In this document: positions 1 through 64,000 of the stretch, one piece after another
Position numbering within the stretch: the first letter of the stretch is position 1
Layout of the letters: each line of letters begins with the position of its first letter
NCBI RefSeq assembly: GCF_003814835.1
Contig: NZ_RKRG01000002.1
Location: 310,001 to 374,000 of the forward strand
From: Methanobrevibacter gottschalkii DSM 11977
GTDB taxonomy: Archaea > Methanobacteriota > Methanobacteria > Methanobacteriales > Methanobacteriaceae
DNA length: 64,000 bases
Direction: 5' to 3'
Notes under the pieces: model-generated
The model's input: the letters and a program-made list of their open reading frames with translations, nothing else
Told to the model about the DNA's origin: nothing
Database searches by the model: none
Program-made: the position numbers and the translations under genes

Positions 1-1
1 C

Positions 2-475
2 TACAAAGGCGATGAACAAGACATTCCTCATGATGAAATTTATAATGCATGTTCAATTAGTATGCCCGTTGATCAAAAAAGGAATATGATGAATGCTTCT
101 AGTAATTATCGTATTATTTCAGCAATAATTGATGCAATACGCACCGGTGAGAATCAAAAAATATTTTCTCCAGGAGCGTTTGGTCATATTGGAGGATATC
201 CTGTAATTATTGGTTATAAAGAGGGTAAAATTTCTGCTTGGATTGATGAATCTGTATTTACATTTGATGAAATGGATAAAGCAAATCGTAAATCCCTTGC
301 TTTAGATGGTGTGGAAGATATTCTTGATGCAACCTTAATCTACACTGATGATTTAATTAAAAAAGTTGAAAAAGCATTTGGTGAAGATTTACCGAAAAAA
401 GTAAAATATGATGAAATTGAAAAAACCGCTGAATTTCTCATTGAAAAGATAATCACTCCACAATTAAATAAATAG
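2..475 (+). CDS. Unrecognised protein, 3' part only (cut by window edge)
   Basis: The reading frame is open from base 2, so the gene starts upstream of the window and only about the last 157 residues are visible. An internal ATG at 62 is not a convincing start, since the frame continues before it with no stop. The visible part is soluble, with a glycine-rich stretch (FGHIGGYPVII) and a charged helical C-terminus. I do not recognise the family; an NAD(P)-linked dehydrogenase C-terminal domain is possible but unproven. It lies 11 bp upstream of phosphonopyruvate decarboxylase and is probably co-transcribed with it, so a role in phosphonate or surface-polymer synthesis is inferred from context only. 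Confidence 0.6.
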   Translation, partial: YKGDEQDIPHDEIYNACSISMPVDQKRNMMNASSNYRIISAIIDAIRTGENQKIFSPGAFGHIGGYPVIIGYKEGKISAWIDESVFTFDEMDKANRKSLALDGVEDILDATLIYTDDLIKKVEKAFGEDLPKKVKYDEIEKTAEFLIEKIITPQLNK

Positions 476-486
476 GATCAATCATA

Positions 487-1605
487 ATGAAAGTTGAAGA
501 TTTTGTTGATGTTTTGGATTGTGAATTTTATACTGGTGTTCCGGATTCACAATTAAAAGCATTATGTAATTATTTGATAAATGAATATGGCATTGATGAA
601 AAGCATCATTTAATCGCAGCTAATGAAGGTAATTGCACCGCTCTTGCTGCAGGTTATCATTTAGCAACTGGAAAAGTTCCAGTCGTTTATATGCAAAATA
701 GTGGTGAAGGAAATATTATCAATCCTGTTGCATCACTTTTAAATGATCAAGTTTATGCAATTCCAGCTATTTTTGTCATCGGATGGAGGGGACAACCTGG
801 AATTCATGATGAACCTCAACATATTTATCAAGGAAAAATTACTTGTGATTTGCTTGATTTAATGGATATTGAGAACTTTACAGTCAGTCCGGAAACTTCT
901 GTTGATGAACTGAATGATGTAATGATTAAATTTAATAATGTTTTAAAATCAGGTAAAAGTGTTGCATTTGTTATTCTTAAAAATGCTTTAACTTATGATG
1001 GGAAAACTATTTATGAAAATGATAATGAACTAATTCGTGAAGAAATTATAGAACACATTGTTAATGTATCTGATAGTGATCCAATTGTATCAACAACGGG
1101 TAAAGCAAGCCGTGAGCTATTTGAAATAAGGGAATCTAAAAATCAAGCTCATAAACATGATTTTTTAACAGTTGGTTCAATGGGGCATTCTTCTTCTATT
1201 GCTCTAGGGATTGCAATAAATAAGCCGGATAAACGTGTTTGGTGTATTGACGGTGATGGAGCTTTATTAATGCATATGGGATCAATGCCGGTTGTTGGAA
1301 ATGTTAATCCTGATAATTTAATTCATATTGTAATAAATAATGGTGCTCATGAAACCGTTGGTGGAATGCCAACTGCAGCGGCAGGTACTGATTTAGTTGC
1401 TATTGCAAAAGCTTGTGGTTATTCTTATGCAGTTTCTGTGGATAATATTGATGATTTGGATGAAGAACTTATTAAAGTAAAAAATATGGGTAATTTATGC
1501 TTTATTGAAGTATTATCTTCAATTGGTTCACGTGCTGATCTTGGAAGGCCGACTACAACAGCATTAGAAAACAAAAAAAGCTTTATGAACTTTTTAAATC
1601 AATGA
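487..1605 (+). CDS. aepY: Phosphonopyruvate decarboxylase
   Basis: Predicted thiamine-diphosphate enzyme converting phosphonopyruvate to phosphonoacetaldehyde and CO2, the step that makes C-P bond formation by PEP mutase irreversible. At 372 residues it matches the usual length. The N-terminal pyrimidine-binding half carries the cofactor-activating glutamate in NEGNC (about E47). The C-terminal half has the TPP/Mg motif GDG (256-258) followed about 27 residues later by NN (284-285). The paired stretches GVPDSQLK and GQPGIHDEP are typical of this family and of the related sulfopyruvate decarboxylase (ComDE), which is the main alternative. A single-chain protein beside LicD favours the phosphonate function. 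PEP mutase is not in the window and may lie upstream. Confidence 0.85.
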   Translation: MKVEDFVDVLDCEFYTGVPDSQLKALCNYLINEYGIDEKHHLIAANEGNCTALAAGYHLATGKVPVVYMQNSGEGNIINPVASLLNDQVYAIPAIFVIGWRGQPGIHDEPQHIYQGKITCDLLDLMDIENFTVSPETSVDELNDVMIKFNNVLKSGKSVAFVILKNALTYDGKTIYENDNELIREEIIEHIVNVSDSDPIVSTTGKASRELFEIRESKNQAHKHDFLTVGSMGHSSSIALGIAINKPDKRVWCIDGDGALLMHMGSMPVVGNVNPDNLIHIVINNGAHETVGGMPTAAAGTDLVAIAKACGYSYAVSVDNIDDLDEELIKVKNMGNLCFIEVLSSIGSRADLGRPTTTALENKKSFMNFLNQ

Positions 1606-1620
1606 ATTTTAAGTGGTATT

Positions 1621-2463
1621 TTGAAATATAATGAATATGATGATAAAACATTAAAACATCTGCAAAGTTTGGAATTAATGATTTTAAAGGATTTCATTAA
1701 AATTTGTGAGGAAAATAATCTTACATATTACATGTATGCTGGTTCCCTTTTAGGAACCATTAGGCATAACGGGTTTATTCCTTGGGATGATGATCTGGAT
1801 GTAATCATGTTTCGTGATGATTTTGAAAAATTCAAAAAAATTTTTATTTCATCTCAAAGTGATAAGTATGAATTATTGTCCAATGAAACTGAAAAAGATT
1901 ATTTTCATTTGCTTTCAAAATTAATGCTTAAAAATACTAAATTTGAGGAAGACTGGGTTAATCAGGTTGATTTTCATATTGGAATAAATATGGATATTTT
2001 TGTTTTAGATGATTTGGCTAATGGCAAATTCAAAAGGAATTATCAACTTAAAAAATCATTTTTATATAATAAACTGCTGATTATGTCTAAAATAAAATTA
2101 AATGATTTGCCTTTTTCTACAAAAGTAATAACTCATGCATGTTACCATATTTTAAATTTATTTGGAATTAAACCATCAAAAATAAATAAAAGATGTTTAA
2201 ATTTTTTAAATAAATATAAAAATCCTGATGCCGAATTTGTATTTGATATATCTGCTAATGCAGATGAATACCCTCAAATATTTCGTAGGGATGATTTTAA
2301 ATCTATAATAAAAGTTAAATTTGAAGATATTGAAGTTAATGTGCCTGTTAACTATGATCATATTTTAAAAAGTTTGTATGGGGATTATATGAGTTTACCT
2401 CCAAAAGAGGACAGATATAATCATATTACAGAAACCTTGGATTTTGGTCCATATGAACTATAA
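1621..2463 (+). CDS. LicD-family phosphotransferase
   Basis: Predicted nucleotidyltransferase-fold enzyme of the LicD family, which transfers phosphocholine or a similar phospho-group onto surface sugars. The hallmark is near residues 40-60: GSLLGTIRHNG followed by IPWDDDLDV, containing the metal-binding aspartates. At 280 residues it is a normal single-domain length with no signal peptide, so it should act in the cytoplasm or at the inner membrane face. A TTG start at 1621 is chosen because a purine-rich AAGTGG lies just upstream and the next ATG would remove conserved N-terminal sequence. It follows the phosphonopyruvate decarboxylase by 15 bp, so the transferred group may be 2-aminoethylphosphonate or a related phosphonate; this is inference. 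Confidence 0.82.
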   Translation: MKYNEYDDKTLKHLQSLELMILKDFIKICEENNLTYYMYAGSLLGTIRHNGFIPWDDDLDVIMFRDDFEKFKKIFISSQSDKYELLSNETEKDYFHLLSKLMLKNTKFEEDWVNQVDFHIGINMDIFVLDDLANGKFKRNYQLKKSFLYNKLLIMSKIKLNDLPFSTKVITHACYHILNLFGIKPSKINKRCLNFLNKYKNPDAEFVFDISANADEYPQIFRRDDFKSIIKVKFEDIEVNVPVNYDHILKSLYGDYMSLPPKEDRYNHITETLDFGPYEL

Positions 2464-2648
2464 TCTTTTCGATTTTTTATTTTTTAAAGCTTTTTTATAT
2501 CAACATTATAAATAACATTTTATTCAAAATAACTATTTTTAAAACATCTTATTTGAATAAACTTAAAATTTTCCTAAATTAAAAAGTAATCTATTTAATA
2601 CATTACATACAAAAATTTCTAGTATAAATTATAGGAAATTGTAAAAAA

Positions 2649-4136
2649 ATGTCAGATAAAAACGAATGGGGCAGCAACATGTCATTCATCCTTGCAATGA
2701 TAGGTTCTGCTGTTGGACTTGGAAACATTTGGAGATATCCTTACGTACTTTATTCTAACGGTGGGGGTGCATTTTACATCCCTTATATTGTAGCAATTCT
2801 CTTAATGGGAATTCCTTTCTTGATCTTGGAATATGGTGTTGGATATAATTATAAATCTTCATTTGCAAAAGCAATCAGAAAGATTAATGCCAAATGGGAG
2901 TATTTAGGCTGGTTTTTACCAGTTGCTGTATTTATGATTATGATTTATTACTCTGCTATTTTAGGCTGGGATGGAATCTACATGGTTTTGAGTTTCTTTA
3001 AAGGTTGGGGAGCAGATCCGAACACTTACTTTGCAACTACTCTCTTACAATCTAGTGATTCCATGAATGGATTATTCACTTTCATTCCGGTTATTGCTAT
3101 TGCAATGCTTGCAGGCTGGGTAATTATTTGGTTTATTTCACATAAAGACCTTGAATCTGGTTTAGGTAAGGTATCAAAAATATTGGTGCCGTTATTGTTC
3201 TTAATCATGGTTGTTATTGTAGTATTTTCACTTACATTGCCTGGATCTTCAATTGGTCTTGCTGAGCTATTTAATCCGGACTGGTCACTTTTAACTCACT
3301 TTGAAATATGGATGGCTGCATTCGGACAGATTGTATTTTCATTAAGTTTGGGCATGTCTATTGCATTTACATATGCAAGTTATACAAAAGACGGTTCCGA
3401 TTTAATTACAAATACAATTTCTATTGCACTTGCAAATTCCATATTTGAAAATTTTGCAGCATTAGGAGTATTTTCAATTTTAGGTTATATGTCCCTGCAA
3501 TCCGGAACTGCAGTTGCAGACCTTGTAACTCAAGGTACTGGTCTTGTATTTATAGCATATCCAACTGTATTTAATGTATTGGGTGATTGGGCATTAGTAC
3601 TTGGACCGTTATTCTTTTTAACAGTTTATCTTGCCGGTCTTACAAGTATTTTATCTACAATTGAACCATTGTCTTTTTCAATTCAAAACAAATTCGGTCT
3701 AACAAGATCCAGGACAATGACAATATTGTGTGTTGTTGGTGCTGTTGTATCGATGCTTTATGCAACTGCTTACGGCGGATCCTTACTTGGATATGTGGAT
3801 ACATTTATTAACCAGATAGCATTATTAATCGGGGTTGTAGCTGAATGTATTGTATTTGCTTGGATATTTGAAGCTGAAAAATTAATTGATTTCTTAAATG
3901 CGAGAAGTAAAACAATTAAACTTGGTAAATGGTGGTTGGGTATTGTTAAATACATATTACCTATTTTTGTAACTGTTATTTGGATTGGTGGTATGGTTGA
4001 TGTAGTCAACAATGGTACAATGGATCAATTAATATTTACAATAATTTCAGCCGCTGTTTTATTAATTGCTACTTTGATCTTTACTGTTCTTCCTGCTAAA
4101 ACTCCTGAATGGGATAATGCTGAAGACAGAGTATAG
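2649..4136 (+). CDS. Sodium-dependent transporter, NSS (SNF) family
   Basis: Predicted LeuT-fold sodium symporter of the neurotransmitter:sodium symporter family, importing amino acids or similar small substrates across the cytoplasmic membrane. The 495-residue protein has about 11-12 hydrophobic segments. The first contains the signature GSAVGLGNIWRYPYV (19-33), the unwound TM1 that binds sodium and substrate in characterised members. The hydrophilic C-terminus ends shortly after the last helix. It is a single-gene unit: a 185-bp AT-rich region precedes it and a hairpin terminator overlaps its stop codon. The substrate cannot be read from sequence. Confidence 0.92.
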   Translation: MSDKNEWGSNMSFILAMIGSAVGLGNIWRYPYVLYSNGGGAFYIPYIVAILLMGIPFLILEYGVGYNYKSSFAKAIRKINAKWEYLGWFLPVAVFMIMIYYSAILGWDGIYMVLSFFKGWGADPNTYFATTLLQSSDSMNGLFTFIPVIAIAMLAGWVIIWFISHKDLESGLGKVSKILVPLLFLIMVVIVVFSLTLPGSSIGLAELFNPDWSLLTHFEIWMAAFGQIVFSLSLGMSIAFTYASYTKDGSDLITNTISIALANSIFENFAALGVFSILGYMSLQSGTAVADLVTQGTGLVFIAYPTVFNVLGDWALVLGPLFFLTVYLAGLTSILSTIEPLSFSIQNKFGLTRSRTMTILCVVGAVVSMLYATAYGGSLLGYVDTFINQIALLIGVVAECIVFAWIFEAEKLIDFLNARSKTIKLGKWWLGIVKYILPIFVTVIWIGGMVDVVNNGTMDQLIFTIISAAVLLIATLIFTVLPAKTPEWDNAEDRV

Positions 4137-4176
4137 TGTTATGCTTAATTTATAACACTCTCTTTTTCTTTTTTTG
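4135..4176 (+). terminator. Hairpin plus T-tract terminator overlapping the NSS stop codon
   Basis: The 8-bp arms AGTGTTAT (4135-4142) and ATAACACT (4152-4159) enclose a 9-nt loop and are followed by a T-rich run (4160-4175). The left arm begins within the TAG stop codon at 4134-4136. Confidence 0.6.
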
Positions 4177-4675
4177 ATTATTATTTTTTTTAAATTGTCT
4201 TATGGAACCAATATCCATTTTAAAAGATTTTAGGTGGTATAATATTCATATACTGTCAATTTCAACATGGGCACTGAACTTTAATTGTATTTACTTGTTT
4301 TGAAACATTTGAAACAAATGATAATATTCGCTTGATTTTAATATTAATGGTATTTTAGCATATTTTTGAAGCTTCAGATGCTTCAGAAACATTTTATATT
4401 CTCAAAAGAAGTTTTAAATCATATTTTCTGCTTTAACATTGATTTGGGTATTGATGGAAAAATTATATCAATTAATATCTGCATAATAAGTGAAATTAAA
4501 AAAAACAAATATTTAAAGCATTTACAAGCAGTTTTAATAATATTTCTCATAATATTGCTCATTTTGCGTTAGTTTAATTCAAATTACTCTTTATTCGTTT
4601 TCATTTTCAAAACAGAAAAGTATTTTAATATGCATGTCTAATTATATTTAACAAAATTTTATTGAGGTGAAAATT
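4177..4675. other. AT-rich intergenic region, no supported gene
   Basis: About 500 bp between the NSS transporter and a small membrane protein. The only ORF (4366-4572, 68 codons) is AT-driven, lacks a ribosome binding site and has no recognisable motif, so I do not call it. The last 15 bases hold a strong GAGGTGA ribosome binding site (4664-4670) for the next gene. No repeat or RNA gene is evident. Confidence 0.5.
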
Positions 4676-5044
4676 ATGAAAAACTATGTTATAATCTTGA
4701 TTGGTGTAATTATCGCATTGGTGATTGTTGGTGGTGCTATTGCATACACTTCTATGCATGATGACACTAGTGATAACAACAATACCACTATAAAATCTTG
4801 CATCCCGAATATAACAAATGCAACAAATGATGCTCCAAATGCAACAGGTGATGATAAAAATACCACTTCATCCGAACCTTATGTTGTAAGTGAAGTTGTT
4901 AAATTTAATGCACAGCAAGGTGAAGGATATTACCGTGAAGTAACATATAGTGATGGTAATTTCCGTCAATATGATGTTGATACTGGTAAATTAATAGGTT
5001 CTTCATATGATTCGGATCAAGATAAACTCCCAAGCATGGAATGA
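4676..5044 (+). CDS. Small membrane-anchored surface protein, unknown function
   Basis: A 122-residue protein with one N-terminal hydrophobic helix (about residues 4-27, rich in I, V, L and G) followed by an Asp/Asn/Thr-rich linker and a compact C-terminal region with Tyr, Asp and Gly. The layout suggests an uncleaved signal anchor with the C-terminal part outside the membrane; several N-x-T/S sequons are compatible with archaeal N-glycosylation. The ATG at 4676 is chosen because GAGGTGA at 4664-4670 is correctly spaced; a GTG at 4667 lies inside that site. The family is not recognised. Confidence 0.7.
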   Translation: MKNYVIILIGVIIALVIVGGAIAYTSMHDDTSDNNNTTIKSCIPNITNATNDAPNATGDDKNTTSSEPYVVSEVVKFNAQQGEGYYREVTYSDGNFRQYDVDTGKLIGSSYDSDQDKLPSME

Positions 5045-5048
5045 GATA

Positions 5049-5333
5049 ATGATTTTTAGTGAATTATTAAAACATTTCAATATCAAAGAGGAGTTTCCAC
5101 CTTATCTTCTTGATCAATCCTTTAATGAAGTTTTCCTTGATGGAGAGTTGTTTAGAATTGATAAAAACTATAAAATAGTAGTTAAAACACGTCAGGATGT
5201 TGTTCATAAAATGTTTATAAAACCGGATGATATGTATCCTGTAATTATATTGTCAAAGCTTCCAAATGGCCTTTTAAATGGTATGAAATTTGGGCATGCT
5301 AAAGATGATGTAATTTATATTAATAAATTATAA
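5049..5333 (+). CDS. Small conserved-looking protein, unknown function
   Basis: A 94-residue soluble protein starting at ATG 5049, four bases after the preceding stop, with GGAATGAG overlapping that stop as a possible ribosome binding site. In-frame codons further upstream overlap the previous gene and are not needed. The sequence mixes acidic and hydrophobic residues and ends with a basic, beta-rich segment; there are no cysteines and no membrane segment. I do not recognise it. The close spacing suggests co-transcription with the membrane-anchored protein upstream. Confidence 0.55.
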   Translation: MIFSELLKHFNIKEEFPPYLLDQSFNEVFLDGELFRIDKNYKIVVKTRQDVVHKMFIKPDDMYPVIILSKLPNGLLNGMKFGHAKDDVIYINKL

Positions 5334-5362
5334 AACTACTATTTTTCTTATTTTTTAACTAT

Positions 5363-5375
5363 TTTTATATAATAT
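5363..5375 (+). promoter_or_regulatory. purC: Putative TATA box for the purC operon
   Basis: TTTTATATAATAT lies about 55 bp before the purC start in an otherwise gene-free gap, consistent with an archaeal TATA element and a short leader. Confidence 0.5.
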
Positions 5376-5423
5376 TAAAACTAAAAATTACAGTATTAAT
5401 AATTTATTTATTCTGTTGATATC

Positions 5424-6152
5424 ATGAACAAAAAAGAGTTAATTAATAGCGGTAAAGTAAAAAGTGTATTCAACACAGATAATGATGATGAAGTAATCAT
5501 TGAGTTTAGGGATGACATGACTGCTGGTGACGGTGCAAGAAAAGAAATAATGGCAAATAAAGGAGCTTATAATGCTGTGATATCTTCTAAAATATTTAGA
5601 GTATTGGAGGAAAATGGTGTTGCAACTCAATTTATTGACCTTCCTGAACCAAATGTCATGGTTGCAAAAAAACTTGAAATGATTCCTATTGAAGTTATTG
5701 TAAGAAACATTGCAACTGGCAGTTTAGTGCGTAAATATCCAATTGAAGATGGCACTAAATTAAATCCACCAATTGTTCAAATGGATTTCAAAGATGATGA
5801 ATATCATGATCCTATGCTCAATGATTCAATTATCAAAGCATTAGGAATAGCTACTCAAGAAGAAATAGATATTTTAACTGAAAAAGCATTGAGAATCAAT
5901 GAAATTTTAACTAAATTCTTTGCTGATTCAGGAATTATTTTAGTTGACTATAAAGTCGAATTCGGTAAGGATAAAGATGGAAACATTCTTTTAGGTGATG
6001 AGATATCTCCTGATGGATGCAGATTATGGGATAGTGAAACATTGGACATGTTAGATAAAGAATTATTTAGAAAAGGAAAAGATGATGAAGTTATGACTGC
6101 TTATATGGAAGTTTATAATAGAATCATGCCGGAAGACGAAAAGGTGATTTAA
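5424..6152 (+). CDS. purC: SAICAR synthetase (PurC)
   Basis: Catalyses ATP-dependent condensation of CAIR with aspartate to give SAICAR in de novo purine synthesis. The 242-residue length is typical of short archaeal and bacterial PurC. Visible signatures are the family block IPIEVIVRNIATGS (about 93-106) and the second block LVDYKVEFG (about 173-181), followed by GDEISPDGCRLWD, which contributes to substrate and metal binding. It heads a tightly packed run: purS begins at the base after its stop codon and purQ follows, so these enzymes are probably translated from one transcript. Confidence 0.97.
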   Translation: MNKKELINSGKVKSVFNTDNDDEVIIEFRDDMTAGDGARKEIMANKGAYNAVISSKIFRVLEENGVATQFIDLPEPNVMVAKKLEMIPIEVIVRNIATGSLVRKYPIEDGTKLNPPIVQMDFKDDEYHDPMLNDSIIKALGIATQEEIDILTEKALRINEILTKFFADSGIILVDYKVEFGKDKDGNILLGDEISPDGCRLWDSETLDMLDKELFRKGKDDEVMTAYMEVYNRIMPEDEKVI

Positions 6153-6419
6153 ATGTTATTTGATATTGAAGTTAAAATCTCACTTAAAAGGGGAATGCTG
6201 AACCCAGAAGCTACTACAATTGAAAGATCTCTAGATTTACTTGGTTATAAAGTTAAAAATGTAAAAACTGATGAAATCATTAAATTCCAAATGGAAGGTG
6301 AAGATAGGGAAGTAATCAGATCAAATGTAACTGATATGTGTGAAAGATTACTTTGTAATCCTGTAATTCATGATTATAAGATTAATGTTATTCCACAAAA
6401 CATGGCTTGCGGTAAATAA
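6153..6419 (+). CDS. purS: FGAM synthetase subunit PurS
   Basis: Small subunit of the multi-protein formylglycinamidine ribonucleotide synthetase, which bridges PurQ and PurL and helps pass ammonia between them. At 88 residues it has the expected size and the typical start (FDIEVKISLKRGMLNPEA) with the later NPVIHDY segment. It begins directly after the purC stop and lies 9 bp before purQ, matching the usual gene partnership. PurL is not in the window. Confidence 0.95.
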   Translation: MLFDIEVKISLKRGMLNPEATTIERSLDLLGYKVKNVKTDEIIKFQMEGEDREVIRSNVTDMCERLLCNPVIHDYKINVIPQNMACGK

Positions 6420-6428
6420 GGTGAGAAA

Positions 6429-7073
6429 ATGAAAATTGGAGTAATTAGATTTCCAGGAACCAATTGTGACCGGGATGTTGCAAAAGCCTGCGAGCTTGCA
6501 GGTCTTGAACCGGAATATGTTTGGTGGAGTGAAGAAAAACTGACTGACTTTGATGGTATTGTAATTCCTGGCGGATTTTCTTATGGGGATTTCTTAAGAG
6601 CCGGTGCAATGGCTTCCATTACACCAGTAATCGATGGAATAAAAGAATTAGTAAAAGAAGAAAAACCAGTTCTTGGAATTTGTAATGGTGCTCAAATTTT
6701 AGGCGAAATCGGTCTCATTCCTGGAATTTTTATTACAAACGAAAACCCTAAATTCAATTGTGAATGGTCTAAATTAAAAGTTGCAACTAACAGAACTCCA
6801 TTTACAAAAGCATTTAAAAAAGACCAAATTATTGACCTTCCGATTGCACATGCAGAAGGAAGATTTTACACAAAAGATGTTGATTTACTAAAAGATCAGG
6901 ATCAGATTGTTTTGCAATTTGAAGGTAAAAACCCTAATGGTTCTATTGAAGCAATTACAAGTGTATGTGATGAATCAGGTTTGGTTGTTGCTATGATGCC
7001 GCATCCTGAAAGAGCTTGCGAATCAATATTCGGTTCTGATGATGGTCTAAACTTCTTTAAAGGATTTTTATAA
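6429..7073 (+). CDS. purQ: FGAM synthetase glutaminase subunit PurQ
   Basis: Class I glutamine amidotransferase subunit that releases ammonia from glutamine for FGAM synthesis. The nucleophile is Cys85 in GICNGAQ; the catalytic His and Glu are in MPHPERA (about H192 and E194). PGGFSYGD (about 47-54) forms the oxyanion region. At 214 residues it is full length. A GGTGAG ribosome binding site lies in the 9-bp gap after purS. It works with PurS and PurL. Confidence 0.97.
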
Positions 7074-7086
7074 AAAAGTGGTGTGT

Positions 7087-7806
7087 ATGGTAGTTTATTT
7101 AATTGGTGCGGGACCTGGAGATGCTGATTTAATAACTCTTAAAGCGGTCAAAGCTTTAAATAAAGCAGATGTTGTTTTATATGATTATTTGGCTAATGAA
7201 GAAATATTAGCTCATGCTCCGGAAACTTCACAGAGAATTTATGTGGGTAAAAAAGCAGGTGAGCATTACAAAACTCAGGATGAAATAAATGATTTAATTA
7301 TAAAGCAGGCTCGGAATAATGAAAATGTAGTTAGACTTAAAGGAGGAGATCCTTTTGTCTTTGGTCGTGGAGGAGAAGAAATATTGGCTTTAATGGAACA
7401 TGATATCAAATTTGAAGTTATTCCAGGTGTAACTTCAGCTATTGGAGCACCAACTTCTCTTGGACTGCCAGTAACTCATAGGGGTGTTGCAACATCACTC
7501 ACGATTGTAACTGGTCATGAAGATCCTACAAAACCGGAAAGTCAAGTTCATTGGGATTATACTGCAGACACTTTAATTATTTTAATGGGTATTGGTAATA
7601 TTCGTGAAAACACAGCTGAAATCATGAAATATCGTTCAGCCGATACTCCAGTTTGTGCAATTGAAAGCGGGACATTGGCTAATCAGAATTTAGTATTCGG
7701 TACTTTAGGCGATATTTCAAATAAAAAAATAAATACTCCGGCTATTTTGGTAATTGGTGATGTTGTAAGCATGTATAAGGATATCTATAATTATCAGGGT
7801 GATTAG
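7087..7806 (+). CDS. cobA: Uroporphyrinogen-III C-methyltransferase (SUMT)
   Basis: SAM-dependent enzyme that methylates uroporphyrinogen III at C2 and C7 to give precorrin-2, the branch point towards cobalamin, coenzyme F430 and siroheme, all relevant to methanogens. Family blocks are the N-terminal [10 protein letters not shown] and [18 protein letters not shown]. At 239 residues it is a stand-alone SUMT with no uroporphyrinogen-III synthase fusion. ATG 7087 is preferred over GTG codons at 7078 and 7081 because that GTGGTG stretch acts as the ribosome binding site. It follows purQ by 13 bp, and glmS begins at the base after its stop. Confidence 0.95.
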
Positions 7807-9594
7807 ATGTGTGGAATTGTTGGTTGTATTTTAAAAAATGATGATGATGTAGCTCCAATTCTTTTTGATTGTATTTCTAAATTGGAATACAGGGGATATG
7901 ATTCAATAGGTCTTGCCACTTACAGTGAAGATAAGATTCACATTAAAAAAGACAAAGGTAAAATCAAGGAAGTTGATAATAAATTAAACCTATCTGATAT
8001 GCCTGGAAATTATGGTATTGCTCATGTGAGATGGGCAACACATGGCGATCCTTCCAAATTAAATTCACATCCTCATGTTGATGAAAGAAGAGATGTGGCT
8101 GTTGTTCATAATGGTATTATTGAAAATTACTTGGAAATTAAAGAAAAGTTAATAAGTGAAGGTCATGTATTCAAATCTGATACTGATACTGAAGTTATTC
8201 CTCATTTAATTGAGAAATTCACAAATGAAGGTTTTGACCTTGAACATGCAGTTAGGAAAACTGTTGATATTATACATGGGACTTATGCAATTGCAGCAAT
8301 ATCTATTAATGAACCTGATAAAATTGTTGCAACCCGTAAGGATTCTCCATTAATTGTTGGAATCGGGGGGGAAGGATATTACCTTGCATCCGACTCTCCA
8401 GCTATTTTAAAATATGCTCGCGACATTATTTATCCTGAACAGGGGGAAATAGTCATTCTTGATAAAAATGGTGTCGTTGTTCATGATGAATTTGATAATC
8501 CAGTCAGCAAAGAAATTGAAACAATTAACTGGACACCTGAAATGGCTGAAAAAGAGGGTTATAATCACTTCATGATTAAGGAAATCAATGAACAAGCAAC
8601 TTCGGTTAGAAATACTTTAACTCAAAGGGAACATATTCAGGAAATTATTGATGATATTGATGAGGGCATTCAAAGAATATGCTTTGTAGCATGCGGAACA
8701 TCATATCATGCATCGTTAACTGGAAAATATTTAATAGAATCTCTTGCAGGCATTCCAACAGATGTTATTCTGGCTTCCGAGTTTAAATATTCCGCCAATA
8801 CATTAAATGATAAAACTTTAGTTATATTTATTTCACAGTCCGGTGAAACTGCTGATTCACTTAAGGCCCTGGATGTGGCAAATGAAACTTCAAAAACTTT
8901 AGGTATTGTTAATGTAGCAGGTTCTTCAATTACAAGAAGGGCGGAATATGTAATTCAAACTCAGGCAGGTCCGGAAATTGGAGTTGCAGCGACAAAAACT
9001 TATGTGGCCCAACTTACTTCAATTTATTTATTTGCTGCACTGCTTGCCAAAAATACAGAATTGCTTGAAGAACTTGAAAAAGTTCCGGATTTCATTGATG
9101 AGGCTCTTGAAGATATTGATTTTATCAAAGAAATTTCAAAAAGATATAATTATGCTCGTGACTTCTTCTACTTGGGAAGAGGTTATTCATATCCCACTGC
9201 TCTTGAAGGAGCTTTGAAACTTAAGGAGATTACTTATATTCATGGTGAAGGCTATGCTGCGGGGGAACTTAAACATGGTCCTTTAGCCTTGATTGATGAA
9301 GGCATTCCTGTTGTTGTTATTGCGCCACCGGGAGATTCTCACAGGAAAACAATGAGTAACTTAGAAGAAGTTAAATCCAGAGGAGCTAATGTACTGGCTA
9401 TTGGTTCGGCTGATGATGATGCACTAAAAACTAAAGCAGATGATATTATTACAATTAATCCGGAAGTAAATGAGATAATCGCACCTTTAGTTTATGTTGT
9501 TCCTCTTCAGCTGATTGCATATTATATTACTCTTGAAAAAGGGCATGACCCTGATAAACCTAAAAATCTAGCAAAATGTGTGACTGTTGAATAA
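7807..9594 (+). CDS. glmS: Glutamine-fructose-6-phosphate aminotransferase (GlmS)
   Basis: Forms glucosamine-6-phosphate from fructose-6-phosphate and glutamine, feeding UDP-GlcNAc and pseudomurein precursors. The N-terminal class II glutaminase domain (about 1-220) has nucleophile Cys2 after Met removal (MCGIVG) and RWATHGDPS. Two SIS sugar-isomerase domains follow, with CGTSYHAS and SQSGETADS in the first and [20 protein letters not shown] in the second. The C-terminus AKCVTVE is the usual tail closing the active site. The 595 residues are full length. It starts directly after cobA, and a hairpin terminator covers its stop codon. Confidence 0.97.
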
Positions 9595-9623
9595 GAACTT
9601 TTCAACATTATTTTACCTTTTTC
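9585..9623 (+). terminator. Hairpin terminator overlapping the glmS stop
   Basis: TGTTGAA (9585-9591) pairs with TTCAACA (9601-9607), followed by a T-rich run. The glmS stop codon TAA (9592-9594) starts the loop. Confidence 0.5.
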
Positions 9624-9992
9624 ATTAACTCTTTTTAAACACTTTAATTTTCATTTTAATCTGTTTTCAATCGTTATTCATGATTTATCATTAAGCAGGA
9701 GTTATAAGCAAAAAATTGTTAGATGATGCTAGGTTAATATGTGATGTATTGATTGTTGTGTATTTTAACTATTTATTGCCAATTTGTTATTTTGACGATT
9801 CGAATTTCTATTTAATTTTTTCTTTTGTTAGTAATTTTAATTATTGCAATATATTTGTTATTATTTTTATCCTTTTATTTCTTTATTTTCTTAATTTAGG
9901 CTTACTTGAGCTTATTTTAAAAAACAAAAGCTTTTTATACATAAAACCAAATAACAATTAACACGAAATAAAATGTTAAATGGAGATTATTC
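9624..9992. other. AT-rich intergenic region upstream of the adhesin
   Basis: About 370 bp without a convincing gene. A TTG-started 81-codon hydrophobic frame (9716-9961) lacks a ribosome binding site and looks like AT-rich noise. The final bases give GGAG (9982-9985) as ribosome binding site for the next gene. Confidence 0.5.
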
Positions 9993-11888
9993 ATGTTTAA
10001 TAAGAAAATTAGTTTAATTTTATTAACATTAGTTTTTATGTTATCAATTTCTGCAGCTGTTGCAACTGATACAAATTCTACTGATGATGTAATTTCTAGT
10101 GATGAGGAGGCTGAACCTCCATCGGTTGTATCTCAGGACATATCTATAAATGAAGGAAATGATTCAAACCCTCAGGAAAATTATACTTTGAAGGGCAGCG
10201 ATGTAAGTATGTATTATAACTCAGGATCTGGTTATGAAGCATCATTATCTGATGGAAATGATTCTGTGGAAAATGCAACTATTAATTTAAACATTAATGG
10301 TGTAGATTATAATAAAAGCACTGATGCATCAGGTAAAGTTTTTTTAATCATAAATTTAAAACCGGGCGATTATGTAATCACAGCTAGCTACGGTAATTTA
10401 ACTACAGAAAATAAGATTAATGTATTGCCGGTTATAACTGGAAATGATGTTTCAACAACTTATAAACATTCAGTACCATATTCAGCTACATTTTTAAAAA
10501 GTGATGGTAGCCCATTATCCAATACCTATGTCAAATTTAAATTAAATGGCAAAACATATTCCAAGAAAACAAATTCTAAAGGAATAGCTAAATTATATGT
10601 CGGTTCAAAAATCGGAACTTATAATATTTATGCAATGCATCCTAATGGATACAGCATTTCAAATAAAATAACTGTAAAAAATTCAATCATATCAAGCAAT
10701 CTGAAAAAACATTATAGGAGCTCAAAAACTTTTAAAGCAACATTTTATGGTAAAAATGGTAAATTATTAACTGGTAAAACCATTAAATTCTACACTAAAG
10801 GATCTTATTTCTATAAAAAAACTAATTCCAAAGGTGTGGCTTATATTAAAGTAATTTCAAAACCTGGAACCTATAAGATTACTTCAATTAACACAAATAC
10901 CGGTGAGAAGAAATCCAATACAATTACTGTGTTATCAACACTGGAAGCGAAATCAATGACAGTTTTCACCGGCACCACTTCAAAATTTAAAGTGAAACTT
11001 TATAAAGGTGAAAACATTGCTAAAAACACTAAAATGACAGTTTATGTTGACGGTGTTAAAAAAAGAGTAACTACAAACTCAAATGGTGTTGCAACCGTTA
11101 AGTTCAAATTAGATAAAGGGATTTATAACATCAAATCGGTAGATCCTTTTACAGGCTATGTTTTAAATAAAAAAGTAACTGTAAAACTGGCTTCTATCAG
11201 TGCTATTAATGTCAATGCAATTGAAGGCAAGGAAGGGTTATTCCCTGCCAAGCTTTTACAGCAGAATGGTAAGGTAGCTAGTGGTACTTATATGGAGATG
11301 ACTATTGATGGTGTAAAACATAAAGTCAAAACTGATTCAAGAGGTATTGCAGGTTATAAGTTCACATTTAAGGATGCTGGTGTGCATACTGTAGTTTGTA
11401 AAGATTTATCTACAGGCTATAAGGTAACCAAAAAGATTAATGTTGTAAAAAAGGGTGAAGGTAAATCTTATGATCAGTTTGGTGTTTCAGAAGATGGCAA
11501 AACAATGCTTGTGATTGGCAGGCCATCTGCTTCTGGTGAAACAGCTAAGTATGGTTATACATATTATAAAACTGAAGTGGATAGAACCTGTCCGATCTGC
11601 GGGAGCAATGAACTTTACTGGAGCATCTTTTGGGCTTCCGGTAATACTGATGGCGGAACTTTCCCAGAAACACCTAGCCGTCCGGCCCATTATGATGAGG
11701 GCAATTTAGATGGCATCATTATTTGCATGCATTACACTGGAGATGATGAGTATTGTGATGCCGACTGGTCTGTTTTCGGGCATAATCATGATGGTAGCGG
11801 TAGGGATTTAAAGCTTGTATCAAAACCAGTCAGATCATCAGAAATAGAAGCATATCTGCTTAAAAGCGGATATTATGTTAAAGTATAA
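9993..11888 (+). CDS. Adhesin-like secreted protein with five Ig-like repeats
   Basis: A 631-residue predicted surface protein. It starts with a signal peptide (basic MFNKK, hydrophobic core, AVA cleavage region near 25), then an acidic Thr/Ser/Asn-rich linker. About five repeats of roughly 80-90 residues follow (about 69-500), each with an Ig-like or transthyretin-like beta pattern: a conserved TNSKG or TDSRG turn and a final G-x-Y strand. The C-terminal domain (about 505-631) differs: it contains CPICGS, a later Cys, several His and two more Cys, so it may bind metal. There is no C-terminal membrane anchor. Adhesin-like proteins of this type are numerous in Methanobrevibacter. Its 3' end overlaps the convergent methyltransferase by 16 bp. 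Confidence 0.85.
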
Positions 11889-13099
11889 TCTCCATCTTTA
11901 ACTTTTTCTAATCTTTTTTTCATATCCAATATTCTGGCTGTTGAATTGTTTTCTCTGTCTTGCTTTTCTGAGTATTTTTTTTCACATTCAATGATGTAGA
12001 ATGCTTCGGGGGAGGTTGTTGACGGAATATTCATTTTAATAAGGTTTCTTTCAACACGTCTTTTTAATTTTTCATCATTTTCCATTGCATCCCCCAGAAA
12101 TATTGGTGTTTTAACGGCAGATGAAATTTTAGTATTATGACGTGCATTGTGCCTTTCTTCAGATCTTTCACTTAAAATAAAGTCACTGGATTTATTCAAA
12201 TCCGGATCTCTAAATGGTATTCCAACATCTGAAAGTGCAATTCTTATTTCATCATTTTTGGGAAGTGAATAATCAAGCATTTCAGGATTCGGGCTTGCAA
12301 GTGTTCCCCCCTGTTTTCTTCCAAAAATCGGACCAAGACCGATATAGAAGCCAGCTTCAATAAAAGCAGCTCTTACTGGTGCTGATGAGGTATATGTTGC
12401 AACAATGCCATTGTCTTTTATTATTCTTTTAAATTCTTTGAAAAACTCAAGTGAAAATAGTTCTGGAGTCATATTCTGACTGAACGGATCTAGGAATATC
12501 GCATCATATGTATTGTCCTCAAGATTCTGAACAGTCTGCCTTGCATCTTCAACAAACACATTAATATCAATATTTTCCGGAATTTCACATTCTTCTAAAC
12601 TTAAAGTTGCATAATCTAATCTGATTAATTCGTCTTCAATAGCTTTTTTTGTAATGTCATGTTCCGGTATTGGGGATGGAACTAAAAGACCACAGGCAAA
12701 TGTTGCTTTTGAAATTTCAACCATGTCTACTTTTAAATTTGAATCAAAGCTATTTTTAATAAAATCAGCAATGGCTGCTGATGAATTGTAGCCTAATCCT
12801 GCACAAATGTCTAAAATTGCAATATCTTTTGTGTAATCAAATTTCATCGGTTTTATAAATTTCTCGAATGACTCACTTATTGCACCTGTAGATGTATGTA
12901 ATGTTTCAACTTTATGATTTATTTCTTTTGAATTAATAGAATAAGATCCATCATCGGTTAAAACAAAGTAATTCTTGTAAGTATCAAAAAAATTAAGTCT
13001 GCTTTCATTATTTTGACTAGTTTTTTCCTGACCGAAACATTCATTCACTAAATCAAAAATATCATCATTAATTATCCTAGCACTATTTTCATAACTCAT
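11873..13099 (-). CDS. SAM-dependent methyltransferase, MnmC-like
   Basis: A Rossmann-fold methyltransferase related to the methyltransferase part of MnmC, which finishes the wobble-uridine modification mnm5s2U in bacterial tRNA. SAM-binding motif I is [13 protein letters not shown]; the active-site region is [15 protein letters not shown], followed by [11 protein letters not shown] and [12 protein letters not shown]. No FAD-dependent oxidase domain is fused. The frame is open back to a TTG at 13156, but a TATA-like ATTATATAA at 13159-13167 would place transcription start near 13140, so ATG 13099 (408 residues) is preferred. It converges on and slightly overlaps the adhesin gene. The exact substrate is uncertain. 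Confidence 0.78.
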
Positions 13100-13280
13100 T
13101 TTATCTAAACTTAATTTTTGAAAGTTCTTTTTAATAAACTTTAAAATTTTGAGCAAACTTTATATAATTTTCTAATTAAAATAAAATCTAGTCATTGTAA
13201 TAATCCAAATTTTTGGATATATTTTTTTTAAAGAACTTGAATTATTAATTTTCACCCGAATTAAAGATAAGGTTTATAAT

Positions 13281-15257
13281 ATGTTTGAAATTAAAGCAAA
13301 AGATAATATGGGTCGTGTTGGAGTTTTAAAAACTAAACACGGTAATGTAAAGACTCCTGCATTAATGCCGGTTATTCATCCTAGAAAACAGGCAATTGAT
13401 GTTGGGAAATATGGTGCTGATATCGTTATTACTAACGCTTATCTGATCTACAAAGATGAAGAATTGAAACAAAAGGCAATTGATGAAGGACTGCATAAAT
13501 TAATTAACTTTGATGGTCCAATAATGACTGATTCGGGATCATTTCAGTTATCTGTTTATGGTGATGTGGAAATAACAAACAGGGAAGTGATTGAATTTCA
13601 GGAATCAATTAAAACCGATATTGGAACAAGCCTTGATATTCCAACAGCTCCTTTTGTTGACAGGGAAAAGGCGGAAAGTGATTTAAAAATCACATTAGAA
13701 CGTGCAAAGGAAGCAGTTGAATTTAAAAAAGAAAATAATATTGAAATGTTATTGAATTCTGTTGTTCAGGGATCCACTTATCTTGATTTAAGGCAAGACT
13801 GTGCCCGCCAACTCTCAAAACTCGATGCTGATTTATATCCTATTGGTGCGGTAGTTCCTTTAATGGAATCTTACCATTACAAAGATTTGGTGGATGTTGT
13901 AATGAATTCCATGAAAGAATTGTCCGACAGTGTTCCCCGTCACTTGATGGGTGCGGGACATCCTATGATTTTTGCATTATGTGCAGCAATGGGATGCGAT
14001 TTATTCGATTCGGCAGCTTACATCTTGTATGCAGAAGATGATAGATTCTTAACAACTAGAGGAACTTACAAGCTTGAGAACTTACATGAAATGCCATGCT
14101 CATGTGAAGTCTGCACTAAATACACTCCAGATGACCTGAGGGCAATGCCTAAAAAACAAAGAAGAGATTTAATTGCTCAGCACAATTTGCATGTTTCTTT
14201 TGCAGAATTAAGACGTATCAGACAAGCTATTTATGAAGGCAGTTTAATGGAACTTGTAGAGGAACGCTGTCGTGCTCACCCCGCACTTCTGGATGCAGTA
14301 AGACAACTTGGAATGTATGCCTGTGATCTGGAAAAATATGATCCGAGAAGCAAAAAATCCGCATTTTTCTACACAGGACCTGAATCATTGGGAAGATCTG
14401 AAGTATTAAGGCACATTCAAAAACTAATGGCAATGCCTAAAAAGAGGGATTTAATTTTACTTCCCCCATCAAGAAAGCCATATTCTAAATTCATTTCAGG
14501 TAAACTCGGTGACTTTTACAGATACGGCGAAGAACATGATATTGATTTGGATAATGCTGACTTTATGGTTGTTGATGTTCCATTCGGTTTGATACCTCTT
14601 GAAGTTGATGAGGTTTATCCGTTAAGTCAAAATTCAACTCCAAAAATACGTGATGTAGATGCAGTTGAGTTTTTACAGGAATTTGTTGATGAATTCTCTG
14701 GATATTATGAACAGGTATTAATACATTCAAGAGTTCTTAAGGATTTAGAAATAGAAGGGGAAAATAATCTTGTTGATGCAGAAATCAGATACGCAAAAGA
14801 TGATGTTAAAAAAATAAAGGCTATTGCAGACTATCAGTTTGGTGTGGGTGCGGGTGAAGCATTATTTGATGGCAACATTAACATTGAGAAAAGTAAAAAA
14901 ACAGGTAAAATAAGACACATTTATGATGGTAAAACATTAATTGTCAATATGAGGGCATCTGATTCCTTTTTGGTTTTATCAAAAGAAGGTGCAAGAAGAC
15001 TTCATGCTGCAATGCCGTCTTTAAGTAACAGGGTTGTTGTAAATAAAGATTCAGAACCATTTGCACTTGATGGCAAAAGCGTATTCTGTAAATTCGTCGT
15101 TGACTGTGATGATAATATACGGTCTAATGATGAAGTTTTGATTGTAAATGAAGAAGATGAATTGCTTGCTTATGGTAAAGCATTGCTTGGAGCCTGTGAA
15201 ATTAAGGAATTAAAAACTGGTCAAGCTATTAAAACACGTAAAGGTATGAAAAAGTGA
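13281..15257 (+). CDS. tgtA: Archaeosine tRNA-guanine transglycosylase
   Basis: Exchanges guanine-15 in the D-loop of archaeal tRNA for preQ0, the first step to archaeosine. The N-terminal TGT barrel contains the catalytic region DSGSFQL (about 86-92) and the zinc site CSCEVC followed by a His (near 274-300). The middle domains are typical of the long archaeal enzyme, and the C-terminal part (about 580-650) is a PUA RNA-binding domain. At 658 residues it is full length. AAGG upstream of ATG 13281 supports the start. It begins a run with the methyltransferase and flippase downstream at very short spacing. Confidence 0.96.
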   Translation: MFEIKAKDNMGRVGVLKTKHGNVKTPALMPVIHPRKQAIDVGKYGADIVITNAYLIYKDEELKQKAIDEGLHKLINFDGPIMTDSGSFQLSVYGDVEITNREVIEFQESIKTDIGTSLDIPTAPFVDREKAESDLKITLERAKEAVEFKKENNIEMLLNSVVQGSTYLDLRQDCARQLSKLDADLYPIGAVVPLMESYHYKDLVDVVMNSMKELSDSVPRHLMGAGHPMIFALCAAMGCDLFDSAAYILYAEDDRFLTTRGTYKLENLHEMPCSCEVCTKYTPDDLRAMPKKQRRDLIAQHNLHVSFAELRRIRQAIYEGSLMELVEERCRAHPALLDAVRQLGMYACDLEKYDPRSKKSAFFYTGPESLGRSEVLRHIQKLMAMPKKRDLILLPPSRKPYSKFISGKLGDFYRYGEEHDIDLDNADFMVVDVPFGLIPLEVDEVYPLSQNSTPKIRDVDAVEFLQEFVDEFSGYYEQVLIHSRVLKDLEIEGENNLVDAEIRYAKDDVKKIKAIADYQFGVGAGEALFDGNINIEKSKKTGKIRHIYDGKTLIVNMRASDSFLVLSKEGARRLHAAMPSLSNRVVVNKDSEPFALDGKSVFCKFVVDCDDNIRSNDEVLIVNEEDELLAYGKALLGACEIKELKTGQAIKTRKGMKK

Positions 15258-15261
15258 TATT

Positions 15262-15930
15262 ATGGTTGATAATGATAAAGTAAATACTGGTCACAATATT
15301 GAAGATAAAGAACTTATTAAAAATGCAAGAAAACCTGTTGGTGAGCTGGGACATCAGATATTGGACAGGATGAATAAATCTCACGAATCCATGGCGCAGT
15401 GGGGAGTAAGTCACTTTGAAGTAAAAGAGGATAGTAAAATATTGGATATCGGCTGTGGCGGCGGAAAGAACATTGAAAGATTTGCAAAACAAATTTCTCA
15501 AAACGGAAGAGTTGTAGGTATTGATTACTCTGAAGTAAGTGTTGAAAAATCCGCTAAATTAAACCAAAAATTCATAGATGGGGGAATTGTTAATGTTCTT
15601 CAGGGATCTGTTTCTGACATGCCGTTTCACGATGAAACTTTTGATATTGTAACTGGTTTTGAAACCATTTATTTCTGGCCTGATTTTATAAATGACTTAA
15701 AAGAAGTGAACAGGGTTCTTAAAAATGATGGTATTGTATTTTTCTGTAATGAAGCAGTATATAGGGAAGGTGAAATGGAAAAATACGATGATTTGGTTGA
15801 ACTTTTGGACATGAAAATCTATTCGGAAGAAGTTTTAAGAAATTCATTGGAAAAAACTGGTTTTAAAGACTTTAAAGCTTATTTAAATGATGAAAACGAT
15901 TGGATTTGTGTGACTGCTAGAAAAATTTAA
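15262..15930 (+). CDS. Class I SAM-dependent methyltransferase
   Basis: A 222-residue Methyltransf_11-type enzyme. SAM-binding motif I is ILDIGCGGGKN (about 58-68), with an acidic motif II VVGIDYSE and a later hydrophobic strand around FDIVTGFETIYFW. There is no fused domain or membrane segment. It starts 4 bp after tgtA and lies 9 bp before a flippase, so it is probably co-transcribed, though function is not implied by tgtA. The substrate cannot be determined; small-molecule or lipid methylation is common in this family. Confidence 0.8.
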   Translation: MVDNDKVNTGHNIEDKELIKNARKPVGELGHQILDRMNKSHESMAQWGVSHFEVKEDSKILDIGCGGGKNIERFAKQISQNGRVVGIDYSEVSVEKSAKLNQKFIDGGIVNVLQGSVSDMPFHDETFDIVTGFETIYFWPDFINDLKEVNRVLKNDGIVFFCNEAVYREGEMEKYDDLVELLDMKIYSEEVLRNSLEKTGFKDFKAYLNDENDWICVTARKI

Positions 15931-15939
15931 GGTAATATC

Positions 15940-17367
15940 ATGGCTAATCAGGTAAAAACAATATTTGCAAACATGAGTTTCATGCTAGTCTCACAGATTA
16001 TTGCTAGTGTCTGTGCTTTTGTTTGGACAATTGTTACTGCTTGGTATTTGGGTCCGTCTGATTACGGAGTATTTGGTGCAGCAGTATCTTTTGCAGCACT
16101 TTTTGGTATTGTAATTGATTTTGGACTCTCGACTTATGTTGTAAGGGCAATTTCTACGGATTTTGCTAATGAACATAAATATCTGGATAATGCAATTTCT
16201 CTTAAACTGTTTTTATCCGTATTTTATGTAATTGCAGTATACTTATCGGTATTGGTCATGGGTTGGCAGCCTAAATTGGTGTTAGCTTGCGTATTCCTTG
16301 CTTTTGAAAATGTTATAAAATCTTATCATGCTATTTTATTTACTTCATTCCAAGCACATGAGAAAATGAAATATCAGGCCGTTACCAATACTGTCATCAA
16401 TGTATTCACACTGATATTTATATTGTTGGTTGCATGTACTGATTATGCATTAGTTGGAATTTTAATGGCATATATTGTTGCAAATGCATTGGGTTTGTTT
16501 TATGAAGTTTATGCACTTAGAAAACACATTATTAAACCGAAATTGTCGTTTGATTTTAGTTTTTACAAGGCATTATTAAAAGCAGGACTTCCTTTTGCTC
16601 TAACCGGTCTTTTTTATACAGTTTATTATTCAATAGATCTTGTCATGATTACACAGTTTTCAACTACTTATGCAACAGGACTTTATAATTCAGCATATAA
16701 GTTAATAACAGTTTTAACCTTATTCTATACAATCTATACCTCTGTTATTTTCCCGGTAATGAGTAAATTGTTCACAGATGAGAAGGATTTATTGAATTTA
16801 AGTTTTGTAAAGTCAATTAAATATCTGATGCTGGTCACTATTCCTATTGCAGTATTTACTTCATTTTACTCATATCAGATTATTGCAATTTATGGGGCGG
16901 AATATATTGAAGCCGGTGGTGTTTTACAGATACTGATTTGGACAGTATGCTTCTTGTTTGTTAATGGTGCGTGTTCATTGGTATTGAATGCATCACACCA
17001 GGAATATTCAGTTACAAAGATTTATACAATCGCCGCATTATTTAATGTTGTTTTAAATTTAGCATTGATTCCGAAGTATTCCGTTTACGGCGCTTCGGTT
17101 GCAACAGTTTTAAGTGAAATTTTAATTTTGGTCTTGGAACTGTACATGCTTGGAAAAATCAACCAGCTTCCGGACAGGCACTTAATTCATGATATTTTAA
17201 GGATTATTTTCGCATCTTTGGTCATGGGCACTGTTTTATATGTTCTTGATTTAAACATATGGGCTGCTATTGCGGTATCTGTGGTGGTCTATTTTGCAGT
17301 TATTGTGCTGATTAAAACTGTTGATAGTGAAGATAAACTGATAATTAGGCAGATTATCAACAGATAA
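15940..17367 (+). CDS. Polysaccharide flippase (Wzx/MATE-like family)
   Basis: Predicted integral membrane protein of 475 residues with about 12-14 hydrophobic helices, matching the oligosaccharide flippases that move lipid-linked sugars across the membrane. The N-terminus contains MSFMLVSQIIASVCAFVWT and then LGPSDYGVFGAAVSFAALFG, typical of this family's first two helices. A GGTAA ribosome binding site lies in the 9-bp gap after the methyltransferase. It may export glycan units for the cell wall or glycoproteins. It is the last gene before the tRNA-Gly pair. Confidence 0.88.
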   Translation: MANQVKTIFANMSFMLVSQIIASVCAFVWTIVTAWYLGPSDYGVFGAAVSFAALFGIVIDFGLSTYVVRAISTDFANEHKYLDNAISLKLFLSVFYVIAVYLSVLVMGWQPKLVLACVFLAFENVIKSYHAILFTSFQAHEKMKYQAVTNTVINVFTLIFILLVACTDYALVGILMAYIVANALGLFYEVYALRKHIIKPKLSFDFSFYKALLKAGLPFALTGLFYTVYYSIDLVMITQFSTTYATGLYNSAYKLITVLTLFYTIYTSVIFPVMSKLFTDEKDLLNLSFVKSIKYLMLVTIPIAVFTSFYSYQIIAIYGAEYIEAGGVLQILIWTVCFLFVNGACSLVLNASHQEYSVTKIYTIAALFNVVLNLALIPKYSVYGASVATVLSEILILVLELYMLGKINQLPDRHLIHDILRIIFASLVMGTVLYVLDLNIWAAIAVSVVVYFAVIVLIKTVDSEDKLIIRQIINR

Positions 17368-17373
17368 TAGAAA

Positions 17374-17386
17374 CCTTTATATATAA
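17374..17386 (+). promoter_or_regulatory. TATA box for the tRNA-Gly pair
   Basis: CCTTTATATATAA just after the flippase stop, 34-46 bp before the first tRNA, matches an archaeal TATA element. Confidence 0.6.
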
Positions 17387-17419
17387 TTAAAACATAATTA
17401 TATATGTTGTTAGTTACAT

Positions 17420-17493
17420 GCGGTGTTAGTCCAGCCTGGTTAAGACTCTAGCCTGCCACGTTAGAGACCCGGGTTCAAATCCCGGACGCCGCA
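17420..17493 (+). tRNA. tRNA-Gly (anticodon GCC)
   Basis: A full cloverleaf. The acceptor GCGGTGT pairs with ACGCCGC; the anticodon stem CTAGC/GTTAG encloses the loop CTGCCAC with anticodon GCC; the T-arm is CCGGG-TTCAAAT-CCCGG. The discriminator is A at 17493. There is no intron and CCA is not encoded. It lies 11 bp before a second tRNA-Gly and probably shares its promoter. Confidence 0.97.
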
Positions 17494-17504
17494 TTTTTTT
17501 TATA

Positions 17505-17578
17505 GCAGTTGTGGTATAGTCTGGTTATTACTTGGGCCTTCCAAGCCTACAACCCGGGTTCGAATCCCGGCAACTGCA
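17505..17578 (+). tRNA. tRNA-Gly (anticodon TCC)
   Basis: Acceptor GCAGTTG pairs with CAACTGC; anticodon stem TGGGC/GCCTA encloses CTTCCAA, giving anticodon TCC; the T-arm is CCGGG-TTCGAAT-CCCGG. No intron; CCA is not encoded. A T-rich stretch follows and may end the transcript. Confidence 0.97.
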
Positions 17579-17724
17579 CCTTTTATATAAATTTCTTTTT
17601 TTAATATTCCTGTTTTCTTTAGAAAATTATTCAATATTTAGTTAATTTTATATAAGACTAAGTAGATAATATAAATAATTAAATTAATTTGTAATTTCTT
17701 TAATAATTATTTTAAGGTGATTTA

Positions 17725-18762
17725 ATGGTAGGAATTGTAGGATATGGGGCATATGTTCCCTCATATAGAATTAAAGTAGAAGAAATTGCTAAAGTTTGGG
17801 GAGATGACCCTGTAGCTTTATCAAGAGGATTAATCGTTAATGAAAAATCCGTACCTTCTTCTGATGAAGATACTGCAACAATTGCAGTTACTGCTGCTAG
17901 ATACGCTCTAGCAAGAGCTCAGATTGATCCAAAAAATATTGGTGCGGTTTATGTCGGTTCCGAATCACATCCTTATGCAGTAAAACCAACTGCTTCAATT
18001 GTTGCTGAAGCAGTTTGTGCAACTCCAAAATTAACTGCTGCGGATCTGGAATTTGCTTGTAAAGCAGGAACTGCTGGCATTCAAATGTCTATGGGACTTG
18101 TTCAATCTGATATGGTTGATTATGCTTTAGCTATTGGTGCTGATACATCTCAAGGAGCACCAGGTGATGCTTTAGAATACACTGCATCTGCTGGCGGGGC
18201 CGCATATATTATTGGTAATGATAATACTGTTGCCGATATTGAACACACTTGCAGCTATACAACTGATACTCCTGATTTTTACAGAAGGGAGGGTGAGCCT
18301 TACCCATCTCATGGTGGACGTTTTACAGGAGAGCCGGCTTACTTTAAACATGTTTTAAGCGCTGCCGAAATGTTATTCGATGAAACCAATACCGCTGCTG
18401 AAGACTATGATTATGCTTGTTTCCACCAGCCTAATGGTAAGTTTTACTTAAGGGCAGGTAAAAAATTAGGATTCACTTCTGAACAGATTGAAAGAGGATT
18501 ACTCACTCCTAATATTGGAAACACTTATTCCGGTGCCGTACCTTTAGCGTTGTCTAATATTTTAGATGTTGCAGAACCTGGAGATAAAATATTTGTTATT
18601 TCATATGGATCCGGTGCTGGAAGTGATGGTTTTGCAATAACTGTCAAAGATGAAATTGAAGAGAGAAGAGAATTGGCTCCGAAAACAGAAGATATCATCA
18701 GTAAAAAAACCTATGTTGATTATGCTGTATATGCTAAATTCAAAGGTAAAATTAAAATGTAA
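17725..18762 (+). CDS. Hydroxymethylglutaryl-CoA synthase
   Basis: Condenses acetyl-CoA with acetoacetyl-CoA to HMG-CoA, the second step of the archaeal mevalonate route to isoprenoid membrane lipids. The thiolase-fold protein has nucleophile Cys112 in EFACKAG, an acidic residue in [12 protein letters not shown] (about 78-89) and catalytic His234 in CFHQPNGK. At 345 residues it matches the archaeal form. AAGGTGATTT precedes ATG 17725. The thiolase that supplies acetoacetyl-CoA starts 12 bp downstream. Confidence 0.96.
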
Positions 18763-19957
<1,195 letters not shown>

Positions 19958-20881
19958 ATGATAATTAACACAGGTTCCAGAACTGACATTCCCGCTTTTT
20001 TCAGTAAATGGCTTTTAAACAGAATTGATGAAGGTTCAGTCTGCACCAGAAACCCATACAATGATGATATTTATAAATATCCGTTGGATTCAAAAATAAT
20101 TGACTGCTTGTGTTTTTGTACTAAGAATCCAAAACCGATGATTGCTAGTTTGGATAAGCTGGATGATTTCAGACAATACTGGTTTGTAACAATAACTCCT
20201 TATGGAAAAGATATGGAACCCAATGTTCCAGGTTATAAAAACGTAATGAAATCATTCAAAAAGTTGTCTGAACATTTGGGAATCGGCAAAGTATCCTGGA
20301 GATATGACCCCATTTTCATATCTGAAAAATATAATCTGGATTTCCATATTGAAATGTTTGATAAAATGGCATCTGAACTTGGGGATTATACGAATGATTG
20401 TACAATCAGTTTCATTGATTTGTATCAAAAGGTCTTGAGAAACTTTCCCAATTCAAAGGAAGTTACTCAGGATGAACAATTAATTATAGGCAGGGAATTT
20501 TCAAAAACAGCTAATGAACACAATATTAAAATGAAAACATGTGTTGAAGGAACTTTGCTTGACCAGTTCGGCTTTGATTCAAGAGGATGCATGACTCAGG
20601 AAGTAATCGAAAAAGCTATTGGTAAAAATTTAAAAATCCCTAAAGGAAAATATAGAATCCGTGAATGCGACTGTATATTTGGAAGGGATATCGGAGCATA
20701 TAATACCTGCCTGCATGGATGCAAGTATTGCTATGCAAACACCAACATGAAGCTGGTTAAAAAGAATCAAAAACTGCATAATTCAAATTCACCATTATTG
20801 ATCGGGGATGTTAAAGAGGGTGATGTTGTAAAAGAGGTTAGGGAACCTAGCTATATTGATACACAACAAAGATTCATTTGA
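19958..20881 (+). CDS. DUF1848 family protein
   Basis: A 307-residue protein of the DUF1848 family, biochemically uncharacterised. It opens with the family start MIINTGSRTDIPAFF and CTRNPYN, and contains FCTKNP, RYDPIF and a C-terminal Cys cluster: RECDCIFGRDIG, then TCLHGCKYCYAN, likely a metal or iron-sulfur site. ATG 19958 follows directly after the thiolase T-tract with no ribosome binding site, so initiation is unusual; an in-frame ATG at 19880 would overlap the thiolase by 53 bp and is less likely. Its last 160-190 bases are present as three decayed direct copies further right (near 22.4, 31.8 and 33.5 kb), making it the anchor of the ATPase island. Confidence 0.85.
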   Translation: MIINTGSRTDIPAFFSKWLLNRIDEGSVCTRNPYNDDIYKYPLDSKIIDCLCFCTKNPKPMIASLDKLDDFRQYWFVTITPYGKDMEPNVPGYKNVMKSFKKLSEHLGIGKVSWRYDPIFISEKYNLDFHIEMFDKMASELGDYTNDCTISFIDLYQKVLRNFPNSKEVTQDEQLIIGREFSKTANEHNIKMKTCVEGTLLDQFGFDSRGCMTQEVIEKAIGKNLKIPKGKYRIRECDCIFGRDIGAYNTCLHGCKYCYANTNMKLVKKNQKLHNSNSPLLIGDVKEGDVVKEVREPSYIDTQQRFI

Positions 20882-20902
20882 TTAGTGCATTTCCATATTT
20901 AA

Positions 20903-21000
20903 ATTTCATTTGCTTGAAATATATTTCTAATTTTCATATTGATTTTCAGTTAACTGAAAATAATATTAATTTTAGTATTTACTTTTCAATATACTGAAAA
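20903..21000 (+). promoter_or_regulatory. Three 18-bp inverted repeats at exact 40-bp spacing upstream of ATPase A1
   Basis: ATTTCATTTGCTTGAAAT (20903-20920), TTTTCAGTTAACTGAAAA (20943-20960, a perfect palindrome) and TTTTCAATATACTGAAAA (20983-21000) share the pattern WTTTCA-N6-TGAAAW and start exactly 40 bp apart. A TATA-like TTTATATT (21002-21009) follows the third. They look like operator or iteron sites for a dimeric DNA-binding protein. Confidence 0.8.
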
Positions 21001-21053
21001 CTTTATATTACAGTTATGATAAATTAATAATTATAAAAAGAAGTGTGGTTTTA

Positions 21054-22256
21054 ATGATCATCCAAAGAAAAGATTATATTGATAAAATTAATCCTTTTGT
21101 AAATAAACATATTATTAAAGTTTTAATAGGAGCAAGACGTTCCGGCAAGTCAACCATATTAAAACAAATTATTGATTCATTAATAAAACAAGGAACCCCA
21201 AAGGAGAATATTGTTTGGATGAACTTTGAATTAAGTGATTATTTTGAAATGGATAATATTAAAAAGCTTGAAGAGTTCATATCTAATAAAACTGAAAATA
21301 TTGATGGTAAAATTTATCTATTTTTTGATGAGATACAGATTGTTCCCCAATGGGAAAAATTAATCAATTCTTACTTTGCAAAAGAAAATTATGACATATA
21401 TATTACCGGATCAAACTCAAAATTATTGTCCGGCGAGTTTGCTACATATTTATCCGGCCGCTATGTGGAATTAAACATATATCCATTTTCTTTTAGGGAA
21501 TATCTTGAGTACTATGAAATTACTTCTGATTTCAAATCTCATTTTTACAGATATTTGGAAGATGGGGGTATGCCTTCAACATTTGACTACAGGGGTGATG
21601 ATAAAAGATTAATTCTGATTGATTTATACAATTCTATTGTCCTTAAAGATATAATTCAAAGAAATAATGTTAAAAATGTTGACTTGTTGGATAGAATTAT
21701 GAGATTTGTAATGTATAACATTAGCCAGCCCTTTTCCGCAAATAAAATTCATAAAAGACTAAAGCAAGATATGGTAAACTTATCTGTAAATACAATTTAC
21801 AATTATCTGAAATTCTTTGAAAATGCATGCCTGATTTATCAGGTAAAGCGCGAAGATTTACAGGGTAAAAGAATATTAAAACATGATGAAAAATATTATA
21901 TATGTGATTTGGGTTTTAGACAGGCAATAATAGGAAACAATCAAAGGGATATCACTCGTGCAATCGAAAATATTGTTTATTTGGAACTTTTAAGAAGAGG
22001 ATATGAAATCACCATCGGTAAAGTTGATAACTTGGAAGTAGATTTTGTATGCAAAAAACAAAATAAACTCATTTATATTCAAGTTTCTTATTTATTGGCA
22101 AGTGAAGAAACTATTGAAAGGGAATTTAAACCGTTAAATAATATTTCAGATAATTATCCGAAATACGTAATAACCATGGATGATGCGGACATGTCTCATG
22201 ATGGAATCATTCATTTGAATTTAATTGATTTTTTAAGGGATAATGAAGTGATTTAA
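21054..22256 (+). CDS. AAA_14/DUF4143-type ATPase (type A, copy 1)
   Basis: A 400-residue predicted ATPase. The Walker A loop is GARRSGKST (26-34) and Walker B is LFFDEIQ, followed by YITGSNSK, a sensor-like segment. The middle contains a winged-helix-like region (about 210-265), and the C-terminal third is the DUF4143 domain, which resembles a PD-(D/E)XK fold: GYEITIGKVDNLEVDF then IYIQVS, where the usual ExK is replaced by QVS. ATG 21054 is chosen over GTG 21045, which belongs to the ribosome binding region. Its closest relative in the window is the type A gene at 31978-33216. The cellular role is unknown. Three inverted repeats precede it and a DUF1848 remnant follows. Confidence 0.85.
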   Translation: MIIQRKDYIDKINPFVNKHIIKVLIGARRSGKSTILKQIIDSLIKQGTPKENIVWMNFELSDYFEMDNIKKLEEFISNKTENIDGKIYLFFDEIQIVPQWEKLINSYFAKENYDIYITGSNSKLLSGEFATYLSGRYVELNIYPFSFREYLEYYEITSDFKSHFYRYLEDGGMPSTFDYRGDDKRLILIDLYNSIVLKDIIQRNNVKNVDLLDRIMRFVMYNISQPFSANKIHKRLKQDMVNLSVNTIYNYLKFFENACLIYQVKREDLQGKRILKHDEKYYICDLGFRQAIIGNNQRDITRAIENIVYLELLRRGYEITIGKVDNLEVDFVCKKQNKLIYIQVSYLLASEETIEREFKPLNNISDNYPKYVITMDDADMSHDGIIHLNLIDFLRDNEVI

Positions 22257-22324
22257 CATCTGGAATTCATATTCTTTTTTAGGGAGTTTATAAACTCATT
22301 TTGTTTTTTAAATAATTTTTTGAA

Positions 22325-22410
22325 GACAAGTAATATTTGTTTTTATATGAAACAAAATTCACTAAAAATTAGCGGATAATTCCGCTACTTTTTACTATAA
22401 TTTGTTCGTA
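22325..22410. repeat. Intergenic repeat with AGCGGA hairpin, copy 1
   Basis: The 36-bp core at 22358-22393 matches 27673-27708 in 35 of 36 positions. It contains a 7-bp hairpin TAGCGGA-TAAT-TCCGCTA flanked by A5 and T5. Similarity extends left to AAGTAATATTTGTT (22328-22341). It sits between ATPase A1 and a DUF1848 remnant. Confidence 0.75.
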
Positions 22411-22443
22411 ATATATCAAACAAAAATCAAAAAAGCAGTAGCT

Positions 22444-22592
22444 AATTTCAATACTGTTATGCAAACGCCAACATGGAGCCGGTTAAAAAGAATCAAAAAC
22501 TGCATAATCTGGATTAGCCATTGATTATTGGGGAGGTTGTAAAAGAGGTTAGGGAACCTATCTACATTGACACTCAAACTAGGTTGTTTTAA
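22444..22592 (+). pseudogene. DUF1848 3'-end remnant R1
   Basis: Aligns with the last 160 bases or so of the intact DUF1848 gene. Read in frame it gives YCYANANMEPVKKNQKLHN, an internal stop, then a tail ending RLF and TAA at 22590-22592. It lacks five residues present in the intact gene near GDVKEGDVV. Its stop codon shares TTAA with the stop of the convergent ATPase B1. The upstream body of the gene is absent. Confidence 0.85.
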
Positions 22593-23779
22593 ATGCTTCT
22601 AAATGGGTATATTCCATTTTTTTCATAACTGTTCTTAAGCCAATATCCAAATATCGGGTCTGTAATTTGATATTTGTCATTTGCATATTCAATTAAATCA
22701 TAGTCCAGAAGGCGATTTAAGGGTCTGTTTAGTGATCCGCTAGTTACTTTGAGGGAATTTGCCACTTCTATTCTCTTTTTTGGATTTTCAAGTAGTGAAA
22801 TTATGATTTTCTGTTCCTGGAATGTTAATTTGGACCACATGTATACGAAATGGATTGCAAGATAATCAATTGAATCCTTGAATAATTCGCTTATGTTATT
22901 TTCACTTAATGTTAGGTTTTCTGGAAGATATTTTGCAAATATGTTGATGTAATAAGGAATTCCACGTGTGCATTTGTAAAATCTTTCAAATCCTCCATGG
23001 TCTAGTTGGATGTTTCTTCTCATTGATTTGATATAGTTTTCAGTGGTCTTTTTTGAAAATGGTTGAACTTCAATTGTCAGCATCCTCCCTCCAAATGCCC
23101 CTTTATTTCCATTTAAGTCATTTATTAAACTGTCTTTCAGGCTCATGCTTCCGCAAAAGATGTATGCAACATTCTTTTGTGTTTGAATGAAACTGCGCAT
23201 ATACCATAAAAATCCATTCAATTCATCTCCCAAATCTTTGATTAATTGGATTTCATCAATGAATATGAAAACTCCTTTTATCTTATCATTATTGTCTTCA
23301 TAAATTTTCTGAGGCAGTTCCATTACAAATTCCGCCAATCTCTCATAATTGTCTTCACTTTCAAAGATTGGGATGGGGATGTGTTCGTATGATAAGAGTT
23401 TATCTATTTTGAAATTTTTTGTTTTAAAATATTTTTCTATTTGATTGCTGATTGTTTTTAAGCCGAATTCTTTGGATGATCTGATGATTGAGTCGTAGAT
23501 TATTTTTATCATGCTTGCCCTTGTGAGATTTTTCTGTTGATATGCACTGCTTCTGGATAAATCGATATCTACAACTAAATATTCCCTTTCAAATTTATTT
23601 CTGATTTTTTTGATGAGGGCTGTTTTTCCAACTCCTCTAATTCCTGTTAATAGTATTGTGGGTGCGGAGTTGAATTCAGTGCTGATCAATAAATTTGATA
23701 ATATGTTGATTTCATCTCTTCGATTGAAAAATTGTGTTTCGGTTAAATTTGTATCTGTTATGCTTGCAATTTCATCCAT
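22589..23779 (-). CDS. Archaeal ATPase_2-type ATPase (type B, copy 1)
   Basis: A 396-residue predicted STAND/AAA-like ATPase. The Walker A motif is GIRGVGKT (46-53), Walker B is FIFIDEIQL, and FCGSMSL forms a sensor-like strand. A conserved GAFGGRM segment and RGIPYYIN follow. The C-terminal part (about 310-385) is a winged-helix-like domain (VANSLKVTSGSLNRPLNRLL), suggesting DNA binding; no nuclease domain is seen. It pairs with the type B gene at 33844-35031, sharing GAFGGRM, the winged helix and the ending N/K-G-x-YP. AT-rich inverted repeats lie upstream. Its stop codon overlaps the DUF1848 remnant R1. Confidence 0.82.
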   Translation of the reverse strand: MDEIASITDTNLTETQFFNRRDEINILSNLLISTEFNSAPTILLTGIRGVGKTALIKKIRNKFEREYLVVDIDLSRSSAYQQKNLTRASMIKIIYDSIIRSSKEFGLKTISNQIEKYFKTKNFKIDKLLSYEHIPIPIFESEDNYERLAEFVMELPQKIYEDNNDKIKGVFIFIDEIQLIKDLGDELNGFLWYMRSFIQTQKNVAYIFCGSMSLKDSLINDLNGNKGAFGGRMLTIEVQPFSKKTTENYIKSMRRNIQLDHGGFERFYKCTRGIPYYINIFAKYLPENLTLSENNISELFKDSIDYLAIHFVYMWSKLTFQEQKIIISLLENPKKRIEVANSLKVTSGSLNRPLNRLLDYDLIEYANDKYQITDPIFGYWLKNSYEKNGIYPFRSI

Positions 23780-23793
23780 CTGTTTCCCTCAAG

Positions 23794-23887
23794 TAATGTG
23801 TTTTTCATTATATAATATTATGTATTGTATTTTGAATTATGTAATTAACTTTTCATTATATTTTGTAATATAATGTATTTTTCATTA
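23794..23887 (-). promoter_or_regulatory. Three TAATG-N7-CATTA-type sites upstream of ATPase B1
   Basis: TAATGTGTTTTTCATTA (23794-23810), TAATTAACTTTTCATTA (23842-23858) and TAATGTATTTTTCATTA (23871-23887) are 17-bp imperfect inverted repeats starting 48 and 29 bp apart. A 22-bp inverted repeat (23854-23875) overlaps the last two. They cover the likely promoter of the leftward ATPase. Confidence 0.55.
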
Positions 23888-24012
23888 TATATAATCCTGA
23901 TTATTTAAAATACGGATTCAATTAAGTATGGTGTTGATGATAATTCCACATTAATTATAAATTTATTGACCAACATAAGTTATTAACAACATATTACAAC
24001 TGAGTGGTTTCA

Positions 24013-24187
24013 ATGAAAATTATATCATGGAATGTTAATGGATTTGAATCCATTATTGGAAAAGGATTGTTATAAGAGATAATAGCTCAATACACTGGCA
24101 TATTATGTTTACAGGAAGTCAAGTCAACTTAAATACCGGAAATTGAAAATTACATTTCTTACAATTATCCTGCATTTAGCTATTGAA
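24013..24187 (+). pseudogene. Exonuclease III (xth) N-terminal remnant
   Basis: Begins MKIISWNVNGFES, the characteristic exonuclease III N-terminus, then an in-frame stop, then GILCLQEVKS (containing the metal-binding Glu), another stop and a decayed tail. The rest of the gene is missing. A further short open stretch (near 24188-24241, SATRRMYKKLG) is not identified. It lies beside an intact gene of the same nuclease superfamily at 25199. Confidence 0.75.
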
Positions 24188-24268
24188 TCCAACTCAGCAA
24201 CCAGAAGAATGTATAAGAAATTAGGAAGAAGCAAGACCTAAAGTTGACTTTATTTAAAGGAGATTAAC

Positions 24269-25186
24269 ATGCCAATATATAATATTGATGGAGAAACATT
24301 AACTCCAATTAAACAGGTAAAATTTAAAAACGAAAGGGAATTACAGATTTTAACCGAAAAAAACCTTGAAGAACTATTCGGTTTAAAATTTATTGCAACT
24401 GAATTTCAGGTTGACAATTTAAGAATAGATACATTAGCATTCAATGAAGAAACTAATTCTTTTGTAATTATTGAATATAAGAATGTAAAAAATTATAGTG
24501 TTATCGACCAAGGATATAGCTATTTATCCCTATTGCTTAATAACAAAGCAGAATTTGTTTTAAAGTATAATCTTGTTTGTAATGCTGCATTATCTAAAGA
24601 TGAGTTTGATTTTTCACAAACCAATGTAATGTTTATCTCTCCAAGCTATACTACTTATCAATTAAGGTCTGTTGAATTTTCTGATATAGCTTTTGAATTA
24701 TGGAAAGTAGTTAAATATTCTAATGGTACTGTTTTATTTGATAAAGTTAATAATACTGATACTCAAGCTTCAATAAAACAAATTACCAAAGAAAACACTA
24801 GTAAAGATAAGGTCAATAAGGAAATTAAAAAATACACGGAAGAAGATACTTTAATGAACAAATCCGATGACATTAAATCTTTGTATGATAATTTAAAGGA
24901 ATTAATTTTATCCAATTATGATGATATTGAAATTAACCATTGGAAATATTATGTTGCAATTAAAGTGAATAATAAAATGGTTGCTACTGTAAGTGTTTTA
25001 TCAAAATCTTTGAAAACATGGATTAATTTAAAAGAAACTGAATTAAGAGATTCCGAAGGCAAAGTTAGAAATGTGTCTAATATTGGACATCATGGTGTAG
25101 GTGATTATGAGTATGTAATCTCTTCAGAAGATGATTTATATTATTTCAATAAGTTATTTAAACAATCTTACGATGAAAAAATTTAA
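24269..25186 (+). CDS. PD-(D/E)XK nuclease-like protein with DUF5655 C-terminal domain
   Basis: A 305-residue protein. Residues about 15-160 look like a restriction-endonuclease fold: RIDTLAFNE supplies the Asp and VIIEYKN the E-x-K catalytic signature, with a following helix containing DQGYSYLSLLL. A charged linker (about 165-200) leads to a C-terminal region (about 200-300) resembling DUF5655. AAAGGAG upstream supports ATG 24269. An endonuclease/exonuclease/phosphatase protein starts 12 bp downstream, so the two probably form an operon. A DNA-processing or defence role is plausible but inferred. Confidence 0.72.
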   Translation: MPIYNIDGETLTPIKQVKFKNERELQILTEKNLEELFGLKFIATEFQVDNLRIDTLAFNEETNSFVIIEYKNVKNYSVIDQGYSYLSLLLNNKAEFVLKYNLVCNAALSKDEFDFSQTNVMFISPSYTTYQLRSVEFSDIAFELWKVVKYSNGTVLFDKVNNTDTQASIKQITKENTSKDKVNKEIKKYTEEDTLMNKSDDIKSLYDNLKELILSNYDDIEINHWKYYVAIKVNNKMVATVSVLSKSLKTWINLKETELRDSEGKVRNVSNIGHHGVGDYEYVISSEDDLYYFNKLFKQSYDEKI

Positions 25187-25198
25187 GTAGGCCTTAAT

Positions 25199-25894
25199 AT
25201 GAAAATTGTTACTTGGAATGCCAACGGTAAATTCAGTGAAAAGTTTCCAGCTATTCTGGAAAAAGATGCTGATATTTATGTAATTCAGGAATGTGAAAAT
25301 CCTGAAATAATTAATTTAAAAGAATATAGTGAATTTTCTTCCAATTATTATTGGGTTGGTGAAAACCAATATTATGGTCTTGGAATATTTGCTAAAGATA
25401 ATGTAAAATTAGAATTGGTAGATTTGGATGATAAGGGACTCAGATATTTCATACCATTTACTGTTAATGATGATTTTAATCTTTTAGGTGTTTGGACCAA
25501 TCCTGATATGGATGGCACTAAAACAATTTATTATCCTAAAGAAATAACCAAATATTACGAAGAACACAAGGATTCAGGATTCTTCAATGAAGACATGATT
25601 ATCTGTGGAGATTTTAATTGTGATGTAAGATTAAAAGGCACTCATGCCAAGAATGTTTATGAAGTAATTGAAAAATTGTCTGAATGTGGTCTTGTAGACA
25701 TATATCACCATTTAACTGGTGAAAATGAAGGTGAGGAAACTACGCCAACTTTTTACATGTATAGGCACTTGGATAAACCTTATCACTTGGATCATATATT
25801 TTCGTCATCAGATAAAGTTAAAGCTTTGGAAATTGGTGATGCAGACAAATGGCTACAGTTAAGTGATCATGTACCGTTAATCTTTAAAATTTAA
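25199..25894 (+). CDS. Endonuclease/exonuclease/phosphatase family protein
   Basis: A 231-residue protein of the exonuclease III/DNase I fold. Motifs in order are KIVTWNANGKF (N-terminal Asn), VIQECE (metal-binding Glu, about 38), ICGDFNCDVR (Asp/Asn pair, about 140) and the C-terminal SDHVPL (catalytic His). It is compact and lacks a signal peptide. A GGCC-rich ribosome binding region precedes ATG 25199. Its gene partner is the nuclease-like DUF5655 protein upstream. Substrate (DNA, RNA or phosphoester) is not predictable. It is a different copy from the broken exonuclease III remnant 1.2 kb upstream. Confidence 0.85.
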   Translation: MKIVTWNANGKFSEKFPAILEKDADIYVIQECENPEIINLKEYSEFSSNYYWVGENQYYGLGIFAKDNVKLELVDLDDKGLRYFIPFTVNDDFNLLGVWTNPDMDGTKTIYYPKEITKYYEEHKDSGFFNEDMIICGDFNCDVRLKGTHAKNVYEVIEKLSECGLVDIYHHLTGENEGEETTPTFYMYRHLDKPYHLDHIFSSSDKVKALEIGDADKWLQLSDHVPLIFKI

Positions 25895-26072
25895 AAAATA
25901 ACCTTGTTGAAACCATGTTAAAATTTAAGTGAATATCGGTACTATTTGCTTTTTTGGTCAAATAATTTCTTTTTATTCTTTGTTTTTTTCTTCGTAAAAT
26001 TACTTTTTTTACTAATTCAATATATATTCGGTAATTTAGTCTTTAATTAGGAATTAATTTAAAATACTATTA

Positions 26073-26154
26073 TTCAAATATTTGAACAGTCTTTTATATA
26101 TAATTATTTAAATATTTGAATAATTATTTATATTGGTTAATTCAAATATTTGAA
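26073..26154 (+). promoter_or_regulatory. Three TTCAAATATTTGAA palindromes at exact 34-bp spacing upstream of ATPase C1
   Basis: TTCAAATATTTGAA at 26073-26086 and 26141-26154 and TTTAAATATTTGAA at 26107-26120 start exactly 34 bp apart. TATA-like TTTTATATAT and TTTATATT lie between them, so binding would overlap the promoter. The first ATG of the ATPase is 24 bp beyond the last site. Confidence 0.8.
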
Positions 26155-26177
26155 TATGAAGAAATCAGGGGATTGCC

Positions 26178-27629
26178 ATGTTTGAAAAGGAAGAATTAAT
26201 CACAAATTTCATTAAGGAAGAACTGACTGATGTTCCCAATATCTTGAACAAAGAGTTATCTAAAAACAATGAAAAATTCAACTCCAGAGAGGAACTGGAT
26301 GAGATAAAAGGATACATGGACACTTTTTTAAATGAAGATACATCAAATAAGATTATAGTTTTGCCGGGCCTCAGGGGCGTTGGCAAAACAACGCTGGTTC
26401 TGCAGGCATATGAATATCTCCTAAAAGAAAGGGACATTCCTCCCAGTAATGTATTATACATTTCCTTTGACGATTTAAATGATCTGGTTGAATGCAGTAT
26501 AAGGCAGATGGTTGAAATATACCTGAAAAACATATTTCATGCAAACATAAGGAATTTGGATGAAAAGGTTTTCATATTCGTCGACGAATCACAAACCGAT
26601 AAAAATTGGGCTTTATCCGGTAAGGTCATATATGACAAATCTTATAACATTTTCATGATATTTACCGGTTCATCTGCTCTTCATCTGGAACGCAGCGATG
26701 AGCTTGCAAGAAGGATGCGCAAAAAATCCGTAACTCCACTAAACTACACACAGCATCTGAAATTAAAGTATGGCATTGATGTGGGAAGTCTATCAGATGA
26801 TTTAAGAGAACTGGTATTCACTGGAAATATTGACAATGCGGCAGCCTCTGAATTTGAGGCAAATAACTTATTGACCAATTGTTTGGATTATTCTTCAACA
26901 GATTGGGACGAGTATTATAAATTCGGCGGTTTTCCAATATTATTTGACAAAAAGTCCCATAGGGAAATCTGTGAGGACTTGGTTGAAATCACAGAAAGGG
27001 TCATTACAAAAGACATGCCGCAGATAAAAGAGATTTCCTCTGAAAATCAATCCAATGCAAAACGTATATTGAGATATCTCGCCCTCCAACAGCCGGGTGA
27101 GTTAACACAGGCGAATCTGGCAAATTATCTGAAAACATCAACCGCAAATGTAAACAAAATATTGGATTTGCTTGAAAAAACTCATCTGATTTTCCATTGC
27201 GAACCATATGGAGGTTCAGCCAAAAGGGTTAAAAAATCATGGAAATATTATTTTGCAGCACCCAGCATCAGACACGCCCTGTCAGCTAAAATAGGAAACC
27301 CATTATTGGGAACTGATGATTATGAAGGTCTGCTTCTGGAAAATCTTGTAGCGTCAAATTTGTTTAACTTATCCAATAGGCAATTCACAAATTTCACAGT
27401 TTATTATGATGCAGACAAAAAAAGAAATGTTGATTTTCTGATTCATAAGGATTCAGAAAACATCATCCCAATTGAGGTGGGACGTGGAAAGAAAAAGAAA
27501 CTGCAGATCAAACATGCCATTAACAGATATGATTGTGAATATGGCATAGTGGTTGCAAATAACTATTCTTCTCTAAAAAAAGATGATGATGTAATTTATA
27601 TATCTCCAAAAACATTTTCATTTTTATAG
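26178..27629 (+). CDS. AAA-type ATPase with C-terminal nuclease-like domain (type C, copy 1)
   Basis: A 483-residue predicted ATPase. An N-terminal extension of about 60 residues precedes Walker A GLRGVGKTT (64-72). Walker B is FIFVDESQ, and FTGSSALHL is the sensor-like strand. A winged-helix-like region spans about 295-350 (ANLANYLKTSTANVNKILDLLE). The C-terminal part has KRNVDFLIH and IPIEVGRG, resembling a PD-(D/E)XK core with the lysine altered. GGGG lies 9 bp before ATG 26178. Its paralogue at 29096-30535 has the same layout and nearly the same C-terminus. Three palindromes at 34-bp spacing precede it. Function unknown. Confidence 0.85.
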   Translation: MFEKEELITNFIKEELTDVPNILNKELSKNNEKFNSREELDEIKGYMDTFLNEDTSNKIIVLPGLRGVGKTTLVLQAYEYLLKERDIPPSNVLYISFDDLNDLVECSIRQMVEIYLKNIFHANIRNLDEKVFIFVDESQTDKNWALSGKVIYDKSYNIFMIFTGSSALHLERSDELARRMRKKSVTPLNYTQHLKLKYGIDVGSLSDDLRELVFTGNIDNAAASEFEANNLLTNCLDYSSTDWDEYYKFGGFPILFDKKSHREICEDLVEITERVITKDMPQIKEISSENQSNAKRILRYLALQQPGELTQANLANYLKTSTANVNKILDLLEKTHLIFHCEPYGGSAKRVKKSWKYYFAAPSIRHALSAKIGNPLLGTDDYEGLLLENLVASNLFNLSNRQFTNFTVYYDADKKRNVDFLIHKDSENIIPIEVGRGKKKKLQIKHAINRYDCEYGIVVANNYSSLKKDDDVIYISPKTFSFL

Positions 27630-27638
27630 CGAGACAGG

Positions 27639-27724
27639 GATAAGTAATATTTGTTCTTTAGATATAAGAGATTTCACTAAAAATTAGCGGATAATTCCAC
27701 TACTTTTTGTTCATTATTTGTTAA
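27639..27724. repeat. Intergenic repeat with AGCGGA hairpin, copy 2
   Basis: Begins just after ATPase C1. Its core 27673-27708 matches the copy at 22358-22393 with one mismatch, which weakens the hairpin (TCCACTA in place of TCCGCTA). The left block AAGTAATATTTGTT (27642-27655) is also shared. No DUF1848 remnant follows this copy. Confidence 0.75.
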
Positions 27725-27915
27725 TAATGGAAGTGTCTGTCAAAAGTAATTTTTTTGATGCGAATTTTTCTTTGTTTTGAATGGAAGTACTTTTAATCAG
27801 TTTCAAAAATTAATTCTGGATTTTTGGAGGACACTCGAGAATGGATGAAAAATATAAAATAAATTTAGTGAAAAGTATAAAATGAAATGGGTGAAAAATT
27901 TAAAAAGTGATTGTG
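27725..27915. other. Gene-free stretch with a weak inverted repeat
   Basis: GAAGTGTCTGTCAAAA (27730-27745) and TTTTGGAGGACACTCG (27822-27837) are partly complementary and about 75 bp apart, as might remain from a small mobile element. No coding signal is seen. Confidence 0.3.
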
Positions 27916-28868
27916 ATGAAAAAATATTTGCCAAGATATACTGACCGTGAACTGAAGGAATCATTGGAATAAGCAGGTAGGATAAAAAGAATCGTAATGC
28001 GTCCGATGAGTTTATATGAAAGCTGTGAATCCACAGGTGAAATTTCATTAATGGAATTATTCAATAATCATGATTTAAACATTGATGGTGTAACATCAAA
28101 TTTGACAATACCCGATTTGATATTTGCCGCCTGAGAGGGGAATGACCCGATTCCCTAAACAAAAAAACCAAAAAACAGCAATTGGCAATTGTATCCGATT
28201 ACATAGGCATAATATGCAATAGTGATGTTTCAGAAGTAGATGGTGTTAAACGAAACCCCCAAAGGGTAAAAGCAATCTTAAAATCATATGCTCGGAACAT
28301 ATCAGCACTGCCAACTAAAAAAACACTCATGAAAGATGTAAGAACTGAACACGGAGATATCTCTGCACCAACATATAATTTATACATCAATGCCCTTGAA
28401 AGGTTATATGTTATTCAGGACATTCCTGCATGGTCGCCAAATATCAGATCTGCAAACACAATCAGAAAATCCCACAAAAAAGAATTCACTGACCCATCAA
28501 TAGCAGTGGCAAGCCTTAACTTGACACCAGAAAAAATTGCTGAAAGACTTCGAAACCTTTGGATTCATATTTGAAAACCTCTGTATATGTGACCTGCTGG
28601 TTTATTCAAGTTCAGTCAACGGAGAAGTGTTATATTACAATGATGACAGCGGTCTTGAAGCAGATTGTGTAATATATCTAAATGATGGAAGATATGCATT
28701 GATAGAATTTAAATTGGGCAGTCGTGAAATTGAAAAGGGAGCGGAAAACTTACTTAAACTAAAAAATTAGGGGATGATGATTTAAAGAAATATAATAAAG
28801 TTTTTTCTAATTTGCGCACTGGTGGAATAATTGTTATGCATAAACCTGGAAATTTTGGAGTTTCATAG
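27916..28868 (+). pseudogene. Broken AAA_14/DUF4143 ATPase of a fourth type (type D)
   Basis: A decayed gene. It starts MKKYLPRYTDRELKESLE and stop, matching the start of the bacterial-type DUF4143 ATPases, then jumps past the P-loop to RIVMRPMSLYESCESTG. After two more stops, a long frame (28182-28574) carries the middle and DUF4143 region. A frameshift near 28560 leads to a second frame (28537-28770) with LEADCVIYLNDG and ALIEFKLGS, a PD-(D/E)XK-like pattern. A further shift continues to TAG 28868. The Walker A region is deleted, so it cannot be an active ATPase. Unlike types A-C it resembles widely distributed bacterial genes, suggesting transfer followed by decay. Confidence 0.8.
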
Positions 28869-29095
28869 ATCCAATTATTCTTGAAACCGAAATATACTGT
28901 TTTTATCAAGATAAATTAATAATTATTCCTTGCCGTTCATTTAAACATAATACATCATCAAAAACAATCCTTTCACTAATATTATGGTCTATTATTTGAT
29001 CATATGGATTAATTTTGTGTTTGCATTTTATGAACAAGTATTTATATAATAATGTCCATAAATTATAAACAAACCAATGTAATGGAGGATTAATG

Positions 29096-30535
29096 ATGGA
29101 AGACGTAATCTATAACTATCTTATAAAACAGTTATCTGAAGTACCTATGATTCTAAACAGGAGATTATCATATAAAAACATCAAGTTCAATAACAAAAAC
29201 GAATTTGATAAGCTCAGATTAATGATTGACAGTTTTTTAGATGGGGAATCTGAAGAAAGATACTTTGTACTTCCGGGAATTCGTGGGGTTGGAAAAACAA
29301 CAATATTATACCAATGCTATGAGTACCTGTTAAAGGAAAAAAACTTCAATTCAAGTGATCTGTTATACATTTCATGTGAAACAACTAATTTCGCAGGGGA
29401 AACAGATATCAAAAAAATAATAGAAATTTATTTAGATGAAATTCACAATACGTCCCCCGCACTTTTGGATAGGCCTGTTTTCATTTTCATAGATGAAGCG
29501 CACTTTGACATGAATTGGGCAATGAACGGAAAAACCCTTTATGATGAATCCCCATATATTTTCCTGATATTGGCAGGTTCATCATCACTTCATCTAAATT
29601 ATAATTCTGATGCTGCCAGAAGGCTCAATATACTGCCGGTCATGCCATTAAACTATTCCCAGCACTTAAGCTTAAAGTACAACTACCAAACAGATATCGG
29701 AAATGACTTAATCGATTTGATATTCACAGGAAACATTGAAGCAGCACAGGAAAAGGAACTAAAAATCCAAAAGGACTTAATAAGCTTAAATAGTTATCCA
29801 TTAAATGACTGGAACATTTATTTAAACTATGGCGGATTTCCAGCAACATTCAACATCAAATTCGAGGACATAATTGTATCTAAACTATGGACAATAATAT
29901 CCAAAGTAATAACTGTCGACATGGCGAATGTATTCAATTTAAACAAGAACAATCAAAACCTGGCTTATAAAACATTGGTGTATCTGGCATCACAAAAACC
30001 GGGAGAAATATCACATGACAAACTGTCAAACTACTTGGATTGCGGCAAAACAACAATAAACAATATTATCAACACATTGGAAAAGACACAATTGATATTT
30101 CACAGTGAAGCTTATGGTGGAGCTTCCAAAAAAGTTAAAAAACCATGGAAATATAATCTTGCAACACCAAGTATCAGAAACTGCATAAACATAAAATTCG
30201 GAAACAGCGCAGGATCAAAAAGTGAATATGAAGGAATATTACTGGAAAACCAAATTGCATCTAATCTATTTAACCTAAACAACAATAACACATCATTCGA
30301 CTTCAATGTTTATTATGATTCGCAAAAGGGAGGCGTAGACTTTATCGTTAAAAAATTATTCGGCAATGCAATACCGATAGAATCAGGGATAGGCAGCAAA
30401 ACAAGAAGACAAATAAAAAAAGCAATGAATAAATATGATGCAGATTATGGAATTGTGGTTTCAAATAAAACAGATTTCATAGAAAAAGAAGATGATGTGA
30501 TATTCATACCTCCAAAAACATTCACATTTTTATAA
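29096..30535 (+). CDS. AAA-type ATPase with C-terminal nuclease-like domain (type C, copy 2)
   Basis: Paralogue of the gene at 26178. Walker A is GIRGVGKTT (about 63-71), Walker B FIFIDEAHF and the sensor-like strand LAGSSSLHL. A winged-helix-like region (LSNYLDCGKTTINNIINTLE) lies near 300-340. The C-terminal domain has GGVDFIVKK and IPIESGIG, a degenerate PD-(D/E)XK-like core. The two proteins end almost identically (IPPKTFTFL versus ISPKTFSFL). GGAGGA at 29084-29089 fits ATG 29096 best; an adjacent ATG at 29093 would add one residue. Unlike copy 1, its upstream region shows no clear evenly spaced palindromes. Confidence 0.83.
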   Translation: MEDVIYNYLIKQLSEVPMILNRRLSYKNIKFNNKNEFDKLRLMIDSFLDGESEERYFVLPGIRGVGKTTILYQCYEYLLKEKNFNSSDLLYISCETTNFAGETDIKKIIEIYLDEIHNTSPALLDRPVFIFIDEAHFDMNWAMNGKTLYDESPYIFLILAGSSSLHLNYNSDAARRLNILPVMPLNYSQHLSLKYNYQTDIGNDLIDLIFTGNIEAAQEKELKIQKDLISLNSYPLNDWNIYLNYGGFPATFNIKFEDIIVSKLWTIISKVITVDMANVFNLNKNNQNLAYKTLVYLASQKPGEISHDKLSNYLDCGKTTINNIINTLEKTQLIFHSEAYGGASKKVKKPWKYNLATPSIRNCINIKFGNSAGSKSEYEGILLENQIASNLFNLNNNNTSFDFNVYYDSQKGGVDFIVKKLFGNAIPIESGIGSKTRRQIKKAMNKYDADYGIVVSNKTDFIEKEDDVIFIPPKTFTFL

Positions 30536-30725
30536 AAACTGCTGTAGGAATTCTCATTTTCATTGAATCTGAGTTGATTGGTAGGTAAATTATGGCTTTG
30601 AGTTTTGTTTATTTATTTGATGGATCTGAGATTCTGCTTATTTATCAAATATTCTTTTTATTGCTTTGAATATTGTCATTCTTTAAAAATGTATTGAATA
30701 TTCATTTAACACAATTTTTGAGTAT

Positions 30726-31181
30726 TTAAATGTTATATTTAATGAATTGTATAGTACGCTTCTGTTCACTTAGATTTTTTAATTCTATTTCTTCAAAAAG
30801 TCCAAATCCGTTATCTAAACTGATTACATAATCCAAATTATAATGATTATATATTATGACTTGTGAGCAATCTATAAAACTTACCTTAAAGCTATTTTGA
30901 TTGTATTTTTCAAAAACGGATAATACATTGTCATTGTACATGCTGATTTCACTTTCATGAATGATGGTGAAATTGTCCTTTAGATAATTGTAAACTGTTC
31001 TAACCAACCCAATGTCTTTTGTTTTCTGCCCAATAATTGTCATTACTTCAGCCAATATTCCGTCTGTGATGTAGCAGTCATTATTAAGCATGTCCTTGTT
31101 TTCAATGGCCTTTTGGTGAAGCCCATCATTTTTCCTAAACAATGCAATGATGAATGATGAATCGATTAACAGTTTGCTCAT
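30726..31181 (-). CDS. PIN-domain toxin (VapC-type)
   Basis: A 151-residue PIN-domain protein, the usual toxin of VapBC systems, cutting RNA at a metal centre. The acidic residues are visible: Asp7 in LLIDSSF, Glu45 in ILAEV, Asp104 in FIDCS and Asp123 in ISLDNG. The start overlaps the antitoxin gene by 4 bp, the classic translational coupling. It lies in the ATPase island between type C and type A ATPases; such pairs often stabilise mobile regions. Its RNA target is unknown. Confidence 0.85.
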   Translation of the reverse strand: MSKLLIDSSFIIALFRKNDGLHQKAIENKDMLNNDCYITDGILAEVMTIIGQKTKDIGLVRTVYNYLKDNFTIIHESEISMYNDNVLSVFEKYNQNSFKVSFIDCSQVIIYNHYNLDYVISLDNGFGLFEEIELKNLSEQKRTIQFIKYNI

Positions 31182-31420
31182 TTGTATAGACTCCTTTTTA
31201 GTTCAACTGCATTTCTTGGATCATCATCTTCAATGATTCCGATTACATCTTCTAAACTTACTTTTTTTCTTGGTTTTATTATGATTTCATTTTCTTCATT
31301 GATGAACCAGTCAATAACTGTGTCTTTACTGTTCAGTTCTTTAAATTGACTGCGAATGACCTTGGGTATGGCCAGTTGATAGTTTTTATATAATGTTGTT
31401 GTAGCTAGTATATTATCCAT
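31178..31420 (-). CDS. AbrB-type antitoxin (VapB-type)
   Basis: An 80-residue SpoVT/AbrB-like protein. The swapped-hairpin DNA-binding part is N-terminal (YKNYQLAIPKVIRSQF and a strand ending IIIKPRK); the acidic C-terminal tail (EDVIGIIEDDDP) probably binds and blocks the toxin. It precedes and overlaps the PIN toxin gene by 4 bp. A 19-bp near-perfect palindrome about 36 bp upstream of its start is a likely operator for autoregulation. Confidence 0.82.
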   Translation of the reverse strand: MDNILATTTLYKNYQLAIPKVIRSQFKELNSKDTVIDWFINEENEIIIKPRKKVSLEDVIGIIEDDDPRNAVELKRSLYK

Positions 31421-31455
31421 GATTTTCAGACTCCTGTATTATTGTTGATTAATTA

Positions 31456-31474
31456 TATATTTTCAGAAAATATA
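31456..31474 (-). promoter_or_regulatory. Putative operator palindrome of the VapBC pair
   Basis: TATATTTTCAGAAAATATA is a 19-bp inverted repeat with one central base, located 36 bp upstream of the antitoxin start and overlapping TATA-like sequence. Antitoxins of this class usually repress their own operon. Confidence 0.6.
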
Positions 31475-31813
31475 AAATTATCTGAAATTTAAGCTCTTTC
31501 AAAAACTTGTGTGATTTGAATTTTGATTAGTTTTTGAGTCATGAAATTTTTTTATTGATATTTTTTCTTATTTTTTAATTTAAATGTAGTAAAATTAATA
31601 TATTAAGTGAAAATTATATATTAATAGGGTTAAATATAAAATAAAAGATTCATATAATGGTATGAAATCAAAAGAACTTAAACATTCGATTTTACCCAAA
31701 TTTTTCTGGATTCTGTCAATCTTATGTTTTTTCCCCATTTGGTTATGAAAATATTGAAGATAATCTTATTTTTGAGAATGGAATTGCTATTTGTTCATAG
31801 TTATCGAACAAAT
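31475..31813. other. AT-rich intergenic stretch without a supported gene
   Basis: Contains only short frames. A 28-codon frame near 31662 (MKSKELKHS) ends quickly and a following frame is equally short, so this may be a decayed gene, but I cannot identify it. No clear promoter is seen. Confidence 0.35.
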
Positions 31814-31980
31814 TTCACTAAAAGTAGTACATAATTCAATATGTATTATGCAAATGCCAACATGAAGCTGGTCAAAAGGAACCAGAAGTTGCATAGTCCT
31901 GATTTGCCATTGCTGATTGGTGATGTTGTAAAAGAGGTTAGTGAACCCGCTATATTGACACACAACAAAAGATTATTTTA
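31814..31980 (+). pseudogene. DUF1848 3'-end remnant R2 with degenerate hairpin repeat
   Basis: Bases 31814-31832 match the start of the AGCGGA repeat (TTCACTAAAA then ATAATTC) but the hairpin is lost. From about 31835 the sequence matches the end of the DUF1848 gene: YANANMKLVKRNQKLH, then LPLLIGDVVKEVSEP. Compensating one-base changes near 31950-31970 break and restore the frame, which ends RLF plus TAA (31979-31981). As in R1 the KEGDV residues are absent. The TAA shares TTAA with the stop of the convergent ATPase A2. Confidence 0.85.
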
Positions 31981-33216
31981 AAATATTTCATCATGGTTAA
32001 AGTTTTTCAAAAAATCAATTATATTCATGTGTTTTATGCCATTTTGAGGTTGGACAGTTCTATCCATTGATAATACATATTTTGGATAATTATCTTTAAT
32101 CATTAATAATGGCCTAAACTCCCTTTCAATTGTTTCATCATTTTCCAGTAGATATGTAACTTGTATGTAGATTTTTTGGTTATTTTTTTTACATATGAAG
32201 TCTATTTCATAGTCATTTACTTTTCCTATTGTTATTTTATATCCATGTCGCTTTAATTCGATGAATATTATGTTTTCTAATATGTGGTCTATATTTCTTT
32301 GCTTTTCCTCAAGTTGTGATTTATAAAATCCAGTGTCGAGTAAATAATATTTTTCAGAGCCTATAATTTCTTTTTTTCCAGCAATATCTTCTTTTGAGGC
32401 TTTTGCAATTAGGTATGCATTTTCAAGATATTCTAAGTAATTGTAGATAGTTGGTTTTGTAATTCTAAGTTTTTCATGTTTTAAGTATTTGTATACTGCA
32501 TTTGCTGATATTAAATTTCCTGTGTTTTCAATTATATATTTTACAATTCTATTGAACAATCCAACATTTCTAATTTCATATCTTTCTACTATGTCATTTA
32601 GGATTATGGAAGAGTATATTCCATTTAACACTAGCTCTTTGTCATGTTGGGAGGATATGGTGAGAGGTATTCCGCCATATTTTTGGTATTCTTCGAAAAA
32701 GTTTTCCAAATCACTATTTAGTTCATTTGTTATTGAAGGGGGGTGATTTAATTCTTGTTTATAATCTAAAAATTCATTAAATGAAAATGGATATAGTTCT
32801 ATATTTACGTATCTTCCAGTTAATAATGTTGCAAATTCTGCAGACATTAATTTTGAGTTGGATCCTGTAATGTATATGTCGGTGTTTTCTAGTTTGTAGT
32901 AGCTGTTGATACTTACTTCCCATTCTTTAACATTTTGTATTTCATCAAAGAATAAATAAACTTTGTTTTCATGGGATTCTATGAACGGAACTACAATTTC
33001 ATCTAGTTGTTCTCGTGTTTTTATGTGATTGTATGTGGGTAACTCTAAATCTATTAGTAGTATATCTTCATCTTTGGTTCCTCTTTTTTTAAGTTCATGG
33101 ATAATTAATTTGAATAAATAGGATTTGCCGCAACGTCTCATGCCCGTTATTATTTTTATTAAATTTTTGCCCATAAAATTGTAAATTTTTTCTAGATATA
33201 ATTCTCTTTTTACCAT
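31978..33216 (-). CDS. AAA_14/DUF4143-type ATPase (type A, copy 2)
   Basis: A 412-residue paralogue of the gene at 21054. Walker A is GMRRCGKS, Walker B LFFDEIQN, followed by YITGSNSKLMSAEFA. The middle winged-helix-like region contains ANAVYKYLKHEKLRITKPTIYNY. The C-terminal DUF4143 domain has GYKITIGKVNDYEIDF and IYIQVT, again QVT in place of ExK. The start is ATG 33216, with GAGGG a few bases upstream; a GTG 15 bases earlier lies in the first upstream repeat. It is oriented opposite to copy 1. Three repeats at 40-bp spacing lie upstream and DUF1848 remnant R2 lies downstream. Confidence 0.85.
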   Translation of the reverse strand: MVKRELYLEKIYNFMGKNLIKIITGMRRCGKSYLFKLIIHELKKRGTKDEDILLIDLELPTYNHIKTREQLDEIVVPFIESHENKVYLFFDEIQNVKEWEVSINSYYKLENTDIYITGSNSKLMSAEFATLLTGRYVNIELYPFSFNEFLDYKQELNHPPSITNELNSDLENFFEEYQKYGGIPLTISSQHDKELVLNGIYSSIILNDIVERYEIRNVGLFNRIVKYIIENTGNLISANAVYKYLKHEKLRITKPTIYNYLEYLENAYLIAKASKEDIAGKKEIIGSEKYYLLDTGFYKSQLEEKQRNIDHILENIIFIELKRHGYKITIGKVNDYEIDFICKKNNQKIYIQVTYLLENDETIEREFRPLLMIKDNYPKYVLSMDRTVQPQNGIKHMNIIDFLKNFNHDEIF

Positions 33217-33231
33217 ATTGTCCCTCAACAC

Positions 33232-33331
33232 ATAGTTTTATATAAAATACTATTTTTACTTAATTAGATAAATAGTTTTATATAGAATACTTTTTATACT
33301 TACTTTATTAAATAGTTTTGTATAAAATAAA
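33232..33331 (-). promoter_or_regulatory. Three TATA-containing repeats at exact 40-bp spacing upstream of ATPase A2
   Basis: ATAGTTTTATATAAAATACT (33232-33251), ATAGTTTTATATAGAATACT (33272-33291) and ATAGTTTTGTATAAAATAAA (33312-33331) start exactly 40 bp apart. Each is an imperfect palindrome centred on TTTTATATAAAA, so it could act as TATA element and operator at once. The nearest copy lies 16 bp from the ATPase start. Confidence 0.8.
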
Positions 33332-33469
33332 ATATTTTTTTCCAGTTAACTAATATTAAAGAAACAAATTAATTATTAATTTAAAATTAAAGATATATAA
33401 TACTATGTTTAAGCAAAAAACAGTATTATGGTCAGTATAAATAAAAATAAAGATTAATCAATATTTATT

Positions 33470-33667
33470 TCTGTTGGATGATATCGGGACATATAACTGA
33501 TTATCATAGATTCAGATATTTCTATGCAGATTACAGCTTGAAACTTGTTGATGAATCAAAAGTTGCATCATAATGATTGTCCTTACTGACTGGCAATGTT
33601 AAGGTAATGGTGTTGCTAAGGAAGTTTCAGAACTTGATATATTGATGCTCAGTAAAAATTATTTTAA
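33470..33667 (+). pseudogene. DUF1848 3'-end remnant R3
   Basis: The longest and most decayed remnant. GATATCGGGACATATAACTG (33479-33498) matches the intact gene at the codons for DIGAYN. The following bases align with HGCKYCYAN, but both Cys codons have become Phe codons. The tail retains matches to QKLH, GDVK, VVKEV, EP and TQ before ATTTTAA at 33661-33667. Several shifts and stops are present. It lies between the type A and type B ATPases, repeating the order seen around R1. Confidence 0.75.
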
Positions 33668-33682
33668 TTATTTTGTATGTAT

Positions 33683-33784
33683 TTGGTAACAGTTTGAAGA
33701 GTTAAACTTTACTTCATCTGTTTGAAGTATAAACTTTTACTTCATTCATTTGAAGTTACAGCAGTAACTTTAACAATATGAAGT
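33683..33784 (+). promoter_or_regulatory. Three ACTTCA-N6-TGAAGT repeats plus a half-site at exact 28-bp spacing upstream of ATPase B2
   Basis: ACTTCATCTGTTTGAAGT (33711-33728), ACTTCATTCATTTGAAGT (33739-33756) and ACTTTAACAATATGAAGT (33767-33784) start exactly 28 bp apart. A fourth right half-site TTTGAAGA (33693-33700) fits the same 28-bp register. TATA-like sequence follows at about 33786-33815, so they lie just upstream of the promoter. Confidence 0.8.
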
Positions 33785-33843
33785 ACTTTAAATTATTAAA
33801 GTATATGTGCTTTAAAATACATAGTTTAAGATAGGTGTTTTAA

Positions 33844-35031
33844 ATGAGTATTGTTCCATTGCATATTCCAATTAATGAAATCGACAGATATTTCTATAAC
33901 CGGACTGAAGATATTAAAAAAATTGAGTATTATCTAAATTCATTGGAAATCGGAATATCTCAATCATTATTAATAAGGGGAGTTAGAGGTGTTGGAAAAA
34001 CTTTTTTACTTCAAAAATTAAAACAGGACTCAAAAAAGAATTTTCTGGTTTCATACATTGATATTTCAAGAATTGTGGGCATTGATGATACGCAGTTAAC
34101 TGCACAATCAGTTTTATTGGAATTATTGGACGAAATGAACAATACAATCTATGATAAGATACATGACGGTAAAAAAGTAACTTTTCTTTTGAAAAAATTA
34201 ATTGACAAATTAAAAATTAAAGATTTCAGCTTTTCAAAAGGCATTCATATGGCTGAAATACCAATACCAGCAACCGAAGACAATTACAAAAAAATCAGTA
34301 AATTTGTAATGGAATATCCTCAAAATGTTGTTGAAAGTATTGATGGCATTAATGGATTCATAATTATAATTGATGAATTCCAGATGCTTAAAAAGTTAAA
34401 AAATCCAGAATCCTTTTTTTGGTTAATGAGGAGTTATAGTCAATTCCAATCAAATGTCAGTTATGTGATGAGCGGATCAATCTCACAAACATCAGATGCA
34501 ATTGAAATGTTGAATGGAGCAACTGGAGCATTTGGTGGAAGGATGATGCAAATAAATATAGATCCTTTCACAAAGCATGAAACCAAATCTTATTTCAATG
34601 ACAGATTTCCAGAAATAAAATTCACTGACGATGGTTTTAATCGTTTTTATGAGTATACAAAAGGAATTCCAATGTATATAAATAGCTTTTACAATGCATT
34701 ATCATCCCATGAAACATATGATGAAAAATCAATAGATTATATTTTCCTCAATAACATGGACCAAATTCTTGTAATGTGGATTAGGATATGGGGTACTTTA
34801 AACAAATATGAAAAAAAGATAATATGCGCCATGTTAAACAAAGAGAATATTTCCTGGTCTAAACTGGAAAGGAGTTTAGACATGTCTCCAGCTACTTTAA
34901 CCAAGTATATTAAAACTCTACAGGATAAGGGAATCATAAAATATCATGATGGAAATTATAATTTTGAAGATTTAATGTTAAAAACATGGCTGAATAATGA
35001 AAAAGAGAGGACTGGTGTTTATCCTCAATAG
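33844..35031 (+). CDS. Archaeal ATPase_2-type ATPase (type B, copy 2)
   Basis: A 395-residue paralogue of the type B gene at 22589. Walker A is GVRGVGKT (about 46-53), Walker B IIIIDEFQM, and VMSGSIS the sensor-like strand. It shares GAFGGRM and KGIPMYIN with copy 1. The C-terminal winged-helix-like region is LERSLDMSPATLTKYIKTLQDKG (near 345-367). AGGTG lies 9 bp before ATG 33844. It is in the opposite orientation to copy 1 and is the last gene of the island; cobQ follows convergently 17 bp away. Confidence 0.83.
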   Translation: MSIVPLHIPINEIDRYFYNRTEDIKKIEYYLNSLEIGISQSLLIRGVRGVGKTFLLQKLKQDSKKNFLVSYIDISRIVGIDDTQLTAQSVLLELLDEMNNTIYDKIHDGKKVTFLLKKLIDKLKIKDFSFSKGIHMAEIPIPATEDNYKKISKFVMEYPQNVVESIDGINGFIIIIDEFQMLKKLKNPESFFWLMRSYSQFQSNVSYVMSGSISQTSDAIEMLNGATGAFGGRMMQINIDPFTKHETKSYFNDRFPEIKFTDDGFNRFYEYTKGIPMYINSFYNALSSHETYDEKSIDYIFLNNMDQILVMWIRIWGTLNKYEKKIICAMLNKENISWSKLERSLDMSPATLTKYIKTLQDKGIIKYHDGNYNFEDLMLKTWLNNEKERTGVYPQ

Positions 35032-35048
35032 ATGACTTCAACAGGCAG

Positions 35049-36578
35049 TTATTTGGAAAATAACAGGTCATCGATAATATCCATATCCAAATTTTCTTCA
35101 ACAATTTCGGCTAATCTGTTTAGGGAATAATCTTTTTGAGTTTCATATGGGTCTTCACCATATCTGGCTTCAAGGCCTTTTTTAGTACGTATGTAGTTTA
35201 AAAATTCTCTTCTGAAGTTGTAATTGTGGAATATTCCATGAAAATAAGTTGCAAAGATGTTTCCATTGCATGCCCCATCAATCATTCCCTCATCATTGTT
35301 TCCCTGTCCTTTTTTAACATTTAATAATGCTTTAGAGCTTAATAGTTCACTGGTACCTTCGTGAATCTCATAGCCTGTAATGCTTTCACCTGCAATGTTT
35401 TTAAATATTGCACCAGCAATACCATCGAGATTATCCGGTATTGTGGCTTCTGATTGGGTTACGATTTTGTCTGCTCTTGAAAATTCAGATTCAATATCTA
35501 AAAGGCCAAGACCATTTACTGTTCCGTGTTTTGATTCCCTTTTTTCATCATCATAAATGACATTTCCAAGAATTTGCAGGCCTCCGCATATTCCGATTAT
35601 TGGTATTTCATCTGCTTTTTTAATTATTTGATCTGCAAGACCGCTTTTGCGAAGTTCAAACATGTCTTCTGTTGAGTTGCGTGTTCCGGGAATTATGATA
35701 GCATCAACATCACTTATATTGTCGTTGATGTCAATCATTTTAAGTGCAACATCATCTTCATATTCAAACGGGTCAATATCTGTGAAATTGGCTATTTTTG
35801 GAAGTCTAATGACGCCAATTGTAATGTCCTTATCTTCTGCAAAGCTATGTGTGGTTAGTGAGGCGGAATCTTCTTCAGGCAATTTTAAAGTTTCATCATA
35901 TGGGAGAACTCCTAAAACGGGTTCGCCGGTAATTTCTTCAATTCTGTCAAGCCCTGGTTTTAAAATATCCAGATTGCCTCTAAATTTGTTTATGACAGTT
36001 GCTTTTAATCTTGACCTGTCATAATCATCAAGCAATACGTAAGTTCCTGCAATTGCTGCAAAAACACCGCCCATTTCGATATCTGCTATTAAAATAACAT
36101 TTGCGTCTGCAAGATGTGCAATTTCCATATTTGCAATATCCTGATCACGCATATTGATTTCAGCAGGAGAACCTGCTCCTTCAATAATAATCACATCATA
36201 CTCCTCTTTTAGAATATTGAAGCTTTCTTTTATAGCTTCTAATGCGGTATCATGGTATTTATGCTGGTAGTCATAGAAATCCATATCCCCGATGGATTTT
36301 CCCTGAATAATCACATTTGATGTGAAATCTCCTTTTGGTTTGAGTAAAACGGGATTCATATGTATGCTCGGTTCAACCATCGCTGCTTCTGCCTGTAGCA
36401 TCTGTGCTATTCCAATTTCACCATTTTCTTTGGTGGTGTATGAGTTTAAAGACATGTTCTGTGATTTGAAAGGAGCTACTTTGTATCCTCTGTTTTTATA
36501 TATTCTACATAATGCAGCTACAAGCATACTTTTTCCAGCATTTGATGAGGTTCCTTGAACCATGATACAGTTTGTCAT
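35049..36578 (-). CDS. cobQ: Cobyric acid synthase
   Basis: Amidates four carboxyl groups of adenosylcobyrinic a,c-diamide using glutamine and ATP in cobalamin synthesis, needed for methanogen methyltransferases. The N-terminal dethiobiotin-synthetase-like domain begins with the P-loop GTSSNAGKS (9-17) and contains KSQNMSLNSY. The C-terminal glutaminase domain has nucleophile Cys in GICGGLQ (about 333) and the catalytic His in YFHGIFHN. The 509 residues are full length. It lies convergent to the ATPase island and marks its right border; cobA at 7 kb acts earlier in the same pathway. Confidence 0.96.
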   Translation of the reverse strand: MTNCIMVQGTSSNAGKSMLVAALCRIYKNRGYKVAPFKSQNMSLNSYTTKENGEIGIAQMLQAEAAMVEPSIHMNPVLLKPKGDFTSNVIIQGKSIGDMDFYDYQHKYHDTALEAIKESFNILKEEYDVIIIEGAGSPAEINMRDQDIANMEIAHLADANVILIADIEMGGVFAAIAGTYVLLDDYDRSRLKATVINKFRGNLDILKPGLDRIEEITGEPVLGVLPYDETLKLPEEDSASLTTHSFAEDKDITIGVIRLPKIANFTDIDPFEYEDDVALKMIDINDNISDVDAIIIPGTRNSTEDMFELRKSGLADQIIKKADEIPIIGICGGLQILGNVIYDDEKRESKHGTVNGLGLLDIESEFSRADKIVTQSEATIPDNLDGIAGAIFKNIAGESITGYEIHEGTSELLSSKALLNVKKGQGNNDEGMIDGACNGNIFATYFHGIFHNYNFRREFLNYIRTKKGLEARYGEDPYETQKDYSLNRLAEIVEENLDMDIIDDLLFSK

Positions 36579-36993
36579 GCTTGAATATATCTAGTTAATA
36601 TTATAAATAATTTTTAAATGAATTTAATTTAATCATATTTGATGCATTTAATATTGTTATTTGGGATTCAGAAAAATGATTTTGTGTTAATAATTAAGGG
36701 TTAAATGAAGTTAATAGAATTTTATTGCCGGTTACATTATTCATTGGAGTTTTGTAAGGTAATAATGTCATAAAAGAATGCTTTTTATATTTGTTTTGTC
36801 TTCTAAAATTCACTTTTTGATTTTGGTTTGTTTTCATTGTTGAATTGAAATTACAAAAACCCAATTATTAAAGTAACTTTTGTTTACTAAATTAGAAACC
36901 TTTATATAATATACGGATTTAAATAATATTTAAATAGTATATTTAACTTAATTTTTTAATGATGAATTTATTTATTGAAAGGAGGTTTATTTT
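36579..36993. other. Divergent intergenic region with the lonB promoter
   Basis: A 415-bp AT-rich gap between divergent cobQ and lonB. GAAACCTTTATATAATATA (36895-36913) is a good archaeal BRE/TATA for lonB, leaving an mRNA leader of roughly 60 bases, and AAAGGAGGT (36978-36986) is an unusually strong ribosome binding site. No gene or repeat was found in the rest. Confidence 0.6.
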
Positions 36994-38973
36994 ATGAAAT
37001 TTGAAGAAGTAGAAATAACTGAAGATTCTCCTCAAGAATTAGTTGCTGAGCCGGTAGTGGAAAAAGAAGATCATGGCGAAGAAACTAAACCAATGTTAGA
37101 TTATGACAATATTAAAAGTTCACAGGATATTGAAGTTCCACCTCTATTAATTGACCAGGTTATAGGGCATGAAGATTCCATAGAAACAATTAAGAAGGCA
37201 GCAAAACAAAGAAGGAATGTTTTACTAATTGGTGATCCGGGTGTGGGAAAATCAATGCTTGCTAAAGGAATGGCGCAAATTTTACCTCACGAAACTTTAA
37301 AAGATGTATTGGTATACCCGAACATGGAAGATAATAACCACCCGTTAATAAGGACAGTGCCTGCAGGTGAAGGTAAAAAAATTGTAAAAGCTACTAAGGG
37401 GTCTGCTAAAAGCCATGAAGAAAAGAAAACTATTATTACAATGTTTGCAATTGGAGGTATTCTGGTAATTGGATTTATGTATGGAAGATTACTTGAATCT
37501 ATTATTGCAGCAGCTTTAATTTTACTTATTTCAATTCAGATTAAACCAAAAAACAGTAATATGTCTCCAAAATTATTGGTTAATAATCAGGATTCAAGAT
37601 TTGCACCATTCATGGATGCAACCGGTTCTCATGCTGGTGCTCTCTTGGGGGATGTACGTCATGACCCATACCAGTCCGGAGGACTTGGAACTCCTGCACA
37701 TGAACGTGTGGAAGCAGGTATGATTCACAAAGCTAATCGTGGAGTTTTATACATTGATGAAATTGGTACAATGTCTATGAAAACCCAACAGGAGTTATTG
37801 TCTGCAATGCAGGAAAAACAATATGCAATCACAGGTCAAAGTGAAAACTCAAGCGGGGCAATGGTAAGATCACAGGCAGTACCATGTGACTTTGTGCTTG
37901 TAGCATCCGGTAACCTTCAAGTTTTAGAAGGAATGCACATTGCAATGAGGTCTAGAATCAGAGGATATGGTTATGAAGTTTTCATGAAGGATTACATGGA
38001 AGACACTACTGAAAACAGAGAAAAACTGGTCCAGTTCGTAGCTCAGGAAGTTAAAAACGATGGAAGAATCCCTCATTTTGCAACTGATGCATTGGATGAA
38101 ATAATCATGGAAGCAAAAAGAAGATCCGGAAAACAGAATGCTTTAACTTTAAGATTAAGGGACCTCGGTGGACTTGTAAGGTCTGCAGGGGATGTGGCTA
38201 TAGAAAAAGGAGCAAATCTTGTAACTGCTGAGCATGTATTTGAAGCTAAAAAATATGCAAGAACATTGGAACAGCAAATAGCTGATAGGTCTATTTTACA
38301 GAGAAAAGACTACAGTATGGTTTCTGCTCAAGGTGGAAGAGTTGGTCTTATTAATGGCCTTGCAGTTATTGGTGACAGGAGCGGAATTGTATCTCCTATT
38401 GCAGCAGAAGCAGCTCCGACTCAATCTAAAACTGGCGGTAAAATCATTGCCACTGGTAAATTAGGTGAGATTGCTAATGAATCTGTTCAGAATGTAAGTG
38501 CATTAATTAAAAAATACACTAATAAGGACATTTCAAATTATGACATTCATGTTCAGTTTATCCAAACTTATGATGGTGTGGAAGGGGATTCTGCCAGTGT
38601 AAGTATTGCAACAGCTGTTATTTCAGCTATTGAAGAAATTCCAATTGATCAGACTGTTGCATTAACCGGTTCACTTAATGTTCGTGGTGATGTAATGCCT
38701 ATTGGTGGAGCAACTGCTAAAATCGAAGCAGCTGCTGAAGCTGGAATGAAAAAAGTGTTAATTCCTAAATCTAACTTGAAAGATGTCATGATTGAGAAAA
38801 AATATGAGGATATGATTGAAATCATTCCAACTGAAACATTAAGTGATGTTTTAGAAAACATTCTAATTAGTGGTTCTTCTAAAGATAAGTTAATTGCAAA
38901 AATGAAGAACTTGAGTTCTAAAGTTGCAGATAAGGTTCCACAAACAGGTTTAAACAATCCAACTATAAATTAA
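36994..38973 (+). CDS. lonB: Membrane-anchored archaeal Lon protease
   Basis: ATP-dependent protease on the inner face of the membrane, degrading misfolded and regulatory proteins. An acidic N-terminus leads into an AAA+ domain with Walker A GDPGVGKS (80-87). Between Walker A and Walker B sits the archaeal insertion with two membrane helices (about 147-164 and 168-183). Walker B is LYIDEIGTM. The C-terminal protease domain has the dyad Ser533 (GDSAS) and Lys576 (ATAKIEA). The 659 residues are full length. It has its own promoter and a hairpin terminator over its stop codon. Confidence 0.97.
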
Positions 38974-38998
38974 GTTGGATTTCTATTTTTTATTTTTA
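38956..38998 (+). terminator. Hairpin terminator overlapping the lonB stop
   Basis: AATCCAACT (38956-38964) pairs perfectly with AGTTGGATT (38973-38981), and a T-rich run follows to 38998. The TAA stop (38971-38973) is at the loop edge. Confidence 0.65.
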
Positions 38999-39063
38999 AT
39001 CTGCATTGGATAATTGTCACATGCAGTATTTTTCGAATTTAGATTAGGTTGCATTGAATTTTT

Positions 39064-39546
39064 TTAATCGATAATTTTACTTTCTATTATTTCTTCAATT
39101 TTTTTATAAAATTTCCCGTCTGCTTTTTTAAATTCTTTAAATGATGCAGTAATACTGCAGTTGCAGACATCTGTTTGTCCGATTTTATAATCAGTGGAAT
39201 CTTTTTTTATCAAAATTCCAAATAACTTTTCTTCTTGTTCACAGTATTTGTCAAATTCTTCCGGTGAAAGTTTTAAGCTATAGTCTTTAGTGGAAAATAT
39301 GTCACATTCATTTAAAACTGGTATAAAAGTAATCATTCCACATGGTAGGAAAATATTTTCGTTTTTATGAATTTTGAAAAGTCTTTCTTCATAGGCGTCA
39401 TTATCTCTGATATCATAACCTTTAATTTCTAGGATATTGTTGTCTCCCATATGGTTATCATCATCAATAATGAATGCCAGCAGGTTTGGATCCACATAAT
39501 TATCGCAGGATGCTCTAATATTTTTAATAGTTTCATAAATATTCAT
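39064..39546 (-). CDS. Unknown soluble protein next to ADP-ribosylglycohydrolase
   Basis: A 160-residue acidic protein with a Cys pair in VCNCSI near the C-terminus and no membrane segment. ATG 39546 fits the GAGGTAG ribosome binding site (on the complementary strand near 39553-39559) better than the GTG one codon earlier. It overlaps the 3' end of the ADP-ribosylglycohydrolase gene by 14 bp, so the two are translationally coupled. I do not recognise the family. Context suggests a link to ADP-ribose or nucleotide metabolism, but this is inference. Confidence 0.6.
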   Translation of the reverse strand: MNIYETIKNIRASCDNYVDPNLLAFIIDDDNHMGDNNILEIKGYDIRDNDAYEERLFKIHKNENIFLPCGMITFIPVLNECDIFSTKDYSLKLSPEEFDKYCEQEEKLFGILIKKDSTDYKIGQTDVCNCSITASFKEFKKADGKFYKKIEEIIESKIID

Positions 39547-40438
39547 CACATGCTACCTCGTATTTTTCACATAAATCAATAATTGTTTCAATCTGACGAA
39601 TTTCACTAATCCACTCTATAGGAATTTCATCAAAACCATAGTAAATGCCTGCAAGTCCACCGCAAATAGCTGCTACAGTATCGGTATCATCACCTAAATT
39701 AACTGCTTTTAAAACTGCATCTTTATAATTATTTGTATTTTCCAGGCAATAAATAACCGCTTCAAATGTGGAGATAACATAACCTTTACCTGAAACTCCT
39801 TTCGAGTAATCATCATCAAAGATTCTTTTAAAATTACTGAGTTCTTCTGAATCTTTGTAATATTCAATGATTTTAGCACTTGCATTTTTAACATGTTCGT
39901 TAATAGTTAAGTTGGAGTTACTAATCATTGATCTGGCAATTTCAACATATAATACGCAAGCAATTCTTGATCTTTCATGTCTATGGGTTAAAGATGAAAT
40001 GTTTTCAATTGTTTCATAATCGATATTGCCAATAAAAGCCAGAGGAAGAATTCTCATCAAAGAACCATTTCCATTGTCTCCCTCACCTCCCATTCCACAA
40101 AGCGGATTGATTCCTGGAGTGTAGCTGTCCAATGCATTACGTGTTGTAATGCCTATGTCAAAGGTTTCCTCTTGGGAGTATTTATTATTCTTCCGCCATT
40201 CAATAAACTCTTCCATGATATCTGAATAATCAATGCATTTTTTGTTTATAATGCTGGCCATTGTAGCTATTGTCAGTGAAGTATCATCAGACCAGGTTCC
40301 TGCAGGTTTATTGTATGTTCCATAACTTTTCATTCCTGTCACGGGATTCTTTTCAAGGTCTTCTCTTCTGTAAAACTCAACAGGAACACCTAATGCATCC
40401 CCTACTACCAAACCGATAATCCCATCTTTGACTTTCAT
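39533..40438 (-). CDS. ADP-ribosylglycohydrolase family protein
   Basis: A 301-residue all-helical enzyme of the ARH/DraG family, which removes ADP-ribose from proteins or hydrolyses related compounds using two Mg ions. Metal-ligand motifs are visible: GDALGVPVE (about 13-21), WSDDTS (about 49-54) and the C-terminal GDDTDTVAAICGGLAG (about 247-262). The usual length is conserved. It overlaps an unknown protein gene downstream. In nitrogen-fixing bacteria DraG regulates nitrogenase, but here no such partner is near, so the target is open. Confidence 0.92.
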   Translation of the reverse strand: MKVKDGIIGLVVGDALGVPVEFYRREDLEKNPVTGMKSYGTYNKPAGTWSDDTSLTIATMASIINKKCIDYSDIMEEFIEWRKNNKYSQEETFDIGITTRNALDSYTPGINPLCGMGGEGDNGNGSLMRILPLAFIGNIDYETIENISSLTHRHERSRIACVLYVEIARSMISNSNLTINEHVKNASAKIIEYYKDSEELSNFKRIFDDDYSKGVSGKGYVISTFEAVIYCLENTNNYKDAVLKAVNLGDDTDTVAAICGGLAGIYYGFDEIPIEWISEIRQIETIIDLCEKYEVACDEYL

Positions 40439-40501
40439 AGTTAAATATTAAACGGTGTTTGTATTTAAAATTTTTATATTATTTGGAACATAATTTAATT
40501 A

Positions 40502-41011
40502 ATGATTTTTAAAACTGCAAATCTCACTTTAAGGCCATGGCAAATTTCAGATGCGGAATGTTTATATCATTTTGCTAAAAACCCGAATATCGGTCCGATT
40601 GCTGGCTGGCCACCACATGAAAGTGTTGAAGATAGTTTAAATATTATTCAAACTGTATTTTCAAAAAAAGAAACTTATGCTGTTGTTATAGATAATGTTC
40701 CAATTGGCTGTGTTGGATTATTGTTTCATCCAGACTGTAATCATTATTGGGGGGATAATTCTGCTGAACTTGGATATTGGATTGCTGAAGAGTATTGGGG
40801 AAATGGATATGCTGTTGAAGGATCGGAAGTTTTAATTAAAAGAGCATTTGAGGATTTTAACATAAATCAAATTTATGCAACTTACAGGTGTGAAAATACC
40901 CGGTCAAAAAGAGTTTTGGAAAAATTAAATTTTAAATATTTTGATAATTTAACAAATGTCAATTATTTGGGCGATCAATTTAGTGAAATTGCTATGGTGC
41001 TTAAAAAATAA
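40502..41011 (+). CDS. GNAT-family N-acetyltransferase (RimJ-like)
   Basis: A 169-residue acetyltransferase. The N-terminal strand TANLTLRPWQISDAE is typical of RimJ/RimL-type GNAT proteins. The acetyl-CoA-binding region is ELGYWIAEEYWGNGYAVEG (about 96-114), and the C-terminal N-x-x-S-x-x-V-L-E-K-L-x-F motif is present. A TATA-like TTTTTATATT (40471-40480) lies only about 22-31 bp before the ATG and no ribosome binding site is seen, so the mRNA is probably leaderless. Substrate unknown. Confidence 0.85.
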   Translation: MIFKTANLTLRPWQISDAECLYHFAKNPNIGPIAGWPPHESVEDSLNIIQTVFSKKETYAVVIDNVPIGCVGLLFHPDCNHYWGDNSAELGYWIAEEYWGNGYAVEGSEVLIKRAFEDFNINQIYATYRCENTRSKRVLEKLNFKYFDNLTNVNYLGDQFSEIAMVLKK

Positions 41012-41040
41012 TTTATATAAGGAAATATTAATTTTAATTA

Positions 41041-41409
41041 ATGACAAGATTATGTAAAAATTGCGGATTTGAAAATCAGGATGATTATGATTTCTGTGCT
41101 AAATGCGGTACTCCATTGGTTGAAGGTCTAAAACCTAATCAATTTAGGGTTTATAGAACACAAGATCTTGAAATTAATAAAAAGGCATTAATTGCAGCTT
41201 ATATTGCTACTATATTTTTATCATGGAGTGGTTTTTTTATTGGGTTGATTTCAAAAAATACTGTTTTTGCAACATTTACTTTCTTTGGATTTTTCATGCC
41301 ATTTTTCTTAGTGCAATCAAAACACCCGGCACTTAAGAAACATGGTCTGATTATGATGGCTATTTCTTTTGTAGGGGTTGCACTTTCATTTTATGTAATG
41401 ATGCATTAA
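41041..41409 (+). CDS. Zinc-ribbon membrane protein, unknown function
   Basis: A 122-residue protein. The N-terminus is a double-CxxC zinc ribbon (CKNCGF then CAKCGTP, about 5-25). After a short linker there are about three hydrophobic helices (about 49-70, 75-95 and 100-121). Zinc-ribbon proteins fused to short membrane domains are common in methanogens and poorly characterised. A TATA-like TTTATATAA (41012-41020) lies about 25 bp before the ATG with no ribosome binding site, suggesting a leaderless transcript. Confidence 0.75.
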   Translation: MTRLCKNCGFENQDDYDFCAKCGTPLVEGLKPNQFRVYRTQDLEINKKALIAAYIATIFLSWSGFFIGLISKNTVFATFTFFGFFMPFFLVQSKHPALKKHGLIMMAISFVGVALSFYVMMH

Positions 41410-41426
41410 AAAAAGAAAAAGGGAAA

Positions 41427-41939
41427 TTAGACAAAGTGGGGGCTAATGTTCCCTATTAAAAATTGTATTGGAATTTCAATTATATTAATTCCATTTTCTG
41501 CCATTGCAGTTCCAACAGCGTCTCCTCTATCCATACTTCCTGAAACTTTATCATTACCTGCATATCCGTTATAACCATCATTTGCACGAATATCATCTAT
41601 GATGTTTTCTCCGAATATGGCTGCAGCTGCATCATTGTTAATACTAATTATGATATGTGGGGTGACATGGTATGTATAACTCATTATGTCACGGGCAGCA
41701 CCATATGGATTATCAGGATAGTCTGCATAAACATTATGTAATGTTTGACCTTGAGCGTTAACAGAATTACCGGGATAAATCCAGTTAAAACCAGTTAAAC
41801 CAATAGTCGCAGCCATATCAATACCATTGTCTTCAGATGCATCTTCAGCAACTATTAGAACCGGGCTTACAATAGTTGATGCTAAAAATGCAACAACTAT
41901 TAATACCAATGCTATAAGTGCGACATTTAATTTTTTCAT
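41427..41939 (-). CDS. Secreted or anchored protein, unknown function
   Basis: A 170-residue protein with an N-terminal hydrophobic helix (about 5-31, after MKKLN), probably a signal anchor or signal peptide. The outer part is acidic, rich in Gly, Asn and Asp, with NWIYPGNSV and DYPDNPYGAARD, and ends in a hydrophobic stretch IPIQFLIGNIS. It lies convergent to the zinc-ribbon gene (17-bp gap). I do not recognise the family. Confidence 0.65.
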   Translation of the reverse strand: MKKLNVALIALVLIVVAFLASTIVSPVLIVAEDASEDNGIDMAATIGLTGFNWIYPGNSVNAQGQTLHNVYADYPDNPYGAARDIMSYTYHVTPHIIISINNDAAAAIFGENIIDDIRANDGYNGYAGNDKVSGSMDRGDAVGTAMAENGINIIEIPIQFLIGNISPHFV

Positions 41940-42031
41940 GATTAACTTTTATAATACTTTTAAATATTAATACTTAACCTTTTTAATTACAAAGAATATA
42001 ATTATATTCATATAAAAATTTTGGTGATATT

Positions 42032-42949
42032 ATGATTATAGGTGGTTCATCATCACAGGATTTAGCAGCTAGTGTAGCACGCGAACTTGGAGAAGAATTA
42101 TGTTATGTCGAAACTAGGAAGTTTCCGGATGGAGAAAGATATTTGAAGATTAATGGTCATGTTGAAGATGAAGCAGTAACTGTCATCCAATCAACTGGAT
42201 ATCCTCAGGATGAGAATTTAATGGAATTGTTATTCATAATAGCTAATCTTAAGGATTTAGGTGCTAAAAAAGTGAAAGTTGTAGTTCCGTATATGGGATA
42301 TGCAAGACAGGAAAAGCGTTTCAATCCCGGAGAAACAATTTCTGCTAAAATTGTTTGTGATTTGATTCAGACAGTAGGTGCTGATGAATTTATAACATTT
42401 AATATTCATGAAGCATGCGTTTTAGATTTTTTTGATATTCCTGCAAGAAATTTATCTGCAATGCCGGCTATTGCCGAATATCTGGATAAAAAATTCTTTA
42501 AAAAAGAAGAACTTAAACCATTAATTGTTGCCCCTGATAAAGGTGCATATGGATTTGCACAAGAAATATCTGAAATTATTGGTTGTGACTGTACTTATTT
42601 AACTAAAGTTCGTTTAGGACCTGATAAAGTTGAAACTAAAATTGTAGATGTAAGATGTGATAGTGAAAGTGAGAACACGGTTAACATTGATTCTGTAAAA
42701 GGCATGCATGCGATTATTGTTGATGATATTATTGCTACTGGGGGAACAATTGTTAATGCAGTTAATATTTTAAAACAGTATGGCGCTTCTGCTGTTGATG
42801 TATGCTGTGTTCATCCAATTTTAACAAATAATGGTGTAACTAGAATCTATTCTGCTGGTGCAAGTAAAATTATCGGAACTAATACATTATCTTCTGACAC
42901 TTCACGTGTATCTATTGCTAAAAGTATAGCACAGGCATTGAGGGAATAA
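42032..42949 (+). CDS. prs: Ribose-phosphate pyrophosphokinase
   Basis: Makes PRPP from ribose-5-phosphate and ATP for purines, pyrimidines, His, Trp and methanopterin. The N-terminal segment contains RKFPDGERYLKING and the later PYMGYARQEKRF flexible-loop motif. The PRPP-binding motif is IIVDDIIATGGTI (about 228-240). At 305 residues it is a class-typical archaeal enzyme. GGTGATATT precedes the ATG. A small unknown protein starts one base after its stop and uvrB follows, so the three form an operon-like run. Confidence 0.96.
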   Translation: MIIGGSSSQDLAASVARELGEELCYVETRKFPDGERYLKINGHVEDEAVTVIQSTGYPQDENLMELLFIIANLKDLGAKKVKVVVPYMGYARQEKRFNPGETISAKIVCDLIQTVGADEFITFNIHEACVLDFFDIPARNLSAMPAIAEYLDKKFFKKEELKPLIVAPDKGAYGFAQEISEIIGCDCTYLTKVRLGPDKVETKIVDVRCDSESENTVNIDSVKGMHAIIVDDIIATGGTIVNAVNILKQYGASAVDVCCVHPILTNNGVTRIYSAGASKIIGTNTLSSDTSRVSIAKSIAQALRE

Positions 42950-42950
42950 A

Positions 42951-43241
42951 ATGGATAAAGAAACAATAAAAAAAGAATTAGCTGATAAATCTAATGAACT
43001 TTTAGCTAAATATGGGGAGCAGGATTTGGTAGAGGATATATCAGTAATGAATATGGCTACTAAAACTGTGTTTTTGGGATCTCTTAGAGTTTATAATTAT
43101 GATAATGCAGGCAAAATCAAAAATGATTTGGAAAAAAAGATTAAAAACTATGGGGAAATTGCAATCAGGGATGAAAAAATAGTTCCTTGTTGTGCTCCAA
43201 GTTACATTCATGTCAGTTTCAATGTTTCAATTAATAAATAG
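42951..43241 (+). CDS. Small protein between prs and uvrB, unknown function
   Basis: A 96-residue soluble protein, highly charged at both ends, with a Cys pair and Pro in [12 protein letters not shown] near the C-terminus. It begins one base after the prs stop codon and ends 5 bp before uvrB, so it is certainly part of that run. I do not recognise the family. Confidence 0.65.
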
Positions 43242-43246
43242 ATATT

Positions 43247-45211
43247 ATGAAAGAATTCAAGTTAAATTCACCTTATAAACCATTAGGTGATCAACCAAAG
43301 GCCATTAACTCATTAGCTGAAGGTATAAAAAAAGGCATAAAGGAACAAACGCTTTTGGGTGTAACTGGTTCGGGTAAGACTTTTACAATGGCAAATGTCA
43401 TTGAAAAGGTTCAAAAACCCACTCTTGTTATTTCCCATAACAAAACTTTGGCTGCACAGTTATATGAGGAATTTAAAGAATTTTTCCCAGATAATGCAGT
43501 TGAATATTTTGTTAGTTATTATGATTATTATCAGCCTGAAGCATATGTGCCAAGAACAGATACTTTCATTGATAAAGAAGCATCTATTAATGATGATATT
43601 GATATAATGAGGCATTCAGCAACACAATCATTATTATCAAGGGATGATGTTATCGTTGTTAGCAGTGTTAGTTGTATTTATGGTATTGGTTCGCCTGAAG
43701 ATTATGGTGAATTTGCTTTTGGAATATCCGTTGGAGATATTTATGATAGGTCAGAAATCCTGGCTCGTTTAGTTTTCATGCAATATGAACGCAATGATAT
43801 TGAATTTGCCCGTGGTCAATTTAGAGTTAGGGGAGATGTTATTGAAATAAATCCTGTTCATGGAACACCGCCAATACGAATTGAACTATTCGGTGATGAA
43901 ATAGATGCAATTAGTATTATTGATAAAGTTACAGGAAAAAAACAGGAATCGCTTAAAAGATACATGATTTTCCCTGCAAAGCATTTCGTTGTTGGCCAAG
44001 ATAAGATGGATGAGGCACTTTCAAAAATTACAAGTGAATTGGATGAGAGATTATCTGAACTTAATGCAATGGGTAAGTTGTTGGAAGCCCAAAGGTTAGA
44101 ACAGAGAACCCGTTTTGATATAGAAATGCTTAAAGAAATGGGATACTGTCCTGGAATTGAAAACTATTCCATGCACTTGTCCGGACGTCATTGGGGAGAT
44201 AAACCTTACTCTCTTTTAAAATACTTCCCGGATGATTTTTTAACAATTATTGATGAGTCTCACGTTACTGTACCTCAGATTAGAGGAATGTATAATGGGG
44301 ACCGTGCACGTAAGGAAACATTAGTTGATTATGGTTTCAGATTGCCGTCTGCTAAAGAAAATCGTCCTTTAAGATTCGATGAATTTGAATCATCCGTTAA
44401 TCAAGTAATCTATGTATCTGCAACACCTGCAGCATATGAACTTTCAAAATCAAGAAATGTTGTTGAACAGATTATAAGGCCAACCGGACTCGTTGATCCT
44501 GAAGTTATAATTAGACCGGTTTCAGGTCAGGTTGAAGATTTGCTTAAAGAAGTTAAAGCAACTGCTGAGAAAAATGAAAGAATTTTAGTTACAACTTTAA
44601 CTAAAAGGATGGCGGAGGATTTGACTGATTATTATGCACGTATAGGTATTAAAGTAAGATACATGCATTCTGAAATTGACACATTGGAGAGAATTGAAAT
44701 TGTAGATGATTTAAGACGTGGCAAATTCGATGTATTGGTGGGTGTAAATCTCTTAAGGGAAGGTTTAGACCTGCCGGAGGTATCTCTTGTAGCTATTTTG
44801 GATGCAGATAAGGAAGGGTTTTTAAGAAATGAAACTTCATTAATCCAAACTATCGGCCGTGCAGCAAGAAATGTTAACGGTCGTGTGATAATGTATGCTG
44901 ATGAAATGACTGATTCTGTTAGAAATGCATATGATATAACACTTAAAAGGCGTAAACTACAAATGAAATACAATGAAGTTCATGGAATTACTCCAACATC
45001 AACTCAAAGGACATTAAAAGAAAAATTGGCTGAGGAAGATGAACGGTATAAAATTGCTGGAGCTAATATTGAAAAAATGCCTAAAGATGAGCTTAGATTA
45101 CTCATTAAGGATATAGAAAAAGATATGAAAGATGCGGCTGCAAGACTTGACTTTGAACGGGCTGCTGATTTGAGAAACAAACTTTATGCTTTAAAAGGTA
45201 TGGATAAGTAA
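43247..45211 (+). CDS. uvrB: Excinuclease ABC subunit B
   Basis: DNA-damage-verifying helicase-like subunit of bacterial-type nucleotide excision repair. Walker A is [10 protein letters not shown] (about 38-47); the beta-hairpin region is near [12 protein letters not shown]; the DEAD-box variant is IIDESHVT; motif VI is QTIGRAARN. The C-terminal UVR motif ([12 protein letters not shown], near 635-650) binds UvrC. At 654 residues it is full length. UvrABC is of bacterial origin and found in some mesophilic archaea. uvrA lies 370 bp downstream with its own promoter; uvrC is not in the window. Confidence 0.98.
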
Positions 45212-45580
45212 TTTGATGAGGAGTATTTTTATTAGCTATTAATAAACTCATTATTATTCATCAAAATCATCATTGCTTTCTTTTATTGAATGTATTGAGG
45301 TACAGTCTATTAATTATGATATTCATCAGATGTCTAACATGTGTTCTGTTCTGTCAGTCATGTCTTATCTTTCCGGTTATCGAATTTTATCATTTGTCAT
45401 TTGAAATTCCAAAATATTTATTATATAATAAATATTAATGATTTGTATTGAAAAAAGATTTATATACTCTGAAATCAAACATTTGTTTTATGCAATACGA
45501 ATGATTATTATTTTTCATTTGCTCTCTGAATATTTTTTTAAAAGAGGTTTATTAAATAAATAATATAAAAGAGGTTTATC
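45212..45580. other. uvrB-uvrA intergenic region with uvrA promoter
   Basis: A 369-bp gap with no convincing gene. GATTTATATACTC near 45458-45470 is a good TATA box; AAAAGAGGTTTA occurs twice (about 45540 and 45569), the second serving as ribosome binding site for uvrA. Confidence 0.5.
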
Positions 45581-48469
45581 ATGACTGAAGATTCTAAAAA
45601 ACAGATTATCATCCGAGGTGCACGTGAGCACAATTTACAGGACATTGATGTTTGCGTCCCCCGTGATGAATTCATTGTAATTACAGGTTTAAGCGGATCA
45701 GGTAAGTCTTCATTAGCTTTCGATACAATTTATGCTGAAGGACAGCGTAGATATGTTGAATCTTTATCAGCTTATGCAAGACAGTTCTTAGGTCAAATGA
45801 AAAAACCTGAAATGGAATCCATTGAAGGATTATCTCCGGCTATTTCAATTGATCAAAAGACTACAAGAGAAAACCCAAGATCTACTGTGGGTACAATTAC
45901 TGAAATTTATGACTACTTGAGATTATTATTTGCAAGGGTTGGAATTCCTCATTGTCCTAATTGTGGAAAAGAAATATCACAACAAACTCTTGGACAAATA
46001 GGTGATTCAATCATCGAGGAAGGGGAAGGTCTTAAAATCCAAATCCTAGCACCTATTGTAAGAGATAAAAAAGGTCAGCACAAAGATGTCTTTGAAGATT
46101 TAAGAAACAAAGGTTTTGTAAGAGTACGTGTTGATGGTGAGATAAGAGAATTGGAAGAAGATATTGGCCTTGCAAAAACATACAGACACAGTATTGATGT
46201 TGTGGTTGATAGACTTAAAACCAGACGGGATGTTGATTTTAAAAGGAGATTGGTTGATTCTCTTGAAACTGCATCAGAATTTTCTGAAGGTTTAATTACC
46301 GTATTATTCACCAAGGATGATGAGGATTATGAGAAAAAATACTCAGAACATTTTGCATGTGTTGATTGCGGAATAAACTTTGAAGAATTAACTCCAAGGA
46401 TGTTTTCATTTAACGCTCCTCAGGGAGCTTGTCCAGAATGTAATGGTATTGGTTCTAAGATGGAGATTGATCCGGATTTAATTGTTCCGGATAAAACACT
46501 AACATTAAGTGAAGGAGCTATTGCGCCGTGGTCAAAATCTTCAACAAAAGAAAATTATTATTACCAAATGCTTGAGGCAGTATCCGAGTATTTTAATTTC
46601 AGTATGGACATTCCATTTAATGAATTGGATAAAGAATATCAAAATACAATTCTTTATGGTTGTAATGATAAAATCCCGTTCACTTTTAAAAGAAGAAATA
46701 AATCTTACATGGTTAACCGTAAATTTGAAGGTGTTATTCCAAGAATGGAAAGGTTATATGTGGAAACTAAATCCAACTATTCAAGAAAATACCTCTCAAA
46801 GTTCATGTCTGATAGAAAATGTCATGTTTGTGGAGGTAAACGACTCAGACCAGAAGTATTGGCAGTTACTGTTGGCGGAAAATCAATTATTGATGTTTGT
46901 GATATGGCAATTAAAGATTCATATCAATTCTTCCAGGATTTAAAATTAACTGAAAGAGAGAATTTCATTGCAAAAGAAGTTTTAAAAGAAATTAAAGAAC
47001 GTTTAAGCTTTTTAGTTGAAGTTGGACTTGATTATTTGTCCATGTCAAGATCTTCCGGTACTTTATCTGGTGGAGAAGCTCAAAGGATTAGATTGGCCAC
47101 TCAGATTGGTTCTGGTCTGGTGGGAGTACTCTACATTTTAGATGAACCAAGTATTGGGCTTCACCAAAGAGACAATATAAAACTTATTGATGCTCTTAAA
47201 AGACTTAAGGATTTGGGAAATACTCTTGTGGTAGTGGAACATGATGAAGAAACAATTTTGTCTGCTGATTATGTTGTAGATATCGGTCCGGGTGCTGGTG
47301 AGCACGGTGGTAAGGTTGTGGCTCAGGGAACACCGCTGGACATTATGAATAATCCAGATTCCATTACTGGTCAGTACATATCACGGGTTAAAAAAATAGA
47401 AATTCCTAAACAGAGAAGACCTGGAAATGGTAATTTCATAAGAATTGTTGGTGCTGCTCAAAATAACCTTAAAGATATTGATGTGGATATCCCATTAGGT
47501 AAATTTACTTGTGTAACAGGGGTTAGTGGGTCTGGTAAAAGTAGTTTAATTAATGAAATATTATACAAAGGGGTTCAAGGTAAATTAGCTAAGAAATTTA
47601 CTTTCGCCGGTAAATATAAGGAAATTGAAGGATTGGAAAATATTGATAAAGTTATTGCAATAGATCAAAAACCAATTGGAAGAACTCCACGTTCAAATCC
47701 TGCAACTTATACTGGAGTGTTTACTGATATTCGTGAGTTATTTGCAAACACTCCAGAATCTAAAGCTAGAGGTTACAAACCTGGAAGATTTTCTTTTAAT
47801 GTAAAAGGGGGAAGATGTGAAGCATGTTCTGGTGATGGTATTGTTCAAATTGAAATGCACTTTTTAGCAGATGTTTATGTGCCATGTGAAGTTTGTGGTG
47901 GTAAAAGATACAATGAAGAAACTTTGGATATTAGGTATAAAGGTAAAAATATCTATGAAGTTTTGGAAATGACTGTTGAAGAAGCACTAGAGTTCTTTGA
48001 GAATATTCCAAAGATTACTAAAAAACTTCAGACTTTATATGATGTTGGATTAGGTTATATGAAGATTGGTCAGCCTGCAACAACATTGTCTGGTGGTGAG
48101 GCTCAGAGAATTAAATTAGCTAAAGAGTTATCTAGAACAAGCACCGGCAAAACTTTATATATTTTAGATGAACCTACTACTGGTCTTCATTTCGCCGATA
48201 TTGAAAGGTTGCTTGATGTTTTAGCAAGATTGACTGATGCGGGCAATTCAGTTGTTGTTATTGAACACAATTTGGATGTTATTAAAACAGCTGATCATAT
48301 TATTGATTTAGGTCCTGAAGGAGGTGACGGTGGTGGTCAGGTGATTGCTACTGGAACACCTGAAGACATTGCTAAAGCTGGAACTTATACTGGTGAATTC
48401 TTGGAAAAAATGCTTAATGAGAATATTACTCCTTATGCAAAAGAATTAGTAGAGGATATTGGTAAATAA
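45581..48469 (+). CDS. uvrA: Excinuclease ABC subunit A
   Basis: DNA-damage-recognition ATPase of nucleotide excision repair. It has two ABC ATPase modules. The first has Walker [10 protein letters not shown] (near 33-41), the signature [12 protein letters not shown] and LDEPSIGLH. The second has [21 protein letters not shown] and LDEPTTGLH. Zinc sites are CPNCGKE, the pair CVDCG and CPECNG, and the late [16 protein letters not shown]. The 962 residues are full length. It has its own TATA box about 115 bp upstream and a hairpin terminator over its stop codon. Confidence 0.98.
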
Positions 48470-48495
48470 CCAATTTTTATTTTTTTATTTTTTTT
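48458..48495 (+). terminator. Hairpin terminator overlapping the uvrA stop
   Basis: ATTGGT (48458-48463) pairs with ACCAAT (48469-48474) around a 5-nt loop holding most of the TAA stop, followed by a long T-rich run to 48495. Confidence 0.6.
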
Positions 48496-48504
48496 AAACT
48501 TACT

Positions 48505-48520
48505 AAACATTTATATACTA
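48505..48520 (+). promoter_or_regulatory. TATA box of the amt-glnK operon
   Basis: AAACATTTATATACTA, about 90 bp before the amt ATG, is a good archaeal BRE/TATA element. Confidence 0.5.
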
Positions 48521-48605
48521 TTTTTTACAAAATATTTTTAATGGAATATATTTTCCGACAATATTTTTCCGTTAATATATTTTGTTTAATTATTTAGTGA
48601 TTATT

Positions 48606-49814
48606 ATGGTTTTAAGTACAGGAAATACTGCATGGATGCTTATTGCAACGATTATGGTTTTATTAATGAGTGTTCCAGGTATTGCATTTTTTTATGGTGG
48701 TTTATCAAAAAGAAAAAACGTATTAAACTCAATGTTTCTATCTTTAATAGCATTTGCAATTGTTAGTATTCTTTGGGTTATGTATGGTTATCAATTTGCA
48801 TTTGCAGATTTAAGTTTTGCGGGTTTAATAGGAATTCCAAAAACATTATTCATGGAAGGAATTGGTGTAGGTTCTCTGACAGGAACTATTCCAACATTTG
48901 TCTTTGCCGGATTTCAGCTAACATTTGCAGGATTAACTGCTGCAGTTGTATCAGGAGCAATTGTTGGAAGAATGAAAACAAAAGCATGGGTAATATTTAT
49001 CATATTATGGGCAACATTTGTTTATATTCCAATTTGCCACTGGATTTGGGGTGGAGGATGGTTAATGAACATTGGAGCCATTGATTTTGCAGGTGGTGTT
49101 GCAGTTGAAGTTAACTCTGGTTTTTCAGCTCTTGCTCTAGCTTTAATACTTGGAAAAAGAAAGGATACATCATTGCTTCCACATAACTTAGGATACTCAA
49201 TTCTAGGTGCAGGATTCCTATGGTTTGGATGGATGGGATTCAATGGAGGATCTGCTCTTGCAGCTAATGGTCTTGCAGGTTCTGCAATTCTTGTTTCAAA
49301 TACTGCTGCAGCTGTTGCAATGATTGTTTGGTTGCTTTTAGATGTGCTCAATGATGGAAAACCGACAGTTTTAGGTGCAATTACTGGTGCAGTTGCAGGA
49401 CTTGTTGCAGTCACTCCTGCTGCGGGTTTTGTTTCACTTTCTGGCGGGATAATAATTGGTTTAGGCGCATCGTTGATTTCATATTATGCAGTTTTTTATA
49501 TTAAAAGCAAATTTGGTTATGATGATGCATTGGATGTATTTGGTGTTCACGGACTTTCTGGTGTTTGGGGATTAATTGCAACTGGTTTATTCGCAGCACC
49601 ATCAATAAATGGTGTGGCAGGTCTATTTTATGGAAATCCTGAACAGTTGATTATTCAATTAATAGCAGTTGTTGCAGCTATTTCATATTCATTTACCGTA
49701 AGTTATTTCATTGGAAAAGTGTTAGATATTTTAATTGGATTAAGGGTAGATGATAAAGAAGAAATAATGGGTCTTGATTCTGCATTACATGAAGAATCAG
49801 GATATAGAATTTAA
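48606..49814 (+). CDS. amt: Ammonium transporter
   Basis: Membrane channel for ammonium uptake, about 11 helices and 402 residues. The family features are the early [42 protein letters not shown] and the twin-His region (FGVHGLSG). ATG 48606 is preferred over an upstream TTG because the protein then begins at the conserved segment and GTGATTATT precedes it. glnK follows 14 bp downstream, the classic pairing in which the PII protein blocks the transporter when nitrogen is plentiful. Confidence 0.97.
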
Positions 49815-49828
49815 TAAAGAGGGATATT

Positions 49829-50167
49829 ATGAAAAGGATTATTGCAGTAATACGTGAAGAAATGTTTGACCCTGTTAAATTAGCGCTTTTGGCTGCCGGA
49901 TGTGAAGGGATGAATGTTTCAACAGTTAAAGGTCGGGGAAGACAGACTGGTATTAAAGAATCTTACAGGGGTTCTAGCTATTGTATTGATCTGATTCCAA
50001 AAACAAGAGTCGAATTAATTGTTAACGAAGAGGATTTGGATAGGATTATTAATATTATTCTGGAAAATGCTCGAACTGGGGATATTGGTGATGGAAAAAT
50101 ATTCGTTTCTGATGTTGAAGAAGTAATTAGGATTAGAACTGGTGAAAGAGGTTCTGATGCAGTTTAA
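49829..50167 (+). CDS. glnK: PII nitrogen regulatory protein (GlnK-type)
   Basis: A 112-residue trimeric PII protein that senses ATP/ADP and 2-oxoglutarate and binds Amt to close it. The N-terminal IIAVIREEMFDPVKLAL strand and helix, the T-loop region GIKESYRGSSYCIDL (about 47-61) and the C-terminal GDIGDGKIFV block are present. GAGGGATATT precedes the ATG. The position directly after amt supports the GlnK assignment over GlnB. Confidence 0.96.
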   Translation: MKRIIAVIREEMFDPVKLALLAAGCEGMNVSTVKGRGRQTGIKESYRGSSYCIDLIPKTRVELIVNEEDLDRIINIILENARTGDIGDGKIFVSDVEEVIRIRTGERGSDAV

Positions 50168-50378
50168 TCAACTTAAGATTTGTAAATATTTTTCATTATT
50201 CTTTTTTTATTTTATTCTATTATTTTCTAATTTTTAATAATTTTATTTAGCTAATTGTTTCTTTTTATTGGAATTATTTAACTAGATTTAAATATTATGT
50301 AACATATATTTAATCACACTGACTAGTTAAGTATGGATAACTATTTGTACTTTTCTTAGTATGAATATAGGTGATTGT

Positions 50379-51878
50379 ATGAAAGAATTATATGAAAAAA
50401 TGATTGACGAAGCAATGGCTGCTCAAAAGGCTGATGTTTCTGTTGTATCAAAAAATAGGTATAATGACTTTAAAATAGTTGATGCAAAACCATATGCTGA
50501 TGCTGTTTCAAACATGAAAGCACTTGACAACCAAGCAGAATCTGTGATTAACTTGCATAAAGAATCTGTTAAAAACCATTATGAAATTTTGTCTTCCATC
50601 ACAAAGACTTTGAAATGTGAAGATGATCCGTTCATTGAACATTTCCAAACTCCTCCGGTATTTGAAATATTATGTGACGAAGATGGTGACTTTGCAGATA
50701 GTGTGGACAAATTTGTTCAAGCAATTGCTGATGCGGAAGCATTAATTGCTAAAGAATCCATCAGGAGATATGGCGGATTTTATGGACCTACATGTGTAGT
50801 TGACTTTGCTTTAATGCCGGGAAGTACAAGTAATGTTGTAAACCAAATATTAAAAACAGTAGATATTCCAGTTCACCACAAACAGGCAATTTTATCTGCA
50901 AAATCATGGGGTATGAACACTTCTTATGGTATTGGAGATGCATTTGCTCATGCAATTGAAGATGGTTTAACTGCTGCACAGGCTACTGAAAAAGAAATTG
51001 AAACATTACAAATGATTTACAAAACTCCTATTGAAGGACAAGGTACTTTAATGGATAATGCAAATCATTCTTCATTTGATGTAAGAGATCACATGAATAA
51101 GTATAAAAAGGCAATGACCAAATCTGTTAAAGCTGCAATGGATGATGGTGTACACTATGGTAACATTGTAACTGTTCCAGCATACTGTGTTGGGGACATT
51201 GGACACCACATTGGTCAGTCTACTTACAATATGTGTAAAGATGATGTGATAATGGCTATTATAGAAGCTACTACAGGTGTTATTGAAAACTCATTAAGAA
51301 ACAACATCGATAAATTTAAAACTCCATTTGATGTATTAAAACTTTCAACTGGTGCTCCGGCATGTGCAACTGAATTCTTATTGGAACTTGATGGATTCAC
51401 AGCTCCAATGATTGTTGACTTGTTAAATAAAAGATTCCATAACTATGTACAACAATATCCTACAAGAGGTGCAGCTGCTGAGCTGCACAATTGTGATTTC
51501 ATGGACATGATTTACAGAGGATTCAATGCAATGAGCAATGCAAGAAAAATGAGATCCTCTGCAGGATTTGAAATTATCCCTAGAATTAAAGGTATGGAAA
51601 TTGATTTCACACCTATCTTAGAAAATGAAGTGTTAATGAACCCGCAAAGATACACATATCCGGCATGTGCTATTTCTGTAAGGTTCTCATCTCTTATGAG
51701 ATTGGCAGATTACCCATGTCTTTTAACTTCAGAACCTATTACAGCAACAATGATGACAAATATTATAGCACTTGACAAAAAAACTCCCGGTTCTCCAGTA
51801 AGAGGATGTAAACAATGTGCTTCTGCATGTTTAGCGGATAACACTCATGAATACTGTCAATGGAGAGAAGCTGTATAG
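50379..51878 (+). CDS. DUF2193 family protein
   Basis: A 499-residue protein of the DUF2193 family, mainly found in methanogens and functionally uncharacterised. Visible features are a largely helical N-terminal half, GGFYGPTCVVDFALMPGSTSN in the middle, a His-rich HIGQSTYN region (GDIGHHIGQ) and a C-terminal Cys cluster CKQCASACLADNTHEYC, which could bind a metal or iron-sulfur cluster. ATG 50379 is chosen because AGGTGAT lies just before it; an ATG at 50361 is upstream of that site. The aquaporin gene starts 8 bp after its stop and uses an AGGTGA site overlapping that stop codon, so the two are coupled. Confidence 0.85.
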   Translation: MKELYEKMIDEAMAAQKADVSVVSKNRYNDFKIVDAKPYADAVSNMKALDNQAESVINLHKESVKNHYEILSSITKTLKCEDDPFIEHFQTPPVFEILCDEDGDFADSVDKFVQAIADAEALIAKESIRRYGGFYGPTCVVDFALMPGSTSNVVNQILKTVDIPVHHKQAILSAKSWGMNTSYGIGDAFAHAIEDGLTAAQATEKEIETLQMIYKTPIEGQGTLMDNANHSSFDVRDHMNKYKKAMTKSVKAAMDDGVHYGNIVTVPAYCVGDIGHHIGQSTYNMCKDDVIMAIIEATTGVIENSLRNNIDKFKTPFDVLKLSTGAPACATEFLLELDGFTAPMIVDLLNKRFHNYVQQYPTRGAAAELHNCDFMDMIYRGFNAMSNARKMRSSAGFEIIPRIKGMEIDFTPILENEVLMNPQRYTYPACAISVRFSSLMRLADYPCLLTSEPITATMMTNIIALDKKTPGSPVRGCKQCASACLADNTHEYCQWREAV

Positions 51879-51886
51879 GTGAAAAA

Positions 51887-52660
51887 ATGCCTTGTAATAT
51901 AAGAAAAAAATTTTTTGCAGAACTATTGGGAACCTTTTTCCTTGTATTTTTTGGTACAGGATCAGCAGTTGTAACCCTTTTAGTATCTCAAAGTATCAAT
52001 CCTGCTAATGTAGGCATTGGTGTTTTGGGAGGTCTTGGTGACTGGATTGCAATTGCTTTAGCCTTTGGTTTAACTGTAATGATTGGAATATATGCATTTG
52101 GTAGGATATCTGGTGCACATTTTAATCCAGCTGTAACTATAGGATTGCTTGTAACTAAAAACATTCCTTTAGTTGATAGTATTTATTATATTGTTGCACA
52201 ATTAATTGGCGCATGTCTTGGAAGCCTTGCATTATTCCTGTGTCTTGGGGCTCAGGCTGTTACAATCGGAGGATTGGGTGCAACAGCTCCGGGTCTTGGT
52301 ATTGGATATATGCAAGCTATGTTTGCTGAATTTATAGGAACATTTTTCTTAATGATGGTTATAATGGGTGTTGCAGTTGATAAAAAGGCAGAACCTGGTT
52401 TTGCAGGAGTATCGATTGGTATGACTGTAACTGCTGTAATCGTAGTTTTAGGTTCATTCACTGGTGCTTCAATCAACCCTGCACGTACATTCGGACCGTA
52501 CTTGATGGACATGATTCTTGGAGGTCAAAACCTTTGGGGATTCTTCCCAATATACTTAGTTGGACCTATACTTGGTGCAATTTGTGCGGCATTTGCATAT
52601 GCATATCTTGCTAAAAATAGTGGAGTTTGTGAACTCCCGCAACCATTTAAAGACGAATAA
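51887..52660 (+). CDS. aqpM: Aquaporin (MIP family)
   Basis: A 257-residue six-helix channel. The two NPA boxes are visible: HFNPAVTIG in the first half and SINPARTFGP in the second. It begins MPCNIRKKFFAELLGTFFLVFFG. ATG 51887 is chosen because AGGTGA at 51877-51882 is properly spaced; an ATG at 51860 lies inside the upstream gene. The archaeal orthologue AqpM passes water, and CO2 or H2S have been proposed. Coupling with DUF2193 suggests a shared role, not yet explained. Confidence 0.93.
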   Translation: MPCNIRKKFFAELLGTFFLVFFGTGSAVVTLLVSQSINPANVGIGVLGGLGDWIAIALAFGLTVMIGIYAFGRISGAHFNPAVTIGLLVTKNIPLVDSIYYIVAQLIGACLGSLALFLCLGAQAVTIGGLGATAPGLGIGYMQAMFAEFIGTFFLMMVIMGVAVDKKAEPGFAGVSIGMTVTAVIVVLGSFTGASINPARTFGPYLMDMILGGQNLWGFFPIYLVGPILGAICAAFAYAYLAKNSGVCELPQPFKDE

Positions 52661-52693
52661 TTCTTTTGAATTATTCCATTTTTTTCTTTTTTT
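52655..52693 (+). terminator. Hairpin terminator overlapping the aquaporin stop
   Basis: GAATAATTC (52655-52663) pairs perfectly with GAATTATTC (52668-52676) around TTTT, and a T-rich run follows to 52693. The TAA stop (52658-52660) lies in the left arm. Confidence 0.7.
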
Positions 52694-52780
52694 AATTCAA
52701 AAACTTTATTACATGTTCTTATTAAAATATTAATTAGTTAAGCTTTATTTTGTTTAACAATTGTTATTTGGAGGGAAATT

Positions 52781-54562
52781 ATGAATAAAGAGATTATTGC
52801 AGCAGTTATGGCTTCTACAATAGATATGGATAATATGTCTAGTGATAGACTTGAAGCATTAACTAAAGGACATGGTATGTTAAATATTGCAGCAATTTGT
52901 TCTGCTAATGTAATTGCTGAGGAAGTTTTAAGGGGAGTTAATCTTCAGTTAACTGATGAAAATATTGGAGAACTTCCAATTGATGATCTTTTAAGAAAAT
53001 CCATCGAAGCAGCTGAAAATGCTGGTGCGGATGCAGCAAATGCTGCTTTATTAAGTGCAACTTTATGTTATTTTGCAGGTTCAAATGCACAAGCTGGTGT
53101 TCCGGCAGGTAACAGAAAATTAGGTGCAATGGCACGTATGATTGCAGGTGTGGACAGATGCGGAGTATTAGCTATTCCAACACCAAAAGCAAATAACAGA
53201 ATTTCAGGATATGCTGCAGTTAAAGCAGTTTATGATGAGGTGTTTAATAATAGTTTAACTCCAATTGATGGCAGTATCTTGCCCTTGGGTGTGGGTGGAG
53301 GTCCATTATATGGACACAATGCATTAGGTGAAGATATTGGGTTTTCACAATTAGCAATTAATGGTGCTAAAGCAGGTACTAAGGGGATGTTGCAAGCATT
53401 TGCTAATGTGGGAATGCCTCCAAGCCCGATTATTGCAGCAATTTTAGGTGTTGCAGCAATTTTAGAAATTGTTCATCCAGATTCAGAAGTTGCTGAAGAA
53501 TATGGTGAATTTTTTGTAGCAAACAGTGCATATGTTGCAGGTTTAGGAGCATGTGAAGTGGCAGGACTTCCTGAAAAATTACATATTAGGGGGACTGGCG
53601 AAGAATATGATACTGCAAATTTAGTAGGGGATTTAGGAGTCATTATGAAAGATATTGGAGGACCTTCCGTAGTTGGTATGATTGCATTTGAAGAAATGCT
53701 TTCGGCTTTTGAAGAATCTTTGGACATTGGTGCAGGATTTTCAGGTGGACCTTTACAACCACCTTTAGGACATATGACTGCTGATGCGATTTTAGCACTT
53801 AAAGTTTTACTTTCAACAAATGGAGATATTGATCAAGCTGCAGAAAAAATCAAAGAAATTAAAACTAATTTCTGGTTAGAACCTGAAATAGCAAAAATAG
53901 CTACAAACACCATTGCACGTAAATCAGAACAAGTAAGAAGAGGACCAGTTACACGTGCAATGATTTTAGCAACTGAAGGTGCATTAACTAAAGAAACTTT
54001 AAGGATTGCAGAATTTACACAAGAAAAAATCACTGAAGGAATGGATTTAAGTGATATTACAAAAGCACTAGATGATGAAAAACTTAATAATGTTTGTAAG
54101 GCGGCATCTAGTTTATTTAGTGGAATGATGGATAAGGACATTAAAATCATGATTACTAAATATGCTGGAAGATCACGTAGGAAAGAAAATCCATTTTTAG
54201 ATAATTATGCTGGTTTTGATACTAATGTCGATGTTGAAATAGAAATTGAAGGTGAAAAAATAGTTATGGAAAAATTAGCCAATGAAATAATTCCTGATGC
54301 GGTTGTTAATAAAAAACAAGATGTATTGGAAGTTTTACCTCTTGCATCAGTTCCTGTTACAGAATTACAACTTTGCGGACACACTATCGTTAATGTAATT
54401 GTTCCTGCTGCCGTTGCAGGTGCAATGGGTGTTGATGAAAGTGAAGTCATTGCTAAAAAAGCAACAAAAGGTGCTTATATAACTTCATCTATTCCTGGTG
54501 GAATTGAAAGGGCAAGAGATGTGGCTAAAAGAGCTGCAAATATAATGAAAGATTTAAATTAA
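52781..54562 (+). CDS. Large protein of unknown function
   Basis: A 593-residue soluble, Ala/Gly-rich protein with no signal peptide and few Cys. Notable segments are GAMARMIAGVDRCGVLAIPTP, LPLGVGGGPLYGHNALGEDIGF, FSGGPLQPPLGHMTAD and the late ELQLCGHTIVNVIVPAAVAG. The glycine-rich loops and GH pairs suggest an enzyme with a bound ligand or metal, but I do not recognise the fold. GGAGGGAAATT before ATG 52781 is a strong ribosome binding site. A LarC C-terminal-type protein starts 28 bp downstream, beyond a terminator, so a link with nickel or the nickel-pincer cofactor is possible but only inferred. Confidence 0.8.
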   Translation: MNKEIIAAVMASTIDMDNMSSDRLEALTKGHGMLNIAAICSANVIAEEVLRGVNLQLTDENIGELPIDDLLRKSIEAAENAGADAANAALLSATLCYFAGSNAQAGVPAGNRKLGAMARMIAGVDRCGVLAIPTPKANNRISGYAAVKAVYDEVFNNSLTPIDGSILPLGVGGGPLYGHNALGEDIGFSQLAINGAKAGTKGMLQAFANVGMPPSPIIAAILGVAAILEIVHPDSEVAEEYGEFFVANSAYVAGLGACEVAGLPEKLHIRGTGEEYDTANLVGDLGVIMKDIGGPSVVGMIAFEEMLSAFEESLDIGAGFSGGPLQPPLGHMTADAILALKVLLSTNGDIDQAAEKIKEIKTNFWLEPEIAKIATNTIARKSEQVRRGPVTRAMILATEGALTKETLRIAEFTQEKITEGMDLSDITKALDDEKLNNVCKAASSLFSGMMDKDIKIMITKYAGRSRRKENPFLDNYAGFDTNVDVEIEIEGEKIVMEKLANEIIPDAVVNKKQDVLEVLPLASVPVTELQLCGHTIVNVIVPAAVAGAMGVDESEVIAKKATKGAYITSSIPGGIERARDVAKRAANIMKDLN

Positions 54563-54584
54563 ATCTTTTATTTTTTTATTTTTT
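54548..54584 (+). terminator. Hairpin terminator overlapping the stop of the 593-aa gene
   Basis: AAAGATTT (54548-54555) pairs with AAATCTTT (54561-54568) around a 5-nt loop, followed by a T-rich run to 54584. The TAA stop is 54560-54562. The next gene starts 6 bp later, so read-through may occur. Confidence 0.6.
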
Positions 54585-54590
54585 GATATT

Positions 54591-55091
54591 ATGTTAATAA
54601 TGACTACAATTGATGATTTGCCACCTGAAGGAATTCCCTATATTACTGAAAAAATAATGGATAGTGGTGCTAAAAACATCCATATTTTAAATGCATATAC
54701 CAAAAAAGGAAGAGTTGAATATATTATTTTAGTTGATTTTGAAGAAAAATATTTGGATGATATTTCAAGTCTTTTAGCATTAGAATTTGGAACTATTGGT
54801 ATGAAATTATTTGATTATAAACATATTAGATTTCCATATAAATTAGATGAAAAATCATTTTTAATTAATATTAATCACTGCTCTTTGGAAAGTAAAGTTA
54901 AAATTAAATATTTATTTGATTCAGATGAAAAACTTATTTCTTTAAAAGCTGAATATGATGATTTAAAAAGGTTAGCTATTACTTTAAATAAAAAAGGTTT
55001 TGATGTTTCATTTTCCAAGTTAAAAACAATTATTGAAGCTGAAGCATATATTAATTCCATTGAATTAAATGAACTTAAAATTTCTTTGTAA
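54591..55091 (+). CDS. LarC C-terminal-type nickel insertion protein (stand-alone)
   Basis: A 166-residue protein resembling only the C-terminal half of LarC (formerly DUF111). It starts MTTIDDLPPEGIPYITEKIMDSGA and contains AYTKKGRVEYIILVDFEE, LEFGTIGMK and later strands typical of that domain. In lactobacilli LarC is made from larC1 and larC2 by frameshifting and inserts nickel into the pincer cofactor. Here no larC1-like sequence precedes it; the upstream gene is unrelated. ATG 54591 has no ribosome binding site, and ATG 54600 is an alternative. The role as a partner of a separate N-terminal protein elsewhere is inference. Confidence 0.75.
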   Translation: MLIMTTIDDLPPEGIPYITEKIMDSGAKNIHILNAYTKKGRVEYIILVDFEEKYLDDISSLLALEFGTIGMKLFDYKHIRFPYKLDEKSFLININHCSLESKVKIKYLFDSDEKLISLKAEYDDLKRLAITLNKKGFDVSFSKLKTIIEAEAYINSIELNELKISL

Positions 55092-55147
55092 TTAATTATT
55101 TAAATCAACATAATCAATATTATTATAATTACTTTTTAGGTGATACT

Positions 55148-56017
55148 TTGAATTTTAATTTAAAAGAAGTGTTTTTAATATTTGTTCGTGGAGTATTGAT
55201 GGGTTCTGCTGATATTGTCCCTGGTGTTTCTGGTGGAACAATTGCATTGATTACTGGAATTTATGGTCATTTGGTAGAAGCAATTAGCAATATTCGTTTC
55301 GGTTTTTTAAAACCCTTGTTTAAGGGTGATTTTGATGGTTTTGTAAATAGTATTCTTGATGAAATCGATTTTAAATTCCTTATACCTTTAATATTAGGTA
55401 TCGGTGTTGCATTTTTAACTCTTGCAAAAGTTGTTACTTATTGTATGGATGTATATACTGCATTTACTTATGCATTCTTTTTAGGTTTAATTATAGCTTC
55501 AGCTGTTATTTTATTCAAAAAACTCAATCATATTAACTTTAAAAACATATTATTCGCTTTAATAGGTTGTATTTTGACATTTATATTTGTAAGCTTAAAC
55601 CCGATTGCCACCAATCATTCCTTACTTGTATTATTTATTTCAGGAATGATAGCTATTTGTGCAATGATTTTACCGGGTATTTCAGGTTCATTCTTATTAT
55701 TGCTTCTTGGACAGTACAAATACATGTTAAATGCCCTTCATAATTTTCATCTTTCAGAAATTATTGTTTTTGTAGTTGGTGCACTTATTGGAATTCTTGG
55801 ATTTTCAAAAATCTTAAATTATTTACTTAAAAACCATGAAGAGATAACAATGGCTTTTCTTATTGGTGTAATGATTGGATCTCTAAGAGTTCCATGTGTA
55901 GAAATTGCAAACTCAATTAGTATAAACATTGCTAGTTTATTCCCATGCTTAATTGTTGCCGTGATTGGTTTTGCAATAATTATTGTCTTGGAAACTAGAT
56001 TTGATTATATTGATTAA
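55148..56017 (+). CDS. DUF368 membrane protein (polyprenyl-phosphate transporter family)
   Basis: A 289-residue membrane protein with about 8-9 helices. It carries the DUF368 signature FVRGVLMGSADIVPGVSGGT (about 11-31) and the second repeat ILPGISGSFLLLLLGQY (about 177-193), the paired P-G-x-S-G motifs of the family. Members (PopT) have been proposed to flip polyprenyl phosphate back across the membrane, recycling lipid carriers for cell-wall glycans. TTG 55148 is the start, supported by AGGTGATA at 55139-55145. Confidence 0.88.
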   Translation: MNFNLKEVFLIFVRGVLMGSADIVPGVSGGTIALITGIYGHLVEAISNIRFGFLKPLFKGDFDGFVNSILDEIDFKFLIPLILGIGVAFLTLAKVVTYCMDVYTAFTYAFFLGLIIASAVILFKKLNHINFKNILFALIGCILTFIFVSLNPIATNHSLLVLFISGMIAICAMILPGISGSFLLLLLGQYKYMLNALHNFHLSEIIVFVVGALIGILGFSKILNYLLKNHEEITMAFLIGVMIGSLRVPCVEIANSISINIASLFPCLIVAVIGFAIIIVLETRFDYID

Positions 56018-56192
56018 ATGAATGTTATTTGATTACTTTTTTATTATTTTTTTTAATATTTTTACTACTTGTCAAATTTTATACAAGTTAAACGTGGTTT
56101 TCATGTGAAATCTCCATGTATATATAGTATTTATTGATGTTTTAATGCAGGGTTTAAAAACTTATTAACAATTAAGAATATAATTAATTACA

Positions 56193-58784
56193 ATGCTAGT
56201 TTTAAAAATGATTAAAAAACAGTGGAGATTATATCCGATTGGTTCACCAAAAGGTGCTTTGAACCGTAAAAGAGAACCTGATTTCGTTGGTAATATAAAA
56301 TTTTCAAGAAATGGGGATGTTCTATCAATTTCAAGATTTGTTGCCGATTATAATTTCAATGATAACTCCACATTAAATGAAAAGTTAATGCCTCCGGGGG
56401 AAGTAATTAAGCTTCTACGCTCACAAGCTGTTTTTCTTGCAACTCCTGATGATGATGTGGAGAAGTTTTTAAGATCCCTTAATATCAAAGTTAGAAAAAC
56501 TCAAGTCTGTGACTTTTGTGCCTATGAGGGTGATATTACAATTGTCAACTCTTCCTATTCATATAAGTACCACAATCAATTAATATGTAGGAATTGTGCA
56601 TTTGATACGATAAAACAAGAAATCAAACTTCAAGGTTTCGATAAAAAGATTTTTAGAAATTTAAAATCTACTCTTGAAAAAACAGGAAATCTGGAAAAAA
56701 CATTATCAGTTCTTGATCCTCACTTTGATCCTTTAGGGAATACTAATTTAACATTATTTGATAAAACAAAAAAATCAAAGCATATCATACCTCCAGTTGA
56801 TATGAAAAGGCTTAAAATTCCTAAAAACTTTAAAAAAGTTCTTTTGGAATCTGGAAATACCAAATTGCTGCCTGTTCAATATTTGGCTATTAAGGAAGGT
56901 CTTCTTAAGGGTGAGGATTTGCTTGTTGTAAGTGCAACAGGTTCTGGCAAGACTTTAGTTGGTGAACTTTCAGGCATTACAAAAGCACTTAAAGGTAAAA
57001 AATTCATCTTTCTCACTCCTTTAGTTGCTCTTGCTAATCAAAAATATAGGGATTTTAAAAAGAAATACTCTAAACTAGGCCTTAAAGTATCCATTAAAGT
57101 TGGAAGAAATAGAGTTAAGGCTAAAGGAGAACTTAACCTTCCAGATTCAGATGTATCATCCTCAGATATTGTTGTTGCTACATATGAAGGAATTGATTAT
57201 TTGCTCAGAAATGGTAATTCGCAGGCATTATCTAATTTGGGTGTTGTTTTAATAGATGAAATTCACATGATTGATGATGAAGATAGGGGAACTCGTTTGA
57301 ATGGTTTAATTAAACGTTTAAAAAACTTATATCCTAAAACTCAGATTATCGGATTATCTGCTACTGTTAAAAACCCCGAATTTTTAGCATCTGAATTTAA
57401 TATGAAATTAGTTCAATACTCTCAAAGGCCAGTTCCATTGGAACGACATTTGGTTTATACAAGAAACGAATCTCAAAAAAGACATTTGATGAGAAAGCTT
57501 GTTCAAAAAGAGCATAATACTAAATCTAAGAAAGGGTATAGTGGACAAACTATTATATTTACAAATTCAAGACGTAAAACCCACCAAATTGCCAATTATT
57601 TAAATAACAAAAGAGTTAATGCTCAAGCATACCATGCAGGATTGTCTTATTATAAAAAAGAGATAATTGAAAAAGATTTTGATAAGGGTAAAATATCTTG
57701 TGTTGTAACAACGGCCGCTCTTGCAGCAGGTGTTGATTTTCCAGCATCACAAGTAATATTTGATTCACTTGTAATGGGAAATAAATGGATTAACCCAAAT
57801 GAGTTCTCACAAATGTTAGGGCGTGCTGGAAGACCATCTTATCATGATAGAGGTGTTGTTTATTTGATGCCCGAAGTAGGTAATGATTTTGCCGGTGAAT
57901 CTGAAGAAGCAAAAGCGTTAGACCTTTTAGAAAGCAATAGTGAAGATGTATATATAGAATATGATGAAGAATCCTCTTATGAACAAATTCTCGCTGACAT
58001 TTCATCCAATTCAATTAAATCTAGAAATGAATTGAATGATTTCTATGAAAATATTGATGTTCCAATTTCACTTAAAACAGCAACTGATGAAATGGAAGAT
58101 TTAGGATTAATTAGATATGCCTCAAGCAATAAATTTGAAATTACCAAATATGGAAGAGCAACTTCAGTGTCATTTTTATCAGTCGATGAAGCAGAATTTA
58201 TTAAAAACACATTAAATAATAAAGAATACTTAAATAGATATGTTGCTCATTCTCCAATGTATAAGAAAAAGAAAAAATATGATAAACTAAAAGTATTGGT
58301 TTTAGCTATGGCATTGGATTTGGAAATGTTTGAAAATGCATATTTATCTAGTGTCATTCACAATCAAATTGCAAATGCCCTTAAAATTAAATTTTCAACA
58401 AGATTATTCGCAGAATCTACTTTGGATATTATATCTAGTGGGGAAGCTATTGAAAAAGTTGATAAAAAGTTCCAAGATGCATTGATTGCTCTTCAAAGTG
58501 ATTTCATGCAATGCAAATGTCAGGATAGGCCATTTTGCACATGTATGCAGAAAGGAATTTCTGAAGTTATTATTCATGAAAGGCTTAAGGGAAAAGATCC
58601 CCAAGATATCTCAAATAAGTTATTTAGAAAATATCAGATTCAAGTATATCCTGGAGATATATTTTCATGGTTAGATAATTTTGTTAAGAATTTGGATGCA
58701 ATTAAAAGAATTGCCAAGTCATTTAATAGAAGTAATGTAGTTAAAAAGACTAGTTATTTAATCAAGAAAATTGAAAATGGGTGA
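56193..58784 (+). CDS. DEAD/DEAH-box superfamily 2 helicase with zinc-binding segments
   Basis: An 863-residue predicted nucleic acid helicase. The N-terminus (about 1-200) has a Cys pair CDFC and CRNC, probably a zinc site. The helicase core has Walker A SATGSGKT (near 250), DEIH in LIDEIHMIDD, motif III GLSATV and motif VI QMLGRAGRPSY, arranged as in Hel308/Ski2-like enzymes. The C-terminal region ends with a Cys cluster (QCKCQDRPFCTCM) and helical segments. No ribosome binding site precedes ATG 56193; TTATTAAC about 35 bp upstream could be the promoter of a leaderless mRNA. ATG 56208 is an alternative start. A role in repair or RNA processing is likely but unspecified. Confidence 0.88.
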   Translation: MLVLKMIKKQWRLYPIGSPKGALNRKREPDFVGNIKFSRNGDVLSISRFVADYNFNDNSTLNEKLMPPGEVIKLLRSQAVFLATPDDDVEKFLRSLNIKVRKTQVCDFCAYEGDITIVNSSYSYKYHNQLICRNCAFDTIKQEIKLQGFDKKIFRNLKSTLEKTGNLEKTLSVLDPHFDPLGNTNLTLFDKTKKSKHIIPPVDMKRLKIPKNFKKVLLESGNTKLLPVQYLAIKEGLLKGEDLLVVSATGSGKTLVGELSGITKALKGKKFIFLTPLVALANQKYRDFKKKYSKLGLKVSIKVGRNRVKAKGELNLPDSDVSSSDIVVATYEGIDYLLRNGNSQALSNLGVVLIDEIHMIDDEDRGTRLNGLIKRLKNLYPKTQIIGLSATVKNPEFLASEFNMKLVQYSQRPVPLERHLVYTRNESQKRHLMRKLVQKEHNTKSKKGYSGQTIIFTNSRRKTHQIANYLNNKRVNAQAYHAGLSYYKKEIIEKDFDKGKISCVVTTAALAAGVDFPASQVIFDSLVMGNKWINPNEFSQMLGRAGRPSYHDRGVVYLMPEVGNDFAGESEEAKALDLLESNSEDVYIEYDEESSYEQILADISSNSIKSRNELNDFYENIDVPISLKTATDEMEDLGLIRYASSNKFEITKYGRATSVSFLSVDEAEFIKNTLNNKEYLNRYVAHSPMYKKKKKYDKLKVLVLAMALDLEMFENAYLSSVIHNQIANALKIKFSTRLFAESTLDIISSGEAIEKVDKKFQDALIALQSDFMQCKCQDRPFCTCMQKGISEVIIHERLKGKDPQDISNKLFRKYQIQVYPGDIFSWLDNFVKNLDAIKRIAKSFNRSNVVKKTSYLIKKIENG

Positions 58785-58886
58785 AATGAAGATTGCAGGA
58801 TATAAAATACTGATTGGTGAATTTAAATTAAAATGGCTTGTTTTATGACTTTTTCTTGAAACATGAATTTGATGATGTGATTAAGT

Positions 58887-59306
58887 TCATTCTTTAAAAA
58901 ATTCACATGGAATATCTATTGAGTCATAAGCATTTAAAACACAATGAATAGCTTTATTCCTATTTTTAAAGTAATATAAATGACTTTTGCAATCACAATC
59001 TGTGCATCCAAAATCTGTAATTCCAGTGGTTTTACTTCCAATAAACTCGGATAATTCACATTCTACTTTTTTTGTTGAACTGTTATATATTACATCAGTT
59101 ATCTCTGCATTTTTTAATAAGTAATCAATGTGCCAATGAAGTTTTTTTTCGTCACTTAAATGTCTTTTAATTCTTGCCATTAGTGAATTCATGGCAGAAC
59201 CTACATAAATATAATATCCTTTTTCAAACTGGATTTTTCCCAATTTGCCGATTTTGATTGTTTTTTTAGAATCAACATTAATTATTAAACAATAACATCC
59301 TTTCAT
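58887..59306 (-). CDS. GIY-YIG nuclease-like protein (DUF123)
   Basis: A 139-residue protein of the archaeal DUF123 group, with a GIY-YIG nuclease fold. The motif is present as KGYYIYVGSA followed by the Arg-containing helix LMARIKRHL; HWHIDYLL and a Cys/His region (FGCTDCDCKSHLYYF) complete the domain. It probably cuts nucleic acid. It converges on the helicase gene, 102 bp away. Confidence 0.85.
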   Translation of the reverse strand: MKGCYCLIINVDSKKTIKIGKLGKIQFEKGYYIYVGSAMNSLMARIKRHLSDEKKLHWHIDYLLKNAEITDVIYNSSTKKVECELSEFIGSKTTGITDFGCTDCDCKSHLYYFKNRNKAIHCVLNAYDSIDIPCEFFKE

Positions 59307-59498
59307 AGTTATTATATATTTTTCATTGTTTTATGTAGATTGTCATGTTCTTTTTATTTCATGCATGTTTCATTAATTAGTATGCTTGGAATAATTGGTT
59401 ATATTTCAGGGAGTTTAGTTAAAAATATTAAAATTATTAATCCTTCTTTTATTATTTCATGGGGAAAATTTAATTAATTTTTTAACCAATTATTAATT

Positions 59499-59912
59499 AT
59501 GATTTTTAAACTTCAAACTAAGGGACATAAAAATGTCACTTCACTTCATAAATCTACTTTTGAAATAACCGAGGATGTTGAAATTGGACTGGCTGCGGAT
59601 TGTATTATTGGAACAAGTATGGACAAATCCATGTCTGATTTTCCAGAAGAATTTAAAGATAAGATAGCTAATTCAAATACAAAAATAACAGTTATTTTAG
59701 ATACGGAGAATGGACATGATGAAATTGTTGGTTTTGGTCATGAAAATTTGACATTAACTCATCCAACAGATATGGTATCAAGAACTAGCGATTATACTTG
59801 TTCCCGTACATTAATGATTAAAGCAAATAAAGCTGCAAGAGATCTTGATGATAATCTGATTGAAGATTTAAAAAATGAAAAAATCATGGATGTTACTATA
59901 AAATTAGAGTAA
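59499..59912 (+). CDS. DUF371 family protein
   Basis: A 137-residue archaeal protein of the DUF371 family, uncharacterised. The family blocks are GHKNVTSLHKSTFEIT, AADCIIGTSMDKSM and RTSDYTCSRTLMIKANKAARDL. It is soluble. There is no ribosome binding site, and an AT-rich TTTAATTAATT about 24-34 bp before the ATG may be its promoter, so a leaderless transcript is likely. tRNA-Leu lies 59 bp downstream. Confidence 0.87.
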   Translation: MIFKLQTKGHKNVTSLHKSTFEITEDVEIGLAADCIIGTSMDKSMSDFPEEFKDKIANSNTKITVILDTENGHDEIVGFGHENLTLTHPTDMVSRTSDYTCSRTLMIKANKAARDLDDNLIEDLKNEKIMDVTIKLE

Positions 59913-59922
59913 AAATAGTTAA

Positions 59923-59932
59923 CTTTATATAA
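59923..59932 (+). promoter_or_regulatory. TATA box for tRNA-Leu
   Basis: CTTTATATAA about 40 bp before the tRNA 5' end matches an archaeal TATA element and would leave a short 5' leader. Confidence 0.5.
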
Positions 59933-59971
59933 GTTAATTAATATATTTAATAATAACTACTTTTGTTGTAT

Positions 59972-60058
<87 letters not shown>

Positions 60059-60206
60059 TTTAATTAAATTATTTTTTAACAGATAATGCTTTTATTCATA
60101 TTTTAAAGTTTTTCATTATTCATTTTTTAAATTTGTTTTTCCCAATCTATTTATAATAATTCAATTAAAAATTATATTTAATTAAAAAAAATTTTGGTGA
60201 TAACTT

Positions 60207-61058
60207 ATGAAAGCTGTAATTCCGGCAGCAGGTTTTGGAACTAGATTTTTGCCTGCTACTAAAGCACAACCTAAAGAGATGTTGCCTGTTTTTGATAAAC
60301 CTACTATTCAGTATGTTATTGAAGAAGCAGTAGCTTCAGGTATTGATGATATTTTAATTGTTACTGGTAGAAATAAAAGATCTATTGAAGATCATTTTGA
60401 TAAATCATTTGAACTTGAACAAACTTTACAGAGTGCTGGTAAAGATGATCGTTTAAAGCAAGTTCGTGCTATTACTGATTTGGCTGATATTTGTTATGTG
60501 AGGCAGAAGGAGCAGAAGGGTTTGGGTGATGCTATTTATTGTGCTAAAAAGCATGTTGGTGATGAGGCTTTTGCTGTAATGCTTGGGGATTCTATTACTA
60601 AAGGGCCAACTCCATGTACTAAACAGTTGATTGATGTTTATAGGAAGTATGGTGCGTCTGCAATTTCTCTTGAAGCTGTTCCAAGAGAAAAGGTGGAAAG
60701 ATATGGTATTATTAAGGGGGAGGAAGTTGAAAAGGGTATTTATAATATTTCTAAACTTGTTGAAAAACCGTTAGCTCATCAGGCACCATCTAATTTGGCT
60801 ATTATGGGGCGTTATGTATTAACACCTGATATTTTTGATAGAATTGATGAAACTGAACCTGGTGTTGGTGGTGAAATCCAACTGACAGATGCTCTTCAAA
60901 AATTAGATGCAATTTATGGGGTTATTTTTGATGGAAAAACTTATGATATTGGTAATCGTTTAGAATGGTTAAAAACATCAATAGAATTTGCTCTAGATGA
61001 TTCTGAATCTAAAGACATTTTAATCGAATATATGAAAGAAATGATTGATGGAGTTTAA
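60207..61058 (+). CDS. galU: UTP-glucose-1-phosphate uridylyltransferase
   Basis: Makes UDP-glucose for surface glycans. The N-terminal nucleotide-binding motif is AAGFGTRFLPATKAQPKEMLP (about 6-26); LGDSI provides the metal Asp (about 126-130), VEKP (near 190) the sugar-binding region and GGEIQLTDAL the C-terminal block. At 283 residues it is a typical GalU; dTDP-glucose enzymes of the RfbA type differ in these blocks. GGTGATAA precedes the ATG. Confidence 0.95.
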   Translation: MKAVIPAAGFGTRFLPATKAQPKEMLPVFDKPTIQYVIEEAVASGIDDILIVTGRNKRSIEDHFDKSFELEQTLQSAGKDDRLKQVRAITDLADICYVRQKEQKGLGDAIYCAKKHVGDEAFAVMLGDSITKGPTPCTKQLIDVYRKYGASAISLEAVPREKVERYGIIKGEEVEKGIYNISKLVEKPLAHQAPSNLAIMGRYVLTPDIFDRIDETEPGVGGEIQLTDALQKLDAIYGVIFDGKTYDIGNRLEWLKTSIEFALDDSESKDILIEYMKEMIDGV

Positions 61059-61090
61059 TTGCTCTAAACTTTATTTTTTAAAGATTTTTT

Positions 61091-62356
61091 ATGCAGTATA
61101 GATTAATCAAAAAAACAGGGGATGAAATTTCATCAATTGGTTTTGGTGCTATGCGTTTGCCATTGAAGAATGGTAAAATTGATAGAACTGAAGCCCGTAA
61201 ACTTATTTTTCATGCAATAGATAATGGAATCAATTTCATTGACACTGCTTATTTGTATGGTGATAGCGAAACGTTTTTAGGGGAAATTTTAACTGAGGAT
61301 ATACGATCCAAGGTTAAAATATGCACTAAATTACCTGCTATCAATGTTAAAAAATATGAGGACATGGAATCCTTTTTAAATGAACAGTTAAGGAGACTTA
61401 ATATTGATTGTATTGATTATTATTTAATTCATGGGGTGGATTTAAAAAATATGAATCGCTTGCTAAAACGTGATTTGATTAAATTCATTGAAAAAGCAAA
61501 ATCTGATGGTAAAATAAAATACATTGGATTTTCATACCATGGTCCTAAAGAAGAATTTCAAACTGTAGTGGACTGTTATGACTGGGATGTTGTAATGGTT
61601 CAATATAATTACTTTGATGAAAATGTCCAAGCTAGTATAGAAGGAATAGAATATGCGGCTTCAAAAAACATGGGTATTTTTGTTATGGAACCATTAAAAG
61701 GTGGAATTCTTGCAGGTAATATGCCTAAAGAAGCAGAGAAAGTTTTTAGAAAATCTAATCCGGATAAAACTAATGCTGCATGGGCATTGGAATGGGTTTT
61801 AAATAATCGTAATGTTACATGTGTTTTATCAGGTATGGATAGTTTTGAGCAGCTTGATGAAAATTTAGCTGTTGCAAATAGAACTACACCAATGTCGATG
61901 ACTTTTGAAGATTTGGAAACTGTTGAACTTGTTAAAAGAGTAATGAGAAATTCCTTAAAGATTAATTGTTCTACTTGTGGATATTGCATGCCTTGTCCAC
62001 AGGGTGTAAATATTCCGGAATGTATGAAAATATATAATGAGAAATATTTATTTAACCATAAAGGAATTGCTAATCTGTATAATGATGTCTACTTATTTAA
62101 TCCAAAAGGTCTTATTAATCAGTCTTTCATTGATTATTACCAATATGTAGGTGGAATTATGGGAAATTCTGGAAATGCAGGTAAATGTAATGCTTGTGGA
62201 AAATGTTTGAGGAAATGCCCTCAGAAATTGGATATTATTGCAGAATTGGAGAAGGTTAAGAAAGAATTTGAATTTCCTGGTGTCAAATATATGTTGTTAT
62301 TTGTTAAACATGTTGGTTTCCCACTTTATAAATTTATAAATAAATTATTAAACTAA
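61091..62356 (+). CDS. Aldo/keto reductase with C-terminal 4Fe-4S ferredoxin-like domain
   Basis: A 421-residue two-part protein. The barrel (about 1-290) carries the reductase residues: DTAYLYG (catalytic Asp/Tyr) and YLIHGVD. The C-terminus has two Cys clusters: CSTCGYCMPCPQGVNIP and CNACGKCLRKCPQKLD, typical of ferredoxin-linked members of this family. It probably reduces an aldehyde or ketone using an iron-sulfur electron carrier. No ribosome binding site precedes ATG 61091, and TTTATTTTT lies about 20 bp upstream, suggesting a leaderless mRNA. Confidence 0.9.
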   Translation: MQYRLIKKTGDEISSIGFGAMRLPLKNGKIDRTEARKLIFHAIDNGINFIDTAYLYGDSETFLGEILTEDIRSKVKICTKLPAINVKKYEDMESFLNEQLRRLNIDCIDYYLIHGVDLKNMNRLLKRDLIKFIEKAKSDGKIKYIGFSYHGPKEEFQTVVDCYDWDVVMVQYNYFDENVQASIEGIEYAASKNMGIFVMEPLKGGILAGNMPKEAEKVFRKSNPDKTNAAWALEWVLNNRNVTCVLSGMDSFEQLDENLAVANRTTPMSMTFEDLETVELVKRVMRNSLKINCSTCGYCMPCPQGVNIPECMKIYNEKYLFNHKGIANLYNDVYLFNPKGLINQSFIDYYQYVGGIMGNSGNAGKCNACGKCLRKCPQKLDIIAELEKVKKEFEFPGVKYMLLFVKHVGFPLYKFINKLLN

Positions 62357-62401
62357 CATCATTATATATTTCAAAAATAAATTTACTATTGAGGTGAAAA
62401 A

Positions 62402-62611
62402 ATGAAACTCGAAGAATTATTAGCACCATGTCCAAAATGTGGTTCAAAAGACAAAATAGCTCACAGAAAAATGTTGGATAATCATAGAGCTCACGCAGAA
62501 ATGGATACTGTAAAATGTGAAGAATGCGGTTATATTTTCTTCGTTAATGAAAACATGGAAGAAGATGAGAAAAAACAATTACTGAATGAATTAAACAAAA
62601 TATACGGTTAA
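62402..62611 (+). CDS. Cys-rich small protein, candidate substrate of adjacent radical SAM enzyme
   Basis: A 69-residue protein with two CxxCG knuckles, CPKCGSKDK (about 9-17) and CEECGY (about 39-44), and a charged helical tail (EEDEKKQLLNELNKIYG). This could be an ordinary zinc ribbon. However, GAGGTGAAAAA precedes it, and the radical SAM/SPASM gene starts one base after its stop. Methanobacteria contain families of Cys-rich peptides next to such enzymes, so a modified-peptide precursor is a reasonable alternative. The choice cannot be made from sequence alone. Confidence 0.75.
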   Translation: MKLEELLAPCPKCGSKDKIAHRKMLDNHRAHAEMDTVKCEECGYIFFVNENMEEDEKKQLLNELNKIYG

Positions 62612-62612
62612 A

Positions 62613-63740
62613 ATGACATTTCACGTAATGATTATTCCCACTCTCAATTGTCCATCAAAATGCAAATATTGTTGGGGTTCTGAAAATAAAAAAGAAATGA
62701 TGGATATTGGAATTATAGATCAGATTATAACTTGGTTAAGTGATTTCAGAGATGATAAAGTTCATTTTACATTCCATGGTGGTGAACCGCTTCTTGCAGG
62801 CTATGATTTTTACAAGACCGCTTTAGAAAAATTGTCTCTATTGCCTAATTTAGATGGATTTTCTCTTCAAAGCAATATTTGGCTTTTAACTGATGAACTT
62901 ATTGATTTATTTGTTGAGTACAATGTTGTTGTAAGTACAAGTATTGACGGACCAAAAGAAATCAATGATTATCAAAGAGGGGAGGGTTACTTTGATAAAA
63001 CAATGGCCAGATATGAAGCTGCTAAAAATAAAGGATTATTAATTAACTTTGTTTTAACAGTGACTGATTATTCAAAGGATTTCTCTGATGAATTGTATGA
63101 TTTCTTTAAAAATGAAAAGATGAATTTAAAAATCCATGCAGCTCTTCCATCACTTCGTGGAGACAATGCAGATTCCTGGGCCCTTGAACAAGAAGAGCAT
63201 GGTAAATTATTGGTTGAATGGTTGGATAAATACCTTTATGACCTGGACAAATTCTCAATAATGGATTTAGATCATATCTCTAAAAGTTCACTTAGAAGAA
63301 GGGGAACTCTGTGTACCTTTGCAGATTGTATAGGAACTACATTTGCGGTTGGTTTTGATGGTTCTATTTATCCATGTTATAGATTTGTGGGAATGCCGGA
63401 TTACATTTTAGGTAATGTCGGTGACAATCCAAGTTTCGATGACTTAAAGACATCTGATGCATGGGTGAAACTTCAAGAATTCAGAGATTATGTTGATGAA
63501 AACTGTAAGAAATGTAAGCATGTTAAATATTGTGAAGGAGGATGTCCTTACAATGCTATTGTTGCATATCAGACACCTAAAGCAGTTGACCCGCAGTGTA
63601 GAGCATATAAAATGATATTTGATGAAGTTTCAAAAAGAATGAACAAAGAGTTTGCTCGTTCTGCTTTTGGTTTAGGTGGTTCTGAGCCTAAAGGTGAAGG
63701 TGAAGCTTTTAGCATAATGGATTTGGCTATGAAGCATTAA
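62613..63740 (+). CDS. Radical SAM/SPASM enzyme, putative peptide-modifying
   Basis: A 375-residue radical SAM enzyme. The cluster motif is CPSKCKYC (13-20), and HFTFHGGEPLL is the GGEP SAM-binding region (about 50-60). The C-terminal SPASM domain carries further Cys: CTFADC, then IYPCYRF, and CKKCKHVKYCEGGCP (near 304-318). SPASM enzymes usually modify peptides or proteins. It starts one base after the Cys-rich small gene, the strongest hint for its substrate. No transporter or protease for a secreted product is next to it in the window. Confidence 0.88.
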   Translation: MTFHVMIIPTLNCPSKCKYCWGSENKKEMMDIGIIDQIITWLSDFRDDKVHFTFHGGEPLLAGYDFYKTALEKLSLLPNLDGFSLQSNIWLLTDELIDLFVEYNVVVSTSIDGPKEINDYQRGEGYFDKTMARYEAAKNKGLLINFVLTVTDYSKDFSDELYDFFKNEKMNLKIHAALPSLRGDNADSWALEQEEHGKLLVEWLDKYLYDLDKFSIMDLDHISKSSLRRRGTLCTFADCIGTTFAVGFDGSIYPCYRFVGMPDYILGNVGDNPSFDDLKTSDAWVKLQEFRDYVDENCKKCKHVKYCEGGCPYNAIVAYQTPKAVDPQCRAYKMIFDEVSKRMNKEFARSAFGLGGSEPKGEGEAFSIMDLAMKH

Positions 63741-63768
63741 TCCTTTCTATTTTTTTTAAGTTTTGTGT

Positions 63769-64000
63769 AGTGCTGAGTATATAAATAAACTCAAAAAAAG
63801 TAATAAAGTTTATATTATTGGGTTGATATAATATTCAATAGTAATACTTAGTATTTAAATAAATTCAAAAAAAGTAATACTTTTTTGGTTTCTGTTACTT
63901 AATGAATTTAATTTTTTAATGGTTTAAAATTTTGGGAAATCTATTAAAAAATTTTTAAGTAATACTTTGTATTTAAATAAATTCAAAAAAAGTAATACTT
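63769..64000. repeat. 43-bp direct repeats with TATA box and AGTAATACT sites
   Basis: Copies at 63840-63882 and 63958-64000 differ at one base in 43. Each contains TATTTAAATAAATTC (TATA-like) flanked by AGTAATACT, which is AGTA-A-TACT, an inverted repeat. A shorter, degenerate copy lies at about 63769-63808. The layout looks like a repeated promoter with paired operators; the controlled gene would be beyond the window. Confidence 0.75.

Follow-up and report, generated by a model that had tools for sequence, protein, structure and literature searches.

Some mobile elements replace the 3′ end of a gene when they integrate, as e14 and phi21 do in icd and SCC does in rlmH, while tycheposons target tRNA. 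Phage satellites have been reviewed (PMC11389934), and archaeal integrons have been described that possess both IntI and attC (PMC9668308). In Methanobrevibacter smithii, the provirus Msmi-Pro1 has an att site inside a coding gene (PMC8371274), and excision of the virus MSTV1 at its att sites has been reported (PMC12134362). In the gut and rumen, methane is produced predominantly by Methanobrevibacter-group methanogens, whose gene exchange is poorly known.

Here we describe a locus from Methanobrevibacter gottschalkii DSM 11977, contained in a stretch of 64,000 nucleotides (the window), and its counterparts in related genomes. We propose that its DUF1848 gene is very probably the attB gene of a tyrosine-recombinase element family in Methanobrevibacter-group methanogens, whose cassettes share a right end and whose insertion makes the array grow.

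Copies of the DUF1848 3′ end in the window

A preliminary description of the locus held that the end of an intact DUF1848 gene recurs three times, in decayed form, on the plus strand directly beside ATPase genes. All three copies are real, with blastn matches to the gene end at 22452-22592 (R1, E 9e-25), 31847-31978 (R2, E 4e-22) and 33480-33670 (R3, E 2e-7), and R1 and R2 were also recovered independently by a repeat finder and by a whole-genome protein search. Open reading frames and domain matches gave the same order of gene and ATPases as had been described (gene-A-R1-B...R2-A-R3-B; Table 1), and the five residues absent from R1 and R2 correspond to a common 15-nt deletion.

Both R1 and R2 reproduce the last ~147 nt of DUF1848 and start exactly at a short core sequence, upstream of which their similarity to the gene is no better than that of shuffled sequences. 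The gene similarity of R3 reaches back beyond the core by at least 45 nt (1 of 1000 shuffles was as good), and R3 is therefore what remains of an older gene copy rather than a junction. The suggestion that the repeats are junctions thus holds for R1 and R2, which begin at the core, but not for R3. The gene that had been called intact is accompanied by copies as described, but its last 147 nt belong to the first cassette, which had been missed.

Table 1. Features of the DUF1848 locus, in positions of the window
Feature	Position	Strand	Basis or remark
HMG-CoA synthase and thiolase (anchor genes)	17725..19932	+	constant left flank of the array in relatives
DUF1848 target gene	19958..20881	+	PF08902, E 3e-93; residues 1-258 vertical, ~259-307 from first cassette
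Putative recombination core in DUF1848 gene, CTATGCAAA, within CYAN codons	20731..20739	+	
Cassette 1: DUF1848 3′ end (20735-20881), AAA_14-DUF4143 ATPase A (21054-22256), right-end motif	20735..22460	+	
Cassette 1 right-end motifs: distal TTCACTAAAAATTAGCGGATAATTCCGC; proximal TTTGTTCGTA..CAAAC..AGCAGTAGCTAATTTC	22355..22460	+	
R1, DUF1848 3′ end opening cassette 2; one in-frame stop, 15-nt deletion	22461..22592	+	
ATPase B, ATPase_2-type, first cargo of cassette 2	22589..23779	-	
Further cassette 2 cargo: DUF5655 protein, endonuclease/exonuclease/phosphatase-family protein, two AAA_14-DUF4143 ATPases, DUF4143 fragment	24269..30535	+	
Apparent decayed cassette right end, no core or DUF1848 3′ end behind it; after ATPase gene	27670..27708	+	motif comparison, repeat finder
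Right-end motif and core closing cassette 2	31810..31851	+	6/42 mismatches to integrase-element end
R2, DUF1848 3′ end opening cassette 3; frameshifted, same 15-nt deletion as R1	31850..31980	+	
AAA_14-DUF4143 ATPase, cassette 3 cargo	31978..33231	-	
R3, remnant of older DUF1848 gene end	33480..33670	+	homology ~45 nt upstream of core
ATPase B, ATPase_2-type, beside R3	33844..35031	+	
CobQ-type gene, right chromosomal flank of array, conserved in relatives	35049..36578	-	

Cassette 2 (22461-31849) contains several genes and, in its interior, a decayed cassette end, so that the island comprises more than three units. The internal motif has 8 mismatches in 39 positions to that of the integrase element, against 12 in the best of three whole-window shuffles, and on this comparison appears to be a lost cassette boundary. 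Identity to the gene end is 77% for R1, 74% for R2 and 67% for R3; this rise in decay with distance from the gene fits a model in which the newest unit lies nearest the gene, although R3 is a different kind of remnant. The window genome contains no integrase of the type found at DUF1848 in relatives (the best match is 55% identical and has other flanking DNA), nor a right arm (see below) within 3 mismatches. Since its ends are decayed, with a stop in R1 and a frameshift in R2, and both matching integrase and right arm are absent, the array in the window is most likely a relic that is now immobile.

A common core and the cassettes of related genomes

The gene or pieces of it are present in 48 of the 60 genomes of the genus searched. 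Besides full genes there are dozens of isolated pieces, which cover almost exactly residues 252-307 and occur in at least 29 of the 41 genomes that are at least 90% complete. When about 97 copies from 40 regions of relatives' loci were aligned, nearly all isolated copies were found to begin at one point, the core T(T/C)ATGC(C/A)AA, which lies in CYAN codons about 147 nt before the DUF1848 stop codon. Gene-like upstream sequence was detected in 19 of the 94 copies with full upstream sequence: 13 DUF1848 genes, 4 DUF1848-2 paralogs, one distal remnant and R2, whose marginal score fails a stricter test. The core behaves as a recombination site would; recombination itself is inferred.

The earlier proposal that elements integrate at the DUF1848 3′ end is supported by these alignments, in which the junctions of relatives use one common crossover point. 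Relatives also carry DUF1848 3′ ends beside the same ATPases and beside many other genes; the array is not specific to ATPases. The left flank is always HMG-CoA synthase, thiolase and DUF1848, and the right flank CobQ. The array is absent only at two loci lacking DUF1848 (G010 and G033), where thiolase is followed by CobQ within about 1.1 kb; an empty site with an intact DUF1848-1 directly before CobQ was found in no relative. Four loci (L072, L073, L076 and L128) have a second DUF1848-type gene, about 39% identical, which is the first gene of the full element described below; in G026 this second type adjoins CobQ.

Every unit opens with a DUF1848 3′ end, continues with cargo and closes with a right-end motif; orders and sites vary. 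Recurrent metabolic and transport cargo includes PdxS/PdxT, an HxlR regulator with a CbiA-like protein and TauE, and an MFS transporter; other recurrent cargo consists of MarR with HXXEE, a fumarate-reductase-like set with an ABC transporter, DUF2099, RhuM, and ATPases of the AAA_14-DUF4143 and ATPase_2 types. For copies of the same cassette in different contexts (TauE, PdxST, MFS and window cassette 1), homology starts at the core. The PdxST unit lies behind DUF1848 in G056 and at an unrelated site in relatives of G060 and in G050, with homology (95.9% identity, L049 versus L060) starting 2 nt before the core reference point. The 3.2-kb TauE unit is 98.3-99.3% identical in several contexts, its homology starting a few nt from the core. 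Cassette 1 of the window, including the end of the intact gene, matches G013 at 93% over 1.5 kb from the core on, compared to 80.8% for the backbone, and matches G115, from another genus, at 88% over 1.8 kb from the core on. The vertical homology of genomes with different first cassettes ends at +4 to +8 nt past the core reference point.

Cassette cargo reaches 99.4-99.9% identity between species, compared to 85.9% for the backbone of one such pair (G017/G006; L051/L053). One cassette is 99.6% identical between species whose backbones are 86% identical and is also found in another genus. In the 2,937,203-bp genome of G090, from another genus, an array with two TauE units (98.3-98.8% identity) lies elsewhere than the DUF1848 gene of that genome; because this genome is a single contig, an assembly artefact is ruled out as a general explanation. 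One site at which cassettes follow unrelated DNA (class-b) forms the right end of a 536-bp unit (L077:2276-2812, L230:8659-9195). This unit contains a short ORF and a TATA-like sequence and is possibly a promoter cassette at array starts.

The 3′ end of the gene itself is exchanged. Sixteen different sequences follow the gene among 22 DUF1848 genes/genomes, and the 3′ end is open in these genes. Between L035 and L138 the 5′ part is 93% identical and the end 71%, while between L049 and L062 the 5′ part is 76% identical, the end 96% and the sequence beyond the gene 99.6%. A same-cassette test of 3′ end similarity alone was only weakly significant (p 0.048). Isolated open ends have a median dN/dS of 0.19 and a pooled pN/pS of 0.26, with 57% of differences at third positions. 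These values suggest that isolated ends are under protein constraint, as they should be if the ends take turns in completing a working gene; recent capture from genes could be another source of the dN/dS. Cassettes restore the 3′ end of the target gene, whereas the full element instead truncates DUF1848-1 and brings DUF1848-2.

A candidate integrase and its full-length element

In two genomes (G036 and G018) an integrase gene adjoins the first unit and is divergent from it. The protein (L056:8074-9180) matches PF00589 (28.7 bits, cut-off 27.1) and phrog_1 (E 1e-12); H265, R268, K198 and Y300 are invariant in 20 relatives, and the histidine, arginine and tyrosine align with those of XerA (5hxy). 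Both catalytic domain and catalytic residues place this candidate mover in the tyrosine recombinase family, and it is 58% identical to the integrase of MSTV1. Between the integrase and the core lie two copies of the right-end motif known from cassettes. In the full element the core is surrounded by inverted arms, AGTAGATAATTT and AAATTATCTACT. Of 75 isolated copies, 54 have the right arm AGTAGATAATTT (≤2 mismatches) ahead of their core, usually at offset -24, compared to 0.9% of background windows; some of the 21 copies without it are ends of PdxST cassettes and the class-b site.

A 96% identical integrase in G004 closes a 21,455-bp element inside an mcrB-type methyl-coenzyme M reductase gene (L076:3046-3087, L123:12499-12530), with the D, gamma and alpha genes of the operon following. 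Both junctions carry TTATGCCAA, the left end has the inverted arm AAATTATCTACTAC, and joining the flanks yields an open McrB frame; the element thus has direct core repeats, and its target is intact in the rejoined empty site. Its genes include the large subunit of a terminase, similar to psiM2 ORF9 at a score just under the cut-off, type III restriction-modification genes and a DUF1848-type gene, and a relative's copy carries an MCM helicase. The left end was detected in 12 genomes, with zero matches in a reversed-pattern control, mostly at the DUF1848 core, three times at the class-b site, once in mcrB and once at one further site; three of its sites are recurrent or verified.

All left-end matches in genomes adjoin host DNA, and behind one right arm (L193) lies sequence resembling a left end. 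Viral contigs yielded no left-end match, no complete attP and no match in a protein scan with the integrase, and the excised circle was not found. Three of them (L164-L166) contain the right-arm pattern and were rejected as chance matches inside a coding gene, with no array genes. Separately, 55 of 60 genomes have integrases 50-62% identical to the DUF1848-type one next to a variety of other host genes (L086, L098-L122). In G013 (L163:7579-8333) the first 120 residues of a DUF1848-type integrase adjoin decayed pieces of a cobQ 3′ end, a long way from the main cobQ locus.

In the mechanism that we propose, crossover would occur within the core at the CYAN codons. The full-length element, about 21.5 kb, would be the integrase-bearing member of the family, with inverted arms around the core, and the small cassettes would be non-autonomous members that have kept its right end and carry a spare DUF1848 3′ end at their start with one to several cargo genes. 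A point that weighs against the model is that the left end of the full element is not a DUF1848 3′ end, whereas cassettes start with that 3′ end in place of the left arm. The integrase would recombine the core of a circular form with that of DUF1848; the inserted cassette would supply a new functional gene end and push the old end and earlier cassettes downstream, so that repeated insertion would generate a tandem array with the newest unit nearest the gene. The same cassettes would also insert at other copies of the core. Sequence comparison shows a common core, the unit structure, the exchange of 3′ ends and near-identical cassettes across species, genera and sites, as well as an integrase gene beside the same right-end motif and core and a clean mcrB insertion of the full element. 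We infer that the DUF1848-type integrase moves cassettes in trans via a circular form. More broadly, the locus may fairly probably represent an integron-like system of archaea, independently derived from a provirus-type integrase, whose cassette site is the coding 3′ end of a host gene and by which metabolic genes (vitamin B6 synthesis, transporters) spread between species and genera of gut methanogens.

Alternative explanations and relation to known systems

Homologous recombination between the ~150-bp 3′ end repeats might instead be the main process that shuffles cassettes, in arrays that the integrase only founded. These repeats are long and similar, and the same cargo can be accompanied by different 3′ end variants, as in several cassettes; since cassettes with 99.5% identical cargo can carry 88% identical ends, homologous exchange inside ends also occurs. 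As the main process, however, it is unlikely: the left edges of common cassettes lie at the core and are not random within the 3′ end, cassettes at the class-b site follow unrelated DNA that offers no upstream homology, and the offset of the arm motif is constant.

Ordinary autonomous integrative elements might also have accreted in tandem and later lost genes, leaving small immobile units. This would agree with the decayed array in the window, and other elements are known to accrete at gene 3′ ends. Units of 1.5-3 kb nevertheless recur at 98-99.9% identity in different positions, species and genera, and because independent losses would not yield identical units we regard this route as quite improbable. 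A true archaeal integron, with IntI, attI and attC sites, is very improbable. The integrase gene does lie antisense to and beside the first site, each cassette has one site, cargo is diverse and cassettes recur; but NCBIfam gives only XerA/XerC/XerD models far below cut-offs and no integron-integrase model match, the integrase groups with archaeal provirus integrases, and the sites are coding and fold no better than shuffles (z 0.02 to -1.48; five folds, three sites), so that no marker tested makes the locus an integron. Decay of DUF1848 genes arranged in tandem, which the preliminary description had named as the rival pattern, is hardly credible and was rejected: R3 and a distal copy (L049:10341) do have gene-like upstream sequence, but the upstream test shows the other isolated copies stopping at the core, these frequently have an open frame and evolve under purifying selection, they move together with cargo from one species or genus to another, and no intact tandem genes in decay were found.

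A 2.9-kb circular DNA of M. smithii was considered as a related cassette and was retained as a lead only, as its borders lie in other genes and no direct repeats were found by the authors (PMC12134362). The literature searched contained no mention of DUF1848 and no description of such an array; the parts are of known kinds (tyrosine integrase, insertion at a gene end, cassette arrays), and it is their combination in this form that was not found there. The system offers a defined route of gene exchange, with a named core, a candidate integrase and cassettes that can be recognised in most of the well-assembled genomes of the genus. It suggests that an ordinary provirus integrase may give rise to integron-like arrays where cassettes bring along a spare gene end.

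The locus resembles integrons in its tandem cassettes with diverse cargo, in having one site per cassette and in the tyrosine recombinase gene that adjoins and diverges from the first site in two genomes. It differs in that the recombinase is of archaeal provirus type, the site is a protein-coding DUF1848 end rather than an attC-like hairpin, and the usual landing site is a host gene rather than an integrase-linked attI. With tycheposons and phage satellites it shares tyrosine recombinase islands, cargo and some packaging or replication genes, but no array of spare protein-gene ends has been reported for those elements. The e14/phi21 and SCC elements are likewise inserted before a stop codon, supply a substitute 3′ end and can occur in tandem; here, in contrast, single-gene cassettes form shuffled arrays, the host is an archaeon and the target is DUF1848. 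Finally, the integrase and terminase link the family to archaeal proviruses (MSTV1 and psiM2/psiM100), from which it is set apart by the many non-autonomous units of 1.5-6 kb that use one site and rebuild the end of the host gene.

Follow-up and report, generated by a model that had tools for sequence, protein, structure and literature searches.

Phased site arrays in front of ATPase genes have a pitch that follows ATPase type and may act as operators of the adjoining gene

In Orc1/Cdc6 with its origin recognition boxes, in iteron initiators and in ParR/parC, an ATPase or initiator gene adjoins repeated binding sites, and the regulator MalT binds arrays of boxes. Judged by analogy, STAND regulators such as IniR and MalT are the nearest working analogues of the ATPases described here: like ATPase B2, MalT and the mycobacterial IniR combine an ATPase and a DNA-binding domain in one chain. 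They differ in that MalT and IniR activate other operons through a LuxR-type HTH and ligand-binding domains, whereas the dyads of the window (the whole stretch of 64,000 nucleotides analyzed) precede the gene for the ATPase itself. IniR binds the iniBAC promoter, and prediction likens its ATPase domain to SSO1545 (PMC5760070). SSO1545 (2FNA) and PAB2304 (2QEN), archaeal proteins of the ATPase_2 or MNS type with an AAA+ core and a C-terminal winged helix, are the nearest to B2 in both sequence and fold, and no DNA site for either was found in the open-access papers searched. Foldseek ranked these two first among solved folds for B2, followed by Orc1/Cdc6 (E about 1e-9, TM 0.42-0.50), with CED-4 and Avs3 further down. 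The Orc1/Cdc6 fold is common to other families, and B2 falls far below the Orc1/Cdc6 cut-offs (23.4 bits versus 181.3 for TIGR02928, and 26.5 versus 311 for NF001623). Unlike Orc1/Cdc6, iteron and ParR/parC systems, the arrays reported here occur as several differing arrays per chromosome, and their geometry is locked to the promoter in several bacterial loci of type C. No description of arrays before DUF4143 or ATPase_2 genes was found in the open-access papers searched.

ATPase B2 (395 aa; 33844-35031, + strand) consists of an ATPase_2 (PF01637) AAA+ domain and a C-terminal winged helix, as assigned from Pfam, AlphaFold and Foldseek. Its promoter contains four dyads, none assigned a strand: ACTTCATCTGTTTGAAGT at 33711-33728, ACTTCATTCATTTGAAGT 28 bp further on at 33739-33756, ACTTTAACAATATGAAGT after another 28 bp at 33767-33784, with one mismatch in its left arm, and ACTTTAAATTATTAAAGT at 33785-33802, which follows at a step of 18 bp, abuts site 3 and keeps its place in two orthologues (L036, L089). 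The complete step series is therefore 28, 28, 18. The sequence-only reading of this DNA had placed ACTTCA-N6-TGAAGT-type sites from 33711, 33739 and 33767, and all three were found at those positions. It had also proposed a half-site in the same register, which we recover as the right half-site TGAAGA, ending a degenerate, strandless site at 33683-33700, 28 bp before site 1; the fourth site at 33785 was absent from its listing.

Sets of three sites at equal spacing were given a dyad-phase score, which treats them as a dyad-symmetric motif, at periods of 20-60. B2 reached 21.3; across 5,120 dinucleotide-shuffled versions of the regions upstream of ATPase genes, the maximum was 15.3. The earlier reading would have been refuted had phased repeats proved frequent in AT-rich DNA, and this is not the case, with 0 of 5,120 shuffles attaining the B2 score. 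The computed motif is confined to the B2 promoter: the exact motif of site 1 is unique to that promoter, with both occurrences of exact ACTTCA-N6-TGAAGT in the 1.88-Mb genome lying there, and matches with one mismatch occur across the genome at control level. The absence of the exact motif elsewhere in the genome speaks against a regulon.

Arrays were also present in front of the other ATPase genes of the window. ATPase A1 (AAA_14 + DUF4143 by Pfam, 483 aa; 26178-27629, + strand) has TTCAAATATTTGAA-type dyads at 26072, 26106 and 26140 (array 26071-26156, no strand; steps 34, 34), and two of the three occurrences of exact TTCAAATATTTGAA in the genome are at A1. ATPase C1 (AAA_14 + DUF4143 by Pfam, PDC-S01 by PADLOC models, 403 aa; 21045-22256, + strand) has dyads at 20903, 20943 and 20983 (array 20903-21000, no strand; steps 40, 40). 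Phased repeats at both genes had been proposed from the sequence and are borne out. An exactly phased array had likewise been claimed for ATPase A2 (AAA_14 + DUF4143 by Pfam, 480 aa; 29093-30535, + strand), and this claim holds in part: two good sites stand 35 bp apart (29018-29036 and 29053-29071, together 29018-29071, no strand), but the array is weak in the window and a third site is seen only in the orthologues (L123, L124 and L126, 93% identical, three sites each). Two further arrays had been missed. One belongs to ATPase C2 (AAA_14 + DUF4143, 417 aa; 31978-33231, - strand), with dyads at 33312-33333, 33272-33293 and 33232-33253 (array 33232-33333, - strand; steps 40, 40), and the other to ATPase B1 (ATPase_2 by Pfam, 396 aa; 22589-23779, - strand), with dyads at 23871-23887, 23842-23858, 23823-23839 and 23794-23810 (array 23794-23887, - strand; steps 29, 19, 29). 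A scan of the entire 64 kb at periods 23, 34, 35, 40 and 41 with a score threshold of >16 returned only the A1, C1 and C2 arrays.

These six ATPase genes of three types, together with a remnant of a fourth type, D, lie within 15 kb (20903-35031) and form an ATPase island amid ordinary metabolic genes. The remnant lies between A1 and A2 (28221-28716), where a D-type DUF4143 ATPase gene is broken into two pieces in different frames, one with an internal stop; this suggests turnover of such ATPase genes.

Close relatives of the window's proteins occur in Methanobrevibacter assemblies, which makes that genus the probable source. We computed the pitch of the arrays by family; genes of types A, C and D were sampled across some 25 genomes within the genus. 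The best period was 34 or 35 in 23/32 A-type promoters and 39-41 in 29/40 C-type promoters, and all 19 promoters of D-type genes (DUF4143, about 430 aa) gave 23 or its double, the D arrays being direct tandem repeats of 23 bp in about 5-6 copies. In shuffles any one period came out in about 2.6% of cases, and no comparable peak emerged among 82 control promoters from the same genome; high scores in some of these controls came from G+C-rich coding or tRNA stretches under the AT-rich background, again without a comparable period peak. After collapse to clusters below 70% identity, the expected spacing remained best in 11 of 15 A clusters (p 8e-12), 13 of 20 C clusters (p 2e-10) and all six D clusters (p 2e-8).

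Type B follows a different rule. A single equal period was tried and rejected, as the scan gave mixed periods (45-47 and 28/29), and an alternating lattice fits instead: motif tracing showed steps that alternate between 18/19 and 27-29 bp. We then left both steps free and scanned 124 B promoters from the archaeal family, in which 75 genomes contained B-type genes. The lattice appeared in 98 of these promoters, compared with 5.5% of shuffles, and at cluster level it held for 35 of 45 (p 2e-35). The short and the long step of type B differ in length by 9-10 bp, nearly a full turn of the helix. By simple arithmetic the pitches of the other types are not whole helical turns, so that successive sites would rotate round the helix at a constant angle. 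All ATPase types are carried by one genome, and the pitches group according to the type of protein and not the genome; the computed site letters, in turn, differ between paralogues (TATTCT..GAATA, ACTTCA..TGAAGT, TAATGGAATTTCCATTA and others). The proposal that ATPases and sites form a coherent system with type-specific spacing is thus upheld by the cluster tests for A, B, C and D, with the correction that the pitch of B is not a uniform 28 but 18/19 alternating with 27-29.

The ATPases themselves have a domain that could read these sites. B2 and B1 match Pfam ATPase_2 at 56.3 and 61.3 bits, above the gathering cut-off of 33.2 bits. The AlphaFold model of B2 (pLDDT 84) has its C-terminal winged helix at residues 321-374 with a recognition helix at 349-361, and the C2 model also has a winged helix (about 223-282, recognition helix 259-271); MarR-like wHTH matches were found. 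Among type C proteins, site similarity correlates more strongly with the wHTH than with any other domain (partial correlation 0.18, all others at most 0.06), and columns 255, 260 and 263 of the recognition helix are among the top six for covariation with the site, while segment 297-311 scores equal to the best helix window. Among type B proteins, helix window 349-360 has a partial correlation with the site of 0.24 (permutation p=0.0005), and segment 161-172 of the AAA domain scores slightly above the recognition helix; within subfamilies, covariation of helix and site gave p=0.02 for B1 and p=0.057 for B2. As a signal drawn from alignments, this covariation supports direct reading of the site by the ATPase without proving it, since it is moderate and partly confounded by ancestry.

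We searched 84,980 species genomes for matches to the C alignment and obtained 80 named loci, mostly bacterial. Selection of the bacterial sample rested on similarity to that alignment, and metagenome bins make up many of the assemblies. The best period was 40 or 41 in 20 of the 67 bacterial C homologues with enough upstream DNA (p=2e-10), including Phascolarctobacterium (TTTATCAGTTATAACTGATAAA-type sites), Treponema, Succinivibrio, Oscillospiraceae and Pasteurellaceae (41); in about two thirds of the homologues the C pitch was not the best period. Relatives of type C were also found on 233 plasmids of a plasmid collection, 175 of them from Acinetobacter, and viral contigs contained few relatives. 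Period 39 or 40 was recovered in 6/10 mobile-element copies examined, and no clear 40-bp pitch was seen in the one Moraxella plasmid and the one Acinetobacter phage contig looked at.

Several bacterial C arrays place their last dyad exactly between a TTG... -35 box and a TATAAT-like -10 box with a 17-bp spacer, as in one locus (L195) where TTGAAT-17-TATAAT surrounds it. For 7 of the 19 bacterial C arrays, the highest-scoring sigma-70-like promoter in the whole region has its center no more than 3 bp from that of the last dyad (p=3e-6), and most of these seven share one offset. Conservation of type C across domains, the dyad in the -35/-10 spacer of several bacterial C promoters and the winged helix of the protein are computed results. 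A last dyad in the spacer occupies the position of a repressor operator, which makes autorepression the leading reading. A TATA box at a fixed position relative to the B arrays was sought in archaea and not found, and repression there is consequently extrapolated from bacteria.

We propose that the arrays are self-addressed operators of the downstream ATPase, through which it represses its own gene, and put the probability of this at roughly two in three. Each dyad would be occupied by a pair of winged-helix domains from the ATPase whose gene follows directly, and neighboring ATPases would touch, such that the architecture of the family sets the pitch (18/19 and 27-29 for B, 34/35 for A, 40/41 for C and 23 for D). 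The recognition helix would set the letters of the site and could diverge freely from one paralogue to another. Once assembled on the array, the ATPase would cover the promoter and repress its own gene, with release by a change of nucleotide state or by a signal. Binding, dimers, cooperative assembly, repression and the signal are all inferred. Against an operator stands the fact that a simple autorepressor needs no 3-6 evenly pitched sites.

The dyads could instead be operators at which host regulators other than the ATPases bind, such as MarR-like proteins. MarR-type dyads are 17-20 bp long and the array sites look like them, with no binding data to go by. This reading would nevertheless have to explain why pitch tracks the subfamily of the ATPase from genome to genome and, in type C, between domains, and one regulator per paralogue would be needed, as the letters differ between paralogues in a single genome. 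No dedicated regulator lies beside the genes examined in the window and in the plasmid and phage copies, and the ATPases have a winged helix of their own whose recognition helix covaries with the site; we regard foreign regulators as quite unlikely. Several sites at regular pitch would also suit a nucleation, partition or replication element comparable to iterons, a parC centromere or the ORB boxes of Orc1/Cdc6. In that case the ATPase would assemble there to carry out a DNA transaction, and autoregulation would be a secondary effect. The fold, nearest to SSO1545/PAB2304 and then to DNA-bound Orc1/Cdc6, the iteron-like 5-6 tandem 23-bp direct repeats of type D and the many C-type copies on plasmids all point this way. 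Such an element is nonetheless hard to reconcile with several different arrays per chromosome, with the lack of a second gene (motor, adaptor or relaxase) adjoining the arrays in the window, and with several bacterial C arrays being locked to the promoter spacer of the gene itself, and it too seems unlikely.

A role for the repeats as RNA, as hairpin repeats comparable to those of type III toxin-antitoxin loci, is conceivable in that they lie upstream of a gene and the dyads could fold as hairpins. Yet the bacterial C arrays with spacer geometry are upstream of the -10 box and would remain untranscribed from that promoter, the A1 dyads have no loop, and the D repeats are direct, not inverted. 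Ratios of G-T over A-C mismatches (1.30 and 1.61) are only slightly above those given by composition (1.16 and 1.35), and no Rfam match was obtained, so that we consider an RNA function very improbable. The DNA is AT-rich and palindromes of an AT-rich kind are common, which would leave room for chance; this explanation is refuted by the shuffles, the control promoters and the cluster-collapsed tests (p 1e-8 to 1e-35) and can be practically dismissed.

The self-addressed operators proposed here bear on a phage-defence candidate listed in PADLOC. Passages of PMC12988326 describe PDC-S01, an ATPase fused to PD-(D/E)XK, as ranking fourth in frequency among the defences of prokaryotes and state that most PDCs still await experimental validation; arrays or autoregulation of PDC-S01 are not described in these passages. 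The PDC-S01 models of PADLOC matched C1, C2, A1, A2 and the D-type ATPase strongly and over their full length (E 7e-158, 3e-148, 5e-38, 6e-28 and 1e-63, respectively), and B2 and B1 weakly and in part (E 2e-6 and 5e-9; 24.9 bits over residues 39-124 for B2). On the strength of these profile matches, types A, C and D belong to PDC-S01 and type B does not, and any defence role of the ATPases is inferred. A fixed-pitch array gives each PDC-S01 or related ATPase_2 protein a predicted DNA target and regulatory output, with the pitch as a physical ruler for ATPase stacking, and the arrays allow subfamilies to be sorted and new members to be discovered from sequence only. More speculatively, a cross-domain class of ATPases including PDC-S01 may build helical assemblies under the control of ATP, using as a private ruler the DNA before their own gene, with the pitch of the ruler given by the geometry of the assembly, and the assembly serving as both repressor and stored sensor, released or rebuilt in infection. 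We offer this extension as possible and rather doubtful.

In the PD-(D/E)XK-like domain, the ExK motif appears to differ between types among the proteins compared (C2, A1, A2 and the D-type L013). It looks altered in C (IYIQV, with Q357-V358 invariant in 33 proteins) and in A (IPIE[VS]G) and is kept in D (IEFK), and types A and C may, to judge from the altered motif, be without nuclease activity. On one short contig (L058), the D-type genes are surrounded by three arrays of 23-bp tandem repeats whose units differ from array to array (1274-1319, 2626-2772 and 3295-3353); the last of these units is nearly identical to the D array unit of a locus in another genome (L063).
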